Positions 1-64,000 of a DNA stretch of 64,000 nt are shown here, in pieces (the stretch's first letter is position 1; the number at the start of each line of letters is the position of its first letter). A program made the translations under genes and the position numbers. Source of the stretch: Xenorhabdus bovienii SS-2004 (GTDB lineage Bacteria; Pseudomonadota; Gammaproteobacteria; Enterobacterales; Enterobacteriaceae); assembly GCF_000027225.1 (NCBI RefSeq), contig NC_013892.1, positions 2,294,001 through 2,358,000 on the forward strand, written 5' to 3'. The notes under the pieces are model-generated. The model worked only from the letters and a program-made list of their open reading frames with translations, did not search any database and was not told where the DNA came from.

Positions 1-303
1 GGAACAGCCTTGTATGATGAAATTATTTCTCTGCTAGCCAATGCTGGAGTCACTCCTATGATTTCACAGGAAGCGGGGGAAGCAATGACAATACTTGGAT
101 TAGTTGCTGCGGGGTTAGGGATCAGTATAATAACGGAATCATTTACCCGGATGAAGATCGATGGTGTTCAATATCTCCATTTAGCAAATGCACCTGCCTG
201 CTCCGAAGTCTGGTTGGTCAATCACAAGAATCGACAGAATAGCGCAGCAGTAGACCGATTAACCAATCTCTTAATTTCAAACATTGTTGATGAAATTTGT
301 TAA
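1..303 (+). CDS. LysR-family regulator, C-terminal end (5' truncated by window)
   Basis: The reading frame is open from base 1 and stops at 301-303, so the gene begins before the window. The visible ~100 residues match the second half of a LysR substrate-binding domain: a segment ending in GLGISIITES, typical of the effector-pocket strand-loop, followed by the usual hydrophobic C-terminal helix. The DNA-binding half is outside the window, so neither the target nor the effector can be named. It reads toward mlc with a 131 bp gap and is probably a separate transcription unit. Confidence 0.8.
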   Translation, partial: GTALYDEIISLLANAGVTPMISQEAGEAMTILGLVAAGLGISIITESFTRMKIDGVQYLHLANAPACSEVWLVNHKNRQNSAAVDRLTNLLISNIVDEIC

Positions 304-434
304 TTAATCGTAATAATCACGAGAAGTTCGTGTGAACGATCACATTTCTATTGTAAACGGATATCTTCTAATTTAAACAGGGACATAATCGTTACTCATT
401 ATTTAGAGTCACAAATTAAATAACGGGAGGTGAA

Positions 435-1655
435 GTGAGTGTCGATATTCAGCCGAGACACATTGACCAGATTAAACAGACCAATATTGGTCTGGTTTAT
501 CGGTTAATTGATCAATATGGGCCAATCTCACGTATCGCACTTTCTAAAAAATCTCAACTGGCTCCCGCAAGTATTACAAAGATTACACGGGAACTGATTG
601 ATGCTCATCTGATAAAAGAAGCAGAATTTCCCGATCTGAGTTTTCGAGGACGTCCCGCTGTAGGGTTGAAAATCGATAGTAAAGGGTGGCAATTCCTGTG
701 CATACGCATTAACAAAGGAAGTGTTGTCTTTGGTCTTCGTGACTTAAGTAATAACTTGAGAATTGAAGAAGAACGACCGTTCTCATTTTCCCTTAATCAA
801 TCTTTTCTGGATTGTATCGTTGATGAAATTGATGATTTCTTCTTTCGACATCAATCTTGTCTTGAACGCCTGACGGCCATTAGTATTACCACCAATGCGA
901 TTATCGATCCCAACAGTGGGATTATTCACAGTTCACCGTATTATGATATTCAAAATATCCCACTTGGCACATTCTTGCATCAGCGTACTGGGTTACCGAC
1001 GTTTCTGCAACATAGCATAACCGCATGGACAATCGCGGAATCTTTATATGGTGCGGGTGAAAACTGCCAGAACATTATCCAGATCGTCATTGACGATAAT
1101 GTAGGGGCAGGGGTTATTACAGCGGGGCAGATGCTTCATGCCGGAAACCATAGCGTTGTGGAAATAGGGCATACTCAAGTCGATCCTGATGGTGAACGTT
1201 GTTATTGTGGTAATACAGGTTGTCTGGAAACCGTTGTCGGAATAAAAAACATCTTGGTGAAAGTTCATCGCCTGGCAGAAAACCATCCTGACTCACTACT
1301 TTATTCAATATCACCATTGACAATTGATTCACTTTGTCAAGCGGCGAATCAAGGCGATCTTCTGGCAACAAACATCATTCATGATGTCGGAGAACGAATC
1401 GGGCGCATCATGGCTATTATGGTTAATATATTCAACCCAGAGAAAATCTTGATCGGTTCCCCACTAAATGGTGCACAGAACATTCTCTATCCTGCCATTC
1501 AACAACAGATAGCCCAACTTTCTCTCCCTGGCTATAGCCAACAGGTTAATATTGTTGCCACCCAATTTGACAATACCGGGACACTGCCAGCGGCATCATT
1601 GATTAAACAATCTCTATATAGTGGTGAGTTACTGATCGAACTCATGCAAGGATAG
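435..1655 (+). CDS. mlc: Mlc, ROK-family glucose-responsive transcriptional repressor
   Basis: The 406-residue product has the same length as E. coli Mlc and near-identical landmarks: HIDQIKQTN at the N-terminus, a winged helix-turn-helix with APASITKI near residues 43-51, and the ROK zinc site CYCGNTGC near residue 255. Mlc represses ptsG, manXYZ and related sugar-uptake genes and is relieved by binding dephosphorylated EIICB-Glc at the membrane. The start is GTG, supported by GGGAGG (425-430) a few bases upstream. It lies 116 bp before bioD2 on the same strand, the same pairing as dgsA(mlc)-ynfK in E. coli. Confidence 0.95.
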   Translation: MSVDIQPRHIDQIKQTNIGLVYRLIDQYGPISRIALSKKSQLAPASITKITRELIDAHLIKEAEFPDLSFRGRPAVGLKIDSKGWQFLCIRINKGSVVFGLRDLSNNLRIEEERPFSFSLNQSFLDCIVDEIDDFFFRHQSCLERLTAISITTNAIIDPNSGIIHSSPYYDIQNIPLGTFLHQRTGLPTFLQHSITAWTIAESLYGAGENCQNIIQIVIDDNVGAGVITAGQMLHAGNHSVVEIGHTQVDPDGERCYCGNTGCLETVVGIKNILVKVHRLAENHPDSLLYSISPLTIDSLCQAANQGDLLATNIIHDVGERIGRIMAIMVNIFNPEKILIGSPLNGAQNILYPAIQQQIAQLSLPGYSQQVNIVATQFDNTGTLPAASLIKQSLYSGELLIELMQG

Positions 1656-1771
1656 AGCACATCAGGCAAAACATTGCGCTAACGCAATCCCTATCTCAAA
1701 CACATATCCTAAACTTTAAGTCTGCTCGCTAAAGAGCAACCGGTCTTCTGTCATTATGGAAAAATGAATTT

Positions 1772-2440
1772 ATGTTAACGCGCTTATTTGTTACAGGCAC
1801 GGATACCAACATTGGTAAAACAGTTGTTACCCGTGCATTACTACAAGTATTTAATCGTGAAGGAACAACCGCCGTGGGATATAAACCCATCGCGACAGAG
1901 AAACAAGAAACACCGGAGGGAATACGTAATCATGATGCCTTAGTCATACATAAATCTTCACCGGTTCAAGTCTCTTATGAAGAGATTAATCCTATTATTT
2001 GGGAAAGCAATTATGAAGAAGGGAACCAGATTAATTTTGTTCAAATGACAAAAAGCCTGAAAAATTTAAGCCAAAAAGCCGATCGTGTGATTATCGAAGG
2101 TAATGGTGGCTGGCGTTTATTGCTACAAGATGACTCATTCTACTCAGACTGGGTGGTACAAGAAAAGCTGCCTGTTATTTTAGTCGTAGGGATTCAGGCG
2201 GGATGCGTCAGTCATGCCATCCTGACCGCCCAATCTATTATCAATGATGGTGTCCCACTGATTGGCTGGATAGCTAACCGTATTAACCCTGGGCTTGCGC
2301 ACTATGCCAAGACACTGGATAGGTTACGGTATCATATACCGGCACCACAACTTGGCGAAATTCCTTATCTTTTGAGGCCTGAAGAAAGAGATTTATCTTG
2401 CTATTTGGATGTTTCAGCAATATTCAAGTTTGATAACTAA
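1772..2440 (+). CDS. bioD: Dethiobiotin synthetase paralogue BioD2 (YnfK)
   Basis: The 222-residue protein has the P-loop GTDTNIGKT at residues 9-17, conserved in ATP-dependent dethiobiotin synthetases, and an IEGNGGW motif where BioD enzymes usually have EGAGG. The family closes the ureido ring of dethiobiotin from 7,8-diaminopelargonate, CO2 and ATP in the cytoplasm. Its place after mlc matches the E. coli ynfK (bioD2) paralogue rather than the bioD of the bioABFCD operon. The changed EGxGG motif is seen directly; whether it alters activity is unknown. A strong hairpin follows 12 bp after the stop. Confidence 0.9.
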   Translation: MLTRLFVTGTDTNIGKTVVTRALLQVFNREGTTAVGYKPIATEKQETPEGIRNHDALVIHKSSPVQVSYEEINPIIWESNYEEGNQINFVQMTKSLKNLSQKADRVIIEGNGGWRLLLQDDSFYSDWVVQEKLPVILVVGIQAGCVSHAILTAQSIINDGVPLIGWIANRINPGLAHYAKTLDRLRYHIPAPQLGEIPYLLRPEERDLSCYLDVSAIFKFDN

Positions 2441-2451
2441 TCATTAGAAAA

Positions 2452-2472
2452 GGGGAGCCAGACATGCTCCCC
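2452..2472. terminator. Bidirectional intrinsic terminator between bioD2 and the DUF1161 gene
   Basis: Perfect 7 bp GC-rich stem (GGGGAGC / GCTCCCC) with a 7-base loop. The + strand tail is T-rich (AGTTTAATTTT) and the - strand tail is TTTTCT, so it can serve both convergent genes. Confidence 0.85.
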
Positions 2473-2492
2473 AGTTTAATTTTAATAATTTC

Positions 2493-2792
2493 TCATTTTT
2501 GAGCTTCTTTTGCATCGCTAGTAGCGTGAGAACCTGTAGTGTGGGAAAGACGGATATAGACGATTTTCTGTTTTCCATAATCACAGCTACCGACAACTTT
2601 CCCAGAGCCTTCTACAACTTGATCATTAGGAACAACTTCAAGCCTAAAATCTTCTTTAGAGACATGATTATCAATGATCTTTTGCGAAATTATTTCTCTC
2701 AGGCTTTCACATGTTGTCTTTTGTGAGGCTTGTACTGCAAAGGGAGCAAGCGCAAAAAACAAGGCACCAGTCAGTAGGATCTTTTTCACCAT
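2493..2792 (-). CDS. ynfD: Small exported DUF1161 protein (YnfD-like)
   Basis: A 99-residue protein with a signal peptide (basic MVKK start, hydrophobic core, cleavage after VQA). The mature part has the DUF1161 pattern: an early Cys in CESLREII, a KVVGSCDYG segment with the second Cys, and KIVYIR near the end. The two Cys probably form a disulfide in the periplasm. The longer open frame is rejected because AGGAG at 2796-2800 fits ATG 2792 or GTG 2789, just before the signal peptide. It lies 35 bp downstream of the DUF1283 gene, probably in one operon. Function is unknown. E. coli ynfB and ynfD also lie in the mlc/ynfK neighbourhood. Confidence 0.8.
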   Translation of the reverse strand: MVKKILLTGALFFALAPFAVQASQKTTCESLREIISQKIIDNHVSKEDFRLEVVPNDQVVEGSGKVVGSCDYGKQKIVYIRLSHTTGSHATSDAKEAQK

Positions 2793-2827
2793 CATCTCCT
2801 TATTTATTGATGTCGGTGTTTGGTCTA

Positions 2828-3190
2828 TCAAGGTTTGATCGGAAGACCTGTATTGAGATCCAGACAACGTTTTGTATTGGGTTCCCAATAAGCATTCACG
2901 TTGGTACTTTTCAAACAGGCATCTCGATTATCAACGTCCACCTCATACTTATCAAACTGTTTTTCTTCACGTTTGTTAATTTTTTTGCGAAGGCTTCCCT
3001 GTTCATTCCATTCTTCTTTTTGTTGACGAGCCATTTCTTTGCTCATCGAATTCTCACCGCCCCCATTAATGGTTACGCAAGTACTACTCGATGTACAAGG
3101 CGCAGAAAATGCTGGAGTTTGCCACAATAATGGCAACAACAGAGCAACCGCAGAAACAGTCTTAGCTATCAAAGAATTATGGACATTCAT
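2828..3190 (-). CDS. ynfB: Exported DUF1283 protein YnfB
   Basis: A 120-residue protein with an N-terminal signal peptide (cleavage near AFSA). The C-terminal half has the DUF1283 (UPF0482) hallmarks: [18 protein letters not shown], and [12 protein letters not shown], which matches AYWEPNTLRCLD in E. coli YnfB. The middle is highly charged. Two Cys flank the conserved region and probably form a disulfide. AGAGG sits 7 bases before the ATG. The family is periplasmic and uncharacterised. It is probably cotranscribed with the DUF1161 gene just downstream. Confidence 0.85.
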
Positions 3191-3312
3191 ATTTAAACCT
3201 CTGTCACAAAACTATCAATTAAAGTTACCCCAGAATAATAGTGTATTTTGAACACAACTTGTATTTGGGATAAAAATAACACTTATAAAGTTAACAGTTC
3301 ATCAAAAGACAA

Positions 3313-4062
3313 TTACGAATTTCTATGCACACTTAAGCCTGCAAATGACTGGCAAACTGGCATCATTTCCAATGTATTAATATTGACGCGAGAAGGCAGG
3401 GTTGCAACCCAAAAAACGGCCTCTGCGATATCATCAGGAGTGAGAGCCTCAGCACCGTCGTAAGTTTTGCTGACTTTTTCATCATTACCTTTAAAGCGTA
3501 CTTGAGAAAACTCTGTTCCGCCAACAAGCCCAGGCTCAATATCTGTCACTCTAATATTCTTGCCTTGTAAATCAGCCCGTAATCCTAAACTGAACTGCTT
3601 AACAAATGCTTTAGTCGCACCGTATACATTACCACCGGCATATGGCCAGTTTGCTGCTGTAGAACCAATATTGATAACGTGTCCATGATTGATTTGTACC
3701 ATATTAGGCAGCAGGGCGCGTGTCATGTTCACCAACCCTTTAGTATTGGTATCAATCATTGTTTCCCAATCATCTGGGTTTGCTTTATGAGCAGGTTCTA
3801 GTCCTAATGCTAACCCCGCATTATTAACTAACACATCAACATTTCGAAGTACATCAGGCAGTTCCTGTACAACTTTCTCTATTGCGTTACGATCTCTCAC
3901 ATCAAGTTGAATGGGGTGGAAATTTTCGCCTAATTCGGTTTTTAACCTGTCCAATCGATCCTGCCTGCGTCCCGTAGCAATGACTACAGAACCGTGTTTA
4001 ATGAATCTCCGCACAATAGCTTCACCAAAACCGGAAGTGGCTCCTGTCACAAAAACAATCAT
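3313..4062 (-). CDS. ydfG: YdfG, NADP-dependent 3-hydroxy acid / serine dehydrogenase (SDR)
   Basis: Classical short-chain dehydrogenase of 249 residues (E. coli YdfG 248). It has the Rossmann motif GATSGFGE near residues 7-14, the structural NNAG, the catalytic Ser in NIGSTA and YGATK (Tyr and Lys). The family oxidises 3-hydroxy acids such as L-allo-threonine and serine, and reduces malonic semialdehyde, in the cytoplasm. The start at 4062 aligns with E. coli MIVLVTG and has AGAGGA five bases upstream; the seven extra upstream codons lack support. It has its own transcription unit, with no partner gene on the same strand nearby. Confidence 0.93.
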   Translation of the reverse strand: MIVFVTGATSGFGEAIVRRFIKHGSVVIATGRRQDRLDRLKTELGENFHPIQLDVRDRNAIEKVVQELPDVLRNVDVLVNNAGLALGLEPAHKANPDDWETMIDTNTKGLVNMTRALLPNMVQINHGHVINIGSTAANWPYAGGNVYGATKAFVKQFSLGLRADLQGKNIRVTDIEPGLVGGTEFSQVRFKGNDEKVSKTYDGAEALTPDDIAEAVFWVATLPSRVNINTLEMMPVCQSFAGLSVHRNS

Positions 4063-4435
4063 AGTCATCCTCTTCGTTACCAATTGTTACCATTAATTTC
4101 ATATCAGTAGAAAAAGTTCTTCGTCATTAGTCAATGAGTGAATTCTTTATCCACTATTAACATTTTGTTTTTTTAGTGTCAGATTAACAATGACAAAAAT
4201 CCTGAAACTCTGCAACTATAGAGGAATCACTATCATGCCATTGAAACTCTACATTGGTTCGCACAATCTATATTATGTTAAATAAGTTATATCGATCAAA
4301 TTTCACCTATCTTATCAGAGGAATTTAATATCTCCCCAGCAAGCAGCAGCTTGGCTGCTATCTCTTGTTGTGACACTGATACAGAACGAGAATCGCTGGT
4401 TTTATTCTTGAATTGAAACTGTACATAAACAATTA
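4063..4435. other. Gene-free stretch with two short unexplained frames
   Basis: No complete gene is visible. On the minus strand an open frame of about 40 codons ends with TGA at 4296-4298; its last part reads like a genuine C-terminus (QQEIAAKLLLAGEIL). On the plus strand, ATG 4234 preceded by AGAGGA opens a 16-codon peptide beginning MPLKLYIGSHN, loosely like the start of a glutathione S-transferase. Both may be remnants of lost genes; neither is supported well enough to call. Confidence 0.3.
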
Positions 4436-5230
4436 CTATGTGTTGTCTATTGGAATGCCAATAGATTTTGATTGAACAGGTTTAATCTTCGAAAAGTAAT
4501 ACCTTATCCATAGCGAAATAAATACCAGAATAATAAAAAAGACTGGTACAGATAGAGTAAGTTCCTTAAAAATAAACCTGCTCATATTTATCCCCGATAC
4601 TTCCCAGGATAAAAATAATGCTAAAGGGCATGTTAAAAAACCTGAGATAAACCCAATACCAATCAGATGGTAAAGTTTTCTTTTGTTCATTTTTTGAACG
4701 CTTAGATCCAATTTTTTCTGATATCGCCAGTACTTCATGGTGAGGTACAATAATCCTAATAACGAACTGAGATGCTGTAGTATTTTATATATACTTATCC
4801 CCTGCCCGTTGGTAATGGAATGAAAAACGCGGAACTGTAGTAGAGGAATTAGCTCGACAAAAAAACCTTTATCATGTGTGAATGCATCCCAGCCAATATG
4901 AGTTACAGCTCCTATAAATAACGACAACACAAAAGCAACTCTGTCCTTATAGTCTGGTTTTTCATAACGAGCAAAGGATATTGGAAAAAGGACGGATAAA
5001 GGATATGACAATAGACGTACAATCAAAAATATCAATAAACATAAAGGAAATGCGGTATAAAACCATCCGGGTAAGTGATGCGCAACCGTTGCAACATCAT
5101 ATAACCCAACAGAGTAAAAGAAATCAGGAGACAAACTGCCAGTAATTAGCGCAGGCAAATTTAACAACCTCCCCCCCGGAAAACTCTTCAAAGGAAAAAC
5201 GGCTGCTGGATGTGAAAATGTCCATGGCAT
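4436..5230 (-). CDS. DUF4184 family integral membrane protein
   Basis: The 264-residue product starts MPWTFSHPAAVFPL, the characteristic N-terminus of DUF4184, followed by GSLSPDFFY, a HHLPGWFY segment and GWDAFTH. These His/Asp-bearing motifs lie beside membrane segments and resemble those of membrane-bound metal-dependent hydrolase-like families. Five to six hydrophobic helices are visible. The open frame could extend to 5371, but the family start and an AGGA about nine bases upstream favour 5230. Function is unknown. It is divergent from the LysR gene at 5485. Confidence 0.75.
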   Translation of the reverse strand: MPWTFSHPAAVFPLKSFPGGRLLNLPALITGSLSPDFFYSVGLYDVATVAHHLPGWFYTAFPLCLLIFLIVRLLSYPLSVLFPISFARYEKPDYKDRVAFVLSLFIGAVTHIGWDAFTHDKGFFVELIPLLQFRVFHSITNGQGISIYKILQHLSSLLGLLYLTMKYWRYQKKLDLSVQKMNKRKLYHLIGIGFISGFLTCPLALFLSWEVSGINMSRFIFKELTLSVPVFFIILVFISLWIRYYFSKIKPVQSKSIGIPIDNT

Positions 5231-5484
5231 TACGAAAAATCCTAAAAAAATGTTAAAGTCTGCGATAGGGAATATACCACGGATGAATAAGGATAGTTTC
5301 CTCCTTATTAAATGTATGATCTCAGACCTGAGCTGATGAGATGGACGTATTGCATGACGTCGGCTGTCCAAAAGTTATGAAGTTGGATTAAAACAACAAA
5401 AAGGAACCGATATGTATGACTATATGATCCAGAATTTTTGCCATCTTCCTGACGAGATACTTTCACCACTGGATTTACTGAGAT

Positions 5485-6435
5485 ATGCGTAAAAACGATC
5501 ATTTTAGTGGAATTATTGCCTTTGTGATGACAGCACAATTAGGCAGTTTTACTGCTGCGGCTGAACGACTTGGACTGACGAAATCTGCGGTTGGAAAAAG
5601 TCTAAATCGCCTTGAAGAACGATTGGGGCTTAAGCTTTTTCAGCGTTCTACAAGAAGCTTGAGTCTAACTCCTGAAGGTGATATTTTTCTGCAAAGTTGC
5701 CAAAATGCGATAGCGATTTTAGAACAAGCCGAAGCGGGGATAGCTTCTCATATCACTTCACCAATAGGTCGATTACGTATTGATCTCCCTGCTGCTTTTG
5801 GACGCCAACGCATTCTTCCTATCTTGTTAAATATCACTAAGGAATACCCTGAACTCACATTGTCAGTCTCTTTTAGCGAGCGGTTTGTTGATGTGATTGA
5901 GGACGGTATCGATTTAGTGATCCGTATTGGTGAATTAGCAGATAGTAGTGGTTTGATTGCTAGACGCCTCACGACCCAAAAATTAGTAATTTGCGCTACT
6001 CCAGACTATTTACAACGTCGAGGAATACCTACAAGTTCTGATGAACTAAATCAACATCATTGTATTGTCGGGTTTCGGCGTCATCAGCCCTTCCACTGGT
6101 GTTTAAGAATAACGAATAGTAATAACAAAAATATTACGCCTCCACCTACTTACGAATTGGCGGATGGTGATGCAATGCTTACTGCTGTGTTAGCGGGTTG
6201 TGGATTGGCACAATTGCCACTATGGATGGTGAATCGATACCTAAAAAGTGGTGAATTAAAAACTGTTTTACCTGAATATTCGGGGGCTGAAGTACCAATC
6301 AGCGCCATTTGGCCAAAAAACCGTCATCTGCTGCCGAAGATACGTTACGTTATGTTGTCGATACTCTTGTTGCAGCAGCAGAAAAAGGTTTATTGGATGA
6401 ATAATAATGAATTATTAAATAATCGTTTTATCTGA
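5485..6435 (+). CDS. LysR-family regulator with frameshifted C-terminus
   Basis: The product has an N-terminal winged HTH (residues ~8-67, SFTAAAERLGLTKSAVGKS) and a type 2 periplasmic-binding-like effector domain. An exact 5 bp tandem duplication (ACGTT at 6342-6346 and 6347-6351) shifts the frame near the end. Removing one copy gives a natural ending (RYVVDTLVAAAEKG) and a stop at 6402-6404, for 304 codons plus stop. As written, the last ~28 residues are abnormal and the stop at 6435 runs into the convergent MFS gene. It probably still binds DNA; effector-domain stability is uncertain. The neighbouring MFS gene is a plausible target by position only. Confidence 0.8.
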   Translation: MRKNDHFSGIIAFVMTAQLGSFTAAAERLGLTKSAVGKSLNRLEERLGLKLFQRSTRSLSLTPEGDIFLQSCQNAIAILEQAEAGIASHITSPIGRLRIDLPAAFGRQRILPILLNITKEYPELTLSVSFSERFVDVIEDGIDLVIRIGELADSSGLIARRLTTQKLVICATPDYLQRRGIPTSSDELNQHHCIVGFRRHQPFHWCLRITNSNNKNITPPPTYELADGDAMLTAVLAGCGLAQLPLWMVNRYLKSGELKTVLPEYSGAEVPISAIWPKNRHLLPKIRYVMLSILLLQQQKKVYWMNNNELLNNRFI

Positions 6436-7612
6436 GGTTTGGTTGGCTACCGTTGCACGATTTTTTATGTAAATACTGAAGAAAGAAAATATTAAAAACA
6501 GAATTCCCGTCAGTACAATTGAATGTACACCGTAGTGTGATATAACAAATCCACCAGCCATTGCGCCTAAGGTTATTCCTAAATTAGAAAAAGCGATATA
6601 TAGGCTGTTGGCAAACTCAGGCGCTTCACTTGCTTCATGCATTAACCATGTTTGACTGACGATTAACCCCGATGAGTGAAAAATACCCCAAAATATAATC
6701 AATAGTACCATTACAAAAGGTGAAAAACCCAATAGCCACACTAATAAATAGACCAAAATAAATAAAAATGTATAAGCATAGGTAGTTCTAACTGTGTTTT
6801 TTTGTAATAGACGGCTAAAGATAAAATTACCCATATAACCACTAGCACCAAATAAAATAAGGAAAATAGCAATCATACTATTACTGAGATAGGTTACTTT
6901 TGTAAGATAATCAGAAATATAGCTAAAACTAGAAAACATAGCTAAAACTAGAAAACATAGCTGAAAAAATAAAAGTAACAGTTGCAATGCTTATCCATAA
7001 CTTTGTTTTTTTCAATACAGTTACTTGTTCAAGTATATTAATTTGTTGGTTAACAGGTAATGACGGAATAAAATAAACAACACCTATAAATGCAATTAAA
7101 CATGTCACAGAACCAAAATAAAAGGCCGCACTGAGTGAAATATATTCAGCAATAAAAGAACTTAAAGGCATTCCTAGTACCATCCCAAGTGCAACCCCGG
7201 AAAACACAGTCGCTACCGCATCAGCGCTCTTCTCTTTAGGTACTGAGTTTGCTGCTATAACCAGTGCTATTGAAAAAAATAGGGCATGAGTTAATGCAGG
7301 TAAGATCCGAAAAATCAGTATTATATTAAATGTATTTTCCGTGGCGTAAATAATGTTAGATGCAATAAAGATAAATAAAATGCATAATAAAACATACTTT
7401 CTATTATATCTTAATAAGAGTAAAGTAATAACAGGGCCGGCAATCGCAACGACAATTGCATACACACTCACCAAATAACCAACTTGAATGGGAGTTATAT
7501 TTAACTGACGTTCTAATTGCGGAAGTAACCCTATAACAGAAACTTCCGTTGTAATAACTCCAAAAACGGCAATCGTTAAAGTCATTAATAAGAAAAATGA
7601 TTTATTTGTCAT
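6415..7612 (-). pseudogene. MFS (DHA1-type) transporter broken by a 19 bp tandem duplication
   Basis: Two minus-strand frames together make one 12-helix major-facilitator protein. The first (from 7612) ends abruptly after SAMFSSFSYVF; the second continues from SSFSYISDYL. Between them a 19 bp unit is present twice (6919-6937 and 6938-6956), causing a +1 shift. Deleting one copy leaves 1179 bp, exactly 393 codons with stop, and joins the halves seamlessly. The family exports sugars, drugs or purines by proton antiport (AraJ/PbuE-like arrangement); the substrate is unknown. Unless the repeat contracts, the product would be a seven-helix fragment, probably non-functional. Confidence 0.88.
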
Positions 7613-8077
7613 GATCGTATCCGCACGATAGAAAAACTGTCGTGATTAATGAGATGTTATCTACAATAAGATTTGTACTAATAAATTATTAAAAATAATG
7701 TCTTATGCAGTACAGTAAGAAAGTTTGCAGATAATGACAAGATTTTTTTCAAAAGAGAAGCCTACTTTCGTCTACTGTTTGTAGAAAAAAAGTTGTCAGT
7801 TAGCCCAGTTATCGTTCCGATATTCGGGCTAACTTTCATTTGAATTACTGTCAGTCTACAAATACGAGTACATTTCAACCTCACTTAAGACTATCTCTGC
7901 CGCTCAAGGCACTAGAGGCGGCTGATTTGCAACAGCTCGCTGAACTGCTTAATGAGTTAGAGCTGGTCTGATAAATCGCGTTGCTGTCGCTAATAATATA
8001 ACGGCGACTTCACTGGAGTTATCCAGCGGAGTCGTTATAAGATGAGTAATTATCTGTGGGTGTTTTAATTCTTCTTT
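7613..8077. other. Gene-free stretch with a possible regulator remnant
   Basis: No complete gene is seen. On the plus strand 7873-7971 an open frame ends in ADLQQLAELLNELELV and a stop, which resembles the C-terminal helix of MarR-type regulators; upstream of it the frame loses any recognisable content. At 7997-8039 an imperfect inverted repeat (arms TATAACG and CGTTATA with interrupted internal pairing) could form a hairpin, but no T-run follows. Confidence 0.35.
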
Positions 8078-8512
8078 CTAACTCTTTTGATCAGAAAAAA
8101 CCATGAGATAGTAATTCCCTGCTAGCCCATCTGAGCTTTTAGCTTTCTTGATAAAACCGTTGAATTCGTAGAAATTAATCGCTTTATGGTTTTTAACCAA
8201 ACATTTTAAACTTAATTGGTGTGGATATTTGGATTTGACGAAATCCAGTAGTTGAGTGCCTATGCCACACCGATGATATTCGGTAGAAACATAAAGATGA
8301 TGGATAAAATGATTCTGTGCCCAAACAGAGATAAAACCTAGAATCTTACCGTTTTCTACGGCAATATAAATCATCTCACCTTCAGTATCTTTATCGAAAT
8401 CAGTAAGTTGATAGTTATCCGTATTCAGCCAAGTAAAAGTGACCTTTCTTGATTCCAAGTAAAGAATTCTCAGTGCCTCAATATATTCAGGGAAAAACAC
8501 GGTTATTTCCAT
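8078..8512 (-). CDS. GNAT-family N-acetyltransferase
   Basis: A 144-residue single-domain protein with the GNAT fold: a central strand (MIYIAVENGKILGFISVW), the acetyl-CoA binding motif A HRCGIGTQLL near residues 80-89 (the R/Q-x-x-G-x-G/A pattern), and a C-terminal NFYEFNGF segment typical of motif B. It transfers an acetyl group from acetyl-CoA to an amine whose identity cannot be read from sequence. It starts only 3 bp after the stop of the ASCH-domain gene, so the two are almost certainly cotranscribed. Confidence 0.85.
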   Translation of the reverse strand: MEITVFFPEYIEALRILYLESRKVTFTWLNTDNYQLTDFDKDTEGEMIYIAVENGKILGFISVWAQNHFIHHLYVSTEYHRCGIGTQLLDFVKSKYPHQLSLKCLVKNHKAINFYEFNGFIKKAKSSDGLAGNYYLMVFSDQKS

Positions 8513-8515
8513 CAG

Positions 8516-8935
8516 TTATAGCACCTCAATTACCCCAAACTCGATAACAACAACTTCCATATCTGGAGAAAACGTTCCTTCTCGCTCAAAAGAACACTTA
8601 TGCTCCATCCGCCAACGATGTAGACTTCTATCACCCTCGCCCTCCTTCCAAGCCAGTTCGGTTGTCATTGCTGAAAATTGGGTTAAATGAACAGCAGTTA
8701 CTCTAACAACACAAACCGGAAGGTTTTTACCATTTAAGACAATATACTCATTGCCAATTTCGATCTCTTCATTAACCTGTTTATAAGCATGATATGAACA
8801 ACTCGTTGCTGTTTTAGTGCCTTTGGCAACTAAGGCAGAAAGCTTGTCATACATTTCGATTGAGTCACCAAATACCCAACTTTCAGCAGCAGGATATTTA
8901 TTTTCAATTACTTCCATGAGTTGATGAATTTTCAT
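8516..8935 (-). CDS. ASCH-domain protein
   Basis: A 139-residue protein built around the ASCH (PUA-like beta-barrel) domain. The KGTKTATSC segment near residues 38-46 is the conserved GxKxxT-type motif, and a basic/acidic WKEGEGDRSLHRW patch follows. ASCH proteins bind RNA or nucleosides; some are ribonucleases or acyl-cytidine amidohydrolases (YqfB). The exact role cannot be deduced. It is the first gene of a two-gene unit with the GNAT enzyme. Confidence 0.8.
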   Translation of the reverse strand: MKIHQLMEVIENKYPAAESWVFGDSIEMYDKLSALVAKGTKTATSCSYHAYKQVNEEIEIGNEYIVLNGKNLPVCVVRVTAVHLTQFSAMTTELAWKEGEGDRSLHRWRMEHKCSFEREGTFSPDMEVVVIEFGVIEVL

Positions 8936-9056
8936 ATTATCTATTGAGCATTATGGGTTCGTGAATAACCCACTTTATTAACATAACAATGCTGCTGTTA
9001 ACCACCACTTCTAACCAACTCTATGATCTTCCTCTTATTCTAAGTATAGAAAAATA

Positions 9057-9147
9057 TGAGCGGTGTTTTTCACCGCTCATAAGTCAAATTTTACTGAGTA
9101 AGACCGTTGATCACCAACCAACTCGTATCCAGTTCACACAACCCCAT
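9057..9147 (-). other. Possible 3' gene remnant with its own terminator
   Basis: Read on the minus strand, a 19-codon open stretch from ATG 9147 ends ...TSWLVINGLTQ with TAA at 9091-9093, followed by a perfect 9 bp hairpin (TGAGCGGTG / CACCGCTCA, 9057-9079) and an AT-rich tail. A terminator here serves neither flanking gene, because both point away from it, so a lost minus-strand gene is a reasonable but unproven reading. Confidence 0.3.
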
Positions 9148-9213
9148 TAACCGTCAAAAATGTTTTAACAAAACCGGAAGAAATGCAGTAAGATTGACAC
9201 CCAATCGTGGGAA

Positions 9214-9663
9214 TTGACATGGATCATTAGCTTGTTATCGCTTTTTCGTCTATCACAACGCCGAATACCTGCTTTGATCGCCTCACTGGCGATTTTGATG
9301 TTGTTCATTGGACCAGTGGTATCAAAAACTCTGGAGCATCGGCGTGACAGCATAAAAAGCGAAGCCCACCACAACATGCCAATGTCTGGCATGCAAAATA
9401 GCAATAATCATCATTACGCATCATCGGTAAATGGTCATGATATGCATCATGGCGCTTCCCATACCCATACGGGGTTGATGGATGATATTGCCTGTGGTTA
9501 TTGTCAGCTTCTGATTAACCTGCCATTGCTGACGTGGGTGTTTATTCCGTTTATCTGGCTGGCACTGACTATCTCCCGCACCCCTCCAGTCCGGTTTTTT
9601 TTGGGTTCTGCTATTCAGCTGTTTTATGGCGAATCGCAACCGCGCGCCCCACCCCTTAATTAA
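9214..9663 (+). CDS. DUF2946 family protein, copper-associated
   Basis: A 149-residue protein with one N-terminal membrane/signal segment (residues ~18-37), a strongly His/Met-rich stretch (~51-86, including HDMHHGASHTH), the CGYC motif (Cys94, Cys97), a second hydrophobic segment and the QPRAPP tail typical of DUF2946. This family is commonly encoded next to TonB-dependent copper receptors, as here. The His, Met and paired Cys suggest Cu binding at the periplasmic side of the inner membrane; that role is inference. It probably shares a transcript with the receptor about 120 bp downstream. Confidence 0.8.
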   Translation: MTWIISLLSLFRLSQRRIPALIASLAILMLFIGPVVSKTLEHRRDSIKSEAHHNMPMSGMQNSNNHHYASSVNGHDMHHGASHTHTGLMDDIACGYCQLLINLPLLTWVFIPFIWLALTISRTPPVRFFLGSAIQLFYGESQPRAPPLN

Positions 9664-9782
9664 TCTATTTAATTGAAATAATTCATTTATTTTCCTTGCT
9701 ATACGCTGTTTGTAAGGCAAGTCAATATTTTTTCAAGCAAATTTAAAAACAGGATTTGTTTTTAATTAAGGGATATTTTTTT

Positions 9783-11831
9783 ATGTCTACTACACAATTA
9801 TTTCGCGTATCACCTCTGACAGCCGCTTTAGCTGTCATTCTCTTTATGCCTGCCAGTAGCTTGGCTGCAACAGGTGAAGATAACAACGACAAAGAGATAA
9901 AAGACACACAGACAGTTAATGATAGAGAATCTGTGATAATTGTGACCGCTCCGGCAATTTCACCACTCACTATAGCTACCTCACCCAAAACACCTCGTCA
10001 GCCTGTACCCGCTAGCGATGGTTCGGATTACCTGAAAACTATTCCTGGTTTTTCCCAAATTCGTAACGGTGGTACTAATGGTGACCCAGTATTTCGTGGC
10101 ATGTTTGGCTCGCGCCTCCGTATGTTGGTTGATGATGGTGAAATATTGGGTTCTTGTCCGTCACGTATGGATGCACCAAGCTCCTACATTTCACCTGAAA
10201 GTTATGATGTTCTGAGTCTGGTTAAAGGGCCTCAAACTGTACTTTGGGGTGCAGGAAACTCCGCAGGAACGGTTCGTTTTGAACGCACCCGTCCTCAGTT
10301 CGACAAACTGGGTGCTCAAGGTAATATCAGTACGGTAGCGGCTTCCAATGGGCGTTGGGATGGTAATGCTGACCTCAGTTTTGGTAATGAACTCGGCTAT
10401 GTGCGTTTGAGCGGTAATAAATCACGCTCTAACGATTATAAAGATGGTGATAGTAATCGCGTACCTTCTCGCTGGGATAAATGGAATACCGACATCGCAG
10501 TCGGCTGGACGCCGGATGATGATACTTTGCTGGAGTTAACAGCTGGTCAGGGTGATGGAAAAGCACGTTATGCTGGACGTAGTATGGATGGCTCCAAATT
10601 CAAACGGGAAAGTTTTGGTGTGCGTTTTGAAAAGTCCAACATCAGTGACGTGTTCGACAAGTTTGAAACCAATTTTTATTACAATTACACCAACCATATT
10701 ATGGACAACTATTCCCTGCGTACCCCTTCCCCAATGAGTATGGGAGGACATGGTAGCCATGGTGGTGGAAAACATGGTGGACATGGAATGGGTGCCATGG
10801 AACTGGATCGCCGTACTATGGGCGGCCGTATGATGGGGACTTGGATTTGGGAAGATTTTAAGTTACAGAGCGGTGTAGATACTCAGTCCAATACCCATCG
10901 AAACAAATATGACACTGTTTGGGTGAAAGATGCTCGCTACCGTAATTATGGTATTTTCAGTGAGTTAACTTGGGACGCCACTGAACAGAGTAAAGCTATC
11001 GGTGGTGCTCGCCTGGATAGAGTACTCGTGGATAATTACGTTAAGGCAGCAGAACGGACAGCCACTCTACCTTCTGGCTTCATTCGGCTAGAACATAATC
11101 TGACGGAAGTACCGTTGATGTTTTATGCTGGCGTGGGTTATACCGAACGTTTTCCTGATTATTGGGAACTGTTCTCATCAAAATCAGGGAATAACGTCTT
11201 CAGAGATTTGAAAACCGAGAAAACCACTCAGTTGGATATCGGGGCGCAATATCATGGCCAATATTTTAGTGGTTGGGTATCTGCTTACGTAGGTAAAGTT
11301 AATGACTTTATCCTGTTCCGCTATTCCCCAACAGATAGGACAAAAAATAAGGCGAATAATGTAGATGCCACTATTATGGGTGGAGAAATGGGTGCCAGCT
11401 ATCAGTTGAGCGACCATTGGAAAACCGACGCAAGTCTGGCTTATTCTTGGGCGAAGAATACTTCCGATCATCGCCCATTGCCACAAACTCCACCATTAGA
11501 AGCGCGATTTGGACTGACTTGGGAGCATGGAGACTGGACAAGTAGCGGTTTGCTTCGTGTTGTTAGCAGTCAAAACCGAGTGTCAATCAATGAAGGCAAC
11601 GTTGTCGGTAAGGATTTTGATCGTAGTGCCGGATTTGCTATCCTGTCTGCAAACACCACCTATAAAGTGACTAAAAATGTTCAGGTTAGCGCCGGTATTG
11701 ACAACATTTTTGACAGAACTTACAGCGAGCACCTTAACTTAGCCGGAAGTAACAATTTTGGTTATTCTGGCAATACGCCAGTAAACGAGCCGGGTCGTAC
11801 TTATTGGGCTAGAGTGAACGTTAAATTCTAA
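9783..11831 (+). CDS. TonB-dependent outer-membrane copper receptor (OprC/NosA type)
   Basis: The 682-residue protein has a signal peptide (to about SSLAA), a TonB-box-like ESVIIVTAP segment, a plug domain (YLKTIPGFSQIRNGG through VKGPQTVLWG) and a 22-strand barrel ending in an aromatic-terminated strand (ARVNVKF). DNIFDRTY near the end is a signature of the copper-receptor subfamily. A surface-loop region near residues 312-356 is extremely rich in Met, His and Gly, fitting copper capture. The start at 9783 has TAAGGGA upstream; the frame could extend nine codons further without an RBS. It follows the DUF2946 gene, a usual partner, and is closed by a strong terminator. Confidence 0.92.
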   Translation: MSTTQLFRVSPLTAALAVILFMPASSLAATGEDNNDKEIKDTQTVNDRESVIIVTAPAISPLTIATSPKTPRQPVPASDGSDYLKTIPGFSQIRNGGTNGDPVFRGMFGSRLRMLVDDGEILGSCPSRMDAPSSYISPESYDVLSLVKGPQTVLWGAGNSAGTVRFERTRPQFDKLGAQGNISTVAASNGRWDGNADLSFGNELGYVRLSGNKSRSNDYKDGDSNRVPSRWDKWNTDIAVGWTPDDDTLLELTAGQGDGKARYAGRSMDGSKFKRESFGVRFEKSNISDVFDKFETNFYYNYTNHIMDNYSLRTPSPMSMGGHGSHGGGKHGGHGMGAMELDRRTMGGRMMGTWIWEDFKLQSGVDTQSNTHRNKYDTVWVKDARYRNYGIFSELTWDATEQSKAIGGARLDRVLVDNYVKAAERTATLPSGFIRLEHNLTEVPLMFYAGVGYTERFPDYWELFSSKSGNNVFRDLKTEKTTQLDIGAQYHGQYFSGWVSAYVGKVNDFILFRYSPTDRTKNKANNVDATIMGGEMGASYQLSDHWKTDASLAYSWAKNTSDHRPLPQTPPLEARFGLTWEHGDWTSSGLLRVVSSQNRVSINEGNVVGKDFDRSAGFAILSANTTYKVTKNVQVSAGIDNIFDRTYSEHLNLAGSNNFGYSGNTPVNEPGRTYWARVNVKF

Positions 11832-11839
11832 ACCTACTT

Positions 11840-11871
11840 TTCGCCCTGACACATTAGTCAGGGCGAATTTT
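11840..11871 (+). terminator. Intrinsic terminator of the copper receptor gene
   Basis: Perfect 11 bp stem (TTCGCCCTGAC / GTCAGGGCGAA) with a six-base loop and a TTTT tail, starting eight bases after the receptor stop codon. Confidence 0.92.
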
Positions 11872-11974
11872 CCGTCTTTATTAAGTGCCTTTCATTAAAG
11901 ATATATTTTATTGAATCTACTTTTATATCTTTAAAATAAGATACTTTTTTCTATCTTCATTTCTCGGAAACATT

Positions 11975-12466
11975 TCAAGTCGCAGATTCATTGGTGAGTA
12001 ACCAATGGCGTAACAATATGGTAATCTGCTCTTGTTCTTCTTCCGTCAATGGCTGGAGAATAGCTCTTTCGTTCTCCAAATGGCTTTCGACAGCATTATC
12101 TATAAGTGTTTTTCCTTCAGGAGTCAGAAAAACTTTGCAGCTACGTCGGTCTTCTTCATTGGCGATACGCTCAATTAGCCCTCGCTGTACCATATGTTCA
12201 ATACGGGTACTCATTGCACCGGAAGTCAGCATAACTGATTGATACATCTCAGTTGGTGTAATTGGCGTGTTATAACGGCGAAGTGTAGCGAGAATATCAA
12301 ACTCAATGGCACTCAAACCATGCGCTTTAAAGGCATGTTGCAGACGCTGTTCAATGATTTTGTTTACACGGACTAACCTCCCAATCACACCCATCGGTGA
12401 AGGATCGAGGTCTGGACGCTGCTGTTCCCACTGTATTAGCAAACGGTCAACGTGATCGTACTTCAT
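11975..12466 (-). CDS. MarR-family transcriptional regulator
   Basis: A 163-residue protein with the MarR winged helix: recognition region LTSGAMSTRIEHMVQRGLI followed by the wing RIANEEDRRSCKVFLT, which has the family D-R-R-S motif. N- and C-terminal helices would form the dimer interface. It is transcribed divergently from the EamA transporter and FMN reductase genes, the classic arrangement for a MarR repressor of an exporter relieved by small aromatic or oxidant ligands. The 127 bp between the divergent starts contains AAGATACTT-type repeats that could be its operators. Confidence 0.88.
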   Translation of the reverse strand: MKYDHVDRLLIQWEQQRPDLDPSPMGVIGRLVRVNKIIEQRLQHAFKAHGLSAIEFDILATLRRYNTPITPTEMYQSVMLTSGAMSTRIEHMVQRGLIERIANEEDRRSCKVFLTPEGKTLIDNAVESHLENERAILQPLTEEEQEQITILLRHWLLTNESAT

Positions 12467-12545
12467 TCTTTTTCCCTATTAATTTATTCCAACAAAAAGA
12501 TACTTGATAAAAATCGTTTAGGCTATTATTTTAATTTACCTTTAA

Positions 12546-12560
12546 ATAAAGATACTTTAT
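12546..12560. promoter_or_regulatory. Putative MarR operator
   Basis: Inverted repeat ATAAAG-ATA-CTTTAT in the divergent promoter region, 34 bp before the EamA start. A related AAAGATACTTGAT sequence lies near 12496-12508 next to the marR start. Assignment rests on position and symmetry only. Confidence 0.45.
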
Positions 12561-12593
12561 ATTGAGTTAAAATCCTCAAAAAAGGAAATTTTC

Positions 12594-13481
12594 ATGCAGG
12601 AAACGAGAATACACAGTAATATTTTGCTTACCGCACTAGCGCCCATCGTATGGGGCAGCACCTATATTGTCGCCACTGAAATAATACCGCCCAACATGCC
12701 CCTGTTGGCTTCTACCGTCAGAGCGTTGCCTGCTGGCATATTATTATTGTTGATTTGCCGCACCGTGCCAAAAGGAATGTGGTGGCTGCGTCTTACCGTT
12801 CTGGGGTTACTTAACATTGGCGCTTTTTTCTATTTCCTTTTCGTTGCAGCGGGGTATCTTCCCGGAGGTATGGCGTCGTTAATTATGTCTTGTCAGCCTG
12901 TGATTGTTATATTCCTAAGTGCTTATTTATTAAGAACATCACTGACAAGAAAACATTTTTTTTCGGCAATACTGGGGCTTATTGGAATCACATTACTAGT
13001 AATGAATTCAGCCACCAGCCTGAACTGGCAGGGCATTATCGCAGGGTTTGCTGGTTGTAGCTGTATGGCATTGGGGATTGTTCTGACCAAGTATTGGAAC
13101 CGCCCTGTTAATCTATCATTACTGAGTTTTACGGGCTGGCAATTAACACTGGGTGGATTGATGTTACTACCAATCGCAATTTACACAGAAGGTGTGCCAC
13201 AACAGCTCACACCAACTAATATCATCGGCTATGGTTATTTGTGTCTGATTGGTGCTGTTTTAGCATACATCATTTGGTTTCGTGGCATTGAAAAACTTCC
13301 CGTTGTAAGCATTTCATTCTTGGGATTTCTGAGTCCATTATCAGCCTGCGTTCTGGGATTTGTTTTTCTGAAACAAACATTTTCCTTGCTACAATTTTTC
13401 GGAGCCTGCACCATCATTGTTTCTGTCTGGCTTTCTATTCCCCGGAATCAGACACAAAAATCCAATAACTCTACAATCTAA
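12594..13481 (+). CDS. EamA/DMT-family inner-membrane exporter
   Basis: The 295-residue protein has ten predicted hydrophobic helices in two EamA repeats (about residues 10-140 and 148-285), with WGSTYIVATE in the first helix pair as in YdcZ/RhaT-like drug/metabolite transporters. Such proteins export amino acids, metabolites or drugs. It forms a unit with the flavin reductase 32 bp downstream and is divergent from the MarR gene, which suggests ligand-induced efflux. The substrate cannot be assigned. Confidence 0.85.
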   Translation: MQETRIHSNILLTALAPIVWGSTYIVATEIIPPNMPLLASTVRALPAGILLLLICRTVPKGMWWLRLTVLGLLNIGAFFYFLFVAAGYLPGGMASLIMSCQPVIVIFLSAYLLRTSLTRKHFFSAILGLIGITLLVMNSATSLNWQGIIAGFAGCSCMALGIVLTKYWNRPVNLSLLSFTGWQLTLGGLMLLPIAIYTEGVPQQLTPTNIIGYGYLCLIGAVLAYIIWFRGIEKLPVVSISFLGFLSPLSACVLGFVFLKQTFSLLQFFGACTIIVSVWLSIPRNQTQKSNNSTI

Positions 13482-13513
13482 TAAAATAGTAAAAAGGATG
13501 AAAAGAATCATCA

Positions 13514-14110
13514 ATGAAACTTACCCTTATCTCTGGTAGTCAACGTCCGGATTCTCGTAGTCAACGTGTTGCATCATACTTGCAAGAATTAAGTCGTGAA
13601 TATGGATTTACTGATATATATCTCCTTGACCTGTCTAATGTAGAGCTTCCATTTCACGATGGTTACACAACGGATATATCAGCAGAATCGCATCCTTGGC
13701 AGGCTTTCGCTCCGAATCTAAGAGAAAGTGATGCATTTATTTTTATTACTCCAGAATGGCACGGTATGGCAACGCCGGCACTGAAAAATTTCCTGTTGTA
13801 TTGCTCAGTGACAGAACTGGGTCATAAACCTGCGCTATTGGCCAGTGTTTCCGCCAGCATGAACGGTGTTTATCCTCTTAGCGAATTACGCATGACAGGC
13901 TTTAAGAACAATCACGTCTGTTTTCTGCCTGATCATTTAATTTTCCGCCAAAGTGAAGACCTGATTTCGACAGATTTGGCTTGTGGTAATGCTGAATTTG
14001 AAGCACGTGCGAAATATACGCTGAAACTATTGAAGGCTTATGCTGAAGCTTTGAAGCAAGTACGCGAAGTCATTGGAGAAGAAAGCAAAAATTACCCTTA
14101 TGGTATGTAA
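13514..14110 (+). CDS. NADPH-dependent FMN reductase-like flavoprotein
   Basis: A 198-residue flavodoxin-fold protein (FMN_red family). ISGSQRPDSRSQRVA near residues 6-20 is the FMN phosphate loop and TPEWHGMATPALKNFL (~76-91) is the conserved second FMN contact. The family includes NAD(P)H-dependent FMN, quinone, azo and chromate reductases of the cytosol. It lies 32 bp after the EamA gene and is likely coexpressed under the divergent MarR, consistent with a response to electrophiles or quinones. Confidence 0.85.
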   Translation: MKLTLISGSQRPDSRSQRVASYLQELSREYGFTDIYLLDLSNVELPFHDGYTTDISAESHPWQAFAPNLRESDAFIFITPEWHGMATPALKNFLLYCSVTELGHKPALLASVSASMNGVYPLSELRMTGFKNNHVCFLPDHLIFRQSEDLISTDLACGNAEFEARAKYTLKLLKAYAEALKQVREVIGEESKNYPYGM

Positions 14111-14626
14111 AACAGATAAAAACAACAACTTGCACTGATGGATAAACCTCGGCTCAACTATCTGAGCCGAGAATAAAACTGAATGGACATGACATTTTTC
14201 TATCTTCCTTCATGTTTTTGATGCCGAAAAACATAATAACTGTATAAAAACACAGTACACCGTATTTTTGGCATTTTTGTTTAAAAAACAGACTTTCTTG
14301 GATTTAAAAATAGCCATAAGTATCAAAAATTCAGCATTTAAATAGATGCTAGGGTTTCCTACCCTAGAGTGCTTTAACTTAATGTAAATGGAAAAGCCAT
14401 TCCTTTTGAATATACGTCAATGGTTATTGATTTAGAAAAGCATCTGCGTTTAATTATTTATGCAGAAATCTGAGAGAAAATTCCCCCTCAACTGGGAAAA
14501 AACAACATCCACAGTGATATGTAAAGTACAGAGTTACGGGATATTCTGAGCAGTGTTATGACATAATTTTTTTACAATTGTTTTAAAGTTTTTTTAAAAA
14601 AATAATAAAATTAATTATTGTTTAAG
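14111..14626. other. Gene-free stretch with two hairpins
   Basis: A perfect 9 bp stem (CTCGGCTCA / TGAGCCGAG, 14148-14171) follows the flavin reductase; it lacks a clear T-run but is well placed as a terminator. A second perfect 7 bp stem (CTAGGGT / ACCCTAG) lies at 14349-14367. An open frame ending at about 14473 (KAIPFEYTSMVIDLEKHL) has no start, RBS or recognised family and may be a remnant. No complete gene is visible. Confidence 0.5.
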
Positions 14627-15319
14627 CTAATTTTTCTTTTTTAAAACAAATATCGTGAAAGGAGAAATAGTAAATTGTGGGATGGTTAGAATTGATTGTT
14701 GGTAAAGAGAAAATCCCATCTCCTCCGAAAGAGTTATTAATTTGCTAAAAGACCAAAATGTATCATTAAAAGTAAACTGTTCCCCTGATTTTGTCCGCAT
14801 GCTGACAGGTAGTGCCTCTCCATCATGGTAAATTTTACCCTCTTCTCCTGTTTTGAATGTCCCGAAGTCTACTCCTATCGCATTCAAGTTAAAACTAAAA
14901 ACGATATAGTAACCATGTTCAATAAGAGCATCATTGACTTGGCGTAGCAGTAACTTAATTGAATCTTCGGTATTTAGAGTGCAAAGCAAAAAAGAACTTA
15001 TGACAGCGTCGAATTTACTATTATTATTAATATAATTTGGTAGTTCGCTTGCGTAAATAAACGTAGCTCCGCTATTTTTATGCTTTTCTCTTGCATTTTC
15101 TAAAGCGTGTTCTGAAATATCAGCACCAACTACCTGAGAGGCGATAGATGTAAGAAAAGGAATCAGTTCGCCTGAACCACAACCGAGATCTAATACTTTA
15201 TTTATTGAACGATGTTGTTTAATGAAATTAGAAATAGCAGTAAATCCATATTGCTCCTCAAGGATATTATCGTACTGTGAGAATAATTTAAATATATCTT
15301 TTTCTTTCCACTGACTCAT
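14627..15319 (-). CDS. Class I SAM-dependent methyltransferase
   Basis: The 230-residue protein has methyltransferase motif I VLDLGCGSG at residues 42-50, an acidic loop VVGADIS ending the second strand, and a FDAVISSFLLCTL motif IV region, the order of a Methyltransf_11/25 domain. It transfers a methyl group from S-adenosylmethionine; the acceptor (small molecule, lipid or other) is not evident. It is a single gene, divergent from the autotransporter, with AT-rich flanks. AGGTGAG lies just before the ATG. Confidence 0.82.
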   Translation of the reverse strand: MSQWKEKDIFKLFSQYDNILEEQYGFTAISNFIKQHRSINKVLDLGCGSGELIPFLTSIASQVVGADISEHALENAREKHKNSGATFIYASELPNYINNNSKFDAVISSFLLCTLNTEDSIKLLLRQVNDALIEHGYYIVFSFNLNAIGVDFGTFKTGEEGKIYHDGEALPVSMRTKSGEQFTFNDTFWSFSKLITLSEEMGFSLYQQSILTIPQFTISPFTIFVLKKKN

Positions 15320-15661
15320 AAACTCACCTCAAGAATTATTAATAAGATACATAATTATCGCACCTACAACTATAAGTAAAATTCCAAAGTGTGACTATGT
15401 TATTTTTGTAACTAAACTGTTATAAAAAAGTTAATAAGCTTCTTGCATTTCGGGTTTAATTATTATGCTATAGCGGATGTGGGCGAAGGATAGGTATTGC
15501 TATTGCTGGGAATGGGCAGCGGCATCTTAGTCAGAATGATCAGAAATTGGCACCGCCTTCTCTATAAATTTATCTCACTTTTCTTATAAAAACTTTCTGA
15601 AGAGCAGTATGAAAGACAGCGAACTGAAAGTCACTACTTTCCGAAAAATGGAAGCACTTTT
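15320..15661. other. Divergent intergenic region, methyltransferase / autotransporter
   Basis: A 342 bp AT-rich region holding the promoters of both divergent genes. No gene, repeat or recognised operator is visible. Confidence 0.5.
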
Positions 15662-18600
15662 ATGAAAAAAAACAATCAGTTACGGCCTATTTTTTTAGGG
15701 ATAACATTGTTATTTTGGCAATTACCTACTGGTTCGGTAATTGCTGCCACTGAATATCACGAACAGGGTAAAAAAGGTGTACCTGATAGTTGGTTGTCAG
15801 ATGAATTCAAAAATCAATGGGGATTGGCCTCTATCGGTGCCCATTATGCCTATGCCAGAGGTTATACGGGTAAAGGCATTAATGTTGGTGTATTAGATCA
15901 GTCAGTTACCAACCATTCTGAGTTTGCTGACAAACTAAAGATAATCGCTCCATCCGACATTTGGAGCTATAGTTATGATCCCTACAGCGATCTGATCAGC
16001 TTTGGTGCACATGGCAATCATGTGTCAGGAACCATTGCGGCGAACAGAGATGGCAAAGAAATGCACGGAGTAGCATTTGATGCTGGCTTGGTCACCGCAA
16101 AGTTTCTGCAAAATGATTACAACCGCACAGAAGCTATGATTCAAAGCGATGCTCGCATCATTAATAACAGTTGGGGAGTTCGTCCGCGCTATTTTGTGGG
16201 TAGAGACGGTAAACCTATCCGATGGCCTGATGGAACTATCGCTTACTATCCAGTTACACTGAAACAACTAATTAATTATGTCTCGCCAATTAAAGAAAAA
16301 CTAAACGAGTTAAGCCGCTCCCCGCTCCCTGTGACAGGGGAACCGTTAGCCAGTGATGCCGGCATGTTACGTGCTGCTCGCCAAGGAAAATTAATGGTTT
16401 TCGCTGCGGGTAACGCGAATAATTATAACGTGACTTGGTTACACGCGGGGATGCCTTATTTCTTCCCCGACGCACTGAAAAACTACCTTAGTGTCACCAA
16501 CCTAAAAGAAAACGATGTGATTGCACCGTCGTCAACTAGCTGTGGATATACCGCCAGTTATTGCCTGGCTGCACCAGGCACCAAGATTTACAGTAGCACT
16601 GGCGATTTTGTCTCGAAGAGTGGTGGCAAAATTGATGAGGACGCTTTAAAGAAAGGCGAGCTGGAGATTGATCCTACCTATGATTCTTACACAGGTACGT
16701 CAATGGCCGCGCCGCATGTGGCAGGAGCCGCCGCAGTTCTGATGCAACGTTTCCCTTATATGACTGCGGCGCAAATTGCCGATGTTATCAAAACTACCGC
16801 GACTGATTTGGGGACGCCGGGTCTTGATGATTTATATGGTTGGGGAAAACTGAATCTGAAAGATGCTATCAATGGCCCCAAAATGTTTATTACTAAGCAG
16901 GATATTCCCGCTAAATATTACATTGAAGGTTCGTATACCGAAACACAGTTTATCGCTAATATTGCTGGCATCGGTAGTCTGATTGAGCCAGGCACCACCG
17001 TACAACGAGTATGTAACAGTATTGAGTGTGCCTACGACTATTGGAGCAATGATATCAGTGGTCATGGTGGCCTGACTAAAACTGGCAGTGGTGCGCTCCT
17101 ACTTACCGGAGCCAGTACTTATTCTGGTCCAACATGGGTGAATCAAGGGCTGTTATTGGTAAACGGTTCGATAACCTCCGACGTGACAGTGCAACGCGAT
17201 GCAACCTTGAGCGGAAAAGGCACGATTGGCTCACTCACTGCTTACAATGGAGCTAACGTTGCACCGGGTAATACTGACGCTGCTCTGAATGTTGATCGCG
17301 AAGTCATTTTTGAAACAGGCTCCCGCTATCAGGTGACACTAATGCTGGATGGTAATAGTGATCGTATCCTGAGTAATGATATGGCAGGGTTGGAAGGTGG
17401 TGAAGTGCAAGTAACTTTGGAAAACCGGGGTAACTTGCTGTCGCAGCAAAAGGTACACAGTTTGCTTGGCCAGCAATACAATATTTTGCAAGCGAGAAAT
17501 GGCATCTATGGTCAATTTGACACCGTATCACAGGGGCATCTGTTCCTTGATATCCCGCTCAACTATCAATCTGATCGAGCGTTGCTGGATATAAAACGCA
17601 ACACAACCGAGTTTGCCAGCCTGGCCACAACGGCTAATGGACGTTCAGTTGCCAAAGCGGCTGATATGTTGAATTCAGACCATCCTGTTCATGAAAGTAT
17701 TCTGATGGTAAATTCAGCCGCACAGGCCAGTCAGGCATTCAGCCAACTTTCAGGACAGGTTCATGCTGATATTGCTGCTGCACAGATCAATAGCAGCCGC
17801 TATCTGCGCGATACATTGAATACTCGTTTGCGTCAGGCCAATGGCGGTGCCACTTCTCAGGAAATCAAAGCGGATACAGATGGTGCCTGGGTACAGATAA
17901 TGGGTAACTGGCAGCGCGCCAGCGGCAACAATGAAGTCAGCGGTTATCGGATGTCCAACTACGGCGTGTTGTTGGGTGTAGATAAAGACTTGTCCAGCGA
18001 CTGGCGGCTTGGTGTGGCTACCGGCTACACTCGTTCTTCTCTACATGGGGGCGATAATGCGTCAGCACGCAGTGATAACTATCACTTGGCTTTATATGGC
18101 AGCAAACAGATTGATGCTCTGGCATTACGTGCTGGTGTAGCCTACAGTTGGCATCGTTTTGACACCGAGCGCTCAGTTGCTTTTGGTGATCAGTCCGACG
18201 ATCTGAAAGCTAAATACGGTGCACGTACTGGACAATTATTTACCGAGGCGGGTTATGGTATCAAAACCTCTTGGCTGAATTTGGAACCGTTCGCTAACCT
18301 AACTTATGTTAACTTCCACAGCAATCGTATTAATGAACAAGGCGGAGCCGCTGCACTACACGGCGACAAAAAATCGCAGAATGCTACCTTCTCTACACTG
18401 GGTCTGCGTGCCGACCAAAAATGGAAAATCGAACGCGAATCCCAAAGAGAATTGCATGTGGGTGTATATGGTGAACTGGGCTGGCAACATCGGTTTGGTA
18501 ACATTAATCGTGGTACTAAGTTAGGCTTCAGCAATAGTAATACGATGTTTACCGTCAACAGTGTTTCGGCGGGGCGTGATGCAGCAGTGGTGAAAGCAGG

Positions 18601-18712
18601 TACTGAATTAGATATCGGCAAAAATACCACGCTGGCACTGGGATATAATGGCGTTTTATCAGGCAGTCATAAAGATAATGGTGTGTTTTTGAATGCTAAT
18701 TGGAGATTCTGA
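15662..18712 (+). CDS. Subtilisin-like serine protease autotransporter (type Va)
   Basis: The 1016-residue protein has a signal peptide (to about VIAA, residue 29) and an S8 peptidase domain with Asp79 (GVLDQS), His117 (AHGNHVSG), oxyanion Asn251 (AAGNAN) and Ser347 (GTSMAAPHVAG), so the catalytic set is complete. A passenger-associated repeat follows (LTKTGSGALLLTGA, ~residue 472), then an autotransporter beta-barrel (~740-1016) ending in NWRF, the aromatic-terminated Bam signal. The domain order matches SSP/NalP-type secreted proteases of Serratia and relatives. It would be exported by Sec and displayed or released at the cell surface; substrates are unknown. A terminator follows. Confidence 0.93.
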   Translation: MKKNNQLRPIFLGITLLFWQLPTGSVIAATEYHEQGKKGVPDSWLSDEFKNQWGLASIGAHYAYARGYTGKGINVGVLDQSVTNHSEFADKLKIIAPSDIWSYSYDPYSDLISFGAHGNHVSGTIAANRDGKEMHGVAFDAGLVTAKFLQNDYNRTEAMIQSDARIINNSWGVRPRYFVGRDGKPIRWPDGTIAYYPVTLKQLINYVSPIKEKLNELSRSPLPVTGEPLASDAGMLRAARQGKLMVFAAGNANNYNVTWLHAGMPYFFPDALKNYLSVTNLKENDVIAPSSTSCGYTASYCLAAPGTKIYSSTGDFVSKSGGKIDEDALKKGELEIDPTYDSYTGTSMAAPHVAGAAAVLMQRFPYMTAAQIADVIKTTATDLGTPGLDDLYGWGKLNLKDAINGPKMFITKQDIPAKYYIEGSYTETQFIANIAGIGSLIEPGTTVQRVCNSIECAYDYWSNDISGHGGLTKTGSGALLLTGASTYSGPTWVNQGLLLVNGSITSDVTVQRDATLSGKGTIGSLTAYNGANVAPGNTDAALNVDREVIFETGSRYQVTLMLDGNSDRILSNDMAGLEGGEVQVTLENRGNLLSQQKVHSLLGQQYNILQARNGIYGQFDTVSQGHLFLDIPLNYQSDRALLDIKRNTTEFASLATTANGRSVAKAADMLNSDHPVHESILMVNSAAQASQAFSQLSGQVHADIAAAQINSSRYLRDTLNTRLRQANGGATSQEIKADTDGAWVQIMGNWQRASGNNEVSGYRMSNYGVLLGVDKDLSSDWRLGVATGYTRSSLHGGDNASARSDNYHLALYGSKQIDALALRAGVAYSWHRFDTERSVAFGDQSDDLKAKYGARTGQLFTEAGYGIKTSWLNLEPFANLTYVNFHSNRINEQGGAAALHGDKKSQNATFSTLGLRADQKWKIERESQRELHVGVYGELGWQHRFGNINRGTKLGFSNSNTMFTVNSVSAGRDAAVVKAGTELDIGKNTTLALGYNGVLSGSHKDNGVFLNANWRF

Positions 18713-18750
18713 TCAGTAAAAATTGCCTGAGTATATTCTCAATAAAAAAT

Positions 18751-18783
18751 TCACTGCTGGCAAGCTGGCAGTGAGTTTTTTTC
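18751..18783 (+). terminator. Intrinsic terminator after the autotransporter gene
   Basis: Stem TCACTGCTGG / CTGGCAGTGA (two G-U pairs) with a CAAG loop followed by a run of seven T. Confidence 0.85.
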
Positions 18784-18831
18784 ATCCCTGAATAGGGAAA
18801 TGCATCTAGGCACCAACGTCATTGATCTTGG

Positions 18832-19353
18832 TTATGAACTCTTATTCTTACACCATGAAATAAAAAGATTCAGTGTCCCTCCACAAAAAATACCATCAAG
18901 AAGGCCGCTTAATAGCCCGAAGAATAAATTATAATGTAATGAGTGTAGCAATATTGGGTAAATACTTAATAAAGCAGTCATAATAAACTTACTTACAAAA
19001 GTAATTATGATCACTATCAATGTCAAAGGCGTACCTGGGCGAATAATTAAGTTGCTGTGAGTTTTTTTTCTTAATCGTGGCTGTGATCTCCATAGTATCC
19101 AACCAATAGTAGTACCGAAAATCAGACCGATTCCCATCATCACCAGTGATAAATTTGAGAAGTAGGTTTCCGTGAGAACACTATGTATCCCCCAGACTAA
19201 AAATACGCTAGGCAGCAAGAAAATGCGCCATATGCTCATTTCACGGCTTGAAAGAGCTTTAATTCCTCTTATGACAAGAAATACAAGCAGAATCCAGACC
19301 CATATAGGTGTGTCTTTTATAATGGTGATATATTGTGGCATGTTGTCACTCAT
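18832..19353 (-). CDS. Small polytopic membrane protein (DUF6622-like)
   Basis: A 173-residue protein with about five hydrophobic helices. The N-terminal TPIWVWILLVFLVIRGIKAL segment followed by a SREMSIWR loop resembles the DUF6622 (formerly DUF1453-like) family of unknown function. No catalytic residues are apparent. It is convergent with the autotransporter and divergent from the MFS gene. The family call is from pattern memory only and is less certain than the membrane topology. Confidence 0.6.
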   Translation of the reverse strand: MSDNMPQYITIIKDTPIWVWILLVFLVIRGIKALSSREMSIWRIFLLPSVFLVWGIHSVLTETYFSNLSLVMMGIGLIFGTTIGWILWRSQPRLRKKTHSNLIIRPGTPLTLIVIIITFVSKFIMTALLSIYPILLHSLHYNLFFGLLSGLLDGIFCGGTLNLFISWCKNKSS

Positions 19354-19584
19354 GAGTTTTTTTATATGAAAAGTTTATCATTAAGGTGATTTTTCTTTCT
19401 GTAAGAATTCCTCAGCAAAAACAATAGTACTTAAGGATAATAAACTGGAATGCGACTTTGATATAAAATATAACCTATGATCCCCTTTTATCCATCCCCT
19501 ACCCAGCTATCTAATGTGGTAACTGTCACATTTATTTCACCAAGGCTATACATTTTCCCTATTTTCATAAAAGGAGGCCAGAGT

Positions 19585-20754
19585 ATGCCGCCACGTTTTA
19601 TTCTGTCTGTATTGGCACTCGCTGTATTTTTCATTGGTACAACGGAATTTATGTTGTCTCCCATGCTCAAACCACTGGCCGGTGTATTTAAAACAACGCT
19701 TGATAATGTTGCTTGGCTCGTATCCGGTTATGCTTTTTCCTATGCGCTTGCAGCCCCTTTTTTCGGCTGGCTTTCTGATCGTGTAAATCGACGCAGATTG
19801 TTACTGATATCCCTGCTGTTTCTTATGTTTGATGGATTGGCGTTAACATTTGCCCAAAATTTGAGTACTGCTATTGGATTGCGTATTTTCGGCGGCATCG
19901 CTTCAGCGGCACTAATCCCAACAACGTTTGCCTTGATTGCAGAACTTTTCCCACTCCAAAAGCAAGCGTCAGCCATGGGTCTGGTTATGCTTGGCATGAC
20001 AGCGGGTATTGCTGGTGGCCCAATATTTGCGGGGATTTTAACGGAATTATTTGATTGGCGGGCGCCATTTCTGGTTAATGCTGCGGGGTGTTTGCTGGTT
20101 TTTGTCTTAGGCAGGACATGTATTCCAATTCAAGCACCTGTTGAGAGAATAAAGCACCAGATGGTTACATTTAAATCAATGTTTCAGTGGGTGCGTCAGA
20201 AAAATCTAATGATTTTTCTTATTGCAAAAGGGTTTTGGAATGGTACAGCGGTGTCTGCTTTGATATTGGCTGGAGAGGTATTACGAAAACACTATGAGAT
20301 AGGAACAGGAACGATTGGTATCTCAATTTCGACATTCGGAATCGGTCTTGGTTTGGGCAATTTGTCCGTCGGAATGGTGAAACGTCTGGGATTAAGGGAT
20401 GAACTTATATTGTTACTGGCGATCGTGTTACTTTCCTCAGCGACGACTGCGTTTATGCTGATGCCTTTATCTCTGCCCTTTAGCCTGAGCTGTTTGATTG
20501 TATGGGGAAGCGCCCTTGGCCTTGCTGCACCGATCAGTACCGTTATTCTGGCAAATCGAGCGAAACAGCATAAAGGCCAAGTACTGGCGGTTTCAGAAAG
20601 CTTGAACAATCTGATGATTTTGCTTTTGTTCCCGATTGCTGCAATGCTGATGACTCATCATGGCATTGCAGTGACCATGCTAATGTTAGGATTCATTTTA
20701 ATAATAAGTATCGTGCTGACAATAAGAGATCTTTTGAGTGACACTGTCACTTAA
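19585..20754 (+). CDS. MFS transporter, DHA1 (AraJ-like) family
   Basis: The 389-residue product has 12 predicted helices, with the MFS motif A-like GWLSDRVNRRRLL in the loop between helices 2 and 3 and the antiporter motif C-like GMTAGIAGGPIF in helix 5. It would be a proton-driven exporter of sugars or drugs; the substrate is unknown. The start at 19585 is chosen because AAGGAGG (19571-19577) lies seven bases upstream; the frame is open 36 codons further without support. It is intact, unlike the MFS gene at 6.4-7.6 kb. Confidence 0.85.
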   Translation: MPPRFILSVLALAVFFIGTTEFMLSPMLKPLAGVFKTTLDNVAWLVSGYAFSYALAAPFFGWLSDRVNRRRLLLISLLFLMFDGLALTFAQNLSTAIGLRIFGGIASAALIPTTFALIAELFPLQKQASAMGLVMLGMTAGIAGGPIFAGILTELFDWRAPFLVNAAGCLLVFVLGRTCIPIQAPVERIKHQMVTFKSMFQWVRQKNLMIFLIAKGFWNGTAVSALILAGEVLRKHYEIGTGTIGISISTFGIGLGLGNLSVGMVKRLGLRDELILLLAIVLLSSATTAFMLMPLSLPFSLSCLIVWGSALGLAAPISTVILANRAKQHKGQVLAVSESLNNLMILLLFPIAAMLMTHHGIAVTMLMLGFILIISIVLTIRDLLSDTVT

Positions 20755-20848
20755 TGAAAATTGTGAAATCATCCACTCTGCCAAGGCATAAGTAAAAGAA
20801 ACGTCATTCATTTTTACGAAAAAATTAAGTATAAAACCACTCTAAAAA

Positions 20849-20878
20849 ATAACCCCTAGCTTTCGTTAAGGGTTATTC
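20849..20878 (-). terminator. Intrinsic terminator of the Cys-motif gene
   Basis: Arms AATAACCC / GGGTTATT. On the minus strand the hairpin is followed by a T-run (A-run 20845-20850 on the plus strand). It lies about 80 bp past the stop of the minus-strand gene ending at 20960. Confidence 0.75.
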
Positions 20879-20959
20879 AATCTAATATTTTTTATGGATT
20901 CATATGCGTAGTGTGTGCAAAATTTTGTGACTCAACTATTTTGTTTATTCTCGACGACC

Positions 20960-21952
20960 TTATTCAGTAAGGCGTCTTGTATCCGATACACCACACATCT
21001 TTGGACTGGATAAAGGTAATTTGGATTGCATTATTTCCTGATGTGTTTTAACTGGATCAATAAATAACTTATTAATTTCATCCAGTTGCAGATCAGATAG
21101 ATAGCCAGTATCAATACCCTGATAACTATCCGGAATTGTGGTGGTGGTAGGAAAAGAAAGTTTTTCGGGGTATAAACGCCCACTCCAGAATTCATCACCT
21201 TTCTCCAGAGGCCTTACATTATGAGGATCGACTAATTCAGAAACTTTGGCATTATGGGGAAATCTCAAACTGTTCTCTGCCGCAGGATAGTCATTTTCTA
21301 CCATCCACTCGACAATATTATTCTGACGCTCCATCAAAACGATATCTTTGAAAAAAGTGGTCAACACGATAGGAATGACAATGCCACCAGCACGGCGATA
21401 ATGTTCAATCACACCGAGCCGCAACCTTAATTGCTCATTGGTATCCAACGCACTGACTGAGACTCTGACTTCCGCTTTTGCAGCAACTAAACGTTGGATG
21501 ATATCGTCAGGCATTTTTCTAAATGCTTTGGTGATAAATATCATCAATAATCCCGCCTCACGTGCCAATTCAGCCATTCTTGTAGAAACTGACCAGTTCC
21601 ATGAAGGATCACTGTTCCACCCACACCTGACATACTTTTGTGAGTGAGGCAATGCATTAAGGTCGGTAACAAAAACGGTTTCATCCAATTGGTTATCGAC
21701 CCGTTTACCAAAATCGATACCGTTTTCCCAACTGGATATAGCAGCGAAACACATTCCATAGCAGGCCATACTTTCCGGTAAACAACCTACTACCACATCG
21801 GTAGTTAAGCTATTAAATGGAAGACCACCTGCTATCCCTGCACGGATCAACATGGGTTTAGCTGGTTTAAGCTCATGACCCTTGGTGTATTCAGCATTAC
21901 TTTGTCTGACGAGTCGTTTAATTCGATTTTCTTGTCCTTTCTCGATATACAT
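20960..21952 (-). CDS. Unrecognised protein with Cys-x6-Cys-x3-Cys motif, possible non-canonical Fe-S/radical-SAM-like enzyme
   Basis: I do not recognise this 330-residue protein. Its clearest feature is GCLPESMACYGMCFAA, with Cys57, Cys64 and Cys68 after a hydrophobic strand, which looks like an Fe-S cluster loop. After it come alternating beta strands and helices (YVRCGWNSDPSW, LLMIFITKAF, AEVRVSVSAL, GGIVIPIVLTTFF) that read like a TIM-barrel such as the radical-SAM core. The spacing is not the usual CX3CX2C, so the radical-SAM assignment is inference. The start at 21952 follows the oxygenase stop by one base (TGAGATG), with GGAGG upstream, so translation is coupled to that gene. Confidence 0.7.
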   Translation of the reverse strand: MYIEKGQENRIKRLVRQSNAEYTKGHELKPAKPMLIRAGIAGGLPFNSLTTDVVVGCLPESMACYGMCFAAISSWENGIDFGKRVDNQLDETVFVTDLNALPHSQKYVRCGWNSDPSWNWSVSTRMAELAREAGLLMIFITKAFRKMPDDIIQRLVAAKAEVRVSVSALDTNEQLRLRLGVIEHYRRAGGIVIPIVLTTFFKDIVLMERQNNIVEWMVENDYPAAENSLRFPHNAKVSELVDPHNVRPLEKGDEFWSGRLYPEKLSFPTTTTIPDSYQGIDTGYLSDLQLDEINKLFIDPVKTHQEIMQSKLPLSSPKMCGVSDTRRLTE

Positions 21953-22695
21953 CTCAAGCCTCCTTAATTTCCCGGCCAGGTATTTCGGATTGGTAGTGAA
22001 CATCAGGATAGATCTTCAGTGCTTTAATAAATCTGTCGCCAGTAAAACATTCCCTGCGATGTAAAAGTTGACTGTTATCGTACAGCAGTAAATCCCCATC
22101 AACCCATTGATGTGAATAGATATTATCGGAGGATAATATTTTTTCTAAAATAGCTTGTTTAAGTGCTTCTGAATGCGGCAGTGGCTGATCGTTGTCGAGG
22201 AATTTGATGGCGTTTTCACTGATATATACATACTGCTTTTTTGTTTGCTTATTTTCGATTATCACTGGATGAGCAACAGTAATATGAGGAACATTATCAT
22301 GTGAGACAGCTGGTTGGCGAGTTGACCACAATGTGTTTAGCGTGGAGATTTCATCAATGGAGTATCCCAGATGAGCGGCCGAAGTTGATGCAAAAGAGGT
22401 ATTACCTCCCTGGCATTTTACAGACTCACCATAAAGTATGCTGACGGAGGCGGGATTGATTCGAAATTCTTGGTCTGAGTGCCAGAAGTCCGTATTGTTG
22501 CCAGAAAAACCCAATTTCTCTCCCTTTTCATCACATAGGTTTGTCAGATAAGCAATATGTTTTCGGTTATCGGTCAGGGAAATTTTCCGTGCAGGCTCTT
22601 CCAGTCTTCCATCTCCTACGCGCAGGGCAAAATTAACAAGCGCATCATCATCCATTTTCTGATTATTAAAAACCAGCAGACCATAAACAGATATA

Positions 22696-23786
22696 CCCGT
22701 CGTCATTGAAGATGCTTGATTTTTCATTTGTATCAGATCATGATTGCGCCCATGAAAATTAATCTAACAGATGCCCAAAAAGACGCCCTCGAATTGATGC
22801 ATGATACGACTCGCGATGGACGAGTACGTGACCGCATCAAGGCCGTGCTTTTGGCCTCAGAAGGCTGGACTGCCCAGATGATTGCTCAGGCTTTGCGGAT
22901 CCATGAAAGTACGGTGAGCCGCCATCTGAAAGATTACTTCTCTGAGGAAAAACTCGCCCCTGAAAATGGGGGCTCTGAAAGCCGTTTGTCTGCCGAACAA
23001 ACAACAGAATTAGTTGAGTATCTGATGGCAAATTTGATGCACACTACCGCACAAATTGTGGCCTATGTTCGGGCACGATGGCAGGTGACTTTCACTGTCG
23101 CAGGAATGACGAAATGGCTTCACCGTCAAGGTTTCAGCTACAAGAAGCCAATGGGTGCTCCGCATAAATTTGATGCGGATAAACAGCAACAGTTTATTGA
23201 AACCTACAACGCGCTGAAAGAAGAATGTGGCCAGAATGCGCCTATTTTATTTATTGATGCGGTTCACCCGACCCTGTCCACAAAATTAAGTTATGGCTGG
23301 ATGAAGAGCGGGCGGAAGCACGTCAAAGTGGTTGAAACCACAGGTAGTCGTACTCGACTCAACATCATGGGTGCCCTTAATTTACAACGGATTGAAGAGA
23401 CTATTGTTCGTGAATATCCGACGATTAACGCGAAAAATGTCGTCCTTTTTTTCGGCTCAATCCGGGAAACCTATCCACTTTCGCAAAAAATCCACATTAT
23501 TCTGGATGGTGCGGGTTATCACCGTTCCGGAGTCGTCCAATTTTTTGCCGAGGTTTTGAATATTGAGTTGCACTACCTGCCGCCTTACAGCCCTAATCTC
23601 AACCCGATTGAGCGATTATGGAAGTATGTGAATGAGCAGGTACGAAACAATGTCTATTTTCCGGATACCAAAACATTCCGTGAAACGCTGCGCCACTTTT
23701 TTCATGTCACATTGCCAGAAAAAGCGAAAGAACTCACCACTCGGTTGACTGATAACTTCCAGATTTTAAAACCCGCATCTTCAAGT
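22696..23786 (+). mobile_element. IS630-family insertion sequence (~1.09 kb)
   Basis: A single transposase gene is bounded by inverted TTGAAGATGC / GCATCTTCAA segments (about 22706-22715 and 23775-23784). Boundaries are set by the TA-duplication model: TA at 22694-22695 and at 23787-23788, TA being the IS630 target. The left end then extends eight bases beyond the obvious repeat, so it could be off by that amount. Either junction keeps the host oxygenase gene in frame when the element is removed. Confidence 0.85.
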
Positions 23787-23789
23787 TAA
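22752..23789 (+). CDS. IS630-family transposase (DDE)
   Basis: The 345-residue protein has an N-terminal HTH (TAQMIAQALRIHESTVSRHL), a middle winged-helix segment (KWLHRQGFSYKKP) and a DDE catalytic core: Asp in LFIDAVHP, Asp in IILDGAGYH, and Glu in PYSPNLNPIERLW, the IS630/Tc1-mariner signature. It is full length with no frameshift. The ATG at 22752 opens with MKINLTDAQ, the usual family start; an upstream TTG extension is not supported. The stop TAA uses the flanking TA of the target site plus one host base. Confidence 0.93.
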   Translation: MKINLTDAQKDALELMHDTTRDGRVRDRIKAVLLASEGWTAQMIAQALRIHESTVSRHLKDYFSEEKLAPENGGSESRLSAEQTTELVEYLMANLMHTTAQIVAYVRARWQVTFTVAGMTKWLHRQGFSYKKPMGAPHKFDADKQQQFIETYNALKEECGQNAPILFIDAVHPTLSTKLSYGWMKSGRKHVKVVETTGSRTRLNIMGALNLQRIEETIVREYPTINAKNVVLFFGSIRETYPLSQKIHIILDGAGYHRSGVVQFFAEVLNIELHYLPPYSPNLNPIERLWKYVNEQVRNNVYFPDTKTFRETLRHFFHVTLPEKAKELTTRLTDNFQILKPASSS

Positions 23790-24055
23790 TTGCGTATAGA
23801 TGCAATTTCAGTATTTCATACTCTTCAAACGACAGTTCGGAAACATTCTGGCACGTCACATATGCACCAAAGTGTTCTTTAGCGGGTTTGAGCGTAAATG
23901 GCATTATTTCACTCCTCTGCTTTAGAAATACAACGGTGATTTAAACACCTGATCACTGAAGAGTCACTGAAATATTGTTGTTTTTTTTGATAAAAATTCA
24001 TATCTAAAATGAAAATTAATTATCATTATTGCGTTAATTTTTAGTGTTATTAAGT

Positions 24056-24092
24056 AATAAAAAAGGCTTGGAAGCGTTACTCTCCAAGCCTT
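24056..24092 (-). terminator. Intrinsic terminator of the decarboxylase gene
   Basis: Perfect 10 bp stem (AAGGCTTGGA / TCCAAGCCTT), ten-base loop, and on the minus strand a TTTTTTATT tail. It separates the decarboxylase from the downstream oxygenase, which therefore likely has its own promoter in 23905-24055. Confidence 0.92.
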
Positions 24093-24189
24093 GACAATCA
24101 ATATATGTTCTGAATATAAAACTATGATTAAAAATTCATTCTAGTTTGTAAAAATAAATAACCGTTCACACCAATGCCAGTTATTTTGG

Positions 24190-26139
24190 TTAATTAAGAA
24201 AAGATTCCTCACGATTCAAAATCTGGCGTGATTTTTTTTCTTCTTCATCAACCAATTGAGTTAATTTTTTGGCGAAAATAGTTTGTAGTTGTTTCCAGTA
24301 CTCATCGAAGTGCTCTGGATTGCGTAAGCAATGTGTCATTACTGCCGCACGTAATACATAAACACGGTGTGTGTTTTCCCACTCACTACGGCTAAAGCCA
24401 CATTTTTCGGCGTAGTACCACGGTGTATCACCGTACTCTTTGTAATCCAGTATGGTTGAAGATGTGAGAAAATCGTTGCTATATGCACGTCCTGAAGAAT
24501 ATGAACACAGTTCATAAATTCGCTTGTTAAGTGCATTGTGGTTGATAAGGCTGGCGTTTCCGACTTCTTTGAAAGTGAAGTTGATCATGTGAAAATCCGG
24601 TGTTGGCATAATATACATTTTAAACCGGTACTCACCGACTTCAATGGGGAGCATATTTGCCATTTTATCTAATAGTTGATTCGCGGTGACTATGCCAGCG
24701 GCTATCACTTTTCCATAACCACTGATGTTTAAAGGCAATAATCGATGAGCGGCCCAAAGTGCTGCTGCGGTTGCTCCCGCTTTCGAACCTTCCATTATGG
24801 AAGCGCCAAGTATCCCTCGGTTACTGGCAGGAAAATTACTTTGATTGTCATTTTCTTCAAAGACATAAAGGGCACGTGAAGAAATCAAATCGAGAATACG
24901 TTTGTCTTTCATACAAATTGCCCCGGCTGAATATTGAATAAATCCAACCTTATGCGGGTCAACTGTAATCGAATCGACATATCGCAATGCCTTGAAGCTC
25001 TGGTAAACCTCAGGTTTTGGCCAACTGATATTTTCAGGTATGATGCCTAGCGTGTGATGATAGTTAACCAGATCATCATATTCCATAAATTCACCTTGCT
25101 CATTGAGAAGCATAGAACAGGCGTATCCCGCATAAGCAGCATCAACATGGATATAGAATGATTCACCATAACGTTCTTCACATTCCTGCCGCAATGCAAT
25201 CACTTCATCAATCCGATCAATGGCACCGACTTCAGTCGTACCGACTACACCAATCATCGCCAAAATAGGCTCACCCTTCTCGATTAAATCAAAGGTGATT
25301 TCACGCATTTTGCCAATATCGGTTTGATAGTGTTCATTCACAGGCAATGGGATAATATTTTCCTGACCGATCCCCAAAATATCTGCTGCTTTCATCCAGG
25401 AATAATGTTTGGATTGTGGTACGAGTAGTTTACCTAAAATTTCAGTTTTACTCCCTGTACCACGACATGTCATATTACGTATTTCATCGAAAATTCCACG
25501 TCTTTGTAATTCGCTGATTAAATCGAGCACTTCAGCTGTTGGCATATTCATTAATTGTTTTTGTGACTTATGACTAACCAACTCTTTTGTCTCAGGATGT
25601 TGGGATACAGCAAAAGGCAATGTTTTTAAGTTCCTGGCAACCCACAAACCTTCATAGTTAGCAACAGTCCCACCGGAAGTGATATGCCCCCATGCGCGCT
25701 GGGGGTCATAACCAAGCATCCGGCAGAGATCTAACCCGGATTCAAGTTCCAGTTCTGTTGTTGTGGGTGATACTTCGTAGGTACAATTGTTGGGGTTGTA
25801 CATCATTGCCATTACATAGGCGAGATTGGAAACCATCAAAGTGTCACTGTTAATGTGGCCTAGATAACGGGGGGAGAAGAAAGGAATCGAAGTGTTTTTT
25901 AGTTTTGCTGATAGTTGATTCAATATTCCTTCTGTCCGATAGAGAGTTTCTCTGTAATTATGCTCATAACGATCAACGGATGTAACCAAGGTAGCATCTT
26001 CTGGGTGAAATCCTGAACGCCAGTGCATGTGTTCGCTGACTGCATAGTCCATCATTTCTCTGAAAAAAACTGCATTTTCTGATTTTGGGCCTAGAAACAA
26101 CGCATCTACATTTAAGTTGGTATAAAGAGGCTTAGTCAT
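24190..26139 (-). CDS. PLP-dependent amino-acid decarboxylase, tyrosine-decarboxylase-like (group II)
   Basis: The 649-residue enzyme resembles Enterococcus-type tyrosine decarboxylase along its length: NVDALFLGPKSEN and HMHWRSGF near the N-terminus, GHINSDTLM, TSGGTVANYEGLW, VVGTTEVGAID, HVDAAYAGYA (Asp contacting the PLP ring nitrogen) and the Schiff-base lysine in VDPHKVGF. C-terminal VLRAAVMTHC also matches. It would decarboxylate an aromatic or other L-amino acid to an amine in the cytoplasm. The start is ATG 26139; the GTG two codons upstream is possible. No amine antiporter is adjacent, unlike tyrosine-decarboxylase acid-resistance operons, which suggests a biosynthetic role. Confidence 0.88.
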   Translation of the reverse strand: MTKPLYTNLNVDALFLGPKSENAVFFREMMDYAVSEHMHWRSGFHPEDATLVTSVDRYEHNYRETLYRTEGILNQLSAKLKNTSIPFFSPRYLGHINSDTLMVSNLAYVMAMMYNPNNCTYEVSPTTTELELESGLDLCRMLGYDPQRAWGHITSGGTVANYEGLWVARNLKTLPFAVSQHPETKELVSHKSQKQLMNMPTAEVLDLISELQRRGIFDEIRNMTCRGTGSKTEILGKLLVPQSKHYSWMKAADILGIGQENIIPLPVNEHYQTDIGKMREITFDLIEKGEPILAMIGVVGTTEVGAIDRIDEVIALRQECEERYGESFYIHVDAAYAGYACSMLLNEQGEFMEYDDLVNYHHTLGIIPENISWPKPEVYQSFKALRYVDSITVDPHKVGFIQYSAGAICMKDKRILDLISSRALYVFEENDNQSNFPASNRGILGASIMEGSKAGATAAALWAAHRLLPLNISGYGKVIAAGIVTANQLLDKMANMLPIEVGEYRFKMYIMPTPDFHMINFTFKEVGNASLINHNALNKRIYELCSYSSGRAYSNDFLTSSTILDYKEYGDTPWYYAEKCGFSRSEWENTHRVYVLRAAVMTHCLRNPEHFDEYWKQLQTIFAKKLTQLVDEEEKKSRQILNREESFLN

Positions 26140-26705
26140 AATCACGATACCTTTTTGCTGGTTCTTAGTGTTTTATAATATTTTTCAATTTATGCGTTTA
26201 TAAATTTGTTAATGTTATAATTTTTGTTTCATACGTTAATGGCGCACCTCTTGTGACAAAAGGAAAAATAACAATAACTAATTGAAATTAAATTATTTAA
26301 TTCTTAATGAGTGTGCTGAAAATTTTCATTAACACATATCAAATTAATCTATTTTAATCGATATAAAACATACTTTTTAAAATATTAATCATAAGTTAAT
26401 AAATAGTTTCAAATTTGTGCGCTACAACAAATAAATGTGCGGAATGCGGAGTGATATGAATATGGAAAGGTTTCATTTCGAGACTATGAATGTGAGCATG
26501 TTTTACCTAACAAAAAACGTGACGCCGTCACTAACTGTGTTATGTAGAACAGGGGGAAGTGGAAAGTTACCCAATCAAGGTAGAATGGCGGTTACATTTT
26601 TGCGTGATGATTTATACAGTTATTAATAAGAGAATCTAGCTCTTATCAGAGCGTTTTAAATATGTTAAATTGACGTATATCAATCACTTCTAATGAGCAC
26701 TCCCT
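26140..26705. other. AT-rich divergent region upstream of fnr
   Basis: Holds the decarboxylase promoter region and, near 26.67 kb, the fnr control site. A 63-codon plus-strand frame at 26435-26626 has no clear RBS or family resemblance and is not called. Confidence 0.5.
26670..26683 (+). promoter_or_regulatory. FNR box in the fnr promoter
   Basis: TTGACGTATATCAA matches the FNR consensus TTGAT-N4-ATCAA at 9 of 10 positions and lies 22 bp before the fnr start. In E. coli fnr a similar box mediates negative autoregulation, so the same is likely here. Confidence 0.8.
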
Positions 26706-27461
26706 ATGATCCCGGAAAAACGTATTATTCGTCGGATTCAATCTGGTGGTTGTGCAATCCACTGTCAGAATTGCAGCATTAGCCAGCTATGCATTCCTTT
26801 CACCTTAAATGAACATGAACTCGATCAGCTTGATAATATTATTGAACGTAAAAAACCAATCCAGAAAGGGCAAACTTTGTTTAAGGCTGGTGATGCATTA
26901 AAATCACTCTATGCTATCCGTTCTGGGACTATCAAAAGTTATACGATCACTGAAGAAGGCGATGAGCAGATTACCGGTTTTCACCTTGCTGGCGATTTAG
27001 TAGGGTTTGATGCAATCATAAATACTGAGCATCCCAGTTTTGCCCAAGCATTGGAAACTTCCATGGTGTGTGAAATTCCATTTGAAACACTGGATGATCT
27101 TTCCGGTAAGATGCCAAATCTCCGCCAGCAGATGATGCGCTTGATGAGCGGCGAAATAAAAGGCGATCAGGAAATGATCCTCCTGCTATCCAAAAAGAAT
27201 GCGGAAGAAAGGCTTGCAGCATTTATCTATAACCTGTCAAGCCGTTTTGCGCAGCGTGGTTTTTCTCCTCGCGAGTTCCGTTTGACCATGACACGGGGCG
27301 ATATCGGTAATTATCTTGGTCTGACTGTTGAAACAATTAGCCGCCTGCTTGGCCGTTTCCAGAAAAATGGCATTTTAGGTGTTAAAGGTAAGTACATTGC
27401 GGTCGAAAATATGGAGAAACTGACGGAATTGGCAGGAAAAGCCCCTGCTTGCGTGTCCTAA
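26706..27461 (+). CDS. fnr: FNR, oxygen-sensing global regulator
   Basis: The 251-residue protein has the four cluster-binding cysteines at the E. coli positions: Cys20, Cys23, Cys29 and Cys122. A cyclic-nucleotide-binding-like beta roll and a long dimerisation helix follow, then the HTH with [12 protein letters not shown] (recognition E-x-x-S-R). With an intact 4Fe-4S cluster the dimer binds FNR boxes and activates anaerobic respiration genes; oxygen disassembles it. It is followed by a terminator and uspE, the same order as in E. coli. Confidence 0.97.
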
Positions 27462-27477
27462 AGTTTTCTTAAATTTT

Positions 27478-27516
27478 AAGCCGGATCGCTATATTTTGCT
27501 GATCTGGCTTTCTTTT
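27478..27516 (+). terminator. Intrinsic terminator after fnr
   Basis: Arms AAGCCGGATC / GATCTGGCTT (one G-U pair), 13-base loop, T-rich tail TCTTTT. Confidence 0.8.
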
Positions 27517-27587
27517 ACCCTGTTATAGTTGGTCATATTGGTTTATCTTCTTACAAAGATATATCCAGCCTCTGTGAGGAATTAAAT

Positions 27588-28532
27588 ATGGCAAACTACC
27601 AAAACCTCTTAGTTGCAATTGACCCAAATCAGGATGATCAGCCGGCATTAAGACGCGCAGTATATATCGTGCAACGTAATGGTGGCCGGATTAAAGCATT
27701 TTTACCCATTTATGACCTCTCATATGAAATGACCACCTTACTTTCTCCAGAAGAAAGAAATGCCATGCGTAAAGGTGTCATTGGCCAAAGAATTGCTTGG
27801 ATAAAAAAGCAGGCACACTACTATCTTGAATCAGGTATTGACATTGAAATCAAGGTAGTTTGGCATGGCCACCCTTATGAAGCCATTATCCAGGAAGTCA
27901 TCACAGGAAAGCATGATTTATTATTGAAAATGGCACATCAGCATTCTTTATTGGAATCCATGATTTTTACGCCGCTGGACTGGCATCTATTACGTAAATG
28001 CCCTTGTCCTGTCTGGATGGTTAAAGATCAGGCCTGGCCAGAAAAAGATTCTGCCGTTGTTGCGGTTAATTTATCGAATGAAGAATCTTACCATACTGCA
28101 CTAAATCTGAAATTGGTGAAAGAAACGCAAGATCTCGCTAACCGAATTGTAAAAGAACCTCTGATTCATCTTGTCAGCGCTTATCCTACCGCGCCTTTAA
28201 ATATTGCAATGGAATTGCCTGATTTTAATCCTAGTGTATATAATCAGGCATTACGTGGGCAGCATTTGGTTGCAATGAAAGAGTTGCGGCAAAAATTCTA
28301 TATTGATGAACAACAGACTCATGTTCACGAGGGACTACCTGAAAAAGTCATTCCTGAAATTTGTGATGAATTGAATACGGGGGTGGTTGTTCTGGGCATT
28401 CTTGGGCGAACTGGGTTATCCGCTGCATTTCTTGGTAATACGGCTGAACATGTCATCGATAAGCTTAAATGTGACCTGCTGGCAATTAAACCAGATGGTT
28501 TTGTTTGCCCGATTAGTGTGGATGAAGAGTAA
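27588..28532 (+). CDS. uspE: UspE, tandem universal stress protein
   Basis: The 314-residue protein has two Usp domains (about 1-150 and 155-310), as in E. coli UspE (316 residues). It starts [24 protein letters not shown] and the second domain ends with the nucleotide-loop-like [18 protein letters not shown]. UspE is a cytoplasmic stress protein linked to motility, adhesion and DNA-damage resistance. It lies directly after fnr, and GAGGAA sits just before the ATG. A hairpin with a seven-T run follows. Confidence 0.95.
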
Positions 28533-28579
28533 CTGATTGTTTTTTTTCTGAGCAGCTCTATTCTCTGATTTTCTAAAAG

Positions 28580-28607
28580 CCAGCTCCTTTATGAGACTGG
28601 TTTTTTT
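28580..28607 (+). terminator. Intrinsic terminator after uspE
   Basis: CCAGCTC / GAGACTGG stem with one bulged base, followed by seven T. Confidence 0.75.
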
Positions 28608-28680
28608 CTGCCTGTAAAACATGGAGTATAAATAATAAAACTTATTACGGGTTTAATTTCAAAATATCTTATCTTCCATG

Positions 28681-29697
28681 TTAAAAATTCAAATTTTTGG
28701 CTGCATTTTTTAAACGCTCATCGCCTCGTCGATCATATTTCTGGGTAGTAGTGATACTTGAATGACCCATTGCATCTTTCACTGTTACAATATCCTCCCC
28801 ATTGTCCAGCATGGCTGATGCGAATGTTCTACGCAGATCATGAGGAGCAAATTTTTCCAGTCCACTCTCAATTCTACGTGTTTCCAGTATGTGATAGATT
28901 GCCTGATCTGACAGACGGTTATCTGTTACATCATCATCACGACGGATACGGGTAAACAATGGCCCGGCATAATCACCCCGGATTTCATCTATCCAACGGT
29001 TCAAACGTTCCCACGTTCCTTCAGGCATATAGGATAAACGTTCTTTGTTTCCTTTTCCCATGACTCTCAATGCTTGTTCACGACGAATAACATGTTTCAA
29101 ATCCAACGAGATAATTTCTGACCGACGGAGTCCGCAACCGACAAGTACACCAATGATGGCTGCATCACGTAAGCCTTTTGTGCTGAAATCATTTTCACAA
29201 GTAAAAAATAACGTTTTGATTTCATAACGGTCGAGCGCTCTTCCTTTCGGCAACCGATTCCCCCTGACAGAACGCACTTGTTTGATATGTTGAAAACTGT
29301 CGGTATCGATTTGCTTCATTGTCCAAGCTTCCAGCGCCACGCCTTTTAACGCAGCAAGGTAGGTATTGATCGTCGCTGGAGCTTTGCCGGAATCGGAGAG
29401 CATTTCCATGATAGCTTGCACATGATGGCGACGTAGTGCATTCCAAGTACAGTCCTGTACATTTTGATACCCAAGCATTTTTGCCACAATATTAAGAAAC
29501 GATTTCATAGTCTGGCGACTTCGCTTTGAGCCAAGACTAACAAGATATGCAATCGCGGGATTGTTATGTATCTGCTGGCCAGATACAGACAATGGCATGA
29601 TCATGCTCTGCTTTTGTTGATTACCTGAAATGACCATCCATGATTTTGTGTCTTCATCACTTCCATCGTTATATTCATCTGGGTTTTGGTGGTTCAA
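28681..29697 (-). CDS. Lone tyrosine recombinase / site-specific integrase
   Basis: The 338-residue protein has an N-terminal SAM-like core-binding domain (~45-130) and a catalytic domain with the full set: Arg191 (GLRRSE), Lys in KGNKER, His286-x-x-Arg289 (HDLRR), His312 (GHSS) and nucleophile Tyr321 (TTQKY). It should be active. It resembles XerC/D-like chromosomal integrases more than large phage integrases. It sits alone between uspE and pntB, with no excisionase, cargo or tRNA attachment site visible, so it is either a stranded remnant of an integrated element or a recombinase acting elsewhere. Confidence 0.88.
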   Translation of the reverse strand: MNHQNPDEYNDGSDEDTKSWMVISGNQQKQSMIMPLSVSGQQIHNNPAIAYLVSLGSKRSRQTMKSFLNIVAKMLGYQNVQDCTWNALRRHHVQAIMEMLSDSGKAPATINTYLAALKGVALEAWTMKQIDTDSFQHIKQVRSVRGNRLPKGRALDRYEIKTLFFTCENDFSTKGLRDAAIIGVLVGCGLRRSEIISLDLKHVIRREQALRVMGKGNKERLSYMPEGTWERLNRWIDEIRGDYAGPLFTRIRRDDDVTDNRLSDQAIYHILETRRIESGLEKFAPHDLRRTFASAMLDNGEDIVTVKDAMGHSSITTTQKYDRRGDERLKNAAKNLNF

Positions 29698-30183
29698 AAT
29701 TTCCTCCTTGTTGCTGATTTCAATGTCTTCCGTTCAAACAAGCTCAAATCGAATTTTTACAAAACAAGCGTGTCGGATAATGGAACTTATCTTATTAGCC
29801 CTATTTTTGAGCATAATTATGATTTCGCTATGTAAAAAATGTGGCTCATTACCAATACAATCCTATTGTAGAAAAGCTACTTTTTCAAATGTATATTTTA
29901 ATAAGTAGGATATTTATTGAGCATTTATTGGTGTTTTTTAGTTGCTTGGTAACAATAACGTCTGTAGTTTGCGTTTGAAACGGCGGTTTTCAACGAGGTA
30001 ATGCGATAAGTAAGATAGGTTTTCAACCTGATATTGTGTTGTTTTTCGGTAACTCGAACTCCTGTCTGGATCGTCCTGTATTGAAGCAAGTTTCATTTAG
30101 CCCGGATTAATTTGTATATTTCATTAAAAAAGCTTCATGCCACAACATGAAGCTCTCTAATATCAAATTATTATTTTACAAAA
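29698..30183. other. Gene-free stretch upstream of the recombinase and downstream of pntB
   Basis: Contains the recombinase promoter side and the pntB terminator. No complete gene is visible; the small plus-strand frame here overlaps the recombinase 5' end and looks incidental. Confidence 0.5.
30124..30154 (-). terminator. Intrinsic terminator of pntAB
   Basis: Perfect 9 bp stem (AGCTTCATG / CATGAAGCT), six-base loop, and on the minus strand a run of six T. It begins 29 bp past the pntB stop. Confidence 0.92.
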
Positions 30184-31572
30184 CTACAGTGCACGGAGGA
30201 TCGCTTCGACACTGGCTTTTGCATCACCGAATAGCATCTGGGTATTTTCTTTAAAGAATAACGGGTTTTGTACTCCCGCATATCCTGTATTCATGGAGCG
30301 TTTAAAGACAATCACGTTTTGTGCTTTCCAAACTTCCAGTACAGGCATTCCAGCAATCGGACTGTGTGGATCTTCTTGAGCTGCTGGGTTTACTGTGTCA
30401 TTGGCTCCGATAACCAGAACGGTATCTGTCTCAGTAAAATCATTATTGATTTCATCCATTTCCAAGACAATATCGTAAGAAACTTTGGCTTCAGCAAGCA
30501 ACACGTTCATGTGACCCGGTAAACGTCCCGCAACAGGATGGATGCCAAAGCGAACTTTAACGCCCTTCTCACGCAATTTTGCGGTGATGTCATGTACCGG
30601 ATATTGCGCTTGAGCAACGGCCATACCATAGCCAGGCGTAATAATAACTGAAGTGGAATTTTTCAGCAGTTCAGCAACGTCTTCCGCATTTGTTTCGCGG
30701 TATTCGCCCATCTCTTGTTCATCCCCCGTTGAAGTACCATCAGTACCAAAACCACCGGCGATAACGCTAATAAAAGAACGGTTCATCGCTTTACACATAA
30801 TATAAGAAAGGATTGCACCAGAAGAACCTACTAAAGCACCGGTCACAATCAGCAAGTCATTGCTTAACAGGAAACCAGCGGCCGCGGCTGCCCAGCCTGA
30901 GTATGAGTTCAGCATGGAAACAACGACAGGCATATCTGCCCCTCCGATTGACGCGACTAAGTGCCAACCGAAAGCAAGTGCGATAGCAGTCATCACTAGC
31001 ATAGTGAAAACTTGCAAACCAACACTTTGAGTTTTTATAAAGATAACTATCAGTACAAAGGAAACAATCAACGCGGCCAAATTGAGTTTATGGCGGTGGG
31101 GTAACATCAGCGGTTTGGATGAAATTTTGCCGCGCAATTTACCGAATGCCACAATTGAGCCAGTAAAGGTGACTGAACCAATGAAGATCCCCAAGAAAAC
31201 TTCTGTCAGGTGAATGTTTTCCATAATGGGAGTAGCAAAAATATCATGAGTAATAAAGCTGTTGAACCCGACCAAAACCGCTGCCAGACCGACAAAGCTG
31301 TGCAAGATGGCGATCAATTCAGGCATTTCGGTCATTTCCACTTTTTTGGCCAAGCGAATACCAATGACGGCACCGATGATCATCGCCAAAATAATCCAAC
31401 CTACTTTGCCAGCATCGGGTCCTAAAATAGTGGCAATCAGCGCAATTGCCATACCGGCTATGCCAAAGATATTACCTCGCCTCGAACTTTCATGGCGGGA
31501 AAGGCCGGCAAGGCTGAAAATAAATAAAATGGCAGCAACAATATATGCCGCTGTAACTACTCCGTTCGACAT
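30184..31572 (-). CDS. pntB: NAD(P) transhydrogenase subunit beta
   Basis: The 462-residue protein has the E. coli PntB length. The first ~270 residues form about nine membrane helices of domain II. The C-terminal ~180 residues are the NADP(H)-binding domain III, with the [10 protein letters not shown] loop, [20 protein letters not shown] and [10 protein letters not shown], all conserved family motifs. With PntA it couples proton re-entry to hydride transfer from NADH to NADP+. The gene starts 10 bp after pntA, with a GGGGTAA element upstream. Confidence 0.97.
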
Positions 31573-31582
31573 AAGTTACCCC

Positions 31583-33482
<1,900 letters not shown>

Positions 33483-34436
33483 ATGAAGCTGAAAACAACG
33501 ATCATCGCTACAGCGATGCTCTCGCTAACAACGATTACTGCTGCACATGCGGCTAAAGAATTAACGCCAGAACAAGCTGTAGAGCTGAAGCCATTTGAAC
33601 GAATCTCAGTCACTGGCCGTTTCAATGCAATCTATGAAGCTGCTGATGCGATTTCCCGTCAGGCGGATAAAAAAGGCGCCTATAGTTTCTATATTCAAAG
33701 TCTCGACGATTTTAATGGTGGTGGCAATTTACGTGTTGTAGCCGATTTGTATCATAAAGATGCAGAAAAATCCGATAAAATAACTAACTATCGCATTTAT
33801 CGTGGAATTAAAGAACTGCCTAAAACTGAAGCCATTACGCTGGAACCTTTTGATACCGTAACCGTGAATGGTTACTTTTCTACTGCTCCTGATCTGAAAG
33901 AGGCCATCGCTAAGGCTGCTAAAAAGAAAGATGCTGCCTCTTTCTTTATTGTCCGTGATATTTCTCCCAATAATGGAGGAAACCAAATAGTTACTGCATA
34001 TGTTTATAAAACAGATGCACCAAAACGTCAGATACAGTCTAATAATGCGGTTATTCCAGCAGATTCGGAGGCTGGCCGTCAGGCTCTGGCTCAAGGCGGC
34101 GAAGAAGCCGAGAAAGTTGAAATTCCAGGTGTTGCTTCCTCAACATCTACCAGCAATTTGGTTGGACGATTTTTTGAAACCCAGTCATCAAAAGGTGGTC
34201 GTTACACGGTCACGTTATCTGATGGCACAAAAATAGAAGAATTGAATAAGGCATCTGCCGCTCAAATGGTTCCTTTTGACTCGATTACTTTCTCTGGCTA
34301 TTACACCACAGATCCAGAAATTTCTTATCAAGTTGCTAAACGTGCAGCAAAAAAAGGTGCGAAATACTACCATGTCACCAGAGAGTGGCAATCTAATGGT
34401 GGTAACATTACTGTCAGCGCCGATTTATTCAAATAA
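33483..34436 (+). CDS. ydgH: YdgH, periplasmic protein with three DUF1471 domains
   Basis: The 317-residue protein (E. coli 314) has a signal peptide (cleavage near AHA, residue ~20) and three repeats of about 60 residues of the BhsA/McbA/YhcN (DUF1471) type. Each repeat carries a PF(E/D)xIxxxG(R/Y)(F/Y) strand and an A(A)KKKxAxxFxI helix-strand, then a GGN turn. DUF1471 proteins are linked to envelope stress, biofilm and virulence. AAAGGA lies six bases before the ATG; the upstream extension of 35 codons is unsupported. A terminator follows. Confidence 0.93.
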   Translation: MKLKTTIIATAMLSLTTITAAHAAKELTPEQAVELKPFERISVTGRFNAIYEAADAISRQADKKGAYSFYIQSLDDFNGGGNLRVVADLYHKDAEKSDKITNYRIYRGIKELPKTEAITLEPFDTVTVNGYFSTAPDLKEAIAKAAKKKDAASFFIVRDISPNNGGNQIVTAYVYKTDAPKRQIQSNNAVIPADSEAGRQALAQGGEEAEKVEIPGVASSTSTSNLVGRFFETQSSKGGRYTVTLSDGTKIEELNKASAAQMVPFDSITFSGYYTTDPEISYQVAKRAAKKGAKYYHVTREWQSNGGNITVSADLFK

Positions 34437-34455
34437 TTAATCTGTTATTGATGGA

Positions 34456-34486
34456 AAAGGTACAAATCATCATTTGTGCCTTTTTA
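34456..34486 (+). terminator. Intrinsic terminator after ydgH
   Basis: AAGGTACAAAT / ATTTGTGCCTT (one G-U pair), CATC loop, T-rich tail. Confidence 0.88.
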
Positions 34487-34697
34487 TTATTGCCAAAATA
34501 CGTTTTTTGAATAATTCGTTCTTTTATATCCCGCCTAACGTACATTATTTTATGCATAAAATTTATATTTTTTTGCATAGTCACCCATTGCATACAATCC
34601 TTTCACTCCGTAGAATCGCCCTGTTTTTGGATTTAACGACTGAATCTTCTGTGCAATCCAGAGTATGGATGCAATAAATGTCCAATATGTGTTCGAT

Positions 34698-34719
34698 AGT
34701 CAGAACAAGCGTTCTGACT
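34698..34719. promoter_or_regulatory. Perfect inverted repeat upstream of ydgI
   Basis: Arms AGTCAGAAC / GTTCTGACT with an AAGC loop, 36 bp before the proposed ydgI start. It has no T-run, so it is either an operator or a 5'-UTR hairpin. If translation started at the upstream ATG 34678 the repeat would be inside the coding region, which argues for the later start. Confidence 0.5.
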
Positions 34720-34755
34720 AATCGTGTCGATTATATTACTTTCAGGAACCTATCT

Positions 34756-36147
34756 TTGGAAAAAAAATTAGGCCTCACATCTCTGACAGCACTGGTACTT
34801 AGTTCCATGGTGGGAGCCGGTGTATTCAGCTTGCCACAAAATATGGCACAAGTAGGCAGTCCTGCTGCATTAATGATCGGTTGGGGGATTACAGGCGTAG
34901 GTATTCTCTTTTTAGCCACTTCTTTACTATTGCTTTCACGTCTTCGCCCTGACCTCGACAGTGGAATTTTTACTTACGCAAGAGAAGGATTTGGCGAATT
35001 AGTTGGTTTCTGTTCTGCATGGGGATATTGGTTTTGTGCCATTATCGCCAATGTTTCTTATCTGGTTATCGTCTTCGCGGCATTAAGTTTTTTTACTGAC
35101 ACCGAATATTCAGTTATTTTCGGTGATGGAAATACCTGGCAATCTCTGATTGGTGAATCTATTTTGCTTTGGTTTGTTCATTGGCTCGTACTCCGAGGAG
35201 TACAAACTGCAGCCAGTATCAACCAGTTGGCCACGGTAGCCAAATTGTTACCATTGGGTATGTTCATTATTTTGGCCGTGATTGCATTCAACATGGATGT
35301 ATTTACGTTTGACTTCACTGGCATTGAAATGGGGATACCTGTCTGGCAACAAGTCAAAGATACGATGCTGATCACCTTGTGGGTATTTATTGGTGTTGAA
35401 GGTGCTGTTGTTGTTTCAGCCAGAGCCAAAAAGCGCAAAGATATCGGTATTGCAACTGTTCTCGCTGTTGTTTCAGCATTAGGCGTTTATATTCTGGTTA
35501 CCCTGCTCTCTCTTGGATTGGTAGCAAGACCTGAATTAGCGGCAATGCGTAATCCTTCAATGGCAAATCTGATGGTAGGGTTAATTGGCTCTACGGGTGA
35601 AATTGTTATTATTGCTGGCCTGATCATTTCCGTTTGCGGTGCCTATCTGAGTTGGACAATTATGGCCGCAGAAGTCCCTTTCATCGCTTCCTTGCATGGC
35701 TCATTTCCTAAGGTATTCAATAAACAAAACACTAAAAAAGCGCCTGAGTCATCACTGTGGATAACTAATGGAGCTGTTCAGATTTCCTTGATTTTAATCT
35801 GGTTAAGTGGCAGCAATTACAATATGTTGCTTTCCATTGCCTCGGAAATGATACTTGTCCCCTATTTTCTCGTTGGTGCATTTTTAGCCAAAGTGGCATT
35901 TCAGCGCAGCAACCGGATTTTGTTGTTGATTTCTGCAGGAGCCTGTACTTATGGTGTGTGGTTACTTTATGCATCTGGTTTAATGCATTTGCTTCTTTCA
36001 GTTGTATTGTATGCGCCTGGATTGCTTGTTTTCTTGTATGCACGTAGACAGAATCAAGGACAAAAACCACTGAATATGCTGGAAAAAACAGCTATCGTGA
36101 TTTTAATACTAATGACTATCCCTTCTACATGGCTACTAATACATTAA
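34756..36147 (+). CDS. ydgI: YdgI, arginine:ornithine antiporter-type APC transporter
   Basis: The 463-residue protein has 12-13 hydrophobic helices and very high similarity to E. coli YdgI: GAGVFSLPQNMA in helix 1 (substrate-backbone loop), GIFTYAREGFGELVGFCSAWGYW, LITLWVFIGVEGAVVVSARA and SEMILVPYFLVGAFL. The APC basic amino acid/polyamine antiporter family (ArcD-like) exchanges arginine for ornithine; the substrate is a family prediction. The start is TTG, aligned with E. coli MEKKLGL and preceded by AGGA at nine bases; the frame extends to 34678 (ATG) as an alternative. The ydgH-ydgI order matches E. coli. Confidence 0.92.
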   Translation: MEKKLGLTSLTALVLSSMVGAGVFSLPQNMAQVGSPAALMIGWGITGVGILFLATSLLLLSRLRPDLDSGIFTYAREGFGELVGFCSAWGYWFCAIIANVSYLVIVFAALSFFTDTEYSVIFGDGNTWQSLIGESILLWFVHWLVLRGVQTAASINQLATVAKLLPLGMFIILAVIAFNMDVFTFDFTGIEMGIPVWQQVKDTMLITLWVFIGVEGAVVVSARAKKRKDIGIATVLAVVSALGVYILVTLLSLGLVARPELAAMRNPSMANLMVGLIGSTGEIVIIAGLIISVCGAYLSWTIMAAEVPFIASLHGSFPKVFNKQNTKKAPESSLWITNGAVQISLILIWLSGSNYNMLLSIASEMILVPYFLVGAFLAKVAFQRSNRILLLISAGACTYGVWLLYASGLMHLLLSVVLYAPGLLVFLYARRQNQGQKPLNMLEKTAIVILILMTIPSTWLLIH

Positions 36148-36193
36148 TCATTTATGTATTTTTTGATAGCTATATAAGTTATTTAGATCCCCT

Positions 36194-36230
36194 AAGGAGA
36201 GAATCATCAACTTCTCTCCTTAATTTTTTT
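36194..36230 (+). terminator. Intrinsic terminator after ydgI
   Basis: Perfect 10 bp stem (AAGGAGAGAA / TTCTCTCCTT), eight-base loop, then AA and seven T. Confidence 0.93.
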
Positions 36231-36980
36231 GGTTGAAATAGAACCCTTATTAAGCTTTTTTTTGCGGTGTTTATGGGATTTGTTTTTTAAGCTTAAAATG
36301 TATGTTGTAACTAAAACAAAAGAAATATGGATGATAGTTATGCAATCCATAAACATTTATACTATTTCCTTGATGATGTATTTTTATTAATTAATAAACA
36401 AAAAATAACTTTTTATCATGCTGAACTAGTTATTATTAACAAAGAGTTAACTTTAATTGGATGAATAAATTATCATTCATCTTTATTCTGGATGTAAGCT
36501 CTAACAAATACTAAATTTATAGCATTTAAGTTACCCAGGAAACATTTTGTCACAAATAAATAATACTTAGTTAAAAATATGGTAAAAGTATTCAATTACA
36601 AAAATAAACACGTTTAAAATCGTATTCATTTTCGCGGAATTTTATCAACTAATAATTAATCTTATAAAACAGAATAAACGTTCATCTCGGGTGGAGAAAC
36701 ATTCCATTTTCTGAATAACAATGCTATTAATATTTACTTAATAGTTAAAAGATTCAAATAATGACTTATGTCGAGTTATTATTTTTATCTTTGTCAATTA
36801 ATCGCTACTATATTCTTCGAAATGTCTGTCGATAAAGAAACGTCATTTAACGTTTCTTTATCGTGCTTCGGTATAAATTCGGACAAATTACTTGTTATAT
36901 CATAATTGTACGGATTTACTATTAACTCAATAATCTATATCTCTGCCGTATCAATTCGTCAGAGGTGGAATATATTAAAA
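36231..36980. other. Long AT-rich leader of the fimbrial operon
   Basis: About 750 bp without a gene, very AT-rich, typical of H-NS-silenced fimbrial promoters. The only strong structure is the inverted repeat at 36830-36863. No recombinase gene or second copy of that repeat is seen. Confidence 0.5.
36830..36863. repeat. 14 bp perfect inverted repeat in the fimbrial promoter region
   Basis: Arms CGATAAAGAAACGT / ACGTTTCTTTATCG separated by six bases, 117 bp before the first fimbrial start. It could be a transcript hairpin, an attenuator or a protein-binding dyad. The downstream bases (TGCTTCGG) are not T-rich, so it is not a standard terminator. Confidence 0.7.
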
Positions 36981-37514
36981 ATGAAAACCAATCTAATTAT
37001 TTCCTCTTTATTTTTATCATCTGCACTTGTATCGGCAGCATATGCCGCCGATGGACAAATCAAATTTACAGGCGATATTACCGCGACTGCATGTAAAATT
37101 GATCCTAGTTCTGCAAACCAAACTGTTAATATGGGTACTATCAGTTCAAGTTCATTCAATGGGGTAAATAGCACATCAGCTGCAACGCGTTTCAGTATCA
37201 TACTGACTGACTGTCCTACAGAAGCTAATTATGCCCAAGTTAAATTTGATGGAAACCCGGACAGCCGAAATAATAACCTTTTGGCATTAAGCAACGACAA
37301 TTCAAAGAAAAAAGCGGCTGGCGGAGTTGCACTCGGTCTTTATGAAGCCGATAGCGCAACTCTTATTTCTCTGGCGCAGTCATCCATAACTCAGAAACTG
37401 ACTAATAAGTCCAAACAAGAGTTAAATTTTATTGCTAAATATATTGCTACAAATTCAACTGTTAACCCTGGTTCCGGTGATGCGGTAGCCAACTTTACTA
37501 TTGTCTACAACTAA
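36981..37514 (+). CDS. Fimbrial major subunit (type 1-like pilin)
   Basis: The 177-residue pilin has a signal peptide (cleavage after AAYA, ~residue 22), the pilin disulfide pair Cys38/Cys78, a VNMGTISSSSFNG segment typical of FimA-like domains, and an alternating hydrophobic C-terminus ending FTIVYN with the penultimate Tyr used in donor-strand and chaperone binding. AGAGGTGG lies upstream of ATG 36981; the longer frame from 36906 lacks a signal peptide at its start and is rejected. First gene of a pilin-chaperone-usher-adhesin operon. Confidence 0.92.
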   Translation: MKTNLIISSLFLSSALVSAAYAADGQIKFTGDITATACKIDPSSANQTVNMGTISSSSFNGVNSTSAATRFSIILTDCPTEANYAQVKFDGNPDSRNNNLLALSNDNSKKKAAGGVALGLYEADSATLISLAQSSITQKLTNKSKQELNFIAKYIATNSTVNPGSGDAVANFTIVYN

Positions 37515-37556
37515 GGATCCTTATGGCAGGGATGCCACAATAATACAATATCATCA

Positions 37557-38279
37557 ATGAATATGAAAAATAATAATATATTGTTTGGAGCAACCATTTT
37601 GAAATATTTTCGTATTTTTATTATTCTTTATATTTTCAGTATCAATATTTCTTTTGCTGGTGTCGTTATCGGTGGCACTCGCATTGTGTATATTAGTGAC
37701 CGAAAAGAAGCATCAATCTCCATTAGCAACCCTGAAACAGATGTTTCTTATCTTATTCAATCATGGGTTCAGGATGAAAATAATGAAACCAAAGTTCCTT
37801 TTATTATCACTCCCCCACTCTTCAAATTAACCGCCGGGAATGAGAATATTCTGCGAATTGTAAAAACCGGCGAAAACTTGCCAAATGATAAAGAATCTCT
37901 TTTCTGGCTTAATGTCAAGTCTATCCCGGGAACAGTAAAATCAGATCAGAATCAATTGCAAATCACCGTGAAATCTCGCTTTAAGCTATTTTATCGCCCT
38001 GTCGGTTTAGCAGACAACGCCAGTATTGCCTACAAAGCACTGAAGTTTAAAACCGTAGGGCATAAGCTAATCGCAGAGAACCCAACACCATACTATATCT
38101 CATTTTCTGATCTAACCACTGGAAATAATTCAATAAATCATGAAATCAAACCCGCTGGTATGATATCGCCTTATAGTCAATTAAGTTGGGATATTCCCAT
38201 TAAAAATATCAACTATGTCACTTGGAAAACCATCAATGATTTTGGCGGTGTAACGCCAGAAGAAAAACGCATGTTCTGA
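37557..38279 (+). CDS. Periplasmic fimbrial chaperone (PapD/FimC family)
   Basis: The 240-residue protein has an N-terminal signal segment ending near SFAG. It has the chaperone G1/A1 features: GTRIVYISDRKEASISISNP, SYLIQSWVQDE, FIITPPLFKL, the LRIV strand, and FWLNVKSIP (family NxxxxP signature). It would bind pilin subunits by donor-strand complementation and deliver them to the usher. It lies 42 bp after the pilin gene and 39 bp before the usher. Confidence 0.93.
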   Translation: MNMKNNNILFGATILKYFRIFIILYIFSINISFAGVVIGGTRIVYISDRKEASISISNPETDVSYLIQSWVQDENNETKVPFIITPPLFKLTAGNENILRIVKTGENLPNDKESLFWLNVKSIPGTVKSDQNQLQITVKSRFKLFYRPVGLADNASIAYKALKFKTVGHKLIAENPTPYYISFSDLTTGNNSINHEIKPAGMISPYSQLSWDIPIKNINYVTWKTINDFGGVTPEEKRMF

Positions 38280-38318
38280 CCATAAATTTATACAGTCTAT
38301 CAAGGTTAGAAAATCATT

Positions 38319-40868
38319 ATGGATAACTACCGTCATTATCTTCAACATAACATTTCTGATAATTTGGTATTATTTATCAAGCCAAGCAAAGTGTTTTTAT
38401 ATGCTGTGACAATCACATGGCTTTTCACTCATTATAATGAGGCTTATGGTGAAGAATATTTTAATATTAATGCGTTGGAAACTCACTCCGGCTTTCCAGA
38501 AGATATTGATCTGTCAATTTTCACTCAAGATGATCAGCAACTACCCGGCCGCTATTGGGTGGATATTTACCTCAATCGGGAAAAAGCAGACACTGGAAAT
38601 GTCGATTTTATCATTGTAAACCATAAGCTATCGCCGAAGATTAACCTACAGCGGTTAAAGAAGATGGGTGTAAATATTGATTCATTTCCCTCTTTGCGTG
38701 ATTTACCACAAGAAACAGAAATAGCCGATCTTGGGCAGCATATTCCATCTGCGTCATCTTTTTTCGACTTCAATAAGCAGCGGCTTGATATCAGTATTCC
38801 CCAAGCTGCTCTGAATAGCCAAGTCAGGGATTATGTTTCATCTCATTTGTGGGAACAGGGGTTAACCTCTCTGCTGGTTAATTATAACTATAGCGGTTCA
38901 ACCAATTGGCTGAATAATCAACCCGGATCGACAAGTAATAATTTTCTCAATCTTAGAACAGGCGCCAATTGGGAAGCATGGCGGTTGCGGAATTACTCTA
39001 CTTACAGCAGCCAAAACCACAAATGGCAAAGTCTTAACACTTACCTGCAACGTGATGTTCATACCCTGAAAAGCCAGTTGGTATTTGGTGACAGTTATAC
39101 ACCTTCCGCCATTTTTGATGGTTTTCAGTTTCGGGGAATGCAATTGGCTTCTGATGACAACATGCTACCTGATAGCCTGAAAGGGTTTGCGCCCACGATA
39201 CGGGGAATAGCCCAAAGTAATGCTCAAGTTACCATTAAACAGAATGGTTATATCATTTATGAAACCTATGTTTCTGCCGGGCCTTTTGTCGTCAGCGATC
39301 TCTACCCAACCACATCCAGTGGTAATCTGGAAATCATTATCAAAGAAGCGGATGGGAGAGAACATCGTTCTGTACAGCCTTTTTCAGCCGTTCCTATCAT
39401 GTTACGGGAGAATAGTTTGCGATATTCCCTGACTCTGGGGAAATATCAATCTTTCACTCATCGTGGCAAAGAACCTTATTTTATGCAGGGTACGGTGATA
39501 TATGGTATTTCCAACCGTGTGACGGTTTATGGTGGAACAACCCTCTCAAAAGATTATCAATCCGCTGCTTTTGGTACAGGATATAGCTTTTCTGATTGGG
39601 GCTCTCTATCCTTTGATGTCACTCATGCAAAATCAGATTTAGCTGAAAATATCAGTGATTCAGGGCAATCATATCGTTTCCAGTATGCAAAAGATCTTTC
39701 CCAGACAGGTACCAACCTCACTTTAGCGGGTTATCGTTATTCAACTCACCGCTTTTATGATTTTAAGGACGCCAATGAGATCGATATTACAAACAACAAG
39801 GACAATCGCAGCAACACCAATAAACGCAGTAAATTGCAACTACACATCAACCAGTCACTGGGGAATTTGGGAAGCGTTTATCTATCTGCTTTTCAGCAAG
39901 ATTACTGGTATCAACAAGGTTACGAACGGAACATCAGCGCGGGTTACAATACCAGTTATCATTCAATTAATTACAATCTGAATTATACCTACAGTGAATT
40001 CCCCGGTTCAAAACACAATGATCAGATTTTATCATTCAGTGTGCAAATCCCGCTTGATCGCTGGCTGAAAAATAGCTGGGTAAGTTATAACCTGACCAAT
40101 AGTAAAAACAGGGATACATCTCATCAGATCAGTCTCAATGGTACAGCCCTGGAAGATAACAATCTGATTTATAGTATCCAGCAAAATTATACCCACCACG
40201 ATAAAGATATTGGCGGGAATATCAGCGCGGAATATAAAGGTGCATATGGCCAGATCAACGCGGGTTACAATTACGATAAACAATCCAAGCAACTGAATTA
40301 CGGCTTAAATGGCGGGATTGTTGCACATCCTTACGGTGTTACGCTTTCCCAATCATTGGGAGATACACTGGCATTAGTACGTGCCCATGGTGCCAAAGGG
40401 GTTAAAGTTCAGAATCATACCGGTATTTCAACAGACTGGAACGGCTATGCCATCGTCCCTTATGTCAGTAGTTATCGTAAAAACCGTATTGCTCTGGATA
40501 CTTATTCAATGGGCAACAATGTTGATATTGATATCAATACACAAACCATCATCCCAACCCAAGGTTCATTGGCTTTAGCCAATTTCCAAACCCGTATTGG
40601 CTATCGCGTTTTGATGATGCTTTCCCATAAAGGTAAAGAGATTCCATTTGGCGCAACAGCAACACTGGAAAAACAACATGACATCGATGACACCAACAGC
40701 ACCATCATCAGTAATGATGGACAGGCTTATCTCAGTGGTGTTCCTAAAACAGGTCGGTTATGGGTGAAATGGGGACACAAAGATATTCAGGAATGTCATG
40801 TGAATTATCAACTTCCTGATGAAATACCGATATCAGGTTTGTACATGGTGAATGCGGCCTGTGAATAA
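38319..40868 (+). CDS. Outer-membrane fimbrial usher (FimD/PapC family)
   Basis: The 849-residue usher begins with an unusually long cytosolic-like lead before the hydrophobic signal segment (about residues 25-45). The usher N-terminal domain (EEYFNINALE, LPGRYWVDIYLN) follows, then the 24-strand barrel with plug (PTIRGIAQSNAQVTIKQNGY, VSAGPFVVSDLYPT), the middle YRVLMMLSHKGKEIPFGA plug-like region, and two C-terminal domains ending with the Cys pair ECHVNYQLP...MVNAACE. It forms the secretion pore and polymerises pilins. Confidence 0.94.
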   Translation: MDNYRHYLQHNISDNLVLFIKPSKVFLYAVTITWLFTHYNEAYGEEYFNINALETHSGFPEDIDLSIFTQDDQQLPGRYWVDIYLNREKADTGNVDFIIVNHKLSPKINLQRLKKMGVNIDSFPSLRDLPQETEIADLGQHIPSASSFFDFNKQRLDISIPQAALNSQVRDYVSSHLWEQGLTSLLVNYNYSGSTNWLNNQPGSTSNNFLNLRTGANWEAWRLRNYSTYSSQNHKWQSLNTYLQRDVHTLKSQLVFGDSYTPSAIFDGFQFRGMQLASDDNMLPDSLKGFAPTIRGIAQSNAQVTIKQNGYIIYETYVSAGPFVVSDLYPTTSSGNLEIIIKEADGREHRSVQPFSAVPIMLRENSLRYSLTLGKYQSFTHRGKEPYFMQGTVIYGISNRVTVYGGTTLSKDYQSAAFGTGYSFSDWGSLSFDVTHAKSDLAENISDSGQSYRFQYAKDLSQTGTNLTLAGYRYSTHRFYDFKDANEIDITNNKDNRSNTNKRSKLQLHINQSLGNLGSVYLSAFQQDYWYQQGYERNISAGYNTSYHSINYNLNYTYSEFPGSKHNDQILSFSVQIPLDRWLKNSWVSYNLTNSKNRDTSHQISLNGTALEDNNLIYSIQQNYTHHDKDIGGNISAEYKGAYGQINAGYNYDKQSKQLNYGLNGGIVAHPYGVTLSQSLGDTLALVRAHGAKGVKVQNHTGISTDWNGYAIVPYVSSYRKNRIALDTYSMGNNVDIDINTQTIIPTQGSLALANFQTRIGYRVLMMLSHKGKEIPFGATATLEKQHDIDDTNSTIISNDGQAYLSGVPKTGRLWVKWGHKDIQECHVNYQLPDEIPISGLYMVNAACE

Positions 40869-40916
40869 CAATACCAGAACATCTATTTGATATTTTTTAT
40901 ATTATGGAAATTTTAT

Positions 40917-41918
40917 ATGATTAGCGGCTTAAAATTATTATTAGCAAGTACGTTTATCGTGGGCATAATGAGTAGTTTTGATGCTCTGGCAAATTATGAC
41001 TGCCAATATTCGCCGGGGTTTTCAGCCGGCACTACCTACGTCTCTTTTGGCACTATCGTTATTCCTAGAGATCATCCTATCGGAACAACCATCAAGGAAA
41101 TTCGGCTGGATCATGTGGATGAAAAAGGCGATATCGCCATCTGTAATACGCTCACTCCTACATCATGGGAGAAACCGGATTTTGATCCGGCACACTACAA
41201 CTATGATGCAATTTATGAATCTGGAGTGCCGGGTGTCGGTATCCGTATCAATACATGGGCTCCCGGCTATGGTATTGATTGGCTACCCAGAACAGCAACA
41301 TACCCAGTCACTTGTTCCCCGCCGCGTCAGTTTCAAAATAAAAAGCAATATTGTGGCCGAACATGGGGTTATTTGACCGTTCAATTAATCAAAATTGCAC
41401 CCGCAACCGGTTCGGGGCCAACTCATCAGAAACTGCTAACCAAAGCCAAATTGGGACTCAATCTCCCTATTCATACTTTCTTTTTGACAAATACTTATAT
41501 CATGACTCAGGGATGTTCCCTCAAGCAAAAAACGACCTTCGTCAATATGGGAGAAATCAGAACCAGTGCATTTCGCGGCATAAATAGCACAGCCGGTATG
41601 CGAAATTTCGAATTAAATCTGGATTGCGATGCCAATGTTAAAGTCGGCGTAACGCTGGATGGACGACCTGCAAAAAGCAATGCCAATAATATCTGGGCAT
41701 TGGATTATAATAGTGACAACGTCACAGCAACCGGAATTGGTTTACAGATCTTATATCAAAATCAACCGTTATCAATGGGTTCTCCGCTTATGATTCACTC
41801 CGTCCAAGCAATAAGAAATTTTGCTATTCCACTGCATGCCCGTTATATCCAAACAGAAGGACGGGTGGCACCAGGCAAAGCAGATGCAACGGCAACTATT
41901 ACGTTGACCTATCAATAA
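40917..41918 (+). CDS. Fimbrial tip adhesin
   Basis: The 333-residue protein has a signal peptide (to about DALA), an N-terminal ~180-residue domain with Cys pairs and aromatic-rich loops (WAPGYGIDWLP) that resembles a two-domain adhesin lectin, and a C-terminal pilin domain from about residue 200 (QGCSLKQKTTFVNMGEI) ending in ATITLTYQ with the beta-zipper pattern. The receptor is unknown. Last gene of the operon. ATG 40917 gives a proper signal peptide; the frame from 40887 adds ten residues. Confidence 0.88.
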   Translation: MISGLKLLLASTFIVGIMSSFDALANYDCQYSPGFSAGTTYVSFGTIVIPRDHPIGTTIKEIRLDHVDEKGDIAICNTLTPTSWEKPDFDPAHYNYDAIYESGVPGVGIRINTWAPGYGIDWLPRTATYPVTCSPPRQFQNKKQYCGRTWGYLTVQLIKIAPATGSGPTHQKLLTKAKLGLNLPIHTFFLTNTYIMTQGCSLKQKTTFVNMGEIRTSAFRGINSTAGMRNFELNLDCDANVKVGVTLDGRPAKSNANNIWALDYNSDNVTATGIGLQILYQNQPLSMGSPLMIHSVQAIRNFAIPLHARYIQTEGRVAPGKADATATITLTYQ

Positions 41919-41949
41919 ACGCAAATCTCCAAGACGATCCGCCAAACAC

Positions 41950-41985
41950 AGCCCAAAGGCCTTTTCACTTCTTGGGCTATCCTTT
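41950..41985 (+). terminator. Probable terminator of the fimbrial operon
   Basis: AGCCCAA / TTGGGCT stem with a 15-base loop followed by ATCCTTTT, 32 bp past the adhesin stop. Confidence 0.65.
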
Positions 41986-42398
41986 TAGTGGTTAGATTGT
42001 TCGAAAGGCTGCAATTTTACCTCGTTGCCCAGAGAACGATAACAATTAAACGAATAATTATCGTATAAGTAGCTGCTAAAACAACCACTTGCTTTTAATC
42101 CGAGACAGCATATTTATCCTCTTTATCTAGCTAATTTTTCTTAATAATCATACAACTACAATTCATTCACCCCAACATACCCCCTTGCGACGTTTCCGTC
42201 AGCAACAAAATATCGACACCAGGGTTTAATTTAGTTAATTTATCTATAATTACTCATTGCTATATATTTTTTCAGGCAAAAATTCTTATTTTTAGATATG
42301 TTTTAAGTTCGTTTTCCATCCAGGCATTAAGTTAATCAAAGTCAGTAATTATTTTTCATATATCAGTGAGTCTTAACTATTACAAAGGGGAAATGAGT
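41986..42398. other. Leader region of the NRPS gene
   Basis: About 410 bp without a gene, AT-rich, holding the NRPS promoter. No recognised operator is visible. AAAGGGG (42384-42390) is the ribosome binding site. Confidence 0.5.
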
Positions 42399-45300
42399 AT
42401 GTCACACAGCCAAAATCGCTCCTCAGAAATTTCCTTAGCCGTTGATAACAACAACACTCTTCTTCCTCATGTACATCCGTTGAGTTCTCCTCAGCAAGTC
42501 ATCTGGCTCGATCAGGTTATCCATCCCGGTTCTCCCAATTACAATATCGGTTTTTTTATCTGCATCGATGGTGAATTGGATGAAGCCTTGTTCACTCGTG
42601 CTTTTGAAGCTGTTGTTTATCGTCATGACACACTGCGTTTACAGCTCATCAACACCCACACCTTACCGCTGCAAGAGGTGGCTGGTACGCTCCCTGCGTC
42701 CATAGACATACACGATTTATCTCCGCATATCGACGCAGAAGCCCAAGCCAAACAACATATCAATGCCGAGTTCATGCGTCCGTTTCACTTGGATGGAGCA
42801 CTATGGCGTACCGAATTATTACGGGTGAGCCATACACGTCGGTACTGGCATTTTTGCTGTCATCATTTGATCATGGACGGTATTAGTTTATCCATACTCA
42901 GTGAAGATGTTATCGATACCTACAATCGCCTAATGAGGGGAGAAACACTGAACAAAACTGCCCCTTCTTATCTGAATTTCATTACGGATGACCGAGATTA
43001 TCTGGCTTCTCAACGCTACTCACACGATTTGCAATTTTGGGTGAAACGCTATGAAAGTCTGCCGCCGCCATTACTCCCACCAGCAAATTCCAACAAAGCA
43101 GAAAATCACGGACAAGCCAAACCTATTCTTTGGCAAGTAGACAAGGCGCTTTTTCAACGTATCGAAGACACCGTGTCCCGGCAAGGATTATCTATCCTGC
43201 ATTTTATGTATGCCGTTCTGGCTAGCTATTTCAGCCGGACGACGGGGGAGGATGAAATTGTCATCGGCATTCCCGTGCACAACCGTAAAAATGCCCAACA
43301 AAAACGCACTATGGGAATGTTCGCATCCGTTATTCCGATTGGCGTAACAATTTCGCCAGAAGACACGTTCCTTGATGTTATGCACAAAGCCTCTACCGAA
43401 TTGCGTCGTTGCTATAAGCACCAGCGTTTGCCCATTTCGGAGATCAACCGACAAACACATATCCAGCAGAAAACGGGGCGTGTTCAATTATTTGACATTA
43501 CATTGTCACTCGAACCGTTCAAAGCTAACCTGCATATGGCAGGAGAAGATACCAATATCCAATTAGTGGATATACACCATGGTGTACCCTATCCTCTTTC
43601 GATCATCATCGAACAGTACACAACCGGTCTTGACGATGACCTTCAATCCATCACAATTGAATTCGATTTCTCTACCGATTATCTGAGCACCACAGAGGTC
43701 ATGGCTCTCCAATCTCGTCTTGCCGTCTTGATCGACGCCGCCATCACCGCTCTGGATACGCCGATAGTGAATTTGCCCATCTTGCCCGAAGATGAACGCC
43801 AACAGATATTGGTGGATTTCAATGCCACTCAGGCCAATTTCCCGCAAAATGCATTGATTCATCAACTATTCGAAGCACAGGTGCAACGCAATCCTGACGC
43901 CATCGCCGTGGTCTTCGAAGACCAATCCCTAAGTTATGACGAATTGAACCGCCGCGCCAATCGTCTGGCTCATCATCTGATTTCGCTGAATGTGCGTCCA
44001 GACGATCGGGTGGCGGTGTGTGTCGAACGCAGTCTGGATATGGTGGTCGGTTTACTGGGTATCCTCAAGGCCGGTGGAGCTTATGTGCCGCTCGACCCGG
44101 CCTATCCTGCCGAACGGCTGGCGTATATGCTTGATGACGCGGCACCGATGGTTCTGCTCACACAGACGGCGCTGCTCGACACGCTGAGCACCACCATACC
44201 TACGCTGGTGCTCAACGAGCCAGAATCAACCATGGCAACGCAACCGACCCATAATCCGGACGTGCAGGCACTCGGCCTGACGTCACACCATTTAGCCTAT
44301 GTGATCTACACTTCAGGATCCACCGGACTCCCCAAAGGAGTAATGATCGAGCATCACGGCCTGAGTAATCTGATCTCGACACAGCAGGATGTTCTGGCAA
44401 TCGAGCCAGGCAGTCATATCCTGCAATTTGCTTCAAACAGCTTTGACGCCTGTATCTGGGAATGTTGCATGGCTCTACTAGGAGGTGCCTGCCTCCATCT
44501 TGCCCATCGCATACATCTCCTACCCGGTACAGCACTATCGGATACCTTGGAAGCCAATGCCATTACCCATATATTGCTGTCGCCAACAGCGTTAGCTGCA
44601 CTGGATTCAATTCCTGTGACACTACAGACCCTGATCGTAGGTGGAGAAGCCTGCCCATCCTCACTGGTCAAACGCTGGGCTACCAGTCGACGCATGATTA
44701 ATGCCTATGGGCCGACTGAAAGTACCGTCTGTTCAGCTATTTATCTGTGCGATAACCAAGAAGAAAGGACTCCGCCTATCGGCCGTCCAATCGCCAATAC
44801 TCGTATCTATATCCTTGATCCGTATGGGCAGCCCGTTCCTCTTGGCGTGGTCGGCGAAATTCATATCGCCGGTGCCGGCGTAGCCCGCGGCTACCTGAAC
44901 CGTCCTGAATTGACGGCGGAACGCTTCCTGCCCGACCCGTTTTCCGGTATACCAGCAGCACGTATGTACAAAACCGGCGATCTGGGGCACTGGCTACCTG
45001 ACGGCAATATCGAATACCTCGGTCGTAACGATTTTCAGGTCAAGCTGCGCGGCTTCCGTATCGAACTGGCAGAAATTGAGTCTCAACTGGTGCAATGCCA
45101 CGGCGTACGCGAAGCGGTCGTCCTTGCCCGCGAAGACATTTCCGATGAAAATACGCCGGGCGAAAAACGGCTTGTTGCTTATCTGCTCGCTGAACCGAAT
45201 GCGGAACTGGTGCCAGCGGAACTGCGCCAGCAGCTCGCGCAGCACCTTGCCGAGTATATGCTACCCAGCGCCTTTGTAACGCTAGACACCTTCCCGTTGA

Positions 45301-48300
45301 CGCCTAATGGTAAACTCGACCGCCAGGCTCTTCCGGCACCCGATCAGACGGCGGTCGTAGCGCGCATCTACGAAGCACCTGCCGATAAAATGGAAATGGC
45401 ATTGGCTGAGATTTGGCAAGCATTATTGGGGCTGGAAAAGGTGGGACGTTATGACCATTTCTTTGAGCTCGGTGGTCATTCGCTAATGGCGGTGAACCTG
45501 ATCGAACGACTGCGTAGCCGAGGTTGGGTTCTTGACATCCGTACCGTGTTCTCCACACCGATGCTGGCCGAAATGGCGCAGGCCATGCTGCTTGCTCAAG
45601 ACAGTATTGCTGCTTTTAGCGTGCCACCCAATCTCATCCCTGACGGCTGTACCACCATCACACCTGATATGCTACCCCTGATATCCTTGTCCCAGCGCGA
45701 GATTGATACTCTTGCCGCCACCATCCCCGGAGGTGCCGCTAATATTCAGGATATCTACCCACTCGTGTCATTACAGGAAGGCATTCTGTTTCATCACCTG
45801 TTACAACCGCAAGGTGATATTTATCTGTTACGCAACATGCTCGCTTTCGATACTCGTGAAAGTCTCAATGCCTTCCTGACAGCCTTACAACAGGTCATTA
45901 ATCGCCATGATATTCTGCGTACAGCAGTCTACTGGCAGGGGTTAGCACAGCCAGTACAAGTCGTCTGGCGTCAGGCTCTTCTGCACACCGACATATTTGT
46001 ACCGACCAGTGACAAGGACGTCCAATCTCAATTGCTGGCACACACCGATCCAGATCAGCGGTGCCTCAATTTGTGTCAAGCTCCGCTTTTCTCCATCGAT
46101 ATCGCCCATGATCCAATCCAGAACGAGTGGTTGCTGGCTCTGTGCTTCCACCATCTGGTCAGTGACCATATCACCTTGGGACTTATCATCGCTGAAATCA
46201 GCGAATTGTTGCAAAATCGTGCCGAAAACTTACCCGCAACACAGCCTTACCGCAATTTTGTCGCCCAGTCCCTGAGCGTACCGGCTTCAGAGCACGAAAC
46301 TCACTTCCGTGAGATGCTCGCCAGTGTAGATGCGCCGACCACACCCTTCGGGATACTGGATGTCCACAGCGGGAATAGACAGATGACTGAAGCCACGCAT
46401 CTACTTGACGCGATACTGGCCAGAGCCATCCGCACGCAGGCACGCCGTCAAGGTATCAGTCCCAGTGTGCTGTTCCATGTCGCATGGGCGCAGGTGTTAG
46501 CTAAAACCAGCGGGCGGGATGATGTGGTTTTCGGTACAGTCTTACTGGGGCGTATGCAAGGGAGTGCCGGCATCGATCGGAGCCTTGGCCTGTTTATCAA
46601 TACCCTGCCCATAAGGATCCGGCTGGCAGGAAACAGCGTACAAACGACCGTACAAACGGTCTACCGCGATTTGACGAGGCTGCTGGAACACGAGCAGGCA
46701 TCACTTACGCTGGCGCAACACTGTAGTGGTGTAGCACCATCCCTGCCACTCTTCAGCGCACTGCTTAACTATCGCCATAGTCAACCAGAGACAACCTTTG
46801 CCACGTGGGAAGATAAAGGTATACGTCTGTTGGCAGAACAGGAGAGAACCAACTATCCCCTCACCTTGTCCGTGGATGATTTGGGTGAAGGCTTCCGGCT
46901 GGTTGCCCAGACTGTGCCGGATATCGAACCGGCTCGTCTGGCCGCCTATATGACCACCGCTCTTACAGGGCTGGTTGAGGCGTTGGAAACCGAACCTCAA
47001 CGGCCGATCGGGAACCGCTCTATTCTGCCCGCCACCGAGCACCAGCAACTGCTGGTCGATTTCAACGCCACTCAAGTCGATTTCCCACAGTATGCGTTGA
47101 TTCATCAACTGTTCGAAGCGCAAGTACAGCGCACACCAGACGCCACCGCCGTCGTCTTTGAAGACCAATCGCTGAGTTATAACGAGCTAAACCATCGTGC
47201 CAATCGTCTGGCGCACCATCTAATTACGTTGGGGATACGCCCTGATGATCGGGTGGCACTTTATGTCGAACGCAATCTGGCTATGGTAGTCGGTTTATTG
47301 GGTGTTCTAAAAGCTGGCGGAGCCTATGTGCCACTCGACCCGGCTTATCCCGATGAGCGGCTGGCGTATATGCTTGAAGACGCGACACCAAAGGTGATGC
47401 TAACCCAGAAGATGCTCGCCGATCGTCTGGCCAGCACGGTGCCTACGGTTATGCCCATAATAATACTCGACAACCCAGAACCATTGATTGAGGCTATGCC
47501 AACCGATAATCCAGATGTGCGGTCACTGGGTCTGACGTCACGCCATCTAGCATACGTGATCTACACCTCAGGCTCTACCGGTCTGCCCAAGGGAGTGGCG
47601 ATCGAACACCGCAATACGGTGAATTTCCTCACCTGGGTACAACAAGCTTTCCGCCCTGAAGAGCTAGCCCACACTCTTTTCGCTACCTCGCTCAATTTTG
47701 ACTTAGCCGTGTACGAATGTTTTGCACCTTTAATCTCCGGTGGCACAGTTCATCTTGTTTCTGATGCACTTTCGCTGGTTACCAAAAAACCATCGGTCAG
47801 CCTAATCAATACGGTGCCATCGGCTATCACGAATTTGATCGACACTAACGCGATCCCTGCGGCTACCCGAACAGTCAATTTGGCTGGTGAAGCACTGAAA
47901 CCTCACGTTGTCGAACAATTGTTTGCTTGTTCTTCTGTACAGGAGGTGTGCAATTTATACGGCCCTTCGGAGACGACAACCTATTCAACCTGGATACGCA
48001 TGAACCGGATGACTGGCTTTGTCGCTCATATTGGTCGCCCAATCGCCAATACCCAAATTTATATCCTCGACACCGACAGTCAACCTGTCCCGCTCGGTGT
48101 TACAGGGGAGATCTATATCGCTGGTGCCGGTGTTGCCCGTGGCTATCTGAACCGCCCCGAACTGACGGCGGAACGTTTCCTGCCCAATCCCTTCACAACA
48201 ATAGCCGGAGCGCGTATGTACAAGACCGGCGATCTGGGTCGCTGGCTGCCCGACGGCAATATTGAATACCTCGGCCGCAACGATTTTCAGGTTAAGCTGC

Positions 48301-51300
48301 GCGGCTTCCGGATTGAACTCGGAGAAATCGAAGCCAGATTGGTGCAATGCCACGGTGTGAGCGAGGCGGTTGTGATTGCCCGAGAAGATATTTCTGATGA
48401 GAATAGTACAGGTCAGAAGCGTCTGGTTGCCTATCTGCTGCCTCAGGCCGGCGTTGAACTGGTGCCGGCCGAACTGCGCCAACAACTTGCCCAACACCTT
48501 GCCGAGTACATGCAGCCCAGCGCCTTTATGACGCTCGACGCCTTCCCGCTGACCCCCAACGGCAAACTCGACCGACAAGCGCTTCCTGCCCCCGACCTGT
48601 CCGCTATAGTGACACGCGGCTATGAAGCCCCGATTGGTGAAATAGAAATCGCACTGGCTCAGATCTGGCAAGCGTTATTAGGGCTGGAAAGAGTGAGCCG
48701 TTACGACCATTTCTTTGAGCTCGGTGGTCATTCCCTGCTCGCAACCCAGCTTACTTCACGAGTACGCCAGACGCTGGGGTTGGAACTGTCCTTATCCCAA
48801 CTCTTTGCCTACCCTGTCCTCACTGATTTGGCTGCCGTACTCATCAGCGCATCAGTGACCACGCAAACCGTCATTCTGACCGCCGACCGCCGTCAGTCAC
48901 TACCGCTCTCTTTCGCCCAGCAACGCCTGTGGTTCATCGCCCAACTCAATCCTAAGGCCAGTCTGGCCTACCATATTCCTACGGTTCTTCGCCTGCACGG
49001 ACAGTTAGACCACACCGCATTTACAGCCACACTCGATAACCTTGTTGCCCGACAAGAAAGCCTGCGTACACGCTTTGTCCTGATTGGCGAACAGCCTTAC
49101 CAACAAATCGACGACGCAGATATCGGTTTTACCCTGATCTGTCAGGATCTGCGCGGATTAGACGAGGCTTCCCGCCTAACCCGTATTGACGAATTGATGG
49201 AACTCGAAACACAAACCCTGTTTAATTTTGCCAGCGAACCGCTGGTTCGGGGTCAATTGCTGCAATTGGCGGACGAAGAGCATGTGTTGATCCTCACCCA
49301 GCACCATCTCATCACTGACGGTTGGTCAGTGGGGGTATTGATCCACGAACTGAGAGCACTCTACTGTGCTGCTCTTGAGGGGCATGGTGATCCTTTACCG
49401 CCCCTGTCTATTCAATATGCCGACTATGCCGTCTGGCAACGCGAATGGTTGCAGGGTGATATTCTCACTGCACAACGGGATTTCTGGCGAGAGCGACTTC
49501 AGGGCGCACCGACGTTGCTGGCACTGCCCACCGACCGACCACGCCCACCAGAGCAGCGTTACGTCGGCAGTCATGTGCCTATCCATCTGGATGCTGACTT
49601 ATTGACTGCCCTCAAAGCGCTCGGGCAGCGTCAGGGCACAACGTTATTTATGACTCTGCTTACGGCTTGGGGGATAGTGCTTAGCCGTCTGAGTGGTCAG
49701 GACGATATCGTCATCGGCACCCCCGTCGCCAATCGACCACGGAGTGAACTTGAAGGGTTGATCGGCTTTTTCGTCAATACCCTACCTTTGCGTATCGAAT
49801 TGGGGCAGTGCAACACAGTGGCGGAACTTAGCGTGGCAGAACTGCTCGCCCACGTCCGTGAGCGAGCGCTGGCAGCCTATGCTCATCAAGACCTGCCTTT
49901 TGAACAAATAGTGGAAATCCTGCAACCTGAGCGTAGTATGAGCTACAGCCCGATCTTTCAGGTCATGCTGGCGCTGAACAATACCCCCACCCAACCCTTT
50001 GAATTACCCGGTTTATCCGTTTCGTTGGTTGAACAAACACATCACAGCGCGCACTTTGACCTGACATTGTCACTCATTGAAACCGTGGATGATCTCAATG
50101 GTTATCTGGAATATGCCTCGGATCTGTTCGACCGTGCGACGGTTGAGCGCATGGTGGGTTATATCACTCAAGTACTGACCGCCATGGCGGCCGATGAAAC
50201 GCAAGCCATTGCCCGTCTGCCGATGTTGTCTGTTGCCGAACGTCAGCAGTTGTTGGTTGATTTCAACGCCACTCAAGTTGACTTCCCGCAACATGGGCTG
50301 ATTCATCAACTGTTCGAAGCTCAGGTGCAACGCACACCGGACGCCGCTGCCGTAATCTTTGAGAAACACTCACTGAGTTATAGTGAACTCAACCGCCGCG
50401 CCAATCAATTGGCACACAGCCTGATAGCCTTTGGCGTGTGCCCTGATGATCGTGTGGCGATTTGTGTTGAACGGGGTTTGGATATGATCATCGGTCTGTT
50501 CGGGATCTTAAAAGCCGGTGCCGGTTATATCCCACTCGATCCAGAATATCCCACTGAACGGCTGGTTTATCAGTTGTCAGACAGCAAACCTGTCATATTG
50601 CTGACTCAGAAGCATTTACAAACACGCTTCTCAATACAAGACCTGTCCATCTGGCTGCTGGATGATAAAATTCATCAAAATAGCGTAGCGAAACAACCTG
50701 CACATAACCCTGACAGCGAGCAAATTGGGCTTCAACCGCACCATTTGGCCTATATCATCTACACTTCCGGCTCAACCGGACACCCAAAAGGCGTCATGCT
50801 GGAACATCACAATGTCGTGAGCCTTATCCATGCTCAATGCCAGATCAGTAAGCCCAGCTTGGGCGACCGTATTCTGCAATTTGTAACCGTATCATTTGAT
50901 ATTTCGGTGTCAGATATTTTCCCCACCCTTGCATCAGGCGCCACACTGGTTCTGCGTCCACCCCATATCAAAATACCAAATGTCACTTTTGTCGATTTCT
51001 TACGCGAACAGAAAATGACTATCATCAATATCCCGACCGCCTTCTGGCACCATTGGGTACAAGAGATCATGGCAGGACGCGGTGGTTTCAGCCCCTATCT
51101 GCACACCGTGATTGTTGGCGGTGATAAAGTAGAACACCGTTATTTAATGGACTGGTTGTCGTGCCCAGAAACGCAATCCTGCCGTTGGTTCAACGCCTAT
51201 GGCCCCACAGAGATAACCATCACTGCCACGGCACTGATGATAGATGACAAACAGACTCCATCTATGACCGACAACGTTCCGATTGGTCGCCCGCTGTCCA

Positions 51301-53906
51301 ATACCCGCATCTATATTTTGGATGCGCTCGGTCAGCCGGTTCCTGTCGGCGTGAGCGGCGAAATTCATATCGGTGGTATGGGCGTCGCCCGTGGTTATTC
51401 GAACCAACCGGAACTAACCGCAGAGAAATTTGTTGTCGACCCATTCAGCAACCACCCCAACGCCCGTATGTATAAAACCGGCGACTTGGGTCGCTGGCGG
51501 ACTGACGGCAATATCGAATACCTCGGTCGCAATGATTTTCAGGTTAAAATACGCGGTTTCCGTATCGAACTGGGGGAAATCGAAACCAGATTGCTACAAT
51601 GCCACGGCGTGCGTGAGGCTATTGTGCTTCATCGAGAAGTCCTTACCTGTGAAGGTATGCCGGGCGACAAGCGCTTGGTTGCTTATCTGCTCGCCGAACC
51701 GAATGCGGAACTGGTGCCAGCGGAATTGCGCCAGCAGCTCGCGCAGCACCTTGCCGAATATATGCTACCCAGCGCCTTTGTAACACTCGACGCCTTCCCG
51801 CTGGCACCCAATGGCAAGCTCGATCGTCAAGCACTGCCGACGCCGGATCAGGCAGCGATCGTAACCCGTGTTTATGAAGCGCCAGTCGGCGACATAGAAA
51901 TGGCACTGGCCGAGATCTGGCAAGCGTTATTAGGTCTGGAAAAGGTGGGTCGTTATGATCACTTCTTTGAACTCGGTGGCCACTCGCTGATGGTGGTGAG
52001 CCTGATCGAACGGCTGCGTGGGCAAGGTTGGAGCCTTGACATCCGCACCGTGTTCGCCACACCCGTGCTTACCGAAATGGCGAAAGTGATGCTGATAGCC
52101 GGGGATAACGCGGCTACATTTACCGCACCGTCCAATCTCATTCCTGATGGCTGTACCGCCATCACCCCAGACATGTTGCCCCTGATCTCCCTGACGCAAT
52201 GCGAGATTGATGCCATTGCTGCTACCCTTCCCGCTGGTGCTGCTAATATCCAGGATATCTACCCACTCGCCCCGTTACAGGAAGGTATGCTGTTCCACCA
52301 CCTGCTGCAAACACAAGGGGATAATTATCTGTTACATATCTTGCTTACTTTCGACACCCGCGAACGTCTTGATGCCTTTCTGACGGCCTTTCAACAAGTC
52401 ATTGACCGCCACGATATTCTACGCACCGCCTTCTGCTGGCAGAAATTACCCCAGCCAGTGCAAATTGTCTGGCGTCAGGCGCCCCTGCGCATCGACACCT
52501 TTGTGCCGGACAGCGACAAGGACATTCCCGCTCAGTTACTGGCACACACTGACCCGTACCGACACCGCCTTGATATCAGTCAGGCTCCACTCTTATCCAC
52601 CGATATCGCCCATGATCCGCATCAAGATAAGTGGTTACTGGCTCTATGCTGCCACCATATACTCAACGACCATATGTCATTAGATCTCATCATCAATGAA
52701 ATTAACGAACTGCTGTACCATCGTACAGGGGACTTACCTCCTGCACTACCTTACCGTCACTTTATCGCCCAGTCCCTGCGTGTACCGATGTCAGATCACG
52801 AAGCCTATTTCCGTGAGATGCTCGCCGACGTGGATACACCGACTGCGCCTTTCGGAATACTGGATGTCTACAGTGGGAATCGACCGGTAACTGAGGTCAT
52901 AAAACCACTTCGTGCAGCACTGGCCAGAGCTATCCGCACGCAAGCGCGCCGTCAGGGAGTCAGTCCCGGTGTGCTGTTCCATGTCGCGTGGGCGCAGGTG
53001 CTGGCAAAAATAAGCGGGCGGGATGATGTGGTCTTCGGGACAGTCTTGCTGGGGCGCATGCAGGGAAGCGCCGACATTGAGCGGACTCTAGGTCTGTTTA
53101 TCAATACGCTGCCCGTGCGGATCCAACTTGCAGGGAACAGTGTACAGGAGACGGTGAAAGCGGCTTATCGTAGTTTGACACGGTTGCTGGAACACGAGCA
53201 GGCACCATTGGCGCTGGCTCAGCGCTGTAGCGGTGTAACGCCACCCCTGCCACTTTTCAGTTCACTCCTTAACTATCGCCATAGCCAATCGGATATAACC
53301 CGCACTCTATGGGAGGGCATACATCTGACGACTGCACAGGAGAGGACTAACTATCCCCTCTACTTGACTGTGGATGATTTGGGTAAAGGCTTTCTGTTGG
53401 CGGCTCAGACCGTACCGGGTATCGATCCGGCGGGTCTGATCGCCTATATGACTACCGCCTTGGCGGGTCTGGTTGAGGCGTTGGAAACCGAACCTCAACG
53501 GCCGATCCTGAGCCTCTCCATTCTGACTGCCTCCGAACATCGGCAGTTGCAAGATACCTTGACTCAGCACTTCACCCAATCCCACGGAGTGCGTGAAGAA
53601 ACTGCCGTGGCTCGCGGCTATGAAGCCCCCATCGGTGACATGGAAACGGCACTGGCACAAATCTGGCAGAAGCTGCTGAAACGGGAAAAAGTCGGCCGGC
53701 ATGACAATTTCTTTGAGTTGGGCGGCCATTCGCTGACAGCGATACAATTGCTGGCTCGTATGTATGAGCAAAATATGGAGATTCCGTTAGCGGCAGTGTT
53801 CACTCACCCCACTCTGTGTGAGCTGGCCTCAACTGTGGGTAAGCCGACTTCCCCACTTGTCGCTGAGCTATGGACAAAATTAGCAAAGAATTTTTATTCT
53901 AAATAA
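42399..53906 (+). CDS. Four-carrier non-ribosomal peptide synthetase, C-A-T-C/E-A-T-C-A-T-C/E-T
   Basis: A 3835-residue NRPS. By nucleotide position: C1 42480-43790 (HHLIMDG), A1 43850-45350, T1 45410-45600; C/E 45690-47010 (N-terminal HHLLQPQGD, active site HHLVSDH); A2 47095-48590, T2 48650-48850; C 48895-50220 (HHLITDG); A3 50300-51840, T3 51890-52090; C/E 52190-53520 (HHLLQTQGD, HHILNDH); T4 53625-53830 (GGHSL). Hand-read ten-residue codes are DAWLIGAVCK for A1 (Leu/Phe-like), DLYNNALTYK for A2 (Ala-like) and DISIIGAITK for A3 (no known match). The two dual C/E domains imply D-residues 1 and 3. No A or TE domain follows the last C/E, and no MbtH or tailoring gene is near. AAAGGGG favours ATG 42399 over 42366. 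Confidence 0.95.
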   Translation: MSHSQNRSSEISLAVDNNNTLLPHVHPLSSPQQVIWLDQVIHPGSPNYNIGFFICIDGELDEALFTRAFEAVVYRHDTLRLQLINTHTLPLQEVAGTLPASIDIHDLSPHIDAEAQAKQHINAEFMRPFHLDGALWRTELLRVSHTRRYWHFCCHHLIMDGISLSILSEDVIDTYNRLMRGETLNKTAPSYLNFITDDRDYLASQRYSHDLQFWVKRYESLPPPLLPPANSNKAENHGQAKPILWQVDKALFQRIEDTVSRQGLSILHFMYAVLASYFSRTTGEDEIVIGIPVHNRKNAQQKRTMGMFASVIPIGVTISPEDTFLDVMHKASTELRRCYKHQRLPISEINRQTHIQQKTGRVQLFDITLSLEPFKANLHMAGEDTNIQLVDIHHGVPYPLSIIIEQYTTGLDDDLQSITIEFDFSTDYLSTTEVMALQSRLAVLIDAAITALDTPIVNLPILPEDERQQILVDFNATQANFPQNALIHQLFEAQVQRNPDAIAVVFEDQSLSYDELNRRANRLAHHLISLNVRPDDRVAVCVERSLDMVVGLLGILKAGGAYVPLDPAYPAERLAYMLDDAAPMVLLTQTALLDTLSTTIPTLVLNEPESTMATQPTHNPDVQALGLTSHHLAYVIYTSGSTGLPKGVMIEHHGLSNLISTQQDVLAIEPGSHILQFASNSFDACIWECCMALLGGACLHLAHRIHLLPGTALSDTLEANAITHILLSPTALAALDSIPVTLQTLIVGGEACPSSLVKRWATSRRMINAYGPTESTVCSAIYLCDNQEERTPPIGRPIANTRIYILDPYGQPVPLGVVGEIHIAGAGVARGYLNRPELTAERFLPDPFSGIPAARMYKTGDLGHWLPDGNIEYLGRNDFQVKLRGFRIELAEIESQLVQCHGVREAVVLAREDISDENTPGEKRLVAYLLAEPNAELVPAELRQQLAQHLAEYMLPSAFVTLDTFPLTPNGKLDRQALPAPDQTAVVARIYEAPADKMEMALAEIWQALLGLEKVGRYDHFFELGGHSLMAVNLIERLRSRGWVLDIRTVFSTPMLAEMAQAMLLAQDSIAAFSVPPNLIPDGCTTITPDMLPLISLSQREIDTLAATIPGGAANIQDIYPLVSLQEGILFHHLLQPQGDIYLLRNMLAFDTRESLNAFLTALQQVINRHDILRTAVYWQGLAQPVQVVWRQALLHTDIFVPTSDKDVQSQLLAHTDPDQRCLNLCQAPLFSIDIAHDPIQNEWLLALCFHHLVSDHITLGLIIAEISELLQNRAENLPATQPYRNFVAQSLSVPASEHETHFREMLASVDAPTTPFGILDVHSGNRQMTEATHLLDAILARAIRTQARRQGISPSVLFHVAWAQVLAKTSGRDDVVFGTVLLGRMQGSAGIDRSLGLFINTLPIRIRLAGNSVQTTVQTVYRDLTRLLEHEQASLTLAQHCSGVAPSLPLFSALLNYRHSQPETTFATWEDKGIRLLAEQERTNYPLTLSVDDLGEGFRLVAQTVPDIEPARLAAYMTTALTGLVEALETEPQRPIGNRSILPATEHQQLLVDFNATQVDFPQYALIHQLFEAQVQRTPDATAVVFEDQSLSYNELNHRANRLAHHLITLGIRPDDRVALYVERNLAMVVGLLGVLKAGGAYVPLDPAYPDERLAYMLEDATPKVMLTQKMLADRLASTVPTVMPIIILDNPEPLIEAMPTDNPDVRSLGLTSRHLAYVIYTSGSTGLPKGVAIEHRNTVNFLTWVQQAFRPEELAHTLFATSLNFDLAVYECFAPLISGGTVHLVSDALSLVTKKPSVSLINTVPSAITNLIDTNAIPAATRTVNLAGEALKPHVVEQLFACSSVQEVCNLYGPSETTTYSTWIRMNRMTGFVAHIGRPIANTQIYILDTDSQPVPLGVTGEIYIAGAGVARGYLNRPELTAERFLPNPFTTIAGARMYKTGDLGRWLPDGNIEYLGRNDFQVKLRGFRIELGEIEARLVQCHGVSEAVVIAREDISDENSTGQKRLVAYLLPQAGVELVPAELRQQLAQHLAEYMQPSAFMTLDAFPLTPNGKLDRQALPAPDLSAIVTRGYEAPIGEIEIALAQIWQALLGLERVSRYDHFFELGGHSLLATQLTSRVRQTLGLELSLSQLFAYPVLTDLAAVLISASVTTQTVILTADRRQSLPLSFAQQRLWFIAQLNPKASLAYHIPTVLRLHGQLDHTAFTATLDNLVARQESLRTRFVLIGEQPYQQIDDADIGFTLICQDLRGLDEASRLTRIDELMELETQTLFNFASEPLVRGQLLQLADEEHVLILTQHHLITDGWSVGVLIHELRALYCAALEGHGDPLPPLSIQYADYAVWQREWLQGDILTAQRDFWRERLQGAPTLLALPTDRPRPPEQRYVGSHVPIHLDADLLTALKALGQRQGTTLFMTLLTAWGIVLSRLSGQDDIVIGTPVANRPRSELEGLIGFFVNTLPLRIELGQCNTVAELSVAELLAHVRERALAAYAHQDLPFEQIVEILQPERSMSYSPIFQVMLALNNTPTQPFELPGLSVSLVEQTHHSAHFDLTLSLIETVDDLNGYLEYASDLFDRATVERMVGYITQVLTAMAADETQAIARLPMLSVAERQQLLVDFNATQVDFPQHGLIHQLFEAQVQRTPDAAAVIFEKHSLSYSELNRRANQLAHSLIAFGVCPDDRVAICVERGLDMIIGLFGILKAGAGYIPLDPEYPTERLVYQLSDSKPVILLTQKHLQTRFSIQDLSIWLLDDKIHQNSVAKQPAHNPDSEQIGLQPHHLAYIIYTSGSTGHPKGVMLEHHNVVSLIHAQCQISKPSLGDRILQFVTVSFDISVSDIFPTLASGATLVLRPPHIKIPNVTFVDFLREQKMTIINIPTAFWHHWVQEIMAGRGGFSPYLHTVIVGGDKVEHRYLMDWLSCPETQSCRWFNAYGPTEITITATALMIDDKQTPSMTDNVPIGRPLSNTRIYILDALGQPVPVGVSGEIHIGGMGVARGYSNQPELTAEKFVVDPFSNHPNARMYKTGDLGRWRTDGNIEYLGRNDFQVKIRGFRIELGEIETRLLQCHGVREAIVLHREVLTCEGMPGDKRLVAYLLAEPNAELVPAELRQQLAQHLAEYMLPSAFVTLDAFPLAPNGKLDRQALPTPDQAAIVTRVYEAPVGDIEMALAEIWQALLGLEKVGRYDHFFELGGHSLMVVSLIERLRGQGWSLDIRTVFATPVLTEMAKVMLIAGDNAATFTAPSNLIPDGCTAITPDMLPLISLTQCEIDAIAATLPAGAANIQDIYPLAPLQEGMLFHHLLQTQGDNYLLHILLTFDTRERLDAFLTAFQQVIDRHDILRTAFCWQKLPQPVQIVWRQAPLRIDTFVPDSDKDIPAQLLAHTDPYRHRLDISQAPLLSTDIAHDPHQDKWLLALCCHHILNDHMSLDLIINEINELLYHRTGDLPPALPYRHFIAQSLRVPMSDHEAYFREMLADVDTPTAPFGILDVYSGNRPVTEVIKPLRAALARAIRTQARRQGVSPGVLFHVAWAQVLAKISGRDDVVFGTVLLGRMQGSADIERTLGLFINTLPVRIQLAGNSVQETVKAAYRSLTRLLEHEQAPLALAQRCSGVTPPLPLFSSLLNYRHSQSDITRTLWEGIHLTTAQERTNYPLYLTVDDLGKGFLLAAQTVPGIDPAGLIAYMTTALAGLVEALETEPQRPILSLSILTASEHRQLQDTLTQHFTQSHGVREETAVARGYEAPIGDMETALAQIWQKLLKREKVGRHDNFFELGGHSLTAIQLLARMYEQNMEIPLAAVFTHPTLCELASTVGKPTSPLVAELWTKLAKNFYSK

Positions 53907-53930
53907 CGGTGTAGTCATCGTTATCTTTTA
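53903..53930 (+). terminator. Probable terminator after the NRPS gene
   Basis: ATAACG / CGTTAT stem followed by CTTTTAT, overlapping the stop codon region. Confidence 0.6.
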
Positions 53931-53947
53931 TCGGCCAATGTAAATAC

Positions 53948-53973
53948 GGGGCTGTTGAGTTACCTACAGCCCC
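53948..53973 (-). terminator. Probable terminator of hrpA
   Basis: Perfect 8 bp GC-rich stem (GGGGCTGT / ACAGCCCC) seven bases past the hrpA stop on the minus strand. The following tail is only weakly T-rich. Confidence 0.6.
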
Positions 53974-53979
53974 TAAAGA

Positions 53980-56900
53980 CTACATAGCGATATTTTCCAT
54001 TACCTGCAAAATACGTTTATCCGAAATTGGGTATGCTGTTCCCAATTGTTGGGCAAACAGGCTAATCCGCAGTTCTTCTATCATCCAGCGAACCTCTTTC
54101 ACTTCAGGTAATTGTTTCTGCTGAATAGACAGTTTCGCCAGCCACTGCTGCCATTGCCGTTGGATATTTTCAATCCGGCTCATGTGCACCCTGTCCCTGT
54201 TTGGATCAATCGCCAATTTTTCCAGCCGACGTTCAATGCCATTCAAGTAACGCAAAACATCCGCAAGACGTTTCCAGCCGTGAGCGGTAACAAAACCATT
54301 AAAAACTAAACCGGAAATTTGTTCTTTAATATCCGACAAGGCAAGCGCGAGTGCGATATCCACCCTTCCTTTCAAACGTTTATTAATAGAAAAAACAGTC
54401 GTCAAGATCTGCTCGACCTGTCTGGCTATATCGACCACTGCATCATTTAAGTCAGCCCGAACTTTATTCTGTAAACTTGCAAATGCTTCTTCATTCCATG
54501 CCGGCCCACCATTTTCTGCGATTAATCTATCTACACCGCAGGAAATGCAGTCATCAATCAGATCCAGCACTTTTCCATAGGGATTAAAGTACAGCCCCAG
54601 TTTAGATTTGTTAGGTAATTTCTCATGCAGGTACTTAATCGGTGACGGAATATTCATTAGCAGCAATCGACGGGTTCCTTCCCACATTGCGTTTTGCTGT
54701 TCAGATTCAGTCTCGAAAAGTTTAATACCGATGCTGTCTTTTTCATCCACCAAGGCCGGAAATGCCTTAACAGAATAACCTCCGCGTTTCTGCTCGTAAC
54801 GTTCAGGCAATTCGCCAAAGCTCCAGATATGCAGTCCGCTTTGTTCAATGCCATCATCCGCTACCGCCGAGAGTGTTTCCTGTACTTTCCCTTTCAATTG
54901 CAGCTTCAGTGCAGACAGAACCTTACCTTCCGCCAGCGGTTTGTTTTTCTCACCAATGATACGGAATGTGATTTTCAGATGATCAGGAATCTGATCCCAC
55001 TGCCAATCATCACGTGACACTGTCACCCCCGTCATACGACGGAGTTCTTTCTCAAAACTATCCAGTAAGGTAGCCTGCGGCTGTGTTATCCGCTCCAAAA
55101 ATGCCTGTGCATAGTTAGGTGCAGGCACAAAATTCCGACGTACGGGTTTTGGCAGGGATTTAATCAATGCAACGACCAGGTCATGACGAATTCCCGGAAT
55201 TTGCCAGTCAAAGCCTTCATCCTTAACTTGATTCAAGATCGGCAACGGAATATGCACGGTGACACCATCCGCATCCGTTCCTGGCTCAAACTGGTAACTC
55301 AAACGGAATTTCAAATTGTCTTGATACCAATAGTTGGGATAATCCGAAGCACTAATTTTATCTGCATCCCCTTTGATTAACATGCTCTTTTCAAAGTTGA
55401 GCAGTTCAGGTTGATCTTTACTGGCGACTTGCCACCAGCGATCAAAATGTCGGGAAGACATGACTTCTTTACCGATTCGCTGATCGTAGAAACTGAACAA
55501 GGTTTCATCATCCACCAGAATATCCCGACGGCGGGATTTATGCTCCAGTTCTTCGACTTCTTCGCGTAACTTGAGATTGGCACGGAAAAATGAGTGGCGG
55601 GTCTGCCAGTCTCCTTCCACCAATGCATGGCGGATGAACAACTCCCGACATAACATTGGATCAATCTGGCTATAATTCACTAAACGTCCCGCCACAATCG
55701 GCAAACCATACAACGTCACTTTTTCCGTTGCCATCACCGCACCTTGAGATTTCTGCCAATGCGGTTCGCTGTAATGGTGTTTGATTAAATGTGCTGCCAA
55801 TGGCTCGATCCATTCAGGTTCAATACGTGCAGCAATACGCCCCCATAATCGGCTGGTTTCCACCAATTCAGCCACCATTCCCCATTTAGGTGGTTTTTTG
55901 AATAATCCTGAGCCCGGAAATACAGAAAAACGAGCATTACGTGCACCAGTATATTCCTGTTTATCGGTATCCTTCTGACCGACATGAGATAACAGACCCG
56001 TCAACAACGCAATATGGATACTGCGGTAATCCGCTTCTTGACTGTTTATCGGCAGGCCAATTTCTTTAACAACCTGCCGAAGCTGAGTATAGACATCCTG
56101 CCACTCCCTCACTCTGAGGTAATTCAGATAGTCCTGGCGGCACAGTTTGCGGAATTGTGAGCTGGAAAGCGCTTTCTGCTGCTCAACCAGAAAATCCCAC
56201 AATTTCAGGAATGTGATGAAATCAGAATCTTTATCTGCGAAACGACGGTGTTTTTCATCAGAAGCCTGCTGTTTTTCCAGCGGCCTTTCCCGTGGATCTT
56301 GAATAGATAACGCAGAGGTAATAACCATGACTTCACGGACACAACCATGCGCTCTTGCTTCCAACACCATACGCGCCAATCTTGGGTCGATAGGCAGTTG
56401 TGCAAGTTGCTGCCCCATTTGTGTCAGCCGGTAAGTTCCGCCTGACAGGGATTCCGGATCAATGGCTCCCAGTTCTTCCAGCAAACGGACACCATCTTGA
56501 ACATTACGTTTATCCGGCGCTTCAACAAACGGGAATGCGCTCACATCGCCCAAACCAATGGAGGTCATCTGCAAAATGACAGAAGCTAAATTAGTACGCA
56601 GAATCTCAGGATCGGTAAATTCCGGACGAGATAAATAATCGTCTTCCGAGTAGAGCCGGATACAGATCCCATCTGAAACACGACCACAGCGGCCTTTGCG
56701 CTGATTAGCAGATGCCTGTGAAATCGGCTCTATCGGCAGACGCTGGACTTTGGTTCGATAACTGTATCGGCTGATACGTGCAAAACCGGTATCAATGACA
56801 TATTTGATACCAGGCACGGTCAGCGATGTTTCTGCAACGTTAGTGGCCAATATAATTCTGCGCCCGACATGCGGCTGAAATATCCGGTTCTGGTCGCTGT

Positions 56901-57885
56901 TAGATAAACGGGCAAACAGGGGCAGGATTTCAGTATGCGGAAAGTTCTGTTTATCTAGTGCATCCGCCGTATCACGGATTTCCCGCTCCCCGCTCATAAA
57001 CACCAGAATGTCGCCTGAACTTTCATGCCCCAATTCATCTACAGCACCAATAATAGCTTCGAGTTGATCCCGATCGCTGTCATTATCATCGCCTGCCACC
57101 GGACGATACCGAATTTCCACTGGATAAGTACGGCCAGAGACTTCAATAATTGGTGCATTGTTGAAATGGCGGGAAAAACGCTCAGGATCAATCGTCGCGG
57201 AGGTAATGATAATTTTTAGATCAGGACGTTTAAGCAGCAACTGGCGCAAGTAGCCAAGGATAAAATCAATGTTCAGGCTGCGTTCATGCGCTTCATCAAT
57301 AATCAGCGTGTCATATTGCAGCAGCAGGCGATCTTGCTGCAATTCTGCCAGCAGAATACCGTCCGTCATTAACTTGACCAGCGTATTCTCGCTGACATGA
57401 TCATTAAAACGTACTTTATAACCAACGGTTGAGCCAAGCGGAGTTTCCAGTTCATCCGCAATACGGCTGGCAACCGAGCGTGCTGCCAGGCGACGAGGCT
57501 GCGTATGACCAATTAACCCTTTAACCCCTCTTCCCAACTCAAGGCAGATTTTGGGGATCTGGGTTGTTTTACCTGAACCCGTTTCTCCCGCGATAATAAC
57601 CACTTGATTATCCCGAATTGCTTTGTAGATATCGTCTTTTTTCTGGCTAACCGGCAGGTTTTCAGGGTATTTAATCGGGGGACATGAGGCTTGACGATTG
57701 ATAACTTTCTGTTTTGCAGTGGCGATATCTCCAGAAATGGATTGTGCCACGGCCTGTAAGGAGGCCTGATTTTTGATTTTTGCTGCCCCATGCAGACGTT
57801 TTTTCAACCGGAACTGATCGCGCAGTGGCGTGTGCTCAAGTTCAGCGAATAATTCAGCAAACGATGCTGTCAAAGGTGATTCCAC
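53980..57885 (-). CDS. hrpA: HrpA, DEAH-box ATP-dependent RNA helicase
   Basis: The 1301-residue protein (E. coli HrpA 1300) has Walker A GETGSGKT at residues 100-107, DEAH at 197-200, the SAT motif III (ITSATID), and motif VI QRKGRCGR. The DEAH-type ratchet/OB region and a long family-specific C-terminal extension follow. HrpA acts on ribosomes and mRNA; in E. coli it helps resolve collided ribosomes and processes fimbrial mRNA. It is divergent from azoR, as the neighbour order hrpA-azoR in E. coli. Confidence 0.97.
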   Translation of the reverse strand: MESPLTASFAELFAELEHTPLRDQFRLKKRLHGAAKIKNQASLQAVAQSISGDIATAKQKVINRQASCPPIKYPENLPVSQKKDDIYKAIRDNQVVIIAGETGSGKTTQIPKICLELGRGVKGLIGHTQPRRLAARSVASRIADELETPLGSTVGYKVRFNDHVSENTLVKLMTDGILLAELQQDRLLLQYDTLIIDEAHERSLNIDFILGYLRQLLLKRPDLKIIITSATIDPERFSRHFNNAPIIEVSGRTYPVEIRYRPVAGDDNDSDRDQLEAIIGAVDELGHESSGDILVFMSGEREIRDTADALDKQNFPHTEILPLFARLSNSDQNRIFQPHVGRRIILATNVAETSLTVPGIKYVIDTGFARISRYSYRTKVQRLPIEPISQASANQRKGRCGRVSDGICIRLYSEDDYLSRPEFTDPEILRTNLASVILQMTSIGLGDVSAFPFVEAPDKRNVQDGVRLLEELGAIDPESLSGGTYRLTQMGQQLAQLPIDPRLARMVLEARAHGCVREVMVITSALSIQDPRERPLEKQQASDEKHRRFADKDSDFITFLKLWDFLVEQQKALSSSQFRKLCRQDYLNYLRVREWQDVYTQLRQVVKEIGLPINSQEADYRSIHIALLTGLLSHVGQKDTDKQEYTGARNARFSVFPGSGLFKKPPKWGMVAELVETSRLWGRIAARIEPEWIEPLAAHLIKHHYSEPHWQKSQGAVMATEKVTLYGLPIVAGRLVNYSQIDPMLCRELFIRHALVEGDWQTRHSFFRANLKLREEVEELEHKSRRRDILVDDETLFSFYDQRIGKEVMSSRHFDRWWQVASKDQPELLNFEKSMLIKGDADKISASDYPNYWYQDNLKFRLSYQFEPGTDADGVTVHIPLPILNQVKDEGFDWQIPGIRHDLVVALIKSLPKPVRRNFVPAPNYAQAFLERITQPQATLLDSFEKELRRMTGVTVSRDDWQWDQIPDHLKITFRIIGEKNKPLAEGKVLSALKLQLKGKVQETLSAVADDGIEQSGLHIWSFGELPERYEQKRGGYSVKAFPALVDEKDSIGIKLFETESEQQNAMWEGTRRLLLMNIPSPIKYLHEKLPNKSKLGLYFNPYGKVLDLIDDCISCGVDRLIAENGGPAWNEEAFASLQNKVRADLNDAVVDIARQVEQILTTVFSINKRLKGRVDIALALALSDIKEQISGLVFNGFVTAHGWKRLADVLRYLNGIERRLEKLAIDPNRDRVHMSRIENIQRQWQQWLAKLSIQQKQLPEVKEVRWMIEELRISLFAQQLGTAYPISDKRILQVMENIAM

Positions 57886-58841
<956 letters not shown>

Positions 58842-58898
58842 TGAATAGCTCAGAATTATTACTGCAAAATTAGACCGAGTGTTTATTGCATTTTCTTT

Positions 58899-58920
58899 GC
58901 GCGCCAGATGGCGCGCTTTT
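58899..58920. terminator. Terminator between azoR and ydbL
   Basis: Perfect 7 bp stem (GCGCGCC / GGCGCGC), AGAT loop, T-run on the plus strand. The minus-strand side (AAAGAAAATG reading out of ydbL) is weaker, so it mainly serves azoR. Confidence 0.88.
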
Positions 58921-58925
58921 TCATT

Positions 58926-59246
58926 TTACTTCTTCACCCAGTTACCATTAATACCAAGCACATATTCACCTGCCCCAGCACGGTTCACCAACTTTTCACC
59001 CGCCATTTTAGCAACCTGATTCGTTGTCATATTATTTTGCGCGGCAATTTCAGCATATTTCTTTTCCCGCTCCTCGTTGACTTTTTGGATCACGGACTGA
59101 GTATCCCTGGTCTTCTTCACAGGTGCCAAATAGCCACTGAACGTTTCTCCTACCAGCCCTTGCTGTTTTGCTTCACTCAATGTCATGCCTACAGCAAAAG
59201 AACTGAATAGCAGACTCGCCAGAAATATTACTCCTGCTTTTTTCAT
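58926..59246 (-). CDS. ydbL: YdbL, periplasmic DUF1318 protein
   Basis: The 106-residue protein has a signal peptide (MKKAGVIFLASLLFSSFAVG) and the DUF1318 sequence: LSEAKQQGLVGETFSGYLAPV, VNEEREKKYAEIAAQN, and a C-terminal GEYVLGINGNWVKK. YdbL works with YdbH and YnbE in the envelope and is thought to assist YnbE multimer control. The start at 59246 is the signal-peptide Met; a longer frame begins inside ynbE and is rejected. It is the last gene of the ydbH-ynbE-ydbL operon. Confidence 0.93.
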   Translation of the reverse strand: MKKAGVIFLASLLFSSFAVGMTLSEAKQQGLVGETFSGYLAPVKKTRDTQSVIQKVNEEREKKYAEIAAQNNMTTNQVAKMAGEKLVNRAGAGEYVLGINGNWVKK

Positions 59247-59256
59247 ATTCTGGCCC

Positions 59257-59466
59257 TTAAAATAAGTTGGAGTTATTTTTGAGCATATCTTCAATTTGTC
59301 TATCGACTTTAATATGAATTTCATGCTCAATCTTCACATTCATCTCGATCTTGATCGGTTTATCCGGTGTCGCTACCTCCAGCCTGATGCATCCCGTCAA
59401 AATTATGCTGGCCAACATCAGACTCGCTATGCCCACCGACAACCTGAGCCCAGTTTTTGTTATCAT
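59257..59466 (-). CDS. ynbE: YnbE, small outer-membrane lipoprotein
   Basis: The 69-residue lipoprotein has a lipobox LTGC with acylated Cys26 and the family core MNVKIEHEIHIKVDRQIEDML, nearly identical to E. coli YnbE (INMNVKIEHEIHIKVD). YnbE stacks on the C-terminus of the bridge protein YdbH at the outer membrane. The gene overlaps the ydbH stop (ATGA, 59463-59466), indicating coupling. It has a slightly longer leader than E. coli. Confidence 0.95.
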   Translation of the reverse strand: MITKTGLRLSVGIASLMLASIILTGCIRLEVATPDKPIKIEMNVKIEHEIHIKVDRQIEDMLKNNSNLF

Positions 59467-62081
59467 TTGTCACTCCTTACAGATATATTTTTCTGTAACC
59501 ACTCTTCCAGATTACTGCCAAAGCGCAGACTATGCCATAACTGAAAAGTGTTCTCTTCATGGCGATAATTAAGTCTGACTTCTCGTTTTTTATCCACTCT
59601 GGGATTAACGCCGATGACCTCTGAATTCAGTATCAAAGTGCCCAAATTATCCAGTGTCACATGTGCCTTTGAATGGCTGATTTCCAAATAACTCAGCCAA
59701 TCCATTGTCATACCTGCCGTCAGGTCATTTTTCCCTATCGAGTCAACCGTATCTTTATCTAACCTCAATGTCAGAGATCCATCATTGGATACCCAGCCCT
59801 GCTGAATAATCCAATTTTTATCATTCAATAATAGTGGCAATTCCCCGCTGATTCTGCCCGACATAGCTATTTGCTTAACTTTCAGAACACCGAACAATTT
59901 GCTCAGATTTAATTTATCAAATCGTAGTACCGCAGCCTGTTTTTGGGGTAATTGAAGTTTATCCAGCCCAAGTTTACCATCCAGCATGTCCACATTCACA
60001 TTGAATAACGTCAACGGCTGGGTTTCAGTGGGTGGGTAGAAACCCAGCAAATCGGCTGTCACATTCTGCATACCAAACAAGCCCTTAATTTCATTGACCC
60101 TGAGTTGGACAGGTGATGTGACCCCCAATTGCCAAGTATGTTCCTGCAAACGCCACGGCAAAACAAAATTCAAGCCGTCAATTTCGCCATCCTTTAGCCA
60201 AACACTCGCATTTTTCACTACCCAATGACCACCAGCACGTAATCCCTGCCCCTTCGCAGCCGAAAATGCCGCTTGAGCATAGAGGTTTCCACCACGCACC
60301 ATCATCCCCAAATCTGCGGGGATCAAGGACTGAAGTGCTAATAGAGATTGACTCGGCCAACGAGCCTCTCCCCGCAATCGCGTACCGTCCCAGCGACCAT
60401 AAAATGGGATTGGCTCAATACCTTTGGGGGATAATTTCCCATTCAGAATAAAATTATCCGGCGACTGACCTGTCACGGTCGCCTTAAAATCGAAAGGAGG
60501 CAAAAAACCGCCAGAACGAAAATCTGTTCTTAAGGTGGATAACTGCAAGTCCCCCATGAATGTCGGTTGAGTTGCGGAACGTTCCCACACCAGCGGCTTG
60601 ATAAGTTGCAAACGCGGTGCCTCCACCTGCACAAGGCCGTATTGGATAACATCAAAACCCGTGTTTAACGCATTCACCGTTACCTGTGAACGATTCCAGC
60701 TTCCTGTGCCTGCAATATCCCATTTGGCTTGCAGCGGGGGTAAGTGTCCATTGCCCCAATAACGCCAATGCCAATTTCCCTTATCAGGGATAAAATCCTC
60801 GGCATTCCCATCGAGATGCAGTTTGAATTTTCCCCAATAGCTATCCTGTGCAGTCACGATAGCTTGCAGACGACCCGTAAGACCATCACGGGTCAGATAA
60901 GTCCCCGCCAATGGTAAACGCGCTTCCTTAACCGTAAAGGTTTCGCTTACTTTTCCCCACGCACGAAACAGCGCACCCGGCTGAAATGTGATTTTAGGTG
61001 CCACCAGCGGGCCCGTCACAATAGCGGGCAATGACATCGTTATGACCATCTGCCCATGGTTCATTTGTCCGGTTAACTGAAACGGGATATGAGCATTCGC
61101 CATATTGATAAGTGCCGGTTTTATAGAAAGAACGATATTGCCCTTACCTAGTTCATTTTGGGTGATCAAATTCACTCGCCCACTGACTAACATGCCACCC
61201 ATACCTTCTTTCCAGTGATCAAAGGTCAGATTCACACCTCCTGACAGTGGCTGCCCCATATCCATCCAATGCCATTTACCATCAGTTATCAAAAATTGAG
61301 ATTGATTGAATGACCATGGCAACTCTGCCAATATCCGTTGTTGCCTCTCTTCCCTAATAGTGAGCATTCCTCCCTGCCCCTGCCATTTTAATATTATCTG
61401 CAAAGGATCAGGATATTGACTGATGGATAGCCTCCCTGTTATCTGACCTTGTGCGGGTAGTGCGTCTATATCCAATGGCAACGAGATATCCCCATTCAGG
61501 CTGATTTCCTGTTCAGGTAATTTCACAAGGAATTGGTGAATAACTAATGTCTTTTTATCTGCCGTATGAACATTCAGCTTTAATTGCTTGCCTTGATAGG
61601 AAAATGTCTGCCCTTGACGTGATGAATCAAATTGGAGTTTGCCGGCAAACTCCTGCCACGGCGTAAGTTCAAAGTGATCAACGACAAGTTTAACCGCAGG
61701 AATGGAGGATAATATATCCTCAATCGATAATGGTGCTGACGGGTTTTCTGTCGCTGGCAACTGCACCAGACACGGGCTATTGCTGTGAACACTAAAAGCA
61801 TGAATATTCCAGTAGTGCTCTTTGGTTTGTTCTTTGCGTGGGTATCCCACAGACAGCCCGGACACATTGACCCATTCACAGCCTTTTGCTTTCAATGCCA
61901 AATCATCCAGCCGTAATGTATTCTTTTCCCATTTTGGTTGACTGAGAGAAAGAGTAACGCCCTGTGGCAACCAATGACTGGCAATCAATGGCAGCCAATG
62001 CGGAAGTGTGTACCAACCAGCCAACACCAATAACACCAGCAGTGTTATCATCACCGCAAACACTTTGAATATCTTGGTCAT
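59463..62081 (-). CDS. ydbH: YdbH, AsmA-like intermembrane lipid-transport bridge
   Basis: The 872-residue protein (E. coli 879) has one N-terminal membrane anchor (about 10-30) and a long beta-rich periplasmic part. Family segments seen include SPWQEFAGKLQF-like (TPWQEFAGKLQ), GNWHWRYWGNG, FSAAKGQGLRAGGHWV, MTLRLDKDT-like (LTLRLDKDTVD), and the C-terminal LNYRHEENTFQLWHSLRFG. With TamB and YhdP it moves phospholipids between membranes. The start at 62081 has AAGGA; the frame opens 11 codons earlier. First gene of the operon with ynbE and ydbL. Confidence 0.95.
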   Translation of the reverse strand: MTKIFKVFAVMITLLVLLVLAGWYTLPHWLPLIASHWLPQGVTLSLSQPKWEKNTLRLDDLALKAKGCEWVNVSGLSVGYPRKEQTKEHYWNIHAFSVHSNSPCLVQLPATENPSAPLSIEDILSSIPAVKLVVDHFELTPWQEFAGKLQFDSSRQGQTFSYQGKQLKLNVHTADKKTLVIHQFLVKLPEQEISLNGDISLPLDIDALPAQGQITGRLSISQYPDPLQIILKWQGQGGMLTIREERQQRILAELPWSFNQSQFLITDGKWHWMDMGQPLSGGVNLTFDHWKEGMGGMLVSGRVNLITQNELGKGNIVLSIKPALINMANAHIPFQLTGQMNHGQMVITMSLPAIVTGPLVAPKITFQPGALFRAWGKVSETFTVKEARLPLAGTYLTRDGLTGRLQAIVTAQDSYWGKFKLHLDGNAEDFIPDKGNWHWRYWGNGHLPPLQAKWDIAGTGSWNRSQVTVNALNTGFDVIQYGLVQVEAPRLQLIKPLVWERSATQPTFMGDLQLSTLRTDFRSGGFLPPFDFKATVTGQSPDNFILNGKLSPKGIEPIPFYGRWDGTRLRGEARWPSQSLLALQSLIPADLGMMVRGGNLYAQAAFSAAKGQGLRAGGHWVVKNASVWLKDGEIDGLNFVLPWRLQEHTWQLGVTSPVQLRVNEIKGLFGMQNVTADLLGFYPPTETQPLTLFNVNVDMLDGKLGLDKLQLPQKQAAVLRFDKLNLSKLFGVLKVKQIAMSGRISGELPLLLNDKNWIIQQGWVSNDGSLTLRLDKDTVDSIGKNDLTAGMTMDWLSYLEISHSKAHVTLDNLGTLILNSEVIGVNPRVDKKREVRLNYRHEENTFQLWHSLRFGSNLEEWLQKNISVRSDK

Positions 62082-62282
62082 TACATCCTTATCTCTTATT
62101 TTCAATCTATGCACAACATCCTGTTATGATAGTTTCATATCAGGCTCTAAGCTGGTTTATTATACGGGCTATTATCATGAATAGCTTATTAGTCGGTTTG
62201 TTCGAGTAGTGAATGCAACAAATGGTTCGAATGAACGATGAAATTAAAAATTCCACAGTCAATATATAACGGAGACGAGACG

Positions 62283-63278
62283 ATGAAATTGGTTGTTTAT
62301 AGTAAAAAACAATATGACCGTAAACATTTCGAAATGCTCAACCAAAGACTTGGGCTTGATTACCATATCGAATTCTTTGATTTTTCCTTAAGCCCACAAA
62401 CGGCCAAAAATGCCATTGGTGCAGATGCTATCTGTATTTTCGTCAATGATGACGCTGGGCGTGAAGTGCTGGAAGAATTGGCAGCAATGAATATCAAAAT
62501 TTTGGCGTTACGTTGTGCGGGATTCAATAATGTCGATCTGGATGCGGCCAAAGAGCTAGGCATTCAAGTCGTCCGCGTCCCGGCTTATTCACCTGAGTCT
62601 GTTGCTGAACACGCGGTTGGATTAATGCTGTGTTTGAATCGGCGTATTCACCGAGCCTACCAGCGTACCCGCGATGCCAATTTCTCTCTGGAAGGACTGA
62701 CTGGCTTCAACATGTATAAACGCACAGCCGGTATTATCGGTACGGGGAAAATCGGCCTGGCTACACTGCGAATTTTGAAAGGTTTTGGTATGCGTTTGCT
62801 GGCACATGATCCCTACCCAAATAAGGAAGTGTTAGAACTTGGCGTGAAATATGTAGATTTAGATACCTTGTACGCCGAATCTGACGTGATTTCTCTTCAC
62901 TGTCCTATGACGCCAGAAAACCATCACTTACTGGATGAAACAGCATTTAATAAGATGAAAGATGGCGTGATGATCATCAATACCAGCCGAGGGGCACTAA
63001 TCGATTCAATTGCTGCTATTAACGCGTTGAAACAGCAGAAAATTGGTGCATTGGGTATGGATGTATATGAAAACGAGCGTGACTTGTTTTTTGAAGATAA
63101 ATCGAATGATGTCATCCAAGATGATATTTTTCGCCGCTTGTCTTCCTGCCATAATGTGTTATTCACAGGCCATCAGGCATTTTTGACAGAAGAAGCATTA
63201 ACCAGTATCAGTGAAACGACTTTACAAAATATCCAGCAATTAACCTCCGGCAAGTCTTGCCCGAATCTTGTTGGGTAA
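62283..63278 (+). CDS. ldhA: D-lactate dehydrogenase, fermentative
   Basis: The 331-residue enzyme (E. coli LdhA 329) has the Rossmann GTGKIG near residues 152-157, catalytic Arg in TSRGALID (~235), Glu in YENERDLFFED (~264) and His in GHQAFLT (~297). It reduces pyruvate to D-lactate with NADH during anaerobic or acid fermentation. GGAG lies eight bases before ATG 62283; a 15-codon upstream extension is not used. hslJ follows 24 bp after, as in E. coli. Confidence 0.97.
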   Translation: MKLVVYSKKQYDRKHFEMLNQRLGLDYHIEFFDFSLSPQTAKNAIGADAICIFVNDDAGREVLEELAAMNIKILALRCAGFNNVDLDAAKELGIQVVRVPAYSPESVAEHAVGLMLCLNRRIHRAYQRTRDANFSLEGLTGFNMYKRTAGIIGTGKIGLATLRILKGFGMRLLAHDPYPNKEVLELGVKYVDLDTLYAESDVISLHCPMTPENHHLLDETAFNKMKDGVMIINTSRGALIDSIAAINALKQQKIGALGMDVYENERDLFFEDKSNDVIQDDIFRRLSSCHNVLFTGHQAFLTEEALTSISETTLQNIQQLTSGKSCPNLVG

Positions 63279-63302
63279 TTTTTACGCACATCAGGAGATA
63301 AA

Positions 63303-63737
63303 ATGAAGAAAGCGATTTCGTTTGCGATCGCGACCCTGCTACTCACAGCATGTCAGTCTTCGGGGGTTAGCGCCACGGGGAATGTTACGGTCAGGGATCT
63401 ACAACATCGTAATTTTGCTTTAATCAGTGTCAATGGTGCAACTGTTTCGAATAAAGAAGACAGTAAACTTTCTATTGCATTTAGTGAAAAAATGTTTGTT
63501 TCAGCAACTATGTGCAATCATTTTATGGGAATAGGTAAATTAAAGAAGCGTGTTCTGACTGTCAGTATTTTAGAAAAATCCCAGATGTTTTGTGTCAATG
63601 AACAGCTTCATCAATGGGATCAAGTGATTTATGATGTACTGACTGAGGGAGCTACGGTCAGATTAAAGAGAAAACAGCTTACATTAACTAATGACAAAAA
63701 CACGCTGGTTTATGTTTTGAGGGATATTACCCAATAA
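63303..63737 (+). CDS. hslJ: HslJ, META-domain heat-inducible lipoprotein
   Basis: The 144-residue protein has a lipoprotein signal with lipobox LTAC (Cys17) and a META/HslJ domain: LQHRNFALISVNG, LSIAFSEKMFVSATMCNHFMG with the conserved Cys, and the second Cys in QMFCVNEQ, probably a disulfide. The family is outer-membrane associated and linked to novobiocin tolerance and heat response. AGGAGATAAA supplies the RBS. Probably cotranscribed with ldhA. Confidence 0.93.
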   Translation: MKKAISFAIATLLLTACQSSGVSATGNVTVRDLQHRNFALISVNGATVSNKEDSKLSIAFSEKMFVSATMCNHFMGIGKLKKRVLTVSILEKSQMFCVNEQLHQWDQVIYDVLTEGATVRLKRKQLTLTNDKNTLVYVLRDITQ

Positions 63738-63796
63738 TTTAATCACATAACGTTATTTTTTCTCATTCTGAGCATACTTTCACCAAAACGATTTTT

Positions 63797-63823
63797 GATT
63801 ACCCAGTATCATACTGGGTAATC
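63797..63823. repeat. Near-perfect 27 bp palindrome
   Basis: Arms GATTACCCAGTAT / ATACTGGGTAATC around a single C. No T-run on either side, and the loop is too small for a good hairpin, so a protein-binding dyad is as likely as a cruciform or terminator. It lies between hslJ and the convergent gene end at 63928. Confidence 0.7.
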
Positions 63824-63927
63824 AGCTCAACCCGCATTTTCAGCTGGTTATCCATTTGATAGCCATTTTCCTCAAATCAATCTCCTGAAATAGAAACGAG
63901 GTCACACATTCATGTTATTTTTATCTT

Positions 63928-64000
63928 TTATGACAACATCACACCAATCATCAGCATTAAAGCAATCCATAATCCTACAAATTTTATATAAACCAGCCAT
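63928..64000 (-). CDS. Possible 3' end of a membrane-protein gene (cut by window)
   Basis: On the minus strand the last 73 bases of the window are open in one frame and end VGLWIALMLMIGVMLS-stop, a hydrophobic helix as at the C-terminus of a membrane protein. The other minus frame is also open here, so the assignment is tentative. Confidence 0.3.
   Translation of the reverse strand, partial: WLVYIKFVGLWIALMLMIGVMLS

Follow-up and report, generated by a model that had tools for sequence, protein, structure and literature searches.

A Xenorhabdus bovienii NRPS, almost certainly LpcS, ends in a C/E-carrier module without an A or thioesterase domain

A single NRPS gene of Xenorhabdus bovienii SS-2004, lying in the 64,000-nucleotide stretch analysed here (the window), ends in a dual condensation/epimerisation (C/E) domain and a carrier (T) domain, with neither an A domain nor a thioesterase (TE). 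The gene is almost certainly lpcS, which encodes the lipocitide/bovienimide synthetase of Xenorhabdus. In this very strain, LpcS is described as making acyl-D-Leu-L-Ala-D-Cit whose C terminus is an acid or an amide, and the myristoyl-D-Leu-L-Ala-D-Cit amide and acid are lipocitides A and B (Shi et al. 2022, PMC9177418). The same article reports that lpcS is silent in the laboratory, that the product appears once the gene is induced, and that lipocitides reduce nitric oxide in insect haemolymph and suppress insect immunity. It also equates the lipocitides with the bovienimides of the Crawford laboratory (Li et al. 2021, J Nat Prod 84:2692), so that the bovienimide synthetase makes the same compounds; MIBiG entry BGC0002135 covers bovienimide A from X. 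bovienii SS-2004 (PMC12383660).

Genus, single gene, tetramodular plan and terminal T3-C/E4-T4 are all shared with the LpcS of Shi et al., and we found no difference from the enzyme as described in the accessible part of that article (PMC9177418). Both the synthetase with its odd ending and the compound it makes have thus been published already. The published product also contradicts the broken assembly line that the original prediction had offered as one possibility: lpcS is functional, by conservation and by publication. The nearest named relative of the protein is LpcS of X. bovienii T228, with 92.4% identity.

Layout of the synthetase and its surroundings

The open frame extends from a GTG at 42366 to 53906. 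The ATG at 42399 appears the likelier start, judged by AAAGGGG at 42384-42390, 8 bases 5' of it, and gives a product of 3835 aa. Pfam found four Condensation (E 1.1e-287), three AMP-binding (2.2e-263), three AMP-binding_C and four PP-binding domains in 42399-53903, and no further family at E 0.001. Profiles built from the protein's own domains place these in the order C-A-T-C-A-T-C-A-T-C-T (Table 1). In addition to HHxxxD, dual C/E domains have HH[I/L]xxxxGD, a second His motif, towards their N terminus (PMC1894796). C2 and C4 have this motif (HHLLQPQGD and HHLLQTQGD) and C1 and C3 lack it, which bears out the domain order first proposed, with C/E domains second and fourth; by these motifs, C/E domains at positions 2 and 4 with a plain C domain at 3 match D-L-D stereochemistry. 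The predicted ending holds as well. PP-binding (5.5e-14) is the only family in the final 129 residues, Pfam found no TE there or in the full protein, and 53520-53906 contains neither an A nor a TE domain.

Table 1. Coordinates of lpcS, its parts and the downstream neighbour (window positions)
Feature	Position	Strand	Basis or remark
lpcS-type gene, 3835 aa, C-A-T-C/E-A-T-C-A-T-C/E-T	42399..53906	+	ORF list, Pfam, own-domain profiles, start-site reading
C1, starter-type by position, HHLIMDG	42471..43811	+	Starter role inferred from published N-acyl product
A1 + T1, specificity residues DAWLIGAVC (Leu-like)	43839..45620	+	Profiles, code reading
C/E2, dual motif HHLLQPQGD + HHLVSDH	45753..47054	+	Profiles, motif reading
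A2 + T2, specificity residues DLY.NALTY (Ala-like)	47082..48875	+	Profiles, code reading
C3, without second His motif	48894..50255	+	Profiles, motif reading
A3 + T3, specificity residues DISNIGAIT	50283..52124	+	Profiles; citrulline assigned solely from published product
C/E4, dual motif HHLLQTQGD + HHILNDH	52257..53552	+	Profiles, motif reading
C4-T4 linker, site of presumed lost A4	53553..53657	+	Weak A-domain trace only in the window's strain
T4, GGHS intact, terminal domain	53658..53870	+	Profiles
hrpA helicase (helicase domains + DUF3418)	53980..57885	-	Pfam; 73 bases from lpcS, convergent

The A-domain specificity positions were located via motif anchors, with residue 278 misplaced in A2. 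We take DAWLIGAVC in A1 to be a Leu-like code and DLY.NALTY in A2 to be an Ala-like one. On this reading Leu would suit A1 and Ala would suit A2, and DISNIGAIT in A3 corresponds to no code known to us for citrulline.

Of the 38 ORFs of at least 150 aa in the window, ten neighbours of lpcS were put through Pfam. Upstream, at 36906-41918, is a fimbrial operon of the chaperone-usher type whose tip adhesin is MrkD-like. The helicase gene hrpA does directly follow lpcS, as first noted, but on the opposite strand, and was rejected as a partner. Among 17 full lpcS genes, the window's included, hrpA occurs in the fetched flank of the window and of X. bovienii T228 only (97% identical to the window's), a count in which two loci, one of them with 155 bases of downstream flank (L003, the other being L012), end soon after lpcS.

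Across the whole genome there are 56 Condensation, 15 Thioesterase and 65 AMP-binding matches, of which the window holds 4, 0 and 3, all inside lpcS, and no A or TE partner is thus present in the window, as the original prediction said. Further afield the genome does contain candidates of the kinds it named: two stand-alone Thioesterase (PF00975) genes (261 and 245 aa), 14 AMP-binding matches in frames shorter than 700 aa, a class that includes acyl-CoA ligases, and two MbtH matches, at 1402934 and 549414, distant from the window.

Conservation of LpcS and of its terminal module

All 51 loci returned by a contig scan of public genomes are from Xenorhabdus. By size and identity, 16 were taken as full LpcS and the 35 others (other NRPS loci, fragments) were set aside. 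In a set of 30 Xenorhabdus genomes, which overlaps with these 16 loci (L002 and G018, for example) and is therefore not independent of them, the T3-C/E4-T4 unit occurs in 27; 26 of these units are near full length in the genome search and that of G001 was completed from further reading. The unit is absent from G006, G016 and G024 (the last genome 82% complete), whose best matches (3.8e-195, 3.9e-185 and 1.1e-29, respectively) score like other NRPS modules. The 27 of 30 is close to the 28 of 29 strains given in the published account (PMC9177418). Two of the 27, G020 and G026, are counted without a reading of their domain order, and in a C4-T4 tree of 31 rows their units cluster with a paralog in G019 rather than with lpcS proper.

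Outside the genus, no match listed spans the unit in the 117 other-genus genomes among 119 of the family, with at most 10 candidates scored per genome, and the best of the listed other-genus matches cover T-C only, at 45-47% identity. A plasmid protein search gave matches below 60% identity in 766 records, which we took as ordinary NRPS modules. Within these searches, LpcS is specific to Xenorhabdus and near universal in the genus.

The second His motif and HHxxNDH of C4 and the serine of T4 are kept in all 27 genomes with the unit. In C2, the HH of the motif is HY in 11 of the 17 full proteins and YY in one; it is intact in the window. With the C2 motif altered in 12 of 17 and that of C4 in none, C4 is the more strictly kept. 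In 27/27 genomes the unit sits in an uninterrupted frame of 3830 aa or more, the 17 full genes having been picked as open frames to begin with. For eight chosen pairs, which share members, dN/dS is 0.12-0.19 in C4 and 0.06-0.27 in T4, against 0.06-0.32 in the other domains plus one T2 measurement at 0.72. The linker between C4 and T4 is less constrained (0.25-1.29), and the values for T domains (~70 codons) and the linker (35 codons) are noisy. Neither relaxed selection (eight pairs) nor motif loss (27 genomes) was found in C4 or T4, which argues that the terminal module is not debris.

Other parts of the protein differ among species. The A2 residues are DLY.NALTY in 5 of the 17 proteins and DVW..SL.., which we presume to be Ser-like, in 11, so position 2 of the product should vary in most species. 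In one protein (L009) the specificity residues of both A1 and A2 deviate. In the 12 of 17 proteins without the second His of C2, the window's not being one of them, residue 1 may no longer be D.

The surroundings of lpcS were compared through the neighbour families present in at least three loci, among the 40 families listed, with gene names assigned by eye. An ORF resembling short-chain dehydrogenases lies shortly downstream of lpcS in 11 of 17 loci. Flagellar-type genes lie upstream in eight (L005, L006, L012, L013, L016, L019, L033 and L047), which indicates that the surroundings vary by species.

Release of the chain and thioesterases in relatives

So, how does the chain leave an enzyme that ends in this way? 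C1 would acylate Leu on T1, C/E2 would convert Leu to the D form and join it to Ala, and C3 would add citrulline on T3. As no other condensation-type domain is left for that residue, C/E4 very probably epimerises it to D-Cit. Module 4 would now add no residue and would act as an epimerisation and off-loading stage; the product has no fourth amino acid, and T4 is hence no ordinary elongation carrier. As D-Cit is the last residue of both published products, release comes after epimerisation by C/E4. A dipeptide shed ahead of the next C/E domain in Pseudomonas has the L form (PMC12038845), and this fits such an order of events in LpcS. Since there would be no aminoacyl-T4 to attack the chain, it is probably water or ammonia that takes the chain off, giving the acid and the amide.

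No release mechanism for LpcS was found in the literature searched, which was covered in part. Release may be helped by the C/E4 active site or by a TE in trans, or may be plain chemistry without a catalyst. We tentatively suggest that the loss of its A domain turned module 4 from an elongation into a release module, in which C/E4, while docked on holo-T4, would carry out the epimerisation and itself admit ammonia or water as the acceptor. If true, this would be a TE-independent NRPS route to D-ended peptide amides. The rhabdopeptide/xenortide NRPSs of the same genera also release their products without a TE, through a terminal C domain that condenses the chain with a free amine. Those enzymes end in the C domain, whereas in LpcS a carrier comes after the C/E domain. 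Photoxenobactins have amide ends too, but the legend to their assembly line lists a TE (PMC9177418), making them a loose parallel only.

The relatives offer a natural comparison. In 26 of 27 proteins the chain ends 39-58 residues past the T4 serine, and LpcS of X. lircayensis (L002/L124) alone continues, for 347 residues, and ends in a thioesterase (PF00975, 5.7e-30). This ortholog is 79.7% identical to the window's LpcS and has the same C-A-T-C-A-T-C-A-T-C-T order; it differs in the added TE after T4. With 26 proteins stopping after T4 and one with a TE, the origin of acid and amide becomes directly testable. The X. lircayensis genome encodes, in a different NRPS frame, a TE 79% identical to that of its LpcS, which fits a gain by recombination, and X. 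lircayensis is placed in an open fork of the C4-T4 tree. An 8104-aa NRPS frame in the window's genome ends in the same type of TE (62% identical). On the lpcS strand of X. budapestensis, ~4 kb downstream of that gene, there is a stand-alone TE ORF of 286 aa (L019:25798-26655), 70% identical to the X. lircayensis LpcS TE. X. indica, the sister of X. budapestensis, has a 59-residue TE remnant in a like place (L016:26254-26430, 47% identical). The free TE and the remnant fit an older link of a TE to lpcS.

These fused, free and remnant forms lend some weight to release in trans by a stand-alone TE, with T4 merely docking C/E4, as do the two stand-alone PF00975 genes of the genome and a Pseudomonas shunt lipodipeptide whose presumed releasing enzyme is a thioesterase from another locus (PMC12038845). 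We nevertheless consider this route unlikely for LpcS: a TE alone would yield the acid and leave the carboxamide unexplained, and the 10 kb around lpcS hold no TE match in the window or in 13 other loci of the 17, bar a negligible match of fewer than 20 residues in L001, some contigs ending near lpcS (155 bases downstream in L003). The original prediction had the tripeptide staying on T3/T4 until another enzyme released it; the published acylated product with its acid or amide end supports the tripeptide part of this reading.

In a second route, T4 would receive a fourth amino acid, such as glycine, by loading in trans; this residue would be condensed with the chain and then cleaved so that the amide remained. 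Intact in 27/27 genomes, the T4 serine and the C/E4 motifs would allow it, loading of this kind is known for modules without a working A domain (review, PMC8949500), and the genome has 65 AMP-binding matches. Four of the 17 loci (L002, L008, L009 and L034) also have NRPS ORFs with C and A domains at a distance of up to 10 kb from lpcS. The window is not one of these, and the available flank, up to 10 kb, holds no A-domain ORF in 13 of 17 loci, the window's among them. The published products are tripeptides (PMC9177418), and the acid form would need a separate route. We regard this route as improbable, and the A domain acting in trans on T4 that was first suggested is unsupported, the product lacking a fourth residue unless one is cut off in this way. 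The preferred reading stays with water or ammonia acting on the chain.

Origin of the module without an A domain

Module 4 very probably began as a C/E-A-T module and lost its A domain through an in-frame deletion. Modules 1-3 supplied profiles for the two junctions that flank an A domain, C-to-A and A-to-T, and these were run on the 17 C4-T4 linkers and on 1700 shuffles. With the C-to-A profile, 11 linkers reach 17.6-33.0 bits, above the best shuffle (7.1 bits), and that of L034 (7.3 bits) is at best-shuffle level. The A-to-T profile reaches 11.6-21.8 bits in six linkers (best shuffle 9.5). Both junctions are found, in order, in four (L004, L007, L009 and L013), so that in these linkers the first part of an A domain runs directly into the last. 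The own-domain A profile independently marks an A tail in three linkers, all among those four.

In the linkers of the window and X. bovienii T228 neither junction profile rises above the shuffles, and a short A8-like piece scores weakly (5.6 and 7.7 bits against 4.2). From the linker data taken together we infer that A4 was probably lost once, in frame, before these species diverged, and that the linker eroded afterwards. The deletion edges kept in relatives suggest a route from a normal module to such an end.

The same edges, with a TE that is fused, free or a remnant in a few relatives and a gene that is silent in the laboratory (PMC9177418), could also be what an assembly line leaves behind when it decays, A4 and TE lost and the remainder on its way out. 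We find this hardly credible. The frame is open over at least 3830 aa in 27/27 genomes (17 full genes having been chosen as open frames), the C4 and T4 motifs are kept in all 27 with dN/dS like that of the other domains, and the product is made on induction (PMC9177418). Loss of A4, with the C/E-T remainder retained for epimerisation and off-loading, would be the reading we prefer.

A second LpcS-like frame, the G019 paralog, lies upstream of lpcS (L120:2719-16893). It is pentamodular, with the order C(partial)-A-T-C-A-T-C-A-T-C-A-T-C-T, the first C match being without the N-terminal part that bears HHxxxDG. Its final three A codes resemble Leu-Ala-Cit, and it too ends in a C/E-T without an A domain.
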